DNA from: Corallococcus praedator
GTDB taxonomy: Bacteria; Myxococcota; Myxococcia; Myxococcales; Myxococcaceae
Assembly (NCBI RefSeq): GCF_003612125.1
Contig: NZ_RAWI01000039.1
Coordinates: 1 to 39,917 of the forward strand
DNA length: 39,917 bases
Direction of reading: 5' to 3'
Part shown: positions 1-39,917 of the stretch, piece by piece
Layout of the letters: each line of letters starts with the position of its first letter
Position numbering within the stretch: position 1 is the first letter of the stretch
Position numbers and translations under genes: made by a program
Notes under the pieces: generated by a model
What the model saw: only the letters and a program-made list of their open reading frames with translations
Database searches by the model: none
Told to the model about the DNA's origin: nothing

Positions 1-377
1 CCCCACAGCCGCAGCCGTACCGGCGCCCCGAGAATGAGGCGCAACGACTCCCCCTTCCCCAAGGCCACCATGGGCTCCACCTGCACGAAGCCTTCTTCGG
101 TGCCCTCGCCCCTCCGAGGCAGCAACGTCAACGTCGCCGCGTCCATGCGCAGCAGGTTTGTCCACGGCGGTGTCGAGTCGAACCTGGCGGGCGGAGAAGC
201 CTCCTCTTCGGACGGTGCCTCTCCCGCTTCTCCCTCGCTGGAAGGCGCGTCCGAGATGGCCTCCTCCAGCCTGCGCACGGTGGCGTCGAAGTCCTCTGGG
301 GCGACGGCCTCCTGCGCCCCTCCTGCCCCGGGTAACAGCAGCAGCAAGACGACGGCCCAACTCCAATGCATGCCCAT
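1..377 (-). CDS. Secreted or outer-membrane protein, N-terminal part
   Basis: The gene runs off the left edge of the window, so only about 125 codons are visible. The chosen ATG at 377 has a GGAGG seven bases upstream; a second ATG lies two codons further in. Residues 1-22 form a signal peptide (short N-region, a VVLLLLL core, Ala-rich end before AQE). An acidic low-complexity linker rich in Glu, Ala and Ser follows to about residue 66. After that the sequence alternates hydrophobic and polar residues (for example FVQVEPMVAL and SLRLILGAPVRLRLW), as in an outer-membrane beta-barrel. That barrel reading is an inference; the product is not otherwise recognised. It appears to be a host gene unrelated to the prophage. 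Confidence 0.6.
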   Translation of the reverse strand, partial: MGMHWSWAVVLLLLLPGAGGAQEAVAPEDFDATVRRLEEAISDAPSSEGEAGEAPSEEEASPPARFDSTPPWTNLLRMDAATLTLLPRRGEGTEEGFVQVEPMVALGKGESLRLILGAPVRLRLW

Positions 378-816
378 CGACGCCTCCGCGGAAGGCCCCA
401 GCAGGGGGCGCCCAGGACAGAGGTTCCCTGTTCGGTCCGACAGGACGGCGAACCGGGTGGGTCATCGCGCTAAAAGAGTCACGGGCGACCCGGCCCGTTG
501 GGGTATAGACAATCGTGCCAAGTCACACTGCGGCACCAGGACAAACCAGCTCCGCGCACGGCGCCAACCGCGCGAATCGGAATGACCGTGGCGGAGCTCC
601 TCAGCGTTCGTCAGGCATGCTGCACGACGAAGCGTAGACCGCTACTCGCGCACGACGACGGCCAGCGGGTGCCTTACATGGCGCAGGAGGTCCCTGCGCA
701 GTTCGCGAGCCCAACGCCTACATCGAGGAGCAGTGATTGAAGGTGGTGCAGGAGCGTCGTCATCAGGGCGCCCGCAGCCATCAGTGAGGCGCGCCTCCAC
801 CCGCGCACACTCCAGC
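378..816. other. Intergenic stretch with no supported gene
   Basis: About 440 bases lie between the starts and ends of two minus-strand genes. Short open frames exist on both strands, but none has a ribosome-binding site, plausible composition or recognisable domain. It must hold the promoter of the leftward gene at 377, but I cannot point to convincing -35/-10 boxes. Confidence 0.4.
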
Positions 817-1737
817 TTATGGGAAGGTGATGTTGCCCAGGGTGACGGTGCGGCGCACATCCGCATCCCAGAGCTTGAGCGTGAAGGGTCCTTGAGGTGA
901 CTCCGATGCGGACTCGGCTTCCACCACCACTCGCTGAACATCCGGGGCCGAGCCCAATGGGCCGGACTGCCACACTTGAAGCACCTTCAACTCCTCGTTG
1001 GCCTTGCCTCGGAGGGTTGCCCCCTTCGCAGTCCACGGTTGGGCATCCCCCACTGACTTGAGGCCGACCTCTACAGCCACCCGGCGGGCTGCGCGATATG
1101 TATTGACATAGTGTTTGGCTGCCGCCCCGCCTGGGCCCAGGGTCACACCCTTGGTCACGTCGCGGAAATCAAGCCCGCGCCCGTTCAGGACCGACGTCGA
1201 AATGAGTCCCGTCACTCCATCAGGTGCACTTCGCTCCGCGCGCAGACGCGCATTCTCCTCTTTGCACTGCTCAGCCTCGATGCGCGCCTGCCGAACCTCC
1301 TCCTGGTATGTCTCGACGCCCCTCCTGTGTCGATACACCTCAATGAGCGCTTCCGACCGTGCTGGGTGTGCGACCAGGACAATCGTCGCACTTGCCGGGG
1401 CAGATCCATCCTGGAAGCGCACCGTCAACGTGAGCCGCTCTCCAGCGGAGATTTTCTCTGAAGGGACCAGGCGCAAGGTATTGAGTCCAGCGTCCACCAT
1501 CGCGAAGCGCTCGCGTCCCTCGATCGTCAGCCCTTCTCGACTCACCTCCGAGTCAAAGAGGAACACCGTCGATAGCCCTGGGCTCACCGCCACTTCAGCC
1601 ACTGGCTGAGCATCATCCGAGACCAGCTCGATTCGGCGAACGCTCAGCCCCACGGCGGGCGAGGGCGACTGCGCCAGAGCCGACCCCTCACCTGCGAGGA
1701 GAAGTAAAAACAGACCGGCCGTCACTGAATGATGCAC
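817..1737 (-). CDS. DUF2381 (TIGR02268) family secreted protein
   Basis: This is a 306-aa exported protein of the myxobacterial paralogous family DUF2381, whose function is unknown. I prefer the GTG start at 1737 because GGAG sits nine bases upstream; an in-frame TTG seven codons earlier has no such site. Residues 1-23 are a signal peptide (GLFLLLLAGEGSALAQ). The body has the beta-rich N-terminal half of the family (VRRIELVSDD, NTLRLVPSE, LTLTVRFQDG), a charged helical segment (YQEEVRQARIEAEQCKEENARL, cut here for length) and a beta-rich C-terminal half ending NITFP. Family members commonly sit beside membrane Ser/Thr kinases, as here: the kinase gene lies 73 bp upstream on the same strand, so the two are probably co-transcribed. 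Confidence 0.85.
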   Translation of the reverse strand: MHHSVTAGLFLLLLAGEGSALAQSPSPAVGLSVRRIELVSDDAQPVAEVAVSPGLSTVFLFDSEVSREGLTIEGRERFAMVDAGLNTLRLVPSEKISAGERLTLTVRFQDGSAPASATIVLVAHPARSEALIEVYRHRRGVETYQEEVRQARIEAEQCKEENARLRAERSAPDGVTGLISTSVLNGRGLDFRDVTKGVTLGPGGAAAKHYVNTYRAARRVAVEVGLKSVGDAQPWTAKGATLRGKANEELKVLQVWQSGPLGSAPDVQRVVVEAESASESPQGPFTLKLWDADVRRTVTLGNITFP

Positions 1738-1810
1738 GCGACGTTTCTCCTGGACCAATCGAGCAACGACGCCTCTGGCGACTCACGAGCGCCTGTCAAA
1801 CAGCGACCTG

Positions 1811-3787
1811 TCATTCAAACTCACTCACGGCCTTGACGAAAACGGCAGAGTACACGCGAGCCTTTCCGGAATCCCCTCCGCCACCCTCTATTTCCAGGCC
1901 GCGGTTGCGAGAGGTGTCCAGCACCTCCAGGCAGACGGGGAAGCTTTCCTTGCTCGTCCGCGCTCGGGTCAGTCGGACATAGAGACGGTCAGCCACAAAT
2001 TGTCGCCCAGACAGCGTGGCACCACCCGACGCCAGAAAGATAATCTGCGCAGGGCCCTCCCTCACCGTTACGTATTTCTCCTCACCCTGAACGAAGCTCG
2101 CAGCCGCTTCGGCCCCAATATCCATGCCCAGCATCTTCATGCCCTTGGTGGCTCCTTCCGGGCACGGTTCGGAATCCGGAGCAGGGCGCACTTGCGGGCC
2201 CGTGCAAGCCATCGCGCCGCAGAGGACCGTCGTCGCCAGGGCACTGCGGGCGCTCCTCGTGGCCTTTTTGGCAAGCACCGGCAGGGAGGAAGGGGTGTCA
2301 CTCTGGGGTGTCGTCACGGTGGCAGTCACCTCGGGAAGCGTCGCGGGAGGCGCGACGGCCGCAGGTGTTGCCTCCGGCCCGGTGGGAGCTGCGGCTCGGG
2401 CAGCTTGAGGTTTCTTTGTATATGTCGCTACTTCTTGGCCAGGGGCGAAGGGGGCTTGAGCCCCCGGTGGCGGAGGTGTCCGTTGCGAGAGAAGCGCCCC
2501 TGCCGCCAGGGCGACGGCCAGCAGCCCCACCCCCAGCACGCGCCCCATCCTGAGTCGCGAGAGGAACGAGCGCCGCCTCACCTCGACGAAGGGGGACGCC
2601 AGCGCGGATTCCGCCGCAACCTCTGCGGCGCCCAGCCCCTCCTCCAGCTCCGAGCCCAGCCGCTCCGCTTCGACAGGCGGCGAGGCAGCAGCCATCGGAG
2701 CTGCCTGGGGAAGCAACTCCGCGGGCGGGCCTTCGCCGGGAATCTCCGGCAGCTCCGGCCCAGGCGCCTTGCCACGACGCATCTGGCGCAAGGGGACTTT
2801 CACCCACCGGGCGAGCTTGTTGCGCGCGAGGTGCTTCGCCTCGCCCCCGCCCTCGTTCTCGGTGGTAGCCGAGTGCGGGCCATACGTGTCGCATAAGGGA
2901 ACCTCCCACGCCTCCCCTTCCGCCTCGGCCAGCATCTCCTCCAGGGCCTCGCAGACTGCCTGCGCACTGGGGCGCGCCGCAGGCTCCTTCTCCAGCAGCC
3001 GCATGCACAGCAGGCCCAGCCGCTCCGGGACGAAGCGGTTGGCGAGGTGGGGAGGCACGGACGCCTTGCCCATGACGCCCTCGACGTAGTCCGCGTCCGT
3101 CGATGCATCGAAGGGCCACCTCGCCGTAAGGAGGCGGTAGAGGACAACGCCCAGAGCCCACATGTCGTCCGAGGGAGCCGACACGTAGCGGGCGCCCGCC
3201 TGGCCCAGGTGCTTCCTCATGAAGCGCCAAGCCTCGGGAGGCCGGTACTCCATCGTTCCGGGCGGGAGCATGGACTGGGTGACGCCGGGGGCGCCCTTGT
3301 AGTCCCCGATTCCGTAGTCCACCAGCACCGCCCGCTCGTTCGCGGCGCGCACCATGACGTTGGCGTCCTTCACGTCCCGGTGCACCACCCCCGCCTTATG
3401 CGACGCCGCCAGCGCCCGCGCCATGTCGAGCGTCACCTTCGCCACTTGCCGGGCCGAGGGGTTTTCCTCCTTCACCCACGTGCTCAGCTTCCGCCCCTCC
3501 ACGTACTCCATGGCGATGAGGGCGAACTCGCGCTCCCCGGCTTGCCAGTAGGAGAAGCCGCGAATCCCCACCACGTTGGGGTGCTTCAAGCTCAAGAGAA
3601 TGGCGACTTCCCTCTCTGCCCGCCCCTCCACGCGCAGCCGCTCCACGAGCTTCAGCGCGCAGGGCTGCCCGTCGTTCGTCGCGAGGTACACGGTGCCGAA
3701 GCCACCTCGGTCCAGTTGCCTCACCACCGTGTAGCCCTTCACCACGTCCCCGGGGGACAGCACGGCCGGGGGGCCGTCCTCCCTCAT
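1811..3787 (-). CDS. Membrane-anchored Ser/Thr protein kinase
   Basis: A 658-aa eukaryotic-type (Hanks) kinase. The catalytic domain spans about residues 18-290 and looks active: glycine loop RGGFGTVYLA (27-36), beta-3 lysine K46, catalytic HRDVKDANV (136-144), DYG in place of DFG (157-159), and PPE in place of APE (183-185). A linker rich in Pro, Ala and Glu leads to a transmembrane helix at about 416-434. A Pro/Ala-rich segment and a second hydrophobic, lipobox-like stretch (about 517-529, ending MACTG) follow, then a 130-residue domain without a recognised family. The ATG at 3787 has GGAGGA upstream. It precedes the DUF2381 gene on the same strand, so signalling across the envelope is plausible but inferred. 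The second hydrophobic stretch may mark an old fusion with a lipoprotein-like gene. Confidence 0.9.
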   Translation of the reverse strand: MREDGPPAVLSPGDVVKGYTVVRQLDRGGFGTVYLATNDGQPCALKLVERLRVEGRAEREVAILLSLKHPNVVGIRGFSYWQAGEREFALIAMEYVEGRKLSTWVKEENPSARQVAKVTLDMARALAASHKAGVVHRDVKDANVMVRAANERAVLVDYGIGDYKGAPGVTQSMLPPGTMEYRPPEAWRFMRKHLGQAGARYVSAPSDDMWALGVVLYRLLTARWPFDASTDADYVEGVMGKASVPPHLANRFVPERLGLLCMRLLEKEPAARPSAQAVCEALEEMLAEAEGEAWEVPLCDTYGPHSATTENEGGGEAKHLARNKLARWVKVPLRQMRRGKAPGPELPEIPGEGPPAELLPQAAPMAAASPPVEAERLGSELEEGLGAAEVAAESALASPFVEVRRRSFLSRLRMGRVLGVGLLAVALAAGALLSQRTPPPPGAQAPFAPGQEVATYTKKPQAARAAAPTGPEATPAAVAPPATLPEVTATVTTPQSDTPSSLPVLAKKATRSARSALATTVLCGAMACTGPQVRPAPDSEPCPEGATKGMKMLGMDIGAEAAASFVQGEEKYVTVREGPAQIIFLASGGATLSGRQFVADRLYVRLTRARTSKESFPVCLEVLDTSRNRGLEIEGGGGDSGKARVYSAVFVKAVSEFE

Positions 3788-3991
3788 GGCGACGTCCTCC
3801 TGGAGACTCCGTCGGACAGCAGGACTACCGCCACGCGCATGCCACTCCCTCCCCGGCGCCGGCCCACGCTACCAGAAGCCCAGGGGAATCGCGTGACTCT
3901 TCTCCCACACGTGAGTACCGGCCACAGGAGAGGCATCCAGCAATACCCAACAGGTGAAGTCCATGTGCATTTAAGGTATTGTTTGCACGGA

Positions 3992-4366
3992 ATGCATCTC
4001 CCTCCTGACGTCCACGCCACGGCCCCTCCGAAGGCTTCCCCCCGCCCCTTACCCGCCATCATCGGAGACACCGTGCGCGCGGCACGCCTTCGCGCAGGCC
4101 TGAAGCAGGTGGAAGTGGCCGAAGTCGTCGCCATCTCCCGCAACGCATACAGCCGGCTTGAGCGAGGGCAAATGCTCCCCAGCGTCGCGACGCTGTACCG
4201 GCTGTGCGCCGCTCTCGGAGCCACTCCCAACGAGTTGCTGGGCTACCCCACCCTCCTGTCGCCGGACATCGCCGCCACCGCCAAGGACGCCCTGCGACGG
4301 CGTGTGCACCGGTTGGACACGCGCCAAGCGCTCGCCCTCGTTCAGCTTCTTTCTGGCGTTCGCTGA
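3992..4366 (+). CDS. XRE-family transcriptional regulator (first of tandem pair)
   Basis: A 124-aa protein with one Cro/C1-type helix-turn-helix at about residues 25-80; the recognition part reads SRNAYSRLERGQMLPSVAT and is followed by LYRLCAALGATPNELLGY, typical of the XRE fold. The short C-terminal tail has no domain. The open frame extends far upstream, but that part is antisense to the kinase gene; the ATG at 3992 starts the regulator-like sequence. No strong ribosome-binding site is visible and the AT-rich GGTATTGTTT lies just upstream, so a short or absent leader is possible. It is divergent from the kinase gene and 52 bp upstream of a paralogous regulator, suggesting local duplication. 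Confidence 0.8.
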   Translation: MHLPPDVHATAPPKASPRPLPAIIGDTVRAARLRAGLKQVEVAEVVAISRNAYSRLERGQMLPSVATLYRLCAALGATPNELLGYPTLLSPDIAATAKDALRRRVHRLDTRQALALVQLLSGVR

Positions 4367-4418
4367 TAGAGCGACGCCACCCCGACAAACAGCCACCGGG
4401 TATACTCCCCTGCACCTT

Positions 4419-4766
4419 ATGAATGAAGAACTCGCAACCCAAATCGGCTCCGTCGCCCGCCTCGCCCGGGAGCAGATGAGCCTGACTCAGGTTCAAGTCG
4501 CGGAGCGCGTGGGGCTGGCCGCCGCCGTCTACAGTCGCGTGGAGCGCGGGCACATGATGCCCAGCGTCTCGACGCTGTACCGCATGTGCATCGCGTTGAT
4601 GGTTTCCCCGGAGGACCTGCTGGGACTCACCGAGTCCACCGACAGCGAGGCTCGGGCTCGGCCGGAGGACGACGCCACCTTGCGCCGGCTGATCTTCGTC
4701 GCTCGGAAGCTCGACGCAGGGAAGTTGGACGCCCTCGTCCACGTCGCCACCGAGTTGGCTCGCTGA
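4419..4766 (+). CDS. XRE-family transcriptional regulator (second of tandem pair)
   Basis: A 115-aa protein with a Cro/C1-type helix-turn-helix over residues 8-70. Its core (YSRVERGHMMPSVSTLYRMC) is closely similar to the gene just upstream, so the two are tandem paralogues. The C-terminal 40 residues are charged and may serve dimerisation. The ATG at 4419 follows a TATACT box by only 12 bases (4401-4406), so the transcript may be nearly leaderless. Its targets are not visible; the flanking kinase genes are candidates by position only. Confidence 0.8.
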   Translation: MNEELATQIGSVARLAREQMSLTQVQVAERVGLAAAVYSRVERGHMMPSVSTLYRMCIALMVSPEDLLGLTESTDSEARARPEDDATLRRLIFVARKLDAGKLDALVHVATELAR

Positions 4767-4899
4767 GGCAGCTCCCTGGGGAGGAGGCGCCGCCGAACGG
4801 CTCGCGCGCCCTCCTCTCCAACACCAGGTTGCATACGGCCGACGCGTTGGCGTCCCGAGCGCGAACAGGCCGGGCAGTCCTCGGCGCCGACGGGCGCCC

Positions 4900-5010
4900 T
4901 CACAGGCAGGCCGAGGGGCCCGGGTACGCCGCGCCACACTCCCGAAGCGCTTCATTCACCTCGGCGAGCCACTCCTCCAGGCGCTTCTTCCTCGCCAGAA
5001 GGCGCTCCAC
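4900..5010 (-). CDS. Possible small protein downstream of the degenerate kinase
   Basis: The minus-strand frame directly after the kinase stop reads as natural protein: an Arg/Lys/Glu-rich amphipathic stretch with VERLLARKKRLEEWLAEVNE, ending ECGAAYPGPSACL. A GTG at 5010 would give 36 residues; no ATG is present in frame and no good ribosome-binding site is seen. The coding look extends a few codons upstream of this GTG and overlaps the end of the kinase gene in another frame. It may therefore be the remnant of a longer C-terminus lost by frameshift rather than a separate gene. Confidence 0.3.
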   Translation of the reverse strand: MERLLARKKRLEEWLAEVNEALRECGAAYPGPSACL

Positions 5011-5063
5011 CTCGTGGCGAGGTGCCGGCCATTTCGAGCCACGCGAAGCAGACCGTCGACGGC

Positions 5064-6233
5064 CTACTCCTTCTTCAGGGCAACCAACTCGTGCGCGTCC
5101 AACCCCTCCGGGTAGAGGCCCCCCTCGCCGAACTCCACCTTGTCGCGCATCTGCCCGCCCGCGGACACGACAAGGGCTGCCTCTCTGGCGGCTTCCGCGC
5201 GCCCGTAGGGCCCCGTGGGCCGCGACAGGGCCACGCCGCGCAGGGCATCGCGCATGTCCCCCGCCGTCGCGAAGCGCTCCTCGGGGTCGAGGCGCAGGGC
5301 CTTGTGCAGCACGGCTTTGACGTCGTCCGAGAGGGTGGCCACCGCCTTCTCGACAACCTCTGGGCTGAATGTCTCCATGAGGGCCTGCATCTGCTGCAAC
5401 GGCAGCGTTGGAGGCGTCTCCGCCCGCTGACGGCTCTCCTTCGCCGGCACGGGCGGGACGTCGTGCACCTCGAAGAGGTGGTTGCCTGTCATGACTTCCA
5501 CCAGCAGCACGCCCAGGCTGAAGACGTCGGAGCGCGGCGTCAGCCCCGCCTTGCGCAGGTACTCCGGACTGGCGTACGCCACGTCGCCTCTCAGCAGACT
5601 CTCCGGCGACTCCTCCCGCCCCACCAGCAGTGAGTACGCGGAGCCGAAGTCCAGCACCTTCACCTCCCCATGGCGTCCCAAGGCAATGTGCCGGGGGCTC
5701 ACGTCCCGGTGGACGATGCCCAGGGGCACGCCCTTCCCCGACGTCAGCGTATGCGCGTAGTGCAGCGCGTCCGCCACCTCCGTCCCCACGTACAGACCAA
5801 AGCCCTCCGAGAGGGGCTGGCCCCGCACCACCGCCGCACACACCAGTGTCTCCAGCGAGGGGCCGTCCACGTACTGCATGATGACGTAGGGGACGTCCTC
5901 CACCTCGTCCACTTCCACATGGAAGACTTGGGCGATGTTGGGGTGGTCGAGGCAGAAGGCCAACTCCACTTCCTCCGCGAGCCGCTTGCGAGCCATGTAC
6001 GAGGCAGGGCTGGCGAGTTGGCGGACCAGGCAGGGGCCCGACAACGTGCCGTCCGCGGCACGCCGCTGAGCCCGCAGCAGCCTCTCGCGATTCGGCCGCA
6101 CCTCCAACTCGCGCACCACCTCATAGCGCACACCTCCCACCTCGAAGAGGAAGTGCGCGTCAGCACGTGTCGGGAGGGTTGGCACGCGGGTCGGTCCCTC
6201 TTCCGTCGTCACCTCGTCCGGATGCTTCGTCAT
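5064..6233 (-). CDS. Degenerate Ser/Thr kinase (probable pseudokinase)
   Basis: A 389-aa protein with the whole Hanks-kinase fold but damaged nucleotide-binding elements. The glycine-rich loop is absent (the region reads ELEVRPNRERLL, residues 42-53) and the beta-3 lysine aligns with Arg71 (CLVRQLA). The catalytic loop keeps HRD (175-177), but the metal-binding Asn of HRDxxPxN is His182 (HRDVSPRHI). DFG (195-197) and SPE (222-224) are kept. No transmembrane helix is visible, so it should be cytosolic. The ATG at 6233 is preceded by GAGGAGG. The loss of several key positions suggests a scaffold or regulatory pseudokinase, although Arg in place of Lys does not fully exclude residual activity. 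Confidence 0.8.
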   Translation of the reverse strand: MTKHPDEVTTEEGPTRVPTLPTRADAHFLFEVGGVRYEVVRELEVRPNRERLLRAQRRAADGTLSGPCLVRQLASPASYMARKRLAEEVELAFCLDHPNIAQVFHVEVDEVEDVPYVIMQYVDGPSLETLVCAAVVRGQPLSEGFGLYVGTEVADALHYAHTLTSGKGVPLGIVHRDVSPRHIALGRHGEVKVLDFGSAYSLLVGREESPESLLRGDVAYASPEYLRKAGLTPRSDVFSLGVLLVEVMTGNHLFEVHDVPPVPAKESRQRAETPPTLPLQQMQALMETFSPEVVEKAVATLSDDVKAVLHKALRLDPEERFATAGDMRDALRGVALSRPTGPYGRAEAAREAALVVSAGGQMRDKVEFGEGGLYPEGLDAHELVALKKE

Positions 6234-6453
6234 GGCTGTAACTCCTCCTCAAGGAAGAGGCGCGGCCTCATGGACACGCCCCTTCGCAGCCGAGCTACCC
6301 ACTCAATCGAAAATTGGTCAAATTGACTTCACCTGCGAAGTAACATGACCTTTCGCCTCTGTGAAGCCACGCCCCCCGCAGCTAGACAGCAGCACCCCGA
6401 TTCTGGCCCGCCAACGCACCATCTCCCCCTCCTGGGTACGAAGGGCCCCAGCC

Positions 6454-6819
6454 ATGCCCCCCGATAAGCCGGGGCTCACGAGTGAAACCGTTGACTGGGG
6501 CCCGATTCGCTCACTGGCCCACTGCCCCCGTCGCAGGAGAGCGCTTGGCCCTCACGTAGAAGCTGACATCACGAAACGAAGCCGAGGAGGCTTTCGCCAC
6601 GAAGTCGGGCGCGCTGGGCCTCTTGCGCGAGGCGTCTCGGCGTATCCGAGAAGGCTCCCACAGGCTCATGGATGCGTTGAGCCGGACGTACCAGCACGAG
6701 CAGAAGGGGACTTCGACAGCGCCCGCCAAGAAATGCGGGACGTGCTCGCCGTTGAAGTCGTGCCCCACTACCGCGCCCTCGCCCAGGGGCAACTCGACGA
6801 GATGGCCGATGAACCGTAG
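6454..6819 (+). pseudogene. Broken DUSAM-domain gene
   Basis: Pieces of a DUSAM-domain protein (a domain found almost only in myxobacteria) appear in two frames. The frame starting at the ATG at 6454 gives the domain start DWGPIRSLA. The next frame carries NEAEEAF and LLREASRRIREGSHRLMDAL, with a stop codon at 6557-6559. After about 6706 the first frame resumes with DFDSARQEMRDVLAVEVVPH and ends at 6819. The last switch is explained by loss of one G in the run at about 6706-6710. A stop plus two frame changes makes a sequencing error an incomplete explanation. The gene lies between the last host kinase and the first prophage genes. Confidence 0.7.
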
Positions 6820-6896
6820 CGACGAATGCGGAGCGCCTTCCGCAGCGGCATGCCAAGCGGAGGCAGCGCTCTCGCACTCCTACTGCTTGCCGCAGG

Positions 6897-6918
6897 AGCG
6901 CCCTCCAGAGAGGGCGCT
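6897..6918 (-). terminator. GC-rich hairpin, likely transcription terminator
   Basis: A perfect 9-bp stem (AGCGCCCTC / GAGGGCGCT) with a CAGA loop lies 13 bases past the stop of the leftward gene at 6932. No U-tract follows on either strand, so efficiency is uncertain; the symmetrical position suggests it could also stop rightward transcription from the DUSAM remnant. It falls at the presumed host-prophage boundary. Confidence 0.5.
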
Positions 6919-6931
6919 TCGCGGCCCAGTT

Positions 6932-7462
6932 TCAGGCTGGCGTCACCTTGTCGAAGGGGCGCACCACCTGCTTGCCGTCGGAGACGCGCTCCACCGTCAC
7001 CGTCTTCGCCTTCGCGTCGATGGACTTCACCTTCGCCGAGAAGCTGCCCCGCCCCTGCTTGTAACGCACCTCTTGTCCCAGCTCATACGAGACCGACGTC
7101 TCGGGGCCGGGACTGGAGCTGAGGGCCGCGGCCGTCGCTGTGCGTCCCGCTGCGCGCGGACGTCCGCGGCTCTTCTGGGGCGCGGGCCCAGCCCGCGTGG
7201 GCTTCGACGCGGCCTCCGGCTTCACCCACTTCCGCACGGGCACCGAGGACGGGCGCTTCGGGGCAGTGGCGGGCGCGGGCGGGCGCTTCGACGCGGGAGG
7301 AGGCACGGGTGTGCGCTTCGGCGCGGACGCCGCAGGAGCCGAGCCAGGCTCGATGCCCAGGAACTGAGCGATCTTCTCCAGCAGCTCCACCTGCCGGCCC
7401 ATCGTCTTCCCTACTTCCTCCGCCACCACGGCCCGAATGGCACTCATCATGTCGTTCTGCAT
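6932..7462 (-). CDS. Unknown protein with AT-hook-like linker and KOW/Tudor-like C-terminus
   Basis: A 176-aa protein. The ATG at 7462 begins the structured part; the frame extends 25 codons further but that segment looks non-coding. Residues 1-40 form a helical segment (AIRAVVAEEVGKTMGRQVEL) ending FLGIEP. A long Pro/Ala/Lys/Arg-rich linker follows, including SRGRPRA, which resembles an AT-hook. The last 55 residues are a small beta-rich module (VRYKQGRGSFSAKVKSID, TVERVSDGKQVVRPFDKV), like a KOW or Tudor fold. A nucleic-acid-binding role is inferred. It is the outermost gene on the minus strand before the terminator hairpin and may belong to either the prophage or the host. Confidence 0.6.
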   Translation of the reverse strand: MQNDMMSAIRAVVAEEVGKTMGRQVELLEKIAQFLGIEPGSAPAASAPKRTPVPPPASKRPPAPATAPKRPSSVPVRKWVKPEAASKPTRAGPAPQKSRGRPRAAGRTATAAALSSSPGPETSVSYELGQEVRYKQGRGSFSAKVKSIDAKAKTVTVERVSDGKQVVRPFDKVTPA

Positions 7463-7577
7463 GTGCTCTCGCTCGCTTTCCTCGCGGGCTGGCTGGCCCG
7501 CGTATTCTTCAACACGACAACAGTCAGCCTCTTGCACCCACGCTACACCAAGGAGTCCAGGTACTCGGACTTCGGCC

Positions 7578-8000
7578 TCAGAATGAAGCCTTCACCTCAC
7601 GCCAGCGCTCGCGCTGCGCTTCCCACGTCCCCGCGTGAGCAATGGCCCGAAGTCCTCTCTCGCTGAGGGGCTCCTCTCCATTCACGGCCTCGAGGAACAG
7701 CACTTCCTCCTGGATGTCCGGCGCCAGCAATTGCAAGTCCAACAGGTGCGTCACGCGCGCCCGGGTAAAGCCCAGTTGGCCAGCGACGTCCGCCGCGCTC
7801 GCCACCAGTCCCCGCTCAATGGTTGCTTCCACATGGTGCGCCAGGGCCAGCATTCGCGCGGCGTGCGCTGGCCGTCGCGCCACCTCTCGCGGCGGGGGTC
7901 GCGCCCCCTCTCGGAAGCCCACCTTCGCCCGACGCACGCGGTGGAACTGCGCGCTGATGAGGCCAGCCTCCGTCGGCCAAGACTCGGGGCTCGCGCTCAC
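7578..8000 (-). CDS. ParB/KorB-like HTH protein paired with serine recombinase
   Basis: A 140-aa DNA-binding protein. After an N-terminal basic part (FHRVRRAKVGF, then RRPAHAARMLALAHHVEATI) comes a helix-turn-helix like those of ParB/KorB: VASAADVAGQLGFTRARVTH, followed by LLDLQLLAPDIQEEVLFLE. Its GTG start at 8000 overlaps the recombinase stop as GTGA, so it is translationally coupled to that gene. In other bacteria genes of this type accompany the DUF2924/serine-recombinase module. A role as accessory DNA-binding or directionality protein for the recombinase is plausible but not demonstrated by the sequence. Confidence 0.75.
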   Translation of the reverse strand: MSASPESWPTEAGLISAQFHRVRRAKVGFREGARPPPREVARRPAHAARMLALAHHVEATIERGLVASAADVAGQLGFTRARVTHLLDLQLLAPDIQEEVLFLEAVNGEEPLSERGLRAIAHAGTWEAQRERWREVKASF

Positions 8001-9550
8001 GCCGCCACCTCCTTGCGCCCGGGCGTCGCGGGTTCACCGGCATGGGCAAGGTGCACATCCACGCGATCCGTGTCCTCGTCCACCACGACCCGGCCGACGA
8101 GGGCCTGCAGCAGGCGACCCCGGTTGGCGGCCGTGAGGGCGTCCCACACCGCGTCGAAGTCCGCCAGGGCCTGGGCCACCCACGCCGCCTCCAGTTTCTC
8201 CCCCTCCATGGCATCCAGGGCGCTCTCCACCTCCGCCAGCCGCTTCTTCATGCCGACGGCCTCCTCTTCCGCGGCCGTCAGCTTCTCCTCGACGAGGCGT
8301 CGGGCTGGGCCCTCCAGCTTCGAGAGGGAGTCCACCCACTTCGCGGACTCCCCGGAGCGCTTGGCCAGGTCCTTCGGGAGCTGCGCGCGCTCGGCGTGCA
8401 GGGCCTTGTGCTTCTCCTCCAGCCGCGCCGTGAGGCGGGCGTGTACCTGTGCCGCAAAGCCCCTACCTACCGAGACTTCCCGCAGCCGCGCGACGACGAA
8501 GTCCTCCAAGGCGGCTGCCGGAATGGGAGAGGCCCGGCACCCCTCCTTCCCCTTTTTGTCCCGGGTGACGCAGCGGTAGTAGCGGTACTCGCGCGTGCCC
8601 TTGCGCGTGGAGCCGGGCGTCATCGCCTCGCCGCACAGACCACACCGCAAGAGTCCCCGCAGCACGTAGTCGGGGTTGCGCCCGTGGTACTGGAGGCCGG
8701 GGCCTCGGCCCTCCAGCATGTCCTGCACCCGCTGGAAGGTGCTCCTGTCCACAATGGCCGGGTGCTCGCCTGGGTGCGTCTCGTCTCCGTAGGGAACGAA
8801 GCCCGCGTACAGGGGGCTCCTCAAGAGGCGCAGCACATCCTGCGTCGTCCACTTCCGTGCCGCGCGCGTGGCACCGCTCTGGGCCTCGTACCGCTTTGTC
8901 TTGCGCCCCGTCTCATTGAGGAGGCGCGCCACCGCCGAGGCCTGCTGGTGCTGGAGGTACAGCTCGAAGGCCTCCCGCACCACCACCGCCTCGTACTCAT
9001 TCACCACGAGGCGCTTGTCCTTCACCTCGTAGCCCAGCGGCGAGCGTCCTCCCGTCCACTTCCCCTTGCGCCTCGCGGCGGCCACCTTGTCCCGCGTGCG
9101 CTCGGAAATCATCTCGCGCTCGAACTCGGCGAAGCTCATCAGCATGTTCAACGTCAGCCGCCCCATGGCGTCCGCCGTGCTGAAGTTCTGCGTCACCGAG
9201 ACGAAGGAGGCACCCGCCGCGTTGAAGCGCTCCATGACTTTCGCGAAGTCGAGGAGGCTGCGGGAGAGGCGGTCCACCTTGTACACCACCACCACGTCCA
9301 CCCGGCCCGCATCCACGTCCTGCAGCAGCCGCTGGAAGGCGGGCCGCTCCATGTTCGCGCCGGTGAAGCCGCCGTCGTCGTAGCTCTCATCCACCAACAC
9401 CCAGCCGGGCTGGCGCTGCACGTAGGAGATACAGGACTCGCGCTGGGCGTCCAGCGAGTTGAATTCCATCTCCAGGCCCGCCGCCGTGGACTTGCGCGTG
9501 TAGACGGCGCAGCGCTTCGCGTCCGAGGGCGGAGACTTGCTCTTCCTCAT
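7997..9550 (-). CDS. Large serine recombinase (site-specific integrase)
   Basis: A 517-aa member of the resolvase/invertase superfamily. The catalytic domain (about 13-165) has the nucleophile Ser21 in YTRKS, followed by DAQRESC, and the arginine motif VDRLSR (92-97). The recombinase DNA-binding domain (about 170-290) carries PLGY and SPLYAGF. A zinc ribbon follows with C303, C306, C327 and C338, then a charged coiled-coil region (about 370-450). These are the parts of a complete, probably active enzyme that would join or release DNA at att sites. The start ATG overlaps the stop of the preceding small gene (ATGA). It is the most likely integrase of this element; att sites were not identified. 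Confidence 0.92.
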   Translation of the reverse strand: MRKSKSPPSDAKRCAVYTRKSTAAGLEMEFNSLDAQRESCISYVQRQPGWVLVDESYDDGGFTGANMERPAFQRLLQDVDAGRVDVVVVYKVDRLSRSLLDFAKVMERFNAAGASFVSVTQNFSTADAMGRLTLNMLMSFAEFEREMISERTRDKVAAARRKGKWTGGRSPLGYEVKDKRLVVNEYEAVVVREAFELYLQHQQASAVARLLNETGRKTKRYEAQSGATRAARKWTTQDVLRLLRSPLYAGFVPYGDETHPGEHPAIVDRSTFQRVQDMLEGRGPGLQYHGRNPDYVLRGLLRCGLCGEAMTPGSTRKGTREYRYYRCVTRDKKGKEGCRASPIPAAALEDFVVARLREVSVGRGFAAQVHARLTARLEEKHKALHAERAQLPKDLAKRSGESAKWVDSLSKLEGPARRLVEEKLTAAEEEAVGMKKRLAEVESALDAMEGEKLEAAWVAQALADFDAVWDALTAANRGRLLQALVGRVVVDEDTDRVDVHLAHAGEPATPGRKEVAA

Positions 9551-9750
9551 GGTCCCTCCGGCCCCTCTGTCGTCGGCGGCGGCACCGATTCGACGCTCGA
9601 GGACTGCTTCGGCCCGGAGAGCTGCTCCGCGACGGCCACCAGCCGCTCCAGGTTGTTGTTGAGGCGCGTCAGCTCGCGGATGAGCTGCGGCATCGTCCCC
9701 TCGTAGAAGCGCTGCCCCATGTGCGTCTGGAAGAAGGCGGGGCCGCTCAT
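9547..9750 (-). CDS. Small conserved protein of the DUF2924/recombinase module
   Basis: A 67-aa protein reading FFQTHMGQRFYEGTMPQLIR then a helical segment with RLNNNLERLVAVAEQL. It overlaps the DUF2924 gene upstream and the recombinase downstream by four bases each (ATGA at both junctions), so all three should be translationally coupled. Small proteins of this form are known between DUF2924 and serine recombinase genes in other proteobacteria; their function is unknown. Confidence 0.75.
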   Translation of the reverse strand: MSGPAFFQTHMGQRFYEGTMPQLIRELTRLNNNLERLVAVAEQLSGPKQSSSVESVPPPTTEGPEGP

Positions 9751-10304
9751 GGCGTCACCGTCTTCGAGCCGCCGGACTTGAGTCCGAAGAAGGAGAAGCC
9801 ATTCCAGGCCGTGCCCGTAATCAGCTTCGCCACACTGGAGAGGCTGCGGTGAAGCTGGCCCTCGTATTCAATTCCGCCCTCGCGCACCAGCACCTGGTGC
9901 TGCGTCCCCTTGAACACGCGCGTCAACACCGTGCCCGGCGGCGGCAGGCGCGCGTCACGCCCATCCACAGCGGCCGCGCGCCCGTCAGCAGCGGCTGGAT
10001 GAGGCGGAGCTGAGGGCCTCGTCTCCTCCGCCTGCCGCATCCTCCAACGCTCGGGCAGCTTGTCGCCCAACTCCGAGATGCGTGCGACAGCGCGTGCGGA
10101 GAGGCTGCCTTCAGCCAGCTCCTGAATCCGGAAGGCCAGGCGCTTCTTCAGGTAGTCCCGGTTGCGGCTGCGCGTGGGCTCTCCGTACAACTCCAGGTAC
10201 TTCTCCGCCAGCTCCGGCACTGACATGCTGGCCAGCGCGGCCAGTTGCTGTGGCACGTCCGCCAGCTCCTTGCGCGCGGCCCGCGCAGTCCCCTTCTTCG
10301 CCAT
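9747..10304 (-). CDS. DUF2924 domain protein
   Basis: A 185-aa protein of the DUF2924 family. The hallmark N-terminal part is visible (LAALASMSVPELAEKYLELY, then GEPTRSRNRDYLKKRLAFRI), and so is the C-terminal part (GTVLTRVFKGTQHQVLV, GIEYEGQLHRSLSSVA, TAWNGFSFFGL). The ATG at 10304 has AAGGAG eight bases upstream. An earlier in-frame ATG at 10403 also has GGAGG and overlaps the preceding stop, so a longer form with 33 extra residues is possible. DUF2924 proteins regularly travel with serine recombinases in phage-like islands; their biochemical role is unknown. Stop and next start overlap (ATGA). Confidence 0.85.
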   Translation of the reverse strand: MAKKGTARAARKELADVPQQLAALASMSVPELAEKYLELYGEPTRSRNRDYLKKRLAFRIQELAEGSLSARAVARISELGDKLPERWRMRQAEETRPSAPPHPAAADGRAAAVDGRDARLPPPGTVLTRVFKGTQHQVLVREGGIEYEGQLHRSLSSVAKLITGTAWNGFSFFGLKSGGSKTVTP

Positions 10305-10395
10305 GGTGGTGTCTCCTTCGTCCGGGGCAGCACGCCCTCGGGCGAAAGCCATGGACGCTCTGTCCCCAAAAGAAGACAAGTCGAGAGTCTGCGGC

Positions 10396-10584
10396 TCAGC
10401 CATGCGCGCCCTCCTCCGCCCCCCACGCGGGCGGCTGTCGTTGTGGCTGTGCCCGCCGACGCAACCACAACTCCCAGAGGGCATCGGCGAGGACATCCAC
10501 CGCGGCCTCGTGACGCCGGAGCTGGTGGTGAGGCACATCAGTCGCATCTGCCGGAGGCCCGGGCTTCCCATCCACACCCGTCAC
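10396..10584 (-). CDS. Small unknown protein coupled to the primase-helicase
   Basis: A 62-aa protein starting at a GTG that overlaps the primase-helicase stop (GTGA), which implies translational coupling. The central helix (RRHEAAVDVLADALWELWLR) looks like real protein; the ends are rich in Pro, Gly and Arg. No domain is recognised. Confidence 0.55.
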   Translation of the reverse strand: MTGVDGKPGPPADATDVPHHQLRRHEAAVDVLADALWELWLRRRAQPQRQPPAWGAEEGAHG

Positions 10585-13500
10585 GAAGCCACCTCCTCGG
10601 CGCTGCCTTCGTCATGGCCACGCCAACGCCACCCGCGGCTTGCGTCTTCAGCATGCGGGAAGTCCTCCGCGGAGATGAAGGGGGCCTTTGAGACATCAAT
10701 CACTAGGGCGCACCGGCGCAGGGCCTTGCCGGCAAAGCAGACGCGCTCACTGGGCGAGAGGACATACTCTCCGGCGCGGTGGTTCTCGTGAATGAGGCGT
10801 CGCAGTGCCTTCGTGTCCACCAACTCCCCTCGATAGTCGATGCGCTTGCAGTGCGCGCGGTAGGCGTCGTAGGCGGATTCCAGGTGGAGGCACAGGCGCC
10901 CATCGTCGAAGGCATAGTGGACGCGGTGCTTCAATTCGCCCTGGATCGCCATGACACCCAGCATTTGGATGAAGGCATCCAGGGCATTGCGGACGCCCGT
11001 CTCTTCCTCGAGGACGTCCTTCAGCACCGCGTCCACGGCCTCGCGGGCCCCCAAGTCCTCGGGCAACGCATAGCCGCACTCCTTGGCGAACTCCTCGAAG
11101 AGGTGGATGCCCAACAGCATGGCCGTCACGTTGTCCGCTACACGCGGAGGCGCGTCCCTCTTCTCAAGGAGGACTTCCGCCACGGCACGGACGACGCGGT
11201 AGTCCGCCTCGAAGTCCCGTCCCAGGCAGAATTGAATGTAGCGAGGGGCGAAGAGGGCGAGGTTGACGGACGTCAGCTTACGAAAGGCCGCCCGGCAGTC
11301 GCGGCGCTGCACCGTCGCCTTCTCCGGGTTGACGGGCAGGAGGCGCTCCACGAGGGCCGCCTCCGTGGGACGCGTCTCTCCGCAAATACACAGCGGCGCC
11401 TGCAGCCGGTAGCTCACCACCGACAAGTCCGGGCGCCCCCGCTCCTCCGTCTCTCCTCGGTAGAGGCGCCGCATGTAGCGGTGCACCAGGTGGAGACGGG
11501 GCAGCGGCATGTCACCGGGCTTGTACTCGTCCACCACCACCGGCACCGAGCGCGTGGCGGACAGCAACTTCACCAGGGCGAACTCCGTCTCCGTCACGCT
11601 GAAGGCATCCGAGGAAGGCACGCCGAAGAGGGGCCAGAAGACTTCTGTGCACGTGCTCGACTTGCCACTGCCTTGCGTCCCATAGGGGAAGAGAAGCGGG
11701 AAGGAACCCACCTTCTCCATGAAGCGCGGCTTCATTGGCGTGGCGAAAAACCACCCCAGAATGGGCAGCACCACCTGGGGCGTATTGATTTTGAGCAAGT
11801 ACTCGAAAACCGTGCTCGCCACGTCATGGAAGGCGTCGTCGTCCGCGGCCTCGTAGCGGATGCGCGATTCGAGCGTCGTCCCATTCGGCAAGTACGCCAC
11901 GGGGGAGGCCGCGAGGAAGCCCTCCTTCCCGATGGTGCACCCGGGCGCCACCCATACGTGGTGCGCCCCCCGCTTGAAGTCCCCCAGGACGGTGGTGCCC
12001 GGCAGCCTCGGCACCGCACGCCGCGCCACCGAGCGCAGCAGTCCCTGCACGTTGTTGTCGCTGCCCGTCCATTGCGTGTGGACGGAGGGCAGGTGGTGCA
12101 GCAACTCCTTGCGCGAGTTGAAGGCCCGCCGCGGCAGCCGCGCTCCTTCCACCTCGGCTCCCTTGTCCGTGCGGACGTCCCCGAGGAAAACCTCCCCCTC
12201 CTCGGTTTCCACGAGGGCCGTCGGCGTGAAGGTGAAGGAGGAAATCGCCTTCGCCTCACCCCGCTGCGTCACCGTGTAGTAGCAGTACGCGTCCTCGTAC
12301 ACCTCGCCGTCGATGGTGTCGTCACCGCTGCTGCTCTTCCCTCCTCCCTTGGTGTCCGCGCCCTCTCCTGCGGCCTGGGTACGCACGGCGCGGGCCATGG
12401 ACAGCCGAAGCTTCTGCGCCGCCAGGCCCGTGCGCACCTCCAGCAGCGCCAAGTACTTCTCCTGCGCGGACGGAGGACGGTGGGCGATGGCCTCCAGGAT
12501 GGGCTTGAGACGGTACTCCACGTCCTGGGCCGGCACGGTGGCCAGCGCCTCCACGGCCTTCTCGACGTCGAAGACGACGTCGTACAGCTCGCAACGCACG
12601 TCCGGCTCGCGGTTGACTCGGCAGAAGCCCAGTCCCTGGAGCGAGTGGCAGGGCGGCGCCACGGTGCTGTCCTCGCGAGCCGTGGCCACCACCTTCTCGT
12701 AGGCCTTGCGGATGTAGCCGACACCGTCCCGGCCCTTCAGCTTCCCGAGGCCCCGGCGGTCGTACTCGAGGACGAGTTCAGTGATTTCGTCCAGGCCAAG
12801 CCCCTTGTGCACGAAGAAGCGCACCATGTTGAAGATGGCAACGCTCCGGTCCTCCGCCCCCTGCTCCCATAGGCGCTGCACCGGGCCGCACATCTCCACC
12901 GGATGCGCCCAGTCGTACTCCCCCGTCGCCGTCCGGCGAGCCTTCACCGTCCCCTGCGGTGCCGAGGTAGAGGGCGCTAGCGGCAGCGCCACCTGGGCCG
13001 GACGCGCCAGATGCGCCACGGGCTGCTGCACCGGGGCACTCAGCAGGCGCGCCAGGAGGCCGGCGTCTTCCACGCGCTCGAAGCCGGCCAGCGCCCGAGC
13101 TGCTCGGTGAGGCCGCTCCGCTGTCCCCGCACCCTTCCGGCTGACGGTGCCCACCACCTTGATGATGCGCGCCACGTCGTGGATGGAGTCCACGTGCACG
13201 CGCTCGGACTGGAAGCGAGCGCGCACCTCGGCCTCGAAGGCCTTCAGGCCCGCCTGCACACGCTCCTGAGCCTCGCCCGCCAGGGACTGCGACGGGAGGG
13301 CGAACCACAGCTGCGCCCCGTTGCCGCTCATCATCAGCCGCGGGCGGGCAAGCCCCTGCGCTTCGCACCAGGCCGCGGCGGCTTCCGCCACCTGGAGCGT
13401 CAGCGAGAGCTCGTCCTCGGTGCTGGCCGTGTCCTTGGGACGCACGGGGTCGAGGTCCACCACCGTGGCCGTCACGACCTCAATGTCCTTGCTCCCCGCC

Positions 13501-13772
13501 CCAGTCCGCAAGGGGCGCAGGACGTTGGGGGCGAGCTCCAGCAGGCGCCGAGGCCGCGGCTGAATGCCCACGTACACGTTGCCATCGGCATTGGCTGCCG
13601 CGCAGGCCGCGACGAAGGCTTCCTCGTCGTCGAAGAAGCCCAGGCCGACGAGGCCCCCGCCGCCTGGGCGGATGACGCGGACTTCGCTTACGCCGTGCTG
13701 TGCGTGCGCCAGCCACCGCCAGGTGGCGAGGATGGCGTCGGGGTTTGGAATGGTGTCAGAAGGTGTCGTCAT
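10581..13772 (-). CDS. Primase-polymerase / helicase fusion (phage replication)
   Basis: A 1063-aa replication protein. The N-terminal third resembles archaeo-eukaryotic primase/polymerases: DLD at 106-108, SGNGAQLWFALP at 149-160, and VHVDSIHDVARIIKVVGTVS starting at 192. A primase C-terminal-like region follows (about 285-365) and then a probable metal site, C375-x8-C384-x9-C394. After an acidic linker comes a P-loop ATPase: Walker A GTQGSGKSS (698-706), Walker B VPVVVDEY (743-750), and the arginine-bearing ETRPTEAALVERLLPV segment near 799. This arrangement suits priming and unwinding at a phage or plasmid origin. The gene starts 26 bp after the SF2 helicase in the leftward operon, so both would be expressed together. 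Confidence 0.85.
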   Translation of the reverse strand: MTTPSDTIPNPDAILATWRWLAHAQHGVSEVRVIRPGGGGLVGLGFFDDEEAFVAACAAANADGNVYVGIQPRPRRLLELAPNVLRPLRTGAGSKDIEVVTATVVDLDPVRPKDTASTEDELSLTLQVAEAAAAWCEAQGLARPRLMMSGNGAQLWFALPSQSLAGEAQERVQAGLKAFEAEVRARFQSERVHVDSIHDVARIIKVVGTVSRKGAGTAERPHRAARALAGFERVEDAGLLARLLSAPVQQPVAHLARPAQVALPLAPSTSAPQGTVKARRTATGEYDWAHPVEMCGPVQRLWEQGAEDRSVAIFNMVRFFVHKGLGLDEITELVLEYDRRGLGKLKGRDGVGYIRKAYEKVVATAREDSTVAPPCHSLQGLGFCRVNREPDVRCELYDVVFDVEKAVEALATVPAQDVEYRLKPILEAIAHRPPSAQEKYLALLEVRTGLAAQKLRLSMARAVRTQAAGEGADTKGGGKSSSGDDTIDGEVYEDAYCYYTVTQRGEAKAISSFTFTPTALVETEEGEVFLGDVRTDKGAEVEGARLPRRAFNSRKELLHHLPSVHTQWTGSDNNVQGLLRSVARRAVPRLPGTTVLGDFKRGAHHVWVAPGCTIGKEGFLAASPVAYLPNGTTLESRIRYEAADDDAFHDVASTVFEYLLKINTPQVVLPILGWFFATPMKPRFMEKVGSFPLLFPYGTQGSGKSSTCTEVFWPLFGVPSSDAFSVTETEFALVKLLSATRSVPVVVDEYKPGDMPLPRLHLVHRYMRRLYRGETEERGRPDLSVVSYRLQAPLCICGETRPTEAALVERLLPVNPEKATVQRRDCRAAFRKLTSVNLALFAPRYIQFCLGRDFEADYRVVRAVAEVLLEKRDAPPRVADNVTAMLLGIHLFEEFAKECGYALPEDLGAREAVDAVLKDVLEEETGVRNALDAFIQMLGVMAIQGELKHRVHYAFDDGRLCLHLESAYDAYRAHCKRIDYRGELVDTKALRRLIHENHRAGEYVLSPSERVCFAGKALRRCALVIDVSKAPFISAEDFPHAEDASRGWRWRGHDEGSAEEVAS

Positions 13773-13798
13773 CGGAGGTGCTCACTCCCTGTGGTGGT

Positions 13799-15316
13799 TC
13801 AATGCACGTCGGCGTTGGCCGTCACTCCCAGCACCGTGGCGTACTGCTGGCGGCGCTCCGCATGGTGGCGCCGCAAGAGCGGCACCTTCCCGTCGACGAA
13901 GTCGATGAGGACGGCGCTCTTCTTCTCCGGGTGGGGACGCATGAGGCGTCCGAGACGCTGGACGGTGCGTCCACGCGCGCGGCCGGGGTACGCCAGGAAG
14001 ACGCGAGAGAGGCGCGGCAAGTCGAGCCCCTCATCCGCCAGGCTGGTGGCCACCAGGACACGGACGCGCCCGGCGCGAGCCTGGTCCAGGAGTGCCTTGC
14101 GCACCTCGCGCGGCACTTCGCTCGTCAACGCCGCAGCCGACAAGCCCGTGGCCGATAGCCGCTGCGCCAGCAGCTCGCAGTGGTCCACACGCCCCGTGAG
14201 GACAAGGCACAGGTGGCCTGCCCACGCTTCGCGCGCCACGGCGCCGAGGACGAGGTCATTGCGCGCCTTGTCCTCCGCCAGCGCCTCCAGCATGGGCGCG
14301 TAGTCCGCAGCGCGGCAGTACGGGTAGTCGAAGGCCGTCTCCACGGCGCGCACCTCCGGCACCACCAGCACTCCGCGCGCGACGAGGTCCTCGTGCTTCA
14401 CCACGGCCAGAGGCGCGCCCAGGTAGAAGCGCAGGAGAGGCGTCAGCCCGTCCTCCCGTTCGGGCGTCGCCGTCAGGCCCAGCCGGTAGCGCGCCGGGCA
14501 GCGATCCACGATTCGATGGAAGGCGCTGGCGGCAATGTGGTGGGCCTCGTCGAGGACGAGCAGACCGAAGTGATGGAGGAAGGCGTCGAGCTTCGCCTCG
14601 TCCCATCGAGAGAGGGACTGGACGACGGCGACGGTGACGGGCCGCACCTCCTCTTCCCCGGCGCCCACGAGGCCGGCCACCAGGCCCAGGCGCTCGCGGA
14701 TGTGCTCTCGCCACTGCTCCGCCAAATCCAAGGTGTGGACGAGGATGAGCGTCGGCGTACGCAGGCGGGCAATGGCCCCCATGGCCAGGACGCTCTTACC
14801 TGCCCCGCATGGCAGCACCGCCGTCCCCTGGGTGGCCTTCGCCAGCCGCTCCACCGCCTCGGCCTGGTAGTCGCGCAGCGACACCTCCGGAAGCTTCGGC
14901 AGGCGCTTGGGCGGCAGCACCCGTGCGTCCTCGAAGGACAGCGTCAGGCCCGCCTCGTCCGCAGCCCGGCGCAGCAGGTGAATGGCCCCGCGCGGCAGCA
15001 CCAGCTCCCGCTCCTGCTGGCGGAAGAAGTACAGCGTCTGAGGCTCCGCCCCCGGGCGCTTGCGCAGCCGTACCAGCTTCCAGTACGCGGGGTTGGGCAG
15101 AGAGAGCACCCGGCAGAGGCCCTCCAGCACCTTGGGCGGCACGTCGCCCGCCGCGAGCCGCAGCCCGGCATCCACTCGCACGCGCAGCGTCCGCTTGGCC
15201 GTGGACGCGCTCGCGTTGCGCACAGGCGCGGACGGCGCGGCCCCCACGCTGGAGTCCTGGGTGCGAGAGACAACACGTCCCCCGTCCCCGTGCATTTCGG
15301 AGAAGTCTTCCACCAT
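13799..15316 (-). CDS. SF2 DNA helicase (RAD25/UvsW-like)
   Basis: A 505-aa DEAD/DEAH-type helicase. An N-terminal domain of about 140 residues precedes the Q-motif region (LRDYQAEAVERL). The motor motifs are complete: Walker A LPCGAGKSVLA (168-178), DEAHH (256-260), LTATPER (motif III), LVLTGRVDHCELLA (motif IV), VATSLADEGLDLP (motif V) and QRLGRLMRPH (motif VI). The pattern matches the XPB/UvsW group used in recombination-dependent replication and repair. The ATG at 15316 is preceded by GAGGAC. It stands between the putative ssDNA-binding protein and the primase-helicase in the replication operon. Confidence 0.9.
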   Translation of the reverse strand: MVEDFSEMHGDGGRVVSRTQDSSVGAAPSAPVRNASASTAKRTLRVRVDAGLRLAAGDVPPKVLEGLCRVLSLPNPAYWKLVRLRKRPGAEPQTLYFFRQQERELVLPRGAIHLLRRAADEAGLTLSFEDARVLPPKRLPKLPEVSLRDYQAEAVERLAKATQGTAVLPCGAGKSVLAMGAIARLRTPTLILVHTLDLAEQWREHIRERLGLVAGLVGAGEEEVRPVTVAVVQSLSRWDEAKLDAFLHHFGLLVLDEAHHIAASAFHRIVDRCPARYRLGLTATPEREDGLTPLLRFYLGAPLAVVKHEDLVARGVLVVPEVRAVETAFDYPYCRAADYAPMLEALAEDKARNDLVLGAVAREAWAGHLCLVLTGRVDHCELLAQRLSATGLSAAALTSEVPREVRKALLDQARAGRVRVLVATSLADEGLDLPRLSRVFLAYPGRARGRTVQRLGRLMRPHPEKKSAVLIDFVDGKVPLLRRHHAERRQQYATVLGVTANADVH

Positions 15317-15403
15317 TCTTGTTGTCCTCAGAGAAGCGCGGCGGGGGCTCGCAATGGGCCCCCTTCGCGCAGGGTTACGGCAACCAGCTTCAGCGGGGCA
15401 CGC

Positions 15404-16141
15404 TCACGGACCGAAGGGGTCCACGTCCACGACGCTCTCCGCGGAGTATTCGGCCACGAGGGAGTCGACGAAGGCGCGCGCCAGCTCGCCCTTCGACGCC
15501 GGGATGTCGCGAATGCGCTGCACGCCGAACTTCTGGAGGAACCTGTCTACCGCCTCGCGCGGCAGCGCCTTCAGGGCCGTGGCCATTCCTTGCGCGAGTT
15601 TGACGTCGACGGGCTCCCCCGCCTTCGGACTGGAAGTGGCTGCGGGCGACGTGCCGCTCGCCGCCGCTGCCGCCTCGGCCGCATACAGTTTCGGCAAGTC
15701 ATGCAGACGCAGCGCCTGGAAGTCCGTCACCTCCGCCGGGGACAACTGCTTCTCCGGCAGGAGGGAGTACGTCGTCTTGGGGTCCTTCGCCGCACCATGG
15801 CGTTTCACCTCGAAGGCCCACGTCTCCAAGCCGTACTTCGCCCGCACCTGGAGCAGGTTGGTGAAGAAGGTGGAGGCCTGCTCCATCACCTTCACCTCGC
15901 GCGTCCCGTAGACGGCGACGTTGAGGGCCACGCGCAGCGAGGGCTTGTGCCCCTGGGCCTTCAGCTTCTCGTCGAAGGGGACGAACTTGTTGTCGAGGAA
16001 AACCACCTCGCGTGGGTGCGGCTCCCCAAGGAAGACGACGACGGCGATGTCCCCGTCGTTCGCCAGCTTCAACCAGGCGCCGCCCTGCTGCTCATGCTGC
16101 TTGGCCATCGCGGCCGTCTGCTCCCACATGTTGCTGGCCAT
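15404..16141 (-). CDS. Putative phage ssDNA-binding protein
   Basis: A 245-aa protein. The N-terminal half resembles OB-fold single-strand binding proteins of the gp32 kind: WLKLANDGDIAVVVFLGE followed by VVFLDNKFVPF, with an aromatic-rich region further on (TFFTNLLQVRAKYGLETWAF). A Lys/Gly stretch KRHGAAKDPKTTYSLLP follows. The C-terminal third has an Ala/Ser linker and an acidic end (SVVDVDPFGP), as is usual for ssDNA-binding proteins. The family call is tentative; the position just before two helicase genes supports a replication role. It begins six bases after the upstream stop. Confidence 0.5.
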   Translation of the reverse strand: MASNMWEQTAAMAKQHEQQGGAWLKLANDGDIAVVVFLGEPHPREVVFLDNKFVPFDEKLKAQGHKPSLRVALNVAVYGTREVKVMEQASTFFTNLLQVRAKYGLETWAFEVKRHGAAKDPKTTYSLLPEKQLSPAEVTDFQALRLHDLPKLYAAEAAAAASGTSPAATSSPKAGEPVDVKLAQGMATALKALPREAVDRFLQKFGVQRIRDIPASKGELARAFVDSLVAEYSAESVVDVDPFGP

Positions 16142-16147
16142 GGTGCT

Positions 16148-16489
16148 TCACTCCTCCTTCTGGCGGTGCGTAGTGGGGGAGGGGCGCTCGCGCCGGTACA
16201 CCGAGAACAGCTCGGTGCCGTCATCCGTGGAGCCCGCCGCTTCGATGTTGAAGTCCGCATCGGTGTCCACCACGTGCTGAATCTCCCAGCGGCGGAAGAG
16301 TCCCGGCAGGCGGATGTAGTCATGGGCCTGGGCCTCGTCGCACTCGCAGCAGAGGCACGCGCTGCGCACCTCCGCTTTCGGCTCAGAGTCACCCCGGCTC
16401 ACCACCCGGAGGCGGTGTCCGTCAATGCGAGCGACGAAGCGCACGAATGTTTCATCGTGCTCGAAGTTGTTTCGCGCGGCTGTTTTCAC
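16148..16489 (-). CDS. Unknown small Cys-rich protein
   Basis: A 113-aa protein with no recognised family. The GTG at 16489 has GGAAGGA six bases upstream and is preferred over a TTG 24 codons earlier. The sequence is mixed alpha/beta (FVRFVARIDGHRLRVVSR) with a Cys cluster, CLCCEC, near residue 46 that could bind metal, and a charged C-terminus. It is the first gene after the F and L motifs and is followed six bases later by the ssDNA-binding protein gene. Confidence 0.65.
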   Translation of the reverse strand: MKTAARNNFEHDETFVRFVARIDGHRLRVVSRGDSEPKAEVRSACLCCECDEAQAHDYIRLPGLFRRWEIQHVVDTDADFNIEAAGSTDDGTELFSVYRRERPSPTTHRQKEE

Positions 16490-16597
16490 TGAGTCCTTCC
16501 AGGTTGTTGGCAATACAGTGGCGTTGCTGTCCGCCGGGACGGACAGGGCGTCTCGAAGCAAGATTGGATTGGGGCGCGAGGCGGCCCCTCTACTCCC

Positions 16598-16626
16598 TCA
16601 AAGCCAGGTGGCGCGAGCCGGGGACA
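16598..16626 (-). promoter_or_regulatory. Phage promoter-like motif, copy F
   Basis: On the minus strand this reads TGTCCCCG, then CGCC five bases later, then GCTTTG, with one base less before CTTT than the other copies. It lies 108 bases upstream of the GTG at 16489 in a non-coding gap. The spacing of its two conserved ends is like that of -35 and -10 boxes. Confidence 0.55.
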
Positions 16627-16691
16627 CGCGATTCGCGCATCCCGTCAGTCGTCCCCACCCGCTGCCCTCTCGGCTGTTTCGGAATCCACAA

Positions 16692-16734
16692 ACTCTAAAA
16701 AGCACCCCCACCCGCCGATTTGGGACAAGGAATC
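16692..16734 (-). promoter_or_regulatory. Motif L, inverted partner of motif R
   Basis: About 35 of 43 bases match a site at 18828-18869 on the other strand, including CTTGTCCCAAATC and GGGGTGCTTTT. It overlaps the last codons of the sigma-like gene and lies upstream of the replication genes. It could be a longer variant of the promoter motif or an operator. Confidence 0.45.
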
Positions 16735-17492
16735 TTTTCTGGGCATTTTTTCTTCATTTTCCGCAGGCGCCCCAGGGCCCGCTGGACGCGCTTGCGCGCC
16801 GTTTCGGGCGACAGCCCACGGCTCGCGGCCACCTCGACATAGTCCTCTTCGCGAAGAAGGACGGACACCACCATGTCGGTGTCCTCGCCCGTCAGCGGGA
16901 GGAGCCACGCACGCAGCTCCTCCACCTCGGCGCTGAAGGAGCGGGTTCGAGAGGCAGAGGGGGTGGGCCACAACACCGAGAGCACCCCGCCGTCCGCGTC
17001 CGCCAGTAACTGAAGGCGCGCGCGGTGGCGTTGCTCCACCAACTCCTTGTGCCAAGCCTTGAGGACGTCGCGCTCCGTCCCACGCACGAGTGTCCCAGCC
17101 ACGCGCTGGACACCGGCCAAGCTGACGCGCGCCACGAGACTCATGAAGGACGCGGCAATCGAGGAAACCACTTCCGCGGGCGGGTGGCCCGTTCGCCTGA
17201 GACATCGGCGATACACGCCGTCCAACCCCGGCCACAGGCCCAGCCACAACAGGGCCACGAAGAAGCGGGCCGAGGCTCCCATCTGCACCAACGTGACGAG
17301 GCCCGCGAGCAGCCCATCCTTGACGTGAGAGTCGCCTTCGCGCGCCGTGAGAAATGAAACAAGGGCCTCCGGCTCCTCGAAGTCGGAGAGTGCCTCCCAG
17401 TTGCGCCGCACCAAGCGGTAGGCGCGCCTCGCCTCAGCCGTCCGGATGGCCACGCCAAGCTCTTGATGAAGAGCATTCCAGCTACGACTCAC
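16695..17492 (-). CDS. Sigma-70-like factor, phage-encoded
   Basis: A 265-aa divergent sigma factor. The region-2-like part is helical (ARFFVALLWLGLWPGLDGVY, then AEVVSSIAASFMSLVARV and RGTERDVLKAWHKEL). The C-terminus has a clear region-4 helix-turn-helix: DMVVSVLLREEDYVEVAASR, then GLSPETARKRVQRALGRLRK. The GTG at 17492 is the best start, since the frame upstream of it has poor composition, but no ribosome-binding site is evident. It is the first gene of the leftward replication operon, with motif E 474 bases upstream. It may recognise the repeated phage motifs; that is inference. Its last codons contain motif L. Confidence 0.65.
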   Translation of the reverse strand: MSRSWNALHQELGVAIRTAEARRAYRLVRRNWEALSDFEEPEALVSFLTAREGDSHVKDGLLAGLVTLVQMGASARFFVALLWLGLWPGLDGVYRRCLRRTGHPPAEVVSSIAASFMSLVARVSLAGVQRVAGTLVRGTERDVLKAWHKELVEQRHRARLQLLADADGGVLSVLWPTPSASRTRSFSAEVEELRAWLLPLTGEDTDMVVSVLLREEDYVEVAASRGLSPETARKRVQRALGRLRKMKKKCPEKIPCPKSAGGGAF

Positions 17493-17688
17493 AGATGAAT
17501 GCCGCCCCGGCCCTGCGCTCGGCGCACAGAGAAAGCCAGGTGAGTGGGTAGAGAAGGCCGAGCCCCGGTGGAGGAAATGACGCCAGCGCCTCCGCGGTGT
17601 CCCTCCTTTGGCGGGGGACTCGAGGCTGCGGCGAGCCAATCGAAGGAAGAGAGGACGCCACCCGCGCGTCCAAGCCCCTCCGAAACCT

Positions 17689-17703
17689 CCGTTACGGTAA
17701 CGG
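17689..17703. promoter_or_regulatory. 15-bp perfect palindrome, possible operator
   Basis: The sequence CCGTTACGGTAACGG is symmetrical about its central G. It lies about 200 bases upstream of the sigma-like gene, between motif E and that gene, where a repressor could block leftward transcription. No second perfect copy was seen in the window. Confidence 0.4.
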
Positions 17704-17966
17704 ACGAGCGCCCTTCCGACTGGGGGCCCGGCAACGGGAAAGTGGTGTCCCCAAGAAGACGGGGGTGCCACCTCCACACAGGCCGCGCCCAGGTCGAACG
17801 ACGCCCCCGCCCGCCGACACCACCGGCAGGGCCAGGCTAATCACAACAAATCTGCACACCCTCTCAATTCTGAAATTCAAGCAACTTCCTCACAGCCCAG
17901 GGGCGACACATCACTGAGACATGCCCTCACGCAAGACGCACGACACGCTCCAACAGCGGAGGCATC

Positions 17967-17995
17967 AAAAGTCGGGTGGCGTGAAGTCGGGGACA
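17967..17995 (-). promoter_or_regulatory. Phage promoter-like motif, copy E
   Basis: Minus-strand copy with TGTCCCCG, CGCC six bases later and CTTTT after six more, the same spacing as copies A and C. It points toward the sigma-like gene 474 bases away. Confidence 0.5.
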
Positions 17996-18395
17996 CAGCA
18001 CCGCGCGTCTTGCGACTTTCATGCCTGGGGCGTTGCCACTCGGGCTCCGCCTTCACGAGAGGGACTGAGCCGTCCACACATCCGGACGTGCACCGAGTGA
18101 AACATTTTCTCTCTCCGTATCATCGCCCATCGTTCCACAGGAGCGCACCCGGCAGCAGTCGCATCCTGCGCACCTCACACCGGGGAGCGACGGCGTTGGA
18201 AGGCCGCAGGTGACGCGGAAAACGTCACCCCCAGCCCTGGGGGCGGCTACCACCCCTTCCACGAGCCTGGAGGCCGTTTCCGGCCGTCCTGTGGGCATTC
18301 ACAGGCCATGGCATGGACGTGCGCCCCCCTCGACAAGTGCCCGCTCGCATGCGCCTTCACAACCAGCCGCAGCGACTTCACTTGACGTCTCAATA

Positions 18396-18681
18396 GTGGC
18401 AGTCGGTGGCAGGCCGTGGCAGCCCTATCTGCCACCCTCTTCTTCTATAAATTCAATATCTTATCTTGAAGTGACAGAGGTGGCAGTGTTTCAAAAAATA
18501 CCCCTACGTAGCGGGCGCGCGCATATTTGAATGGCACTATTCAATAGGGGGTCAAGAGAACACTCTCCCTAAGCGGCATTACCCCAGAAAACACTGCCAC
18601 CACCGCCACCTCCGCCACTCCTGCGATTTCACTAGGGAATTTCGTGGCAGCCTTTTGAGTCGAGCCTGCCACGGCTGCCAC
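18396..18681. repeat. Cluster of GTGGCAG/CTGCCAC heptamers (iteron-like)
   Basis: Nine exact heptamers occur in 286 bp: direct at 18396, 18406, 18416, 18480 and 18644; inverted at 18429, 18594, 18666 and 18675. CCGCCAC variants lie at 18603 and 18612. The first three are spaced exactly 10 bp, and 18594/18603/18612 and 18666/18675 exactly 9 bp. An AT-rich segment lies between the left and right groups. Phased short repeats next to AT-rich DNA are typical of initiator-bound origins or multi-site operators. Confidence 0.6.
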
Positions 18682-18737
18682 CCTCCGGCTCCGCGTTGGC
18701 CTTCCAGGTGCGCGAGCGAAATAAGCGTCGATGCAGG

Positions 18738-18766
18738 TGTCCCCGAAATCACGCCGAAGGCCTTTG
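18738..18766 (+). promoter_or_regulatory. Phage promoter-like motif, copy A
   Basis: TGTCCCCG followed at the standard spacing by CGCC and GGCCTTTG. It lies 136 bases upstream of the first rightward gene, just after the heptamer cluster and before motif R. Confidence 0.55.
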
Positions 18767-18827
18767 CTCTGCCTTACGCCCGCATGTCATTCGCTCGGGG
18801 AAAATCAAAAATAAATTCGGGCGAAAT

Positions 18828-18869
18828 GATTTCTTGTCCCAAATCAAAGGGATGGGGTGCTTTTAGGGT
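18828..18869 (+). promoter_or_regulatory. Motif R, inverted partner of motif L
   Basis: Plus-strand copy of the element at 16692-16734, with CTTGTCCCAAATC and GGGGTGCTTTT. It ends 33 bases before the first ATG of the rightward operon, so a promoter or operator role for that operon is likely. Confidence 0.5.
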
Positions 18870-18902
18870 GTATCGGCAAACACGCGCCGCCGACATCCGC
18901 GC

Positions 18903-19514
18903 ATGGCCCTTACCCACCACCTCCAGCCCACCCCCGCCACACAACGTCCGCCTGGCGTAACGTGCGAAGCGTATGTCCGCGGCGAGGGCAAGCACTGCCT
19001 GCACTACCGTCCTGGTGGTGGCTGCACCCTGCCCGGCGTGGGCACCTGCACCGAGTGGCTGAAGGTGAATCGGAAGGCCCGGCCTCATCGTGACGTGGCC
19101 GCGCCGCCCGCCCCCGTGCCTCCGGCGAAGTCCGCTCTGGTTGCGGTGGATCTCTTCGGCCATCCGCTGAGCGAGGCTGGCTCGAAGAAGATCGCCCCAG
19201 CCCCCGCCTCCAAGCCCGCGCCACCAGATGCGTCTCCCGATGTGAAGAAGCTGGACGCGGAGGCCCCGCTCTCCGGCCTGCGCGGCCTCACCGACGAGGA
19301 CATCGCCAGCTTCAAGGCCCTCAACGCCGAGGTGTGCTTCCGCTCCGAAACCTACGGCGAAGTGTGGCTCGTCCCGGCCTACACCGGCCAGGCCCGGAAG
19401 GAACTCACCCCGGAGCACGCCGCCACCCTGGTGCGCGTCCTGTCTGCCTTCCCAGGCTCTCGCGTCATGTCCTTCGAGAAGCGGCCGGCCTCCGCGGACG
19501 AGGGGGCGCCATGA
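18903..19514 (+). CDS. Unknown phage protein with Cys-rich N-terminus
   Basis: A 203-aa protein. Residues 20-55 contain a Cys/His pattern (C-x11-C-H, GGGCTLPGVGTCTEW) that could form a zinc finger. A Pro/Ala linker follows (APPAPVPPAKS), then DLFGHPLSE, a second linker, and a C-terminal domain of about 80 residues starting LSGLRGLTDEDIASFKALNA. No family is recognised. It is the first gene of the rightward arm, directly downstream of motifs A and R, so it is probably an early gene. Its stop overlaps the next start as ATGA. Confidence 0.7.
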   Translation: MALTHHLQPTPATQRPPGVTCEAYVRGEGKHCLHYRPGGGCTLPGVGTCTEWLKVNRKARPHRDVAAPPAPVPPAKSALVAVDLFGHPLSEAGSKKIAPAPASKPAPPDASPDVKKLDAEAPLSGLRGLTDEDIASFKALNAEVCFRSETYGEVWLVPAYTGQARKELTPEHAATLVRVLSAFPGSRVMSFEKRPASADEGAP

Positions 19515-19648
19515 GCGTGGCTTTCGCCTGTGAAACACACGCATGGGGCCGCTCCCTGCACCCGCTTCGACTTGATGTCTCGCTCGGAAAGAGCGTGATG
19601 ACTGTCTCGCGACACGCCACTGCATCGGCCCGGAGGCCCACGCCATGA
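19511..19648 (+). CDS. 45-aa protein linked by overlaps to both neighbours
   Basis: This small gene starts inside the stop of the previous gene (ATGA) and ends inside the start of the next (ATGA), filling the gap exactly. GAGGGGG lies just upstream of its ATG. The product is basic, with no hydrophobic segment or recognised motif. The double overlap is the main evidence that it is translated. Confidence 0.55.
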
Positions 19649-20820
19649 GCGGACTGCGAAACGAACACCTCTCGTTCAGCCGGCTGAGCCGCTTCGAGGC
19701 CTGCCCGCTGTCCTACAGGCTCCACTACCTCGAAAAGCGCACCGCCGAGCCCGGCGTCCCCCTGCGCTTCGGCAAGGCACTGCACGCCGTCCTCGAGCGA
19801 CTCCTCCAGGAAGTCGTCGACACCGAGTACGTGGGCCCGCTCTCCGAGGAGCGCGCCCTCCAGCTCTACCGTGAAGCATGGACTGCCGAGGGCCTCTCCG
19901 GCCTGGACCTCTTCCAGCAGGGCCTCGGCATCCTCCAGGACTTCGTCCGCCAGCAAGGCCGCGTGGACTCCCGCGACATCCTCGGCATCGAGAAGGAGTT
20001 CCGCTTGCCGGTGGGGCCCTTCACCGTCCTGGGCTTCATCGACCGCGTCGACTGGGTGGACGACGAGACGGTCCACGTCATGGACTACAAGTCCAACCAC
20101 CAGCTCTTCACCCGCGAGGAGCTGGACTCCAGTCTCCAGCTCAGCCTCTACGCCCTCGCCGCGCGCCGCATGTGGCCCTGGGCGAAGAAGGTGCGCCTGT
20201 CCATGTGGATGCTGCGCCACGGCGTGCGGCAGGAGACGACGCGCACCGAGGAGCAGCTGGAAGCCGCCCTCGCGTACGTCGAGACGCTGGGCCAGCAGAT
20301 GGAGACGGCGGAGGCCTTCCCCGCCCGCCTCAACCCCAACTGCGCGTACTGCGACCACCGGCGCGACTGCCCCACCTACGCCCGCGCGCTGACGGGCCAG
20401 CGTGAAGTCGTCTGCAGGGACATGTCCGACTTGGAGTCCGTCGCTCGCGAGCGTGAAGAAGTCGCCCAGCTCGCGAAGATTCTCGGCGCGCGCAAGGCGG
20501 AGCTGGAGGGCGTCCTCCGAGCCCACCTCGCTGAGCAGGACGAGCTCGTCCTCGCCGGCACGCGCTACCGCATGTTCAACACCACCAGCCTCGATTACCC
20601 GCTGGAGCCCACCGTTGCGGTGTTGGCCCAGGCCACCGGCCTCCCTCGTGAGGAGCTGGTGCAGCGCCTCGCCAGCGTCGAGAAGAAGGCCCTCGACGCG
20701 CTGCTGAAGGACGCGGGCAAGCGCCTGGGCACCGCACACGTCGCGCTGCTGAAGGCCGAGCTGGACTCCCTCGCCACCAAACACCACTCGCCCAGGTTCT
20801 GGGCCAAGGAGGTCGCATAG
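19645..20820 (+). CDS. Cas4/RecB-like PD-(D/E)XK exonuclease with predicted Fe-S cluster
   Basis: A 391-aa nuclease. The N-terminal [20 protein letters not shown] is the usual start of the RecB/Cas4 group and supplies C20. GKALHAVLE (43-51) carries the motif-I histidine. The catalytic core has GFIDRVD (130-136), MDYKS (146-150) and the QLSLYALA motif (165-172). C233, C236 and C242 with C20 could hold a 4Fe-4S cluster, as in Cas4 and AddB. A charged C-terminal extension of about 140 residues follows. It lies in a rightward cluster with two more nucleases, suggesting phage recombination or DNA end processing rather than CRISPR adaptation; no CRISPR array is present. Confidence 0.85.
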
Positions 20821-21476
20821 TGCTCGCTCATCCTGCTTCCGACACCACCCCTGTCTCCGCTCTCCGCCAGCCGCTCTTCCCCGGCCTCCCGCCGCACCTG
20901 AGGACGCTCTGCTTCGTCGACCTGGAGACGACGGGCCTGGACGCCTCCCGGCACGAGGTGCTGGAGGTGGCGGTGCTTCGCGTCGACGCCCGCAGCCTCC
21001 AGGTGCTGGCGGAGTACGAGGCCCGCGTGCAGCCCACCCGGCTGGCCGACGCCCACCCCGAAGCCCTGGCCGTGTGCGGCTACTCCGACGAGGAGTGGCG
21101 AGACGCCCTGCCCCTGCAGGAGGTTCTCGCCACCGTGACGCCTCTCCTGGCGGGCACCCTCGTCGCCGGCCACAACACCAGCTTTGACTGGGCCTTCCTC
21201 GTCGAGGGCTACCGCCGCACCGAGCTGAACCTGCCCAGCGTCGACTACCACCGCCTCGACACCGCCAGCCTCGCATGGCCGCTGCTCGCCACGGGCGAGG
21301 TGGAGTCCCTCTCCCTCAACGCCCTGGCCAAGCGCTTCGGCCTCCACCGGCCCACGCCCCACCGAGCTATGGCGGACGCCCGCTGCGCGCTGGAGGTGGC
21401 CCGCTGCCTCGCCGTGCGCATGGCCCGTGGCGGGCACATGGAGCGGCTGCTGGAGGAGTCGGGAGGTGTCTCGTGA
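20820..21476 (+). CDS. DnaQ-like 3'-5' exonuclease (DEDDh)
   Basis: A 218-aa single-domain exonuclease. Exo I is VDLETTG with D34 and E36, Exo II is HNTSFDW with D123, and Exo III is HRAMADA with H181 and D186. This is the DEDDh set used by proofreading and RNase T-type enzymes. The GTG start shares one base with the preceding TAG, and the stop overlaps the next GTG. Length and lack of other domains fit a phage recombination or repair exonuclease. Confidence 0.88.
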   Translation: MLAHPASDTTPVSALRQPLFPGLPPHLRTLCFVDLETTGLDASRHEVLEVAVLRVDARSLQVLAEYEARVQPTRLADAHPEALAVCGYSDEEWRDALPLQEVLATVTPLLAGTLVAGHNTSFDWAFLVEGYRRTELNLPSVDYHRLDTASLAWPLLATGEVESLSLNALAKRFGLHRPTPHRAMADARCALEVARCLAVRMARGGHMERLLEESGGVS

Positions 21477-21811
21477 GTGGAGCTTCGTCTCGTCGCAAGG
21501 GCGCTGACTTCGAGCGCGCCCTCGTCCACCGCTTCCGCGAGGCCATGCCCGAGGCCCTCATCCGCCGCGGCCTCCAGTACCGCACCGGCCAGGAGGTGTC
21601 CGACGTCGAGGTGCCGTGCTTCTGGCTGGAGGCCAAGGCCCACCAGCGCACCAACGTCCGCGAGGCCCTGCGCCAGGCCGTGGAGACGTGCCCGGCGGGC
21701 CGCTGGCCGCTGGCTGTGTGCAAGGACGACGGGCAGCCGCCCCTCGTCGCCATGCCGTTGGACGACTTCCTCGAGTTGGTGCGCGAGTGGTGGGAGGCCC
21801 GCCCCCGGTGA
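21473..21811 (+). CDS. Hjc-like Holliday junction resolvase / PD-(D/E)XK nuclease
   Basis: A 112-aa nuclease of archaeal-resolvase type. The sequence begins SSRRKGADFERALVHRF and contains RRGLQYRTGQEVSDVEVP, then WLEAK, giving catalytic D44, E53 and K55. REALRQAVETCPAG and PLAVCKDDGQPPLVAM complete the fold. The GTG start overlaps the exonuclease stop, and the stop overlaps the next GTG, so the cluster is translated as a chain. A phage enzyme of this type would resolve branched DNA before packaging. Confidence 0.75.
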   Translation: MSGASSRRKGADFERALVHRFREAMPEALIRRGLQYRTGQEVSDVEVPCFWLEAKAHQRTNVREALRQAVETCPAGRWPLAVCKDDGQPPLVAMPLDDFLELVREWWEARPR

Positions 21812-22617
21812 GTGACTTCTTCGACCACCTCTTGGACTTGCTGCGTGCGGAGGCGCTCGCCCCTCGGCTCCAGGCCGTCTTCGCGGCTGCGCGCACGCAG
21901 CGGCCGGCCTTCGCGCGTCATGCCACGCTCGACTCGGTGCTGGCCGCCATGGCTGACGCGCGCGAGGAGACGTACCCGGAGCGGGAAGCCCTCACCCGGG
22001 CCCTGGTGGCCGAAATGCAGGCCTCCTCCAGCCCCGCGTGGACGGCGGCCCTCGCCACCGCCTACGCCCCCATGTTGCGTCGCCTGCGCCGCCGCCTCCT
22101 CGGTAACGCCGTGCCCAGGGAGGACCTGGACCAGCTCGTCCTCGCCACCTTCCTCTCCGTCGCACGCGCCTTCCCCCTCTCGCGCTGGGGTGACTGGACT
22201 GCCGTCCGCCTGCGCCAGCAGACGGCGCGCGAGGTGTTCCGTTACCTGCGCAAGGAGCGCGCGGAGCAGCATGAGACGTACACGCAGGAGCAACTCGCCG
22301 AGTGGCTGCCTGACGTGCGGTCCGTCACTCCGGTGGAGAGCCCCAGGCGGCCCAGTGTCCGCCGCAGCTTCGTGAAGCGTGACGCCGTGCTGGTGCATCT
22401 GGCCCAGGCCACCCTGCCTCGCAGCGACGTCGAGGTCCTCATGGCGACGGTCGTCCGGCGCGAGAAGCTGCGCGCCTACGTCAGCCGCCTCGTCGAGGGC
22501 GACGCCGCCGAGGCCGAGAGGACGTACCAGCGGTTGAAGCGCCAGCGCACGCGGCTGATGCAGCGCCTGCGCACCCAGGCCGTGGACGCGGTGCCGCAGC
22601 CCTCCGGAGGCTGCTGA
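21808..22617 (+). CDS. Second sigma-70-like protein
   Basis: A 269-aa protein with two sigma-like helical regions. The first, at about residues 85-150, reads [20 protein letters not shown] then [20 protein letters not shown] and [12 protein letters not shown], resembling region 2. The second, near the C-terminus, has [20 protein letters not shown] and [20 protein letters not shown], resembling region 4. It overlaps the nuclease gene (GTGA) and ends nine bases before terS, a position suiting control of late genes. The similarity is weak enough that another helical DNA-binding protein is possible. Confidence 0.6.
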
Positions 22618-22625
22618 GGGAAGGC

Positions 22626-23549
22626 ATGGCCCAGAAGAAGCCCCTCAAGAAGCTGGGGCGCCCCACCAAGGCCGAAGGCCCTCGGCTGCCCCATGCCGAG
22701 GTGGACAAACTCCTCGTGGAAGGCGAGGAGGTGCCCACCACCCGGGGCCGTGTGAAGCGGCGCTTCCCCTCCCTCCGCGAGCTAGCTGAGCGCTTTGGTG
22801 TCGCCCACAGCGCCGTCGCCAAGTACGCCCAGCAGCACGACTGCCTCGGCCGCCGCAAGCGCCTCCTCGCGGGTGAGCCGGCGGACGAGGTTGTCGAGCC
22901 TCTCGAGGCACCACCGACTCCACCGCCCGCGAAGCGCAAGACGGGCCGCCCCCGCAAGTCCGAGGAGCCCGCGCTCCCGCGCCAGGAGCTGGACCGCGCC
23001 CTCGTCTTCGGCGAAGTGAAGACGCTCCCCGACGGCTCCACCATGACGAGCTACGCCTCGTACCGCGAGTTGGCCGAGCGCTTCGGTGTCGCCACCTCCC
23101 TCGTCGCCAACTACGCGAAGGAGCACAACTGCCTGCGTCGCCGCGAAGAGGCCAAGACGCGCATCGCCACCAAGGCGGACCAGAAGCTCATCGAGCTGCG
23201 CGCCAACGCCATCGCCGTCTCCAAGGACGACGCACTGAAGATGATTGACGGCTATCTCCTCGGCTTCGAGGAGGCGCTGTCCGAGGGACGCGTGCGCGTT
23301 GACAACCCCACCGACTTCAACACGATGGTGAGGCTCAAGGAGTTCGTCATGGGCGGCGCTGACTCCCGGCAGGAGCTGCACGCCACCTTCTCGTTGGAGG
23401 GCCTCCAGGCCCGGCACGCCCAGGCCCTGCGCGCCGCGCGGGAGACGACGCCCGCCGAGCGCGGCGAGGTGGATGCGGAGGTGGAGAGCGGCGGCGACGT
23501 GGAGGTGGACGCCTCAAAGCACGACGGTAGTGGACCTGTACCAGCATGA
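22626..23549 (+). CDS. Terminase small subunit-like protein with two HTH repeats
   Basis: A 307-aa DNA-binding protein. Two parallel units each have an AT-hook-like start ([14 protein letters not shown]), an acidic helix ([15 protein letters not shown] / [15 protein letters not shown]) and a helix-turn-helix ([19 protein letters not shown] / [19 protein letters not shown]) ending QHDCLGRRK / [10 protein letters not shown] helical region ([19 protein letters not shown], then [19 protein letters not shown]) could mediate oligomerisation. Location upstream of terL supports terminase small subunit. The last 20 residues differ from the remnant at 24451, suggesting the C-terminus was replaced when the following cargo gene arrived. 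Confidence 0.6.
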
Positions 23550-23610
23550 AGAGCCCGCTCCCCGCTCGCACCAGCGAGGTTCCGATGGATCAGTACTAAG
23601 CTCTGCGCCC

Positions 23611-24378
23611 GTGAACCAGGAACGCAGCGCACAGGGGCAGCGACTTGAGGCCAGGGGGATCGGCCCTGCTGTTGTCGAACTCATCCGTTTGGCCAAGAGC
23701 CGCATCGTGCTCATCAGCCCCTACTTTCACCCCTGGGGGAGACTGGTCGAGGCTCTCATGGCGGCGCCCGCTCGCGGCGCTCGTGTCACGCTTGTCATCC
23801 GCGCGAACCAGCCATTCAACGAAAGGCGGCATTTGGCCCTACAGAAGTTGTCGACAGCCGGCGTGAGCATTCGCCAAGTGCCCTGGCTCCACCTCAAGAT
23901 GTATCTGAGCGACTCCGCAATCATCGAGACGTCAATGAATCTCGTTTTCAGTTCCATGGCAAAGGGGTACGAGACGGGCAGCCTCTACACTGTCCACGAG
24001 GCCCCCGTTGCTTATGCAGAGCGACGAGCCATGGTGAAGGAATGCGTCGAAGGCTCGGCGCCCTACTTGTTCGGTCACGCACCCTTGCCGGAGGTTAGGA
24101 GCATCGGAATAGCTCCCGGGTCACCGCCAAAGCTGCAGAGCTCACCCCATCATGGCGATGCGCATCCCCATGAAGAAACGCACCGTTCGCCTGCAGGGCC
24201 TGTCGCGAGTTCGCGCCGAAATAATCCTCGCGCCTATCAGCCATGGACGGATCAAGAGGACTCCCTCGCGCAGGACCTCTTCGCTCAAAAGGTGCCGTTG
24301 ATAAGCATCGCGCAGGCACTCCAGCGCACGCCCAAGAGCGTCTCGAAACGGCTCAAGCGCCTTGGAGTCATAGAGTGA
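23611..24378 (+). CDS. PLD-family nuclease-like protein with Myb/SANT-like C-terminus (cargo)
   Basis: A 255-aa protein with one phospholipase D (HKD) motif: H94, K96 and D101 in HLKMYLSD, followed by the usual small-residue region (ETSMNLVFSSMAKGYETG). Before it are IRLAKSRIVLISPYFHPWG and ARVTLVIRAN, typical PLD strands. A single HKD implies an active dimer, as in Nuc and BfiI. The last 45 residues (PWTDQEDSLAQDLFAQ, then ALQRTPKSVSKRLKRLG) resemble a Myb/SANT DNA-binding helix bundle. The GTG at 23611 is the best available start, without a clear ribosome-binding site. Sitting between terS and a terS remnant, it looks like inserted cargo; a DNA-cleaving defence role is inferred. Confidence 0.65.
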   Translation: MNQERSAQGQRLEARGIGPAVVELIRLAKSRIVLISPYFHPWGRLVEALMAAPARGARVTLVIRANQPFNERRHLALQKLSTAGVSIRQVPWLHLKMYLSDSAIIETSMNLVFSSMAKGYETGSLYTVHEAPVAYAERRAMVKECVEGSAPYLFGHAPLPEVRSIGIAPGSPPKLQSSPHHGDAHPHEETHRSPAGPVASSRRNNPRAYQPWTDQEDSLAQDLFAQKVPLISIAQALQRTPKSVSKRLKRLGVIE

Positions 24379-24450
24379 GTCCCGTTCCGAGGTAGCCGAC
24401 GGCGACGCGGATCGACCAGTCTCTGCATGGCCCACCGAGGTGTCGCGCGT

Positions 24451-24576
24451 TGAGCGCGGCGAGGTAGACGCGGAGGTGACGACGAGGACCTCGACACAGC
24501 CTCCCCGGAAAGCCCCAAGGACGGCGCCCTCGTGGCTCCTCCGACGGACGTCGGAGCCCCCGCCGACCCAGTCTGA
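24451..24576 (+). pseudogene. 3'-end remnant of a terS gene
   Basis: The first 26 bases match terS at 23458-23483 with only two differences (peptide ERGEVDAEV in both). After a frame change the sequence continues as DEDLDTASPESPKDGALVAP and ends at a stop at 24574-24576. That tail is loosely similar to the present terS tail ([11 protein letters not shown]). It appears to be the original 3' end of terS, displaced by the PLD cargo gene. Confidence 0.5.
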
Positions 24577-25631
24577 GAGCGCCCTCCGGTAAGTGAACGC
24601 GGACACTTTCGCGTTCAGTTTCGCCGTTCACTTTCGCTGGGCCAGGCCGCGCCTGGTCACTTTGCCGCGGAGCACCTGCCTGGCACGCGGATGCGCACGC
24701 CTGGCACCACAGGTCTCGTAGTTTCGCGGCGTTAGGGCGTCGAGCCACCAGGTGCTCGAGCACCGCGGTACGAGTCCGGGCCACAAATCGTGCCCGGAAG
24801 CACACTCCGTCCAGCTGGCCGGACTCCTGCGCGCCGTTCACTTCCCCGGCCCAGCCACCTACTCCCCGCTGAGCCCCGCTGGCCGCCACGTGGCCCACCT
24901 GGCGCGCGTCCCCGGTTCAGCCCCGCGCGCCAACGCCTTCGCCGCGTGGCGCCCCGTTCGTGCGCGCGTGTCCCCGCGTGCTTCGGGCCGCAGGCCTTTG
25001 TCCTCTCCGTGAGCCCCACGCCGCCCAACGTCGCCCTCGAAGCACCAGCTCCCCGCCTCGCGCGCACCTGGGCACGCGTGCCGTTACCAGGGCCGAGCCG
25101 GATGGCCGAAAATGGGTAAAGGCGGCCATTCGGCGTCACTGCCCCCACGCTGTTTCGCGCGCTTACGAGCCCTCGTGAGGGGCCGAAGCGCCGAGGCCAA
25201 TGGCCGCTTTCCGCAGGTTGCCGCCTCCTGCCGCCCGTCGCGCGGCCCAGCTCCTCCGCAGTCACCTTCACCGCCTGCCCAGGCCGGGCGCAACCATGCC
25301 TACCGATGCCGCCAGCACGCCTACCCCGCCTACCCCTGACGCCAGTGTGGGGGGGGGTGCGATCTTTCGTGCGGCGTGCGCCGCCGGGGCGTGTACCTGG
25401 GGCCCTTTTCGAGAGAGTCAGCCCCAAAAAAGTGAACACCCCGCGACTGATCATTTCAGCCCGGTAAGTGAACGCCTCGCGCTGTTCACTTTCCCCGGCT
25501 GCGGCTGCTGCGGCTGCGCCTGGGCCGGCCTGCGCGAGCGTTGCGTACGTCCGACCCTCACCGCCTCCGCGCGGCACCCCGGCCCAACCAGGGGCTCTCG
25601 CGGGTGCTCAGCGCGGAGGCGGCATTCCCCA
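24577..25631. repeat. Non-coding kilobase with GTTCACTT/AAGTGAAC repeats
   Basis: No credible gene lies here; long Arg-rich open frames reflect base composition. The 15-mer CCGGTAAGTGAACGC occurs at 24586 and again at 25461 as a direct repeat. Octamers GTTCACTT or AAGTGAAC occur in both clusters: AAGTGAAC at 24591 with GTTCACTT about 27 bases later, and at 25466 an inverted pair separated by 10 bases. Further copies or near copies lie near 24613, 24655, 24836 and 25431. Candidates are integrase arm sites, an att site or a packaging site. Confidence 0.45.
24969..25000 (+). promoter_or_regulatory. Promoter-like motif, variant copy D
   Basis: TGTCCCCG and GGCCTTTG are both present but three bases further apart than in copies A, B, C and E. 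No convincing gene follows directly, although a 36-codon frame begins at a GTG at 25010. It may be a decayed or inactive copy. Confidence 0.35.
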
Positions 25632-26246
25632 TCAGCAGGGCAAGTCCTGCGTCACGCGCACCAGCTCGTCGTCCGAGGGGTGCGTGTAGATGACCGTGGA
25701 GTCGATGCTGCGCTGGCGCGCGAACCGCTGAGTGAGGCGGATGTCCTTCGTCCTCCGGTACACCCCGGTGCACGCGGTGTGGCGCACGGCGTGGAAGTTG
25801 AGGTGCCTCTCCAGGCCCGCGCGTTGCTGCCAGACTCCGAAGCCGTGGCGCACCTGCCGCGTGGACAGGCGCAATCCCAGGCGGCTCAGGAAGAGCGGTG
25901 CCTGGGGCCCCACGTCGTGCCCCTGCGAGCGCTTCAGCCGCAGCAGCTTCTCCAGCTTCGCGCGCACCGTGTCCGAGAGGACAACCTCCTGGGGGCGCGG
26001 GTGCCGGCGGCAGCCCTTGAAGACGTGCAGCAGCACGTGCCGGCGTGCGCGCCCGCGCTCGTCGAAGATGTCACCGATGTTGAGGGCCACCAGCTCGTGC
26101 TCACGCAGGCCCGAGGCCAGCGCGAGGCTGTAGAGGCAGTGGTCCCTGAATCCCTCCTTGTGCTCCCCCGTGGCGCGCAGCAGGAGCACCACCTCCTTCT
26201 GCGTGAGGGTGCGAGGTGGGCGGGCGACAGCGGCATAGGCAGACAT
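25632..26246 (-). CDS. Short tyrosine recombinase
   Basis: A 204-aa integrase consisting almost only of the catalytic domain. R48 lies in [13 protein letters not shown]78 in [10 protein letters not shown]152 and R155 in HAVRHTAC, and the nucleophile Y187 in VIYTHPS. The later conserved His aligns with Gln178 (ARQRSIDST), a deviation that may alter activity. The core-binding N-terminal domain of full integrases is missing. The ATG at 26246 has ACGGAG upstream. It is divergent from terL and next to the GTTCACTT repeats, which might be its sites. It may be a cargo mobility gene; the large serine recombinase is a second, separate integration enzyme. Confidence 0.8.
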
Positions 26247-26326
26247 GGCAACTCCGTCGTGAAGTGGACGCGGCCATGCACGCTCTGGTGCCGCGAGAAA
26301 GCAACGACACAAGCAGGGAGGATGGC

Positions 26327-27761
<1,435 letters not shown>

Positions 27762-27850
27762 CGCAGAAACACTGGGTCTGCAAGGCTACTATCGTCACAG
27801 AGCAACATGGCCCCCTCCTCACCTTGACGCCCCCCCTGCATCTCAGACAC

Positions 27851-28573
27851 ATGAACAACCTCACATCACTCCTTGGCCCCGCCGTCATCGCCGCCGCAAT
27901 CTCAGGCACCATATCCGTCATCGCACTACTACTGTCCCTACGCACAACAAAATTAATCCACACAGAGCGACTCACCTTCGAACGCAATCAAATCGAGAAC
28001 AAATTCCGATCCGACATCGCTCTTGCAGAAAAGAAACTAGAATTGGACCGCGCACTCGCTGACTGGAAACGGCAAACGGAACTCGCCGAACAAGTTCTCT
28101 CTGACTTTTACAGGGCGCGTGACCTATTCATGGCGGCACGCTCCCCTGGCTCATTCCCAGGAGAAGGCGCTACTCGTCCGCAGGACGATAACGAGTCCAA
28201 GAGCGACGCAGAACATCTCAATGCGATTTATGCGCCATTCGAAAGACTCACGAAAAACAACTCATTCTTCGCCGATCTCCATGCACGTCGGTATCGCTTC
28301 ATGGCCTTATTCGGGACTGAGGCAGCGCAACCATTTGACCTGCTTAGAGCCGCCCATAGCGAAATATTCACTGCAACAGAAATCCTTCTGGAAGAAGAAA
28401 ACGCGCTTCGCCTTGAGCGACGCAGTCCAACAGCTCCGGAGTATATCAAGGAATTTAAAGCCACGATTTGGCGCTCACACGCAAGCAAAGACATCATCAC
28501 CCCCATGCTTGACACGGCGGTAGCTACGATAGAAAAGATCTGCCGAACCGTATTGGAAGTAAGACCCCAATAA
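27851..28573 (+). CDS. Membrane-anchored cytoplasmic protein (cargo)
   Basis: A 240-aa protein of unknown family. Residues 8-30 are a transmembrane helix (AVIAAAISGTISVIALLLSL) with a short N-terminal tail. The rest is charged and helical, starting with a probable coiled coil (residues 38-85, with EKKLELDRALADWKRQTEL). The ATG at 27851 is chosen over a TTG nine codons earlier. The gene is visibly richer in A+T than its phage neighbours. It starts 89 bases after terL, with TACTAT at about 27787-27792 as a possible -10 box. Position between terL and a terL remnant marks it as cargo; superinfection exclusion or defence is a guess. Confidence 0.65.
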   Translation: MNNLTSLLGPAVIAAAISGTISVIALLLSLRTTKLIHTERLTFERNQIENKFRSDIALAEKKLELDRALADWKRQTELAEQVLSDFYRARDLFMAARSPGSFPGEGATRPQDDNESKSDAEHLNAIYAPFERLTKNNSFFADLHARRYRFMALFGTEAAQPFDLLRAAHSEIFTATEILLEEENALRLERRSPTAPEYIKEFKATIWRSHASKDIITPMLDTAVATIEKICRTVLEVRPQ

Positions 28574-28773
28574 CCATCTCTCTTCATGCGCACTCACTAG
28601 TCCCCCGTGTCGAGCGAAGACGAGCTCAGGGCTCACCCAATCCAGTGTGGTACGCAATCAATCGGATTCAACGGACCGCTCCCTTGACACCACTGCTGAG
28701 TGGTCCTTGACCTGCAGCCAGGCCTGCCTCCGGAAGAGGGGGCGTCGAGCAGACGCGGCGCAACAGCCACACC

Positions 28774-28922
28774 TCACTCCGGGTCCACCAGTCCAGGCGG
28801 TCGGAAGCCGACGTCCCGCAGGCTGCCGAGGCCGCGGTAGCCGACGCCATCGAACCCGTAGGCGGCGTTGGCCTCCAGCACCAGCACCTTGTCCGTCGCC
28901 CAGTGATTGCCCACAACGACGC
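28774..28922 (-). pseudogene. C-terminal fragment of a lost minus-strand gene
   Basis: About 48 codons of natural-looking protein on the minus strand, with VVVGNHWATDKVLVLEANAA, then GFDGVGYRGLGSLRDVGFRP, end at a stop at 28774. Its upstream side is cut off exactly where the terL remnant begins at 28923. The family is not recognised. It is probably debris of an earlier cargo gene. Confidence 0.4.
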
Positions 28923-29056
28923 AGGTGTCCTTCGACGCCGAGCGCACCAACCGCGGGCACGCGGACAAGTTCTGGGCCGTGGTCCTTGCCTGCCAGCGCG
29001 AGCGAGCACCGGAGCGCAGGAGCAACGGAGAGATTGGAATGACGGTCATTGGCTGA
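28923..29056 (+). pseudogene. Duplicated 3' end of terL
   Basis: These 134 bases align without gaps to terL 27628-27761. The first 60 bases are identical; the rest diverges moderately. The reading frame is kept to a stop at the same place ([18 protein letters not shown] in both; ends MTVIG here, VRVIG in terL). No start codon or upstream coding sequence belongs to it. It is best read as the original 3' end of terL, left behind when cargo was inserted. Confidence 0.85.
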
Positions 29057-29188
29057 TGGAAAGCAGCGGCCGTGAGCAAAGCAGCCAGACTCGGCCAACC
29101 GCCCACAACACAGCACATCAAAACACATCAGTTCGTGCCACATTCGCTGCAGTGCGCTCTGCAGCCCCGGAGCTAGCCTCAAGCCCTG

Positions 29189-30152
29189 TGGAGTTGCTTC
29201 CGTCAAATCGGACACGGTCGGCGGGTTGAAGTCGCTAGTCAGAACTCGCGCAGGAAGCATATCTTCAGCACTGGGCTACTCCCACAGAGCACGCCTGCAC
29301 CGAAGCGGTGCTCTAGCATCTCGGCTATCATGTCACGCACCAGTTCGCCGGTGAGGCAGCCTCCGGTGGTAGCGACGAAGCGCATAGCCTCGCGATCGCA
29401 GCAGGCCAGCGCGAAGACAACCGTGACGCGCTCGCCGATCCACCAGCGAATCTCGAAAGCGTCCGAGCACCATCGTAGGTGACTCTTGAGAGGGGCCATC
29501 GTATCCTCGCGGGTGCGCGTTCCTATTCCGGCGTGCCAGAGGCCGGCAGCCTCCATCACCTCGGTACATGCGTTTGGCATTCACCCTTGGCTGCCCCTCG
29601 GAGAAAAGCTGCCGGTTCACCAGGGCCGTGATGCGACGGTCGCCATAGCTGGCCCGCGCGTCGGTGACGGGGCGAATCCGCGGCAGCAGCGCCTCATCGG
29701 AGCGATTGAGATAGTGACCAGGCCGTCTATGTGCTTCCGCGGTGGAGGACTGCCACCCGGAGTTGCTGGCGACGCCCAGGGCCTCGGCCTTCACCATGTG
29801 CCGCCCTTGGGCGGCAAGGCAGGTGGCGAGGTCCGCTTGGGGCGTGCCAACTTCAACGCCGCCTTTAGAATCTCGTTCTCCAGCTCCCGGTCCTGGGCCT
29901 GCAGTCAATCCACCGCGGACACCGGAACTACCGCCTCATCTGCTATCCTGGACATCTCCCTTCCTCCGACAGTCGCATCCAGCGGAACAACATGCTCGCC
30001 GACATTCCATAGCGACGAGCCCTCGAGGAGATGCTCTGTCCAGCCATCTCCGCCTGCGCCAGGGACCATTGATTCTCCTCGGCGCGGAATCGCCGACGAC
30101 GCTCGGGGCGGGCCGGCGGGATGACTCCCTCTTCGAGTGTCTTCGCGTCCAT
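29189..30152 (-). mobile_element. Degraded IS3-family (IS2-like) insertion sequence
   Basis: The left end TGGAGTTGC...TCAAATCGGACA resembles IS2-group ends and is nearly repeated at 32046. OrfA survives at 30152-29943 with a transposase HTH (RRRFRAEENQWSLAQAEMAG, then RRYGMSASMLFRW). OrfB is broken: one frame has LLPRIRPVTDARASYGDRRI and LVNRQLFSEG, another has SHLRWCSDAFEIRWW and VFALACCDREAMRFVATTGG. The C-terminal catalytic part is missing by internal deletion. The right end could not be located. It cannot transpose on its own. Confidence 0.75.
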
Positions 30153-30269
30153 CCCTAGGCGGCCCTATGCGTTGGAGAACTGGCCGTGCGAGCTGGGGGC
30201 CACACCAAACGGGGACTTGCAGGCTATTGGTACTCGGGCGAGTATGCTCGCCACAAAGGTGGACTACAC

Positions 30270-31370
30270 ATGTCTCTCGAAGAACAGATCAACACCCACG
30301 CCGCAAAAGTATCAACAACATCATACTCCATGTCCATCGGCGAATTGGTGTCGATGTACCGAGATGGCGAATTGGATTTACATCCTGAGTTTCAGCGTTT
30401 CTTCCGCTGGACGCCTGAGCAGAAATCCAGATTCATAGAGTCACTACTTCTAGGAATTCCGGTCCCCCCTATCTTCGTTACAGAGCGCAGCGACTCGAAG
30501 TGGGACGTAATCGATGGACTACAACGGCTCAGTACGGTTCTGCAGGTAATGGGCGAACTCAAGAAGGAGGATGGCACTTTCTATCCCCCCCTCGAGTTGT
30601 CTCGAACCCATTACCTTAGCGAGCTAAAAGGTGCGGCCTGGAAAAGCACTAATCCGACCCAGGAACTTCCTGAGTCTGCGAAAATTCGCATCAAGCGCGC
30701 TCGACTCGATGTAAACATCATCAAAAGTACGAGTGGGGACTTGGCTAAATATGAGATCTTTCAGCGCCTCAATACAGGGGGAGCGAAAGCCACAGATCAA
30801 GAGGTGCGCAATTGCCTTCTGCTGATGACGAACCGAGATTTCTTCACCTGGATAAGAGAGCTTGGTGCCCGTGACCATTTCAGGGCGTGCGTTCCGTTGA
30901 CGGATCGTGCTTTGGATGAGGCTTTCGATCTTGAACTGGTCGTTCGCTTCATTGTCCTGAGCAATGCCACTAGCGCCGAACTGAGTGCAATTGACGAGCT
31001 TGGCTCTTTTTTAACAAGCAAGATTCTCGAATACGCTCAAGATCCCAGCTTCAACCAAACCGCCAACGAGAGCGCCTTTGAGCTCGTGTTCAACTTCCTT
31101 TCGACACACTTAAATTCAGATGCATTCCGCCGGTTCGACAAGGCGCGCTCAAAATACACCGGCGCAATGCTCATTTCCTTGTTCGAAGTGGTCGCCGCTG
31201 GACTGGGGCATCAAATCCTTTTGGGCAAGCAACTCCCGAACTCAGGCGCACTGACCGTGGCCCATAAGGAACTTTGGTACGATGCAGCGCTAACACAGCA
31301 CGCAGGGAGCGGAGTACGCGCATCAACGCGAATCCCCAAGACAGTAGAGTACGGGCGCGGATGGCTCTAG
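30270..31370 (+). CDS. DUF262 protein (ParB/GmrS-like fold)
   Basis: A 366-aa DUF262 protein. The N-terminal domain has SIGELVSMYRDGELDLHPEF, FRWTPEQKSRFIESLLLG and the signature DGLQR (82-86), here with L where many members have Q. LNTGGAKATDQEVRNC follows at about residue 165. DUF262 domains bind or hydrolyse nucleotides in type IV restriction enzymes such as GmrSD and in defence operons. There is no DUF1524 nuclease domain; instead the gene overlaps a HEPN gene. The ATG at 30270 is preceded by AAGGTGG. Lower G+C than its phage neighbours and IS debris on both sides point to acquisition from elsewhere. Confidence 0.85.
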   Translation: MSLEEQINTHAAKVSTTSYSMSIGELVSMYRDGELDLHPEFQRFFRWTPEQKSRFIESLLLGIPVPPIFVTERSDSKWDVIDGLQRLSTVLQVMGELKKEDGTFYPPLELSRTHYLSELKGAAWKSTNPTQELPESAKIRIKRARLDVNIIKSTSGDLAKYEIFQRLNTGGAKATDQEVRNCLLLMTNRDFFTWIRELGARDHFRACVPLTDRALDEAFDLELVVRFIVLSNATSAELSAIDELGSFLTSKILEYAQDPSFNQTANESAFELVFNFLSTHLNSDAFRRFDKARSKYTGAMLISLFEVVAAGLGHQILLGKQLPNSGALTVAHKELWYDAALTQHAGSGVRASTRIPKTVEYGRGWL

Positions 31371-32041
31371 AGATGAAAATCCGCAATCTCAATGAACTTG
31401 TCGAGTTTTTGGCCCAATCTCGGCAACGGCGCAAACAAGAGCTAGTCTCCATTCGCAACCGACTACCGTCAACTGACCCAGGGCGGACCAACTTGGAGTT
31501 ACGCACTGCGCCGGTATTCGCCTATGCCCACTGGGAAGGCTTTGCGAAGGACGCTGCGTCCGCCTACGTAGCATATGTTGCACGAAAAACAGTATCACTC
31601 TCGATTCTCAAGCCGCATTTCCAGGCCATAGCGTGTCGTCCCAATGTCACAACCGCCGCAACTGCAACAAAGCGTATATGGCCACATCTAGTCGTAATTA
31701 AGCGACTTGTTGACGAACTACATGACTCAATCACTCTACCGAGCGATGGCGTCATCGACACAGAATCAAACCTCAACTGGGAGGTTTTTGAGAACCTTTG
31801 CACCACCGTCGGCATCGACTTGGCACATTGGATTCCTTTCAAGGGACTTATGGACGACATGTTCCTTTCGCGTTGCGATATCGCCCACGGGACCCTTGTC
31901 ACTCCCACTCTAAAAGAAGTTCAGGGCTATCTAGACTTCGTCATTTCTGGGATGGATCGTTTCTCGACTGACATCGAAAATGCCGCAAGCATGAACAATC
32001 ATCTTCGATCGAATCAGTCGGGCAATATTCCTCACGCCTAG
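31361..32041 (+). CDS. MAE_28990/MAE_18760-like HEPN protein
   Basis: A 226-aa protein of the HEPN superfamily. It begins MKIRNLNELVEFLAQSRQRR after a four-residue lead, has TAPVFAYAHWEGFAKDAASA in the middle, and the RNase signature R-x4-H at R171-H176 (RCDIAHG). The gene overlaps the DUF262 stop by ten bases; an alternative start at 31373 would remove four residues. DUF262 and this HEPN type are known partners. HEPN proteins are often RNases triggered in abortive infection or toxin-antitoxin systems, so a defence or toxin role is likely but inferred. Confidence 0.8.
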   Translation: MALEMKIRNLNELVEFLAQSRQRRKQELVSIRNRLPSTDPGRTNLELRTAPVFAYAHWEGFAKDAASAYVAYVARKTVSLSILKPHFQAIACRPNVTTAATATKRIWPHLVVIKRLVDELHDSITLPSDGVIDTESNLNWEVFENLCTTVGIDLAHWIPFKGLMDDMFLSRCDIAHGTLVTPTLKEVQGYLDFVISGMDRFSTDIENAASMNNHLRSNQSGNIPHA

Positions 32042-32045
32042 CCAC

Positions 32046-32400
32046 TGGAGTTCCCCCCCCTCAAATCGGACATTATCAGTGGAGTGAATTCGCGAGCCGG
32101 AACTCATGCGGAGAGCTCATCTTTAGCTCTTTGTGCTGATGCACGGTGATGCACGGTGTTGTAGTCGTTGAACCAGTGGGGCATTTGCTCGAGGACCACC
32201 TCGGCGCTGTCCAGGCGAGCCTGGTAGACGTAATCGCACTTGAAGCTCTTCACGAAGGGCTCGGCCGTGCCGTTGCTCTCGGGCGAGTAGGTTGGCGGGG
32301 TGCGGATGAGCAGCCCCAGTCTGGCCCCGAATTCGCGCGTCTCGCGGGCCGTGCAGGCCGGCCCGTTGTCGGTGAGCCACTCAATCGGGTGCAGTGCTCT
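32046..32400 (-). mobile_element. Truncated IS3-family (IS2-like) remnant
   Basis: The end sequence TGGAGTTCC...TCAAATCGGACA starts five bases after the HEPN stop. Minus-strand orfB C-terminus follows: IEWLTDNGPACTARETREFG, LLIRTPPTYSPESNGTAEPF, then WFNDYNTVHHRAS, with the second catalytic Asp and the Glu present. Homology stops at about 32400, where phage sequence with motif B resumes. Only the 3' third of the element is left. Confidence 0.75.
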
Positions 32401-32480
32401 CCGGCAGCTCGCGCCGAATTGGGAGCCGTCCCTGTGTGACGCAGCTCGTCTCGACACAACCGCAAAGGACGCACACCCGA

Positions 32481-32509
32481 TGTCCCCGAAATTGGGCCCG
32501 AAGCCTTTG
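32481..32509 (+). promoter_or_regulatory. Phage promoter-like motif, copy B
   Basis: TGTCCCCG and GCCTTTG at the standard spacing, with GGCC in place of the central CGCC. It lies 98 bases upstream of the small gene that precedes portal and just inside the phage side of the IS junction. It would allow portal-module transcription despite the upstream cargo. Confidence 0.55.
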
Positions 32510-32607
32510 TCCTCACTGGAGGTGAGGCGCGCGGCCCCAACGCCCTCGCACATCGAGGGCGCCCCTCCCACCGCGCGCCTTGCCTCCACTTGGTGCGGGA
32601 GGTCCGT

Positions 32608-32804
32608 GTGCAGAGCGTCGTCCGAGTCTTCGTCCTATCCTCTCCTTCGGGCGCTCCACACCCCGGGCCGGAGTTCACCGTCGAGGCCTCCACCCACGAC
32701 GGATTGCTGGAGGCAGTCCACGCCGAGCTGGCGGCCCGCGGCCAGCGCGTGCGCGCCGTCTCGCACACCCCCACGGGCCTCCTGGCTTACGTGGAGGACC
32801 GTCC

Positions 32805-32808
<4 letters not shown>
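32608..32808 (+). CDS. Small unknown phage protein before portal
   Basis: A 66-aa protein. The GTG at 32608 has GGGAGG five bases upstream; an in-frame GTG at 32593 is less well placed. The sequence looks like a compact alpha/beta fold (VVRVFVLSSPSG, then HDGLLEAVHAELAARGQRVR). Its stop overlaps the portal start (GTGA). No family is recognised. Confidence 0.6.
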
Positions 32809-34600
<1,792 letters not shown>

Positions 34601-34604
<4 letters not shown>

Positions 34605-34882
34605 CGCCTGAGCAGCTTCAGCGCGCGTGGGTGCTCCAGGCCCAGGCCGACGCCGAGCGCGGAGTCCTGGAGTGCCGCATGTGCCGCAGGCGTGGCCCCT
34701 TGGAGGAGACGACGACGCTGTGGCGCAACGGCCTCCTCGTTTTTGCGCTGTGTGACAGGTGCGCGGCCAGCCACGACGTCGTCTTCTCCCCCACTCCGGC
34801 TGGCGTCGAGGTGCGCGCCAGACGCCGCAGTCCCCTGGAACTGGTGACGCAGGAGGCCCCCCATGTGCACGGCTCCCGCTGA
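34601..34882 (+). CDS. Small zinc-ribbon-like phage protein
   Basis: A 93-aa protein with two CxxC knuckles: CRMC (about residues 25-28) and CDRC (about 51-54), which probably bind zinc. The N-terminus is helical (PEQLQRAWVLQAQADAERG). It overlaps portal by four bases (ATGA) and the head gene by 20 bases. The function is not known; the position suggests a head assembly accessory or regulatory protein. Confidence 0.65.
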
Positions 34883-35942
34883 CGGCCTCCTCCTCCTGCA
34901 CGAGGCACGCGAGGTAGCGGAAGCCCTGCTGGGGGACGTCCTCCGGCTGCCGGTGGCCAAGGCCCTGGACGTTGGCACCGCTGCGGGCATGGACCGCGCC
35001 GTAGCCCTGCTTGCCGCGCGCCTGCGCCGCGCCGTCGGGCGCGCGGACGTGGACGCCATGCGAGAGGCGGTGGCCGTCCTCGACGTGGACTGGAGGAAGA
35101 CGACGGCGGCCCAGCGCACGCGCCTCGTCGCCCAGTCCCTGGAGGCCGCTGGCCGGCGGACGGCCGTCATCCCTTCCCGCATCCAGGCGCCCCTCGGCGA
35201 CGCAGCCGACGAGGTGGTGGCCTCCACCCGCAGCCACGCCCGGCGAGAGCAGGGCCTCGCCCTCGCCGCCCGCTTCAACGCCGTCGACAGGCGCGTGGCC
35301 CAACACATCGTCCGCACCCAGGGCGACTTCGTGCGGGACGAGTACGGGCGCAGGCTGGACACCTTCGGCGCAGAGGCCCGACGTCTCGTGGCCGAGGGGC
35401 TGGAGGCGGGCCTGGGGCGAAACGACATCGCCGAGTCGTTGGAGCGGGCCGCGCGCGGCGCGCTCATCGAGCGGGCCCCCTTCTACTGGGAGGTGGTGGC
35501 GAGCCACTTCATCGGCCAGGGACGCTCCTTCGCCCAGATGAGCAGCTACGCCGAGGCCGGCATCCGCCGCTACCGCATTGAGGCCGTCCTCGACGAGGCC
35601 ACCACCCAGGTGTGCCGCTTCCTCCATGGGAGGACATTCTCCGTGGGCGAGGCCCTCCAGCGCTTCGAGCGCCTGGAGTCCCTTGAGCGCCCGGAGGATG
35701 TGAAGCAGGAGCTGCCCTGGGTGAGGGAGCGCCTCGACGCGGACACGGGGCGCGCGCTCCTCTACGTCAACCGAGGAGGCCAGGAGACGCGCCTGGCCGA
35801 AGTGCTCCGCTCCGCCGCCGGCACCCGCCACGACGTCGGCGAGTTCCGCGCCCTCGCCTCGGACAGGCAGCTCGCTGACGCGGGCGTGGGCTTCCCGCCG
35901 TACCACGGGCTCTGCCGTACCACGACACTGGCCGTCGTGTAA
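34863..35942 (+). CDS. Mu gpF/SPP1 gp7-like minor head protein
   Basis: A 359-aa head morphogenesis protein. The helical N-terminal two thirds lead to a C-terminal Mu F-like domain: YRIEAVLDEATTQVCRFLHG with RTFSVGEAL, ending GFPPYHGLCRTTTL. The Cys/His pattern of this domain (VC...LHG...PPYHGLC) is intact. The ATG at 34863 has AGGAGG upstream. Portal followed by a Mu F-like protein is the usual gene order. The final 130 bases are duplicated at 37512 beyond the minus-strand cargo gene. Confidence 0.85.
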   Translation: MCTAPADGLLLLHEAREVAEALLGDVLRLPVAKALDVGTAAGMDRAVALLAARLRRAVGRADVDAMREAVAVLDVDWRKTTAAQRTRLVAQSLEAAGRRTAVIPSRIQAPLGDAADEVVASTRSHARREQGLALAARFNAVDRRVAQHIVRTQGDFVRDEYGRRLDTFGAEARRLVAEGLEAGLGRNDIAESLERAARGALIERAPFYWEVVASHFIGQGRSFAQMSSYAEAGIRRYRIEAVLDEATTQVCRFLHGRTFSVGEALQRFERLESLERPEDVKQELPWVRERLDADTGRALLYVNRGGQETRLAEVLRSAAGTRHDVGEFRALASDRQLADAGVGFPPYHGLCRTTTLAVV

Positions 35943-35949
35943 GCACGTG

Positions 35950-37347
35950 TCACCATTGAACACGCCACATTCCGCCACCAGTGCAGTTGCTACAATGCTG
36001 CACGGTCCTCCAGTCCTGTTTGTCACCCTCCATCCTAGCGATTCCCTTCTTCGCCTTGTCCGCCTTCGTAGCGCCCTGCCACGTGTTATGCCCACAGTCG
36101 CTCACTCGAATGAACACGTCGTGCGTTGGGGCCGAGTACTTCTTCTTGTAGAAACGAACTTCGCCCGAATTGGGCGGGCGGACATCCTCATCGTCCTGCT
36201 CAGGCAGGTCCGGCTCAATCTCAATGTCACCATCGTTCTCTTCGGAGGGCGGCTTCGCCCGACCGAGATGAAACAACAGCCCCTGCTTTTCAGCTTCAAG
36301 GCGGGAAACCTCACCGCGAAGTTGCTCTAACTCGGAACTCCGCTCCGCGAGTGCTCGGCGAAGCGAGTCGTTATCATCGGCATACGAGTCTGCGAGCGAT
36401 TTGAAATCTTCTAGTGAGCTAGCCTTCTCCTTGAGCGCGGCGTACTCAGAGCGGGCGGCAGCGCTTCGAATGTCGTCGATCTCTCTTGGGCGAACCACAC
36501 TCGCTGCGGACGCCATCATGATGAGTTTTCGAACTTGGCCACGAATGCGCTCAAGAGCACGTTGGTCATCGCCATCCAACCTGCGAAGCCTCAATGCGGT
36601 CCACATCTGATGCCTATATGGATCGTCCTGGGACGAGAATCGTGGCCAGTAGATTCGAATCGCGCCTGAGTGGCAGGAGAACGGCCTCTTCAAAGTATCG
36701 GTGAGCGCCCAGGATGCCGCTTCGTCCACAGAGTACACGTTCGCCAAGCCCGCGAGATCGTAGGCCAAAGCGGTATCGAGGCCTCTCAGAACCGGAGCGC
36801 CATCAAGGGCCGACACCACTACGAACGGGATGCTGCGCTCAGCATTCTGAATCTCGAGAGCGAGCGCCTCGCCCTCATCAAACCCTTCCGCATTGGAGAT
36901 GCCTCCCCGCAGGCGCGACTTGTCATGATGCCACGTACCCGGCTCGGCGAGTAACTTGCGGACAACTTTGGGGCACCGAGGATCAGCATAGATTCGGTTG
37001 ACCTGCGTAGCGGTCAAGCCGACTTCTAGGGTCACGAACAGAACGACGCTCTTCTGCCCCACAGTAACGGAAACGCTGGCAACGAATCTTCGACCATCCG
37101 CTGTGACCTCGGTCAGCTCGAACATTGTCCACGAGCGATCGCCACTACTTTCCGCCAGCACTCGGTACCTGGCGTCGCTGCCATCCAACGCGGCGTAGGC
37201 GCCACTCTCTGACGATGAAGAGGCCCCCTTCTCTTTATTAAGCCAAGCCTCAACGACAGCGCGGATCCGTTCGCCTTCAGCTCTTCTTGCGTCAAGCCCC
37301 TGAAGCGTCTCAGTTCGTTCAAGCAGGTATGCGGCGACTTTCTGCAC
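35950..37347 (-). CDS. Unknown 465-aa coiled-coil protein on the opposite strand (cargo)
   Basis: This gene is inserted against the direction of the head module and is richer in A+T. The GTG at 37347 has GAGGAGG five bases upstream. Residues 1-300 form a globular part of unknown family, with VGLTATQVNRIYADPRCPKV, PFVVVSALDGAPVLRGLDTA and RIYWPRFSSQDDPYRHQMW. A coiled coil follows (about 300-365, SSELEQLRGEVSRLEAEKQG), then an acidic linker and a C-terminal module with DCGHNTWQG and QHCSNCTGGG that may bind metal. Such an architecture is seen in some defence genes, but no function can be assigned. Its stop lies eight bases past the head gene stop. Confidence 0.75.
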   Translation of the reverse strand: MQKVAAYLLERTETLQGLDARRAEGERIRAVVEAWLNKEKGASSSSESGAYAALDGSDARYRVLAESSGDRSWTMFELTEVTADGRRFVASVSVTVGQKSVVLFVTLEVGLTATQVNRIYADPRCPKVVRKLLAEPGTWHHDKSRLRGGISNAEGFDEGEALALEIQNAERSIPFVVVSALDGAPVLRGLDTALAYDLAGLANVYSVDEAASWALTDTLKRPFSCHSGAIRIYWPRFSSQDDPYRHQMWTALRLRRLDGDDQRALERIRGQVRKLIMMASAASVVRPREIDDIRSAAARSEYAALKEKASSLEDFKSLADSYADDNDSLRRALAERSSELEQLRGEVSRLEAEKQGLLFHLGRAKPPSEENDGDIEIEPDLPEQDDEDVRPPNSGEVRFYKKKYSAPTHDVFIRVSDCGHNTWQGATKADKAKKGIARMEGDKQDWRTVQHCSNCTGGGMWRVQW

Positions 37348-37401
37348 AGGTCCTCCTCGCCCTACAGTGACATGCCCACGATACCCTCTTACAGCAGCAG
37401 G

Positions 37402-37429
37402 TTGACTGCTCCGCCGCAGAGTCTATTTA
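37402..37429 (+). promoter_or_regulatory. Possible sigma-70 promoter
   Basis: TTGACT and TATTTA are separated by 16 bases in the gap between the minus-strand cargo gene and the head-gene remnant. It faces right, toward the next phage genes. The boxes are good for this G+C-rich DNA, but there is no further support. Confidence 0.35.
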
Positions 37430-37511
37430 GCCTCATGCGAAGTCAGAACAGACCGAGGCCGCTCGATTGCAGGAGCACGAAAGCCTGCCGCAGCGCGTAG
37501 CCGTATTGCTC

Positions 37512-37641
37512 CGCCGCCCACACCCACGACGACGACGGCGAGTTTCGCTCCCTCGCTTCGGACAAGCAGCTCGCGGAAGCGGGCGTGGGCTTCCCGCCGT
37601 ACCACGGCCTCTGCCGCACCACGACGCTCGCCGTCACTTAG
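37512..37641 (+). pseudogene. Duplicated 3' end of the head gene
   Basis: These 130 bases align without gaps to 35813-35942. The frame is intact to a stop in the same position (GVGFPPYHGLCRTTTLAV in both). Upstream of 37512 no coding sequence of the head gene is found. It is followed three bases later by motif C, as expected for the original end of the head gene. Differences are mostly at third codon positions, so it decayed from, or belongs to, a related functional gene. Confidence 0.85.
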
Positions 37642-37644
37642 TGA

Positions 37645-37673
37645 TGTCCCCGATTTCGCGCCGCGGGCCTTTG
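37645..37673 (+). promoter_or_regulatory. Phage promoter-like motif, copy C
   Basis: TGTCCCCG, CGCC and GGCCTTTG at the standard spacing, with the last base 22 bases before an ATG that has its own GGAGAC site. This copy gives the clearest promoter geometry of the set: a transcript would start a few bases before the ribosome-binding site. Confidence 0.6.
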
Positions 37674-37695
37674 TCTCTTTCGGAGACGAAACGCC

Positions 37696-37873
37696 ATGCA
37701 GGCCACCTCGACACCGCCCCCCACCTCACCTCCGACGCCGGAAGGCAACGCGACGACGCAGGAGTCGACCTCCACGGCCAAGGCCGAGGCGACGCCCGTC
37801 GTCTGGCCCCGCGACCTCAATCTCCCCACCTCCGGAGAGCTGACGTGGGGCTTCGACCCGGAGGGCCTCCAGG

Positions 37874-37881
<8 letters not shown>
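37696..37881 (+). CDS. Small Pro/Thr-rich phage protein
   Basis: A 61-aa protein with a low-complexity N-terminal half (Pro, Thr, Ser, Ala) and a C-terminal part reading WPRDLNLPTSGELTWGFDPE. GGAGACGAAACGCC precedes the ATG and motif C lies just upstream. It overlaps the Dam-XkdF gene by eight bases. The function is unknown. Confidence 0.65.
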
Positions 37882-39222
<1,341 letters not shown>

Positions 39223-39226
<4 letters not shown>

Positions 39227-39915
39227 CGAGCACCACCCAAGGCCCCGCGTCCGTCCACCGCCTCGTCGACATGGTGGTGGAGGAGGTGTCCCTCGTGGAC
39301 AGGGCCGCCAACAAGCACCGCTTCCTCCTCGTGAAGCGAGACGGAGACACCATGCACGACGCTCCCCAGGACACCTCGCAGGCCGAGGGCGACAACCACG
39401 CCGCCTCGGACACCTCCAAGGCCGATGACGCAGTCCTCGCCGCAGCCCAACAGGCCCTCGAAGCGGTGACGGCACTCGTCGAGGCGTTGACCTCCACGGA
39501 TGGCATCGACGGCGTGCGCGTGGTGGAGGTGGCCCAGCACCTGCGCGCGCTCGCCGACGCCCTGGAAGAGGACGAAGACAACTCCGAGGACGAGGAGGAC
39601 GTCGAGGCGCGCGCCAAGGCCGGAAGCCCCGCGCCGGCTCCTCAGCCGGCTCCGCCCGCGCCGAGCCCCGACGCCTCCGGCGTCATGGAAGGACTGACGA
39701 AGCTCACCGACGCCGTCCGCGCGCTGGAGGGCTCCGTGAAGGAGCAGCACCAGCGCCTGGGCCGCGTGGAGAAGCAGTTCGGCCTGCCCAACAGCAGTGC
39801 CCCCGCGGAGCGCCCGCCCAAGCCTCCCGCCGAGGACGTCGGCTGGCCCCTCGACATGAACAAGCCCCTCAACCGGGAGAGCGTCGACAAGGCCCTCTCC
39901 TTCCACGACGTCTGA
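39223..39915 (+). CDS. XkdF-associated / scaffold-like phage protein
   Basis: A 230-aa protein. It starts with [20 protein letters not shown] then [10 protein letters not shown], a pattern known beside XkdF-type proteins. Acidic, Ala-rich helical regions follow ([17 protein letters not shown], then [20 protein letters not shown]) and a coiled-coil-like segment ([19 protein letters not shown]). The composition fits a scaffold or capsid maturation factor; the major capsid gene would be expected just to the right. The ATG overlaps the upstream stop (ATGA). Confidence 0.65.
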
Positions 39916-39917
39916 CG

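What the first reader, a model, noticed from the sequence alone, without database searches (positions are those of the whole stretch)
18396..18681. Phased heptamer cluster: candidate phage replication origin
Nine exact GTGGCAG/CTGCCAC sites in 286 bp, with 10-bp spacing in one group and 9-bp spacing in two others, flank an AT-rich stretch between the divergent arms. The expected number by chance is far below one. The replication genes lie on one side. Helical phasing suggests cooperative binding by an initiator or master regulator.
Basis: partly seen in the sequence, partly recalled or inferred. Interest (0 to 1): 0.64.

Follow-up and report, generated by a model that had tools for sequence, protein, structure and literature searches.

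The report
Mirrored iteron origin of a myxophage
The repeated seven-letter sites are very probably the replication start point of a bacterial virus (prophage) in a soil predator bacterium, read by the tail end of the virus's own primase-helicase, and related viruses show a matched natural change of both the sites and that protein tail.

Summary
The cluster is real: nine exact GTGGCAG/CTGCCAC sites at 18396-18681. It lies in a myxobacterial prophage. Among 21 close loci compared (window included), 12 carry GTGGCAG arrays before the same 203-aa gene; 9 carry GTGGACA arrays there; gene order is the same in 20 of 20. Two host genomes hold one phage of each kind, so the reader of the sites is probably phage-encoded. 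Of 16 shared ORFs tested, the C-terminal half of the 1063-aa protein (10581-13772, minus) separates the two classes with 52 columns; its 3' neighbour has 5, the rest 0-2. Its model is an archaeo-eukaryotic-type primase joined to a SaPIbov1-Rep/Cch-like initiator helicase with a C-terminal winged helix. The array is two roughly mirror-image arms, each resembling P4 ori1. A related archaeal virus and an archaeal plasmid have mirrored arrays of other repeats. The origin reading rests on covariation and architecture, not on experiment. I call it a new variant of a known kind: an iteron origin for a self-loading primase-helicase, with a natural change of specificity.

The parts
18396..18681 (.). 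proposed replication origin: iteron array, nine exact GTGGCAG/CTGCCAC sites
   Evidence: conserved in relatives
18396..18486 (+). left arm: >>> at 18396/18406/18416, < at 18429, one-mismatch > at 18471, > at 18480
18594..18681 (-). right (mirror) arm: < at 18594, one-mismatch < at 18603 and 18612, > at 18644, < at 18666 and 18675
   Evidence: mirror test (8 of 12 sites in the window)
18436..18479 (.). AT-rich spacer inside the left arm (68% AT), possible melting site
   Evidence: role inferred
18499..18512 (+). TACCCCTACGTAGC element beside the left inner sites
   Evidence: its CCCTACGT core in 12 of 12 class A loci; opposite orientation, on the right side, in 5 of 6 class B loci
10581..13772 (-). 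1063-aa initiator: primase domain, initiator helicase, C-terminal winged helix
   Evidence: covariation; structure
10683..11060 (-). C-terminal winged-helix region (about residues 905-1030), proposed iteron reader
   Evidence: 25 of 126 positions separate class A from B
11061..12242 (-). helicase part (about residues 511-904), Cch/SaPIbov1 Rep-like, with Walker A GTQGSGKSS
13035..13760 (-). primase part (about residues 5-246), archaeo-eukaryotic primase fold
   Evidence: Z about 12 to yeast primase catalytic subunit and RepB'
13799..15316 (-). DEAD/ResIII helicase next to the initiator gene, same strand
15404..16141 (-). SSB-like protein
   Evidence: phrog_14578
18903..19514 (+). 203-aa protein of unknown function; conserved right-hand neighbour of the array
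   Evidence: 0 discriminating columns
19645..20820 (+). PD-(D/E)XK exonuclease
20820..21476 (+). DnaQ-like exonuclease
7997..9550 (-). large serine recombinase (phage integrase type)

Best explanation
18396-18681 is the replication origin of a temperate myxobacterial phage. The phage's 1063-aa primase-helicase binds the heptamers with its C-terminal winged helix (supported by covariation only), two helicase rings assemble on the two mirror-image arms (inferred from the symmetry and from SaPI Rep), the AT-rich spacers melt (inferred), and the N-terminal primase domain starts DNA synthesis in both directions (inferred). A second version of the origin, with GTGGACAG in place of GTGGCAG, goes with a second version of the C-terminal half.
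For: Array with conserved order, strands and spacing in 12 class A loci; a different repeat in nearly the same layout in 6 class B loci. Both classes in one host genome: G037 and G054. Only the C-terminal half of the initiator discriminates A from B strongly: positions 581-860, 17 columns, and 861-1066, 35 columns, against at most 2 and 4 in 300 label shuffles; positions 1-580, 0 (stop-to-stop numbering, 3 above protein numbering). DNA scan: hits only in 10501-12300, 0 in every other scored 300-bp bin of 9.6-23.7 kb; the array itself hardly aligned. A/B label changes: 1 on the tree of the C-terminal part, 3 on its N-terminal part, 2-5 on other genes. Fold: Foldseek E about 1e-6 to Cch and SaPIbov1 Rep, Z 13.5 and 12.5; primase fold Z about 12. 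Mirror symmetry at 20/500 or better in 24 of 26 arrays tested. A triple-GTGGCAG pattern was found 15 times in six whole genomes chosen because they hold class A phages, every place within about 0.5 kb of the 203-aa gene of these phages; reversed-pattern control 0 (places compared). A related archaeal virus and plasmid have their own mirrored arrays.
Against: No binding, replication or read-depth data. The A/B difference maps to one change on the C-terminal tree, so the covariation is an association kept through recombination, not many independent switches. The gene next to the initiator's 3' end (9747-10577) also shows 4-5 columns (5, 1/300 shuffles; 4, 5/200), so a linked block was probably exchanged. 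In the window itself the mirror symmetry is modest: 8 of 12 sites, 19/500. The origin is not directly downstream of its initiator gene, as in SaPIs. The AF2 models are of middling confidence (mean pLDDT 64 and 66; winged-helix blocks 55-88 in the full model), and the helicase matches have large rmsd (7.6 and 9.4 A). Several initiator relatives have no array that I could find.
Confidence: 0.87

Rival explanations
1. The array is an operator for a phage repressor or activator that controls the two divergent operons; the mirror arms are two divergent promoters.
For: It lies between divergent gene blocks; one promoter-like match at 18471-18499, against 0.3 expected; the phage has an HTH protein.
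Against: No candidate regulator among the tested genes separates the classes: the HTH protein 22626 and the 203-aa protein have 0 columns, the weakly sigma-like protein 16695 has 2 (82 of 300 shuffles reach that); genes further out show nothing significant except 9747, beside the initiator, with 7 of 20 present in too few phages to test. The one strongly covarying protein is a primase-helicase. A dual role (autoregulation by the initiator) is not excluded.
Confidence: 0.08
2. The sites are boxes of the host initiator DnaA or another host protein.
For: The class B repeat CTGTCCACA resembles actinobacterial-type DnaA boxes (recalled, not from a call).
Against: Classes A and B occur in one host genome (G037, G054), where a host protein would be the same; class A lacks one base of that core; the covarying gene is phage-encoded.
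Confidence: 0.03
3. The array is a partition or packaging site (centromere or pac).
For: Clustered short repeats also occur at such sites (general knowledge).
Against: No ParB-like match among the 24 window proteins scanned in at least one library (other ORFs were not scanned); the terminase-like protein and the terminase-small-like HTH protein 22626 have 0 discriminating columns.
Confidence: 0.02

Closest known systems
SaPI Rep and SCCmec Cch initiator helicases with iteron origins (also PICI origins)
   Same: Fold of residues 511-1041 (Foldseek E about 1e-6, Z 12.5-13.5); SaPI origins are short repeats read by the C-terminal domain, apparently bound as two hexamers, and SaPI primases are of the archaeo-eukaryotic type, fused to the helicase in SaPI5 Rep (PMC7581432, passages read); PICI origins have two sets of iterons around an AT-rich region (PMC6092414, passages read).
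   Different: The element is a phage with terminase-like, portal and head genes, not a satellite; the origin is about 4.6 kb from the initiator gene and not directly downstream; arms are mirror images with AT-rich spacers inside them; the SaPIbov1-like helicase is fused to a primase.
Phage P4 alpha protein with ori1 and crr
   Same: ori1 type 1 repeats at 9310, 9320, 9331 (-), 9353 (+), 9396, 9406 (-): three direct, one inverted, 43 bp, two direct; the window's left arm has three direct, one inverted, 42 bp, two direct (one of them a one-mismatch site); P4 GTGAACAG differs from class B GTGGACAG at one of eight bases.
   Different: P4 has one such arm at ori1 and a separate crr; here two arms face each other. 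P4 alpha has a TOPRIM primase and D5-type helicase and gave no more than a weak Walker-A-region match (hhalign probability 9%).
Halorubrum virus CGphi46 DNA primase and Natronococcus occultus plasmid DUF927 protein
   Same: 27% and 26% identity over 97-99% of the C-terminal 522 residues; mirrored arrays of other repeats near the gene.
   Different: Repeat letters (GTGTAACAT; TGTGAAAT), outer layout and place of the array relative to the gene differ. I did not search the literature on these two origins.
pRN1 ORF904 (archaeo-eukaryotic primase, SF3 helicase, winged helix)
   Same: Similar order of domain types (PMC4234260, passages read).
   Different: pRN1 is thought to start at a stem-loop, and its authors suggested this for proteins of that make-up; here an iteron array goes with a comparable protein, as it does in SaPIs.

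Membership tests
SaPI Rep/Cch-type self-loading initiator replicon | initiator helicase of that fold with C-terminal DNA-binding domain | tested here: met
   (E about 1e-6; Z 13.5 and 12.5 over about 400 residues, large rmsd); C-terminal winged helix; by predicted fold only
SaPI Rep/Cch-type self-loading initiator replicon | origin made of short iterons | tested here: met
   (array present; origin function inferred)
SaPI Rep/Cch-type self-loading initiator replicon | C-terminal domain reads the iterons | tested here: inconclusive
   covariation only; no binding assay
SaPI Rep/Cch-type self-loading initiator replicon | two iteron sets flank an AT-rich region | tested here: inconclusive
   two sets yes; the most AT-rich spacer lies inside the left arm, the middle is 52% AT
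SaPI Rep/Cch-type self-loading initiator replicon | origin directly downstream of the initiator gene | tested here: not met
   gene 10581-13772 minus; array 18396-18681
SaPI Rep/Cch-type self-loading initiator replicon | helicase activity and autonomous replication | not testable with these tools
   needs experiment
P4 alpha/ori1-crr replicon | ori1 site layout | tested here: met
   same order and relative strands in the window's left arm, gaps 10,10,13,42,9 against 10,11,22,43,10
P4 alpha/ori1-crr replicon | type 1 iteron letters (GGTGAACAG) | tested here: not met
   window GTGGCAG; class B GTGGACAG is 7 of 8 to P4
P4 alpha/ori1-crr replicon | second cis region (crr) with the same iterons | tested here: inconclusive
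   the 7 other exact GTGGCAG sites of the window are scattered, but the contig ends inside the phage
P4 alpha/ori1-crr replicon | alpha-family initiator (TOPRIM primase, D5) | tested here: not met
DnaA-box origin | sites read by host DnaA | tested here: inconclusive
   indirect evidence against: two site classes within one host genome; a phage gene covaries
pRN1-type replicon | stem-loop origin 3' of the initiator gene | not tested
   the region 3' of the initiator gene was not folded

The most novel reading that the evidence does not exclude
Satellite P4, myxobacterial prophages, and an archaeal virus and plasmid share one origin blueprint: a winged helix that reads a GTG(N)ACA-like core, in arms of direct sites, one inverted site, an AT-rich spacer and a 9-10-bp-spaced inner group. 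The arm is used singly or in mirror image and is combined with unrelated primases, and the myxophages show a natural, matched change of iteron and winged helix.
Probability: 0.35. Interest if true: 0.8.

Novelty: new variant of a known kind. Interest (0 to 1): 0.58.

Why it matters
It would give a group of myxobacterial phages a defined origin and initiator, link the SaPI/Cch-type initiators of satellites to the replication module of a phage and of an archaeal virus and plasmid, and show that a P4-like arm can be used in mirror image. The two phage classes are a natural pair of closely related winged helices that seem to read a 7-base and an 8-base site, which makes the specificity code of self-loading initiators directly testable. 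It is also a possible start for a replicon in myxobacteria, where the abstract of a 2011 paper calls pMF1 the only autonomously replicating plasmid recently identified (PMC3235114, abstract in search listing).

Tried and rejected
DNA and protein similarity to named phages: no match for the region, the 333-aa or the 203-aa protein; the tool warns that near records may be left out. Rfam: none at gathering score. Pfam on the 26-member initiator family: nothing above the curated cut-off in the window's protein, only weak matches elsewhere. Solved structures by sequence: only weak matches. Relatives without an array or without significant mirror symmetry: L109 (44% identity initiator) no cluster; L111 no cluster (1 GGACAG); L106 weak, 2 of 6 mirrored; Microcystis phage cluster not mirrored, 4 of 11; Pseudomonas phages Lana, PMBT3 and UAntarctica no clear cluster in about 13 kb (best 7-mers 4-5 copies, shuffles 3-4; not looked at further); L157 no mirrored array; L158 no cluster (4.8-kb contig); L156 (47% identity) has GTGCACA x7 in an arm-like order by eye, but its mirror test gave 44-96/500. 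Distant loci L107, L108, L110, L115, L117 and L118 were not put through the mirror test. The Vibrio phages were not examined. The P4 origin-binding domain structure did not appear among the structural matches; that is no evidence against a shared fold. Tree rows under 40% of columns were dropped, so some trees have few rows (g16148: 6, g21616: 9, terminase: 10). One search ended with an index error after printing its table; its permutation part did not run and was replaced by the protein-level shuffles. Papers: searches (20 of 47 listed; 15 of 63 listed; 2 of 2) showed no earlier description of this origin in their listings; the library is open access only.

Full report
OBSERVATION. The nine exact sites are present at the stated coordinates. 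Random sequence of the same composition never gave more than 3 in 286 bp in 200 trials; in the list of the five strongest 7-mer clusters of the window (350-bp span) the others have 5 (an overlapping 7-mer) or 4 copies. Exact spacings are 10, 10, 13, 51, 114, 50, 22, 9. With one mismatch allowed there are 12 sites, and the order is >>> < >> (centre) <<< > <<.

CONTEXT. The window is a whole contig (C825) of a 10.5-Mb genome. A genome of the same genus has a contig of the same length (65,049) and match as the Corallococcus carmarthensis record, so the host is probably Corallococcus (inference). The contig holds a prophage: serine integrase, helicase, SSB-like, exonucleases, tyrosine-integrase-like protein, terminase-like, portal and head proteins. 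Replication-type genes lie on both sides of the array.

CONSERVATION AND TWO CLASSES. The 203-aa gene to the right has relatives in 26 of 96 genomes of the family; 40 matching places were listed. I fetched 20 of them, the closer ones with usable flanks, with up to 10 kb on either side, and compared them with the window. In 20 of 20 the genes that could be found (7 to 13 of 13) have the window's order and strands. The array carries GTGGCAG in 12 of the 21 (class A, 8-13 exact sites) and GTGGACA in 9 of the 21; of these nine, six share the class A layout closely (class B) and three have another layout and a more distant initiator (class C). Of the more distant places, eight had GGACAG clusters in the same gap (L106, L118, L107, L108, L110, L113, L115, L117; 6-11 copies over 1.2-4 kb, many not GTGGACAG), L109 and L111 had one copy each. 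So class A is probably the derived form (inference). Genomes G037 and G054 hold one phage of class A and one of class B; G062, G064 and G078 one of A and one of C.

WHICH GENE GOES WITH THE CLASS. I aligned 16 shared ORFs and counted columns in which classes A and B share no residue. The 1063-aa protein has 52, from position 589 on; 9747 has 5, 16695 has 2, 13799 and 16148 have 1 each, the other eleven 0 (positions there are 3 above the protein numbering). Rows with a C-terminal part were 10 of 12 class A and 5 of 6 class B, because L053 was cut by the end of the fetched stretch, L057 by its contig, and L067 lacks the gene on its contig. In 300 label shuffles the largest counts were 2 (positions 581-860, observed 17) and 4 (861-1066, observed 35); positions 1-580 gave 0. 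The neighbour at the gene's 3' end (9747-10577) gave 5, reached in 1 of 300 shuffles: most simply a linked block. Shuffles ignore relatedness, so they are a guide, not a probability. A DNA scan of A against B found discriminating positions only in 10501-12300 (22, 19, 9, 12, 4, 1 per 300 bp) and none in the alignable 12.3-17.5 kb between there and the array, nor to the right as far as about 23.5 kb; the stretch 17.5-18.9 kb, with the array, could hardly be aligned. The label changes once on the tree of the C-terminal part (and of the whole protein), three times on the N-terminal part and 2-5 times on other genes. Of 20 further window ORFs tested in up to 7 A and 5 B phages (three of them a repeat), 7 were present in too few phages; of the rest only 9747 stood out (4 columns, 5/200); 6932 had 12 columns but 21 of 200 shuffles reached that. 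So the array and the far end of the initiator stay together although genes between them have been reshuffled.

THE PROTEIN. The predicted structure of the whole protein (mean pLDDT 65.7) matches archaeo-eukaryotic primases at about residues 5-246 (yeast primase Z 12.1, RepB' Z 12.0) and SCCmec Cch and SaPIbov1 Rep at 511-1041 (Foldseek E 1.0e-6 and 1.3e-6; Z 13.5 and 12.5, rmsd 7.6 and 9.4 A). The tool warns that middling Z can reflect a common arrangement; these two proteins lead the whole-model Foldseek list and are its only matches below E 0.001 (three chains). The C-terminal part alone ends in a winged helix whose matches include ORC/Cdc6 winged helices and other DNA-binding domains. In protein numbering 25 of 126 positions of 905-1030 separate A from B, against 15 of 264 in 641-904 (8 A rows and 6 B rows; one B row, L119, is on another contig of its genome than the array). 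Twenty-four positions are special to class A against 13 rows treated as GGACAG users, among them R928, Q936, A1000 and C1021; one of the 13 (L112) comes from a genome whose array region (L111) shows no cluster, and L109 was left out because it has no cluster.

MIRROR SYMMETRY. For 26 arrays I sought the centre that pairs most sites with opposite-strand partners within 1 bp, against 500 permutations of gaps and strands. L065 pairs 12 of 12 (0/500). The window pairs 8 of 12 (19/500). 24 of 26 are at 20/500 or better; L106 (2 of 6) and the Microcystis phage (4 of 11) are not. Motifs and mismatch limits were chosen from the arrays themselves, and many loci are related, so the 24 are not independent. 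L156, tested later, was not significant; six distant loci were not tested.

FAR RELATIVES. The halovirus CGphi46 primase (27% over 99% of the C-terminal 522 residues, E 3e-33) and a Natronococcus occultus plasmid protein (26% over 97%, E 1e-28) were found by tblastn. Each has a cluster of another repeat close by: ATGTTAC x8 just behind the halovirus gene, TGTGAAA x8 in a stretch without a listed gene about 1.4 kb before the plasmid gene (that gene table is incomplete), with 8 of 12 and 8 of 11 sites mirrored (2/500, 1/500). In 20 shuffles any 7-mer reached at most 6 and 4 copies.

P4. The annotated P4 ori1 has type 1 repeats in the order three direct, one inverted, 43 bp, two direct, reading GGTGAACAG. 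Gaps are 10, 11, 22, 43, 10 in P4, 10, 10, 13, 42, 9 in the window's left arm, and 9, 10, 12, 44, 9 in class B left arms with all six sites; the window's right arm differs more. P4 alpha itself is not a detectable relative and has a TOPRIM primase. I therefore say that it works like P4 ori1, not that it is a member.

MECHANISM. Supported by computation: a conserved, partly dyad-symmetric array; a phage protein whose C-terminal half goes with the repeat class; a primase-helicase whose predicted fold is that of initiators that read iterons with the C-terminal domain (PMC7581432, passages). Inferred: direct binding, two rings loaded face to face, melting of the AT-rich spacers, priming in both directions.

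PRIOR KNOWLEDGE. [quoted passage not shown] The SCCmec paper says that SaPI primases are archaeo-eukaryotic and that SaPI5 Rep is a fused primase-helicase with a putative origin behind its gene (PMC7581432, passages), so the pairing of such a primase with iterons is not new in itself. The pRN1 paper noted winged-helix binding of P4 alpha to repeats and suggested stem-loops for AEP-SF3-winged-helix proteins (PMC4234260, passages). A review of Myxococcus phages has no occurrence of 'replication' in its text (PMC6070905, find). In the listings I saw no description of an origin of this kind in myxobacterial phages; the lists are capped and the library is open access only.

Noticed in passing
18499-18512: TACCCCTACGTAGC: its CCCTACGT core is beside the left inner sites in 12 of 12 class A loci and in opposite orientation on the right side in 5 of 6 class B loci, not found in class C and the distant loci searched; the halovirus array has GGGGTGTACGTAGC and the archaeal plasmid GGGGTGTTACGTGA at a like place.
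   Followed up: partly
G037, G054, G062, G064, G078, G075: Of these six genomes with two such prophages, five carry different origin classes (A+B, A+B, A+C, A+C, A+C) and one A+A; perhaps incompatibility, not tested. G029, G061 and others with more than one match were not counted.
   Followed up: no
23473-24378; 30186-31370; 35950-37347: PLD-like, GmrSD-like (low GC) and a 465-aa ORF had no counterpart in the compared phages at the limits used: likely cargo.
   Followed up: no
L156:368-657: IMG/VR contig with a 47%-identity initiator carries GTGCACA x7, ordered by eye like one arm.
   Followed up: partly
L129:10287-10518: Microcystis phage with a weakly similar primase has TCGGACA x8, not mirrored.
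   Followed up: partly
18830-18845: A TGTCCC element before the 203-aa gene is at about the same distance in the five relatives printed, with varying flanks, and most distant relatives have a GGACAG on the minus strand near there; perhaps a promoter.
   Followed up: no
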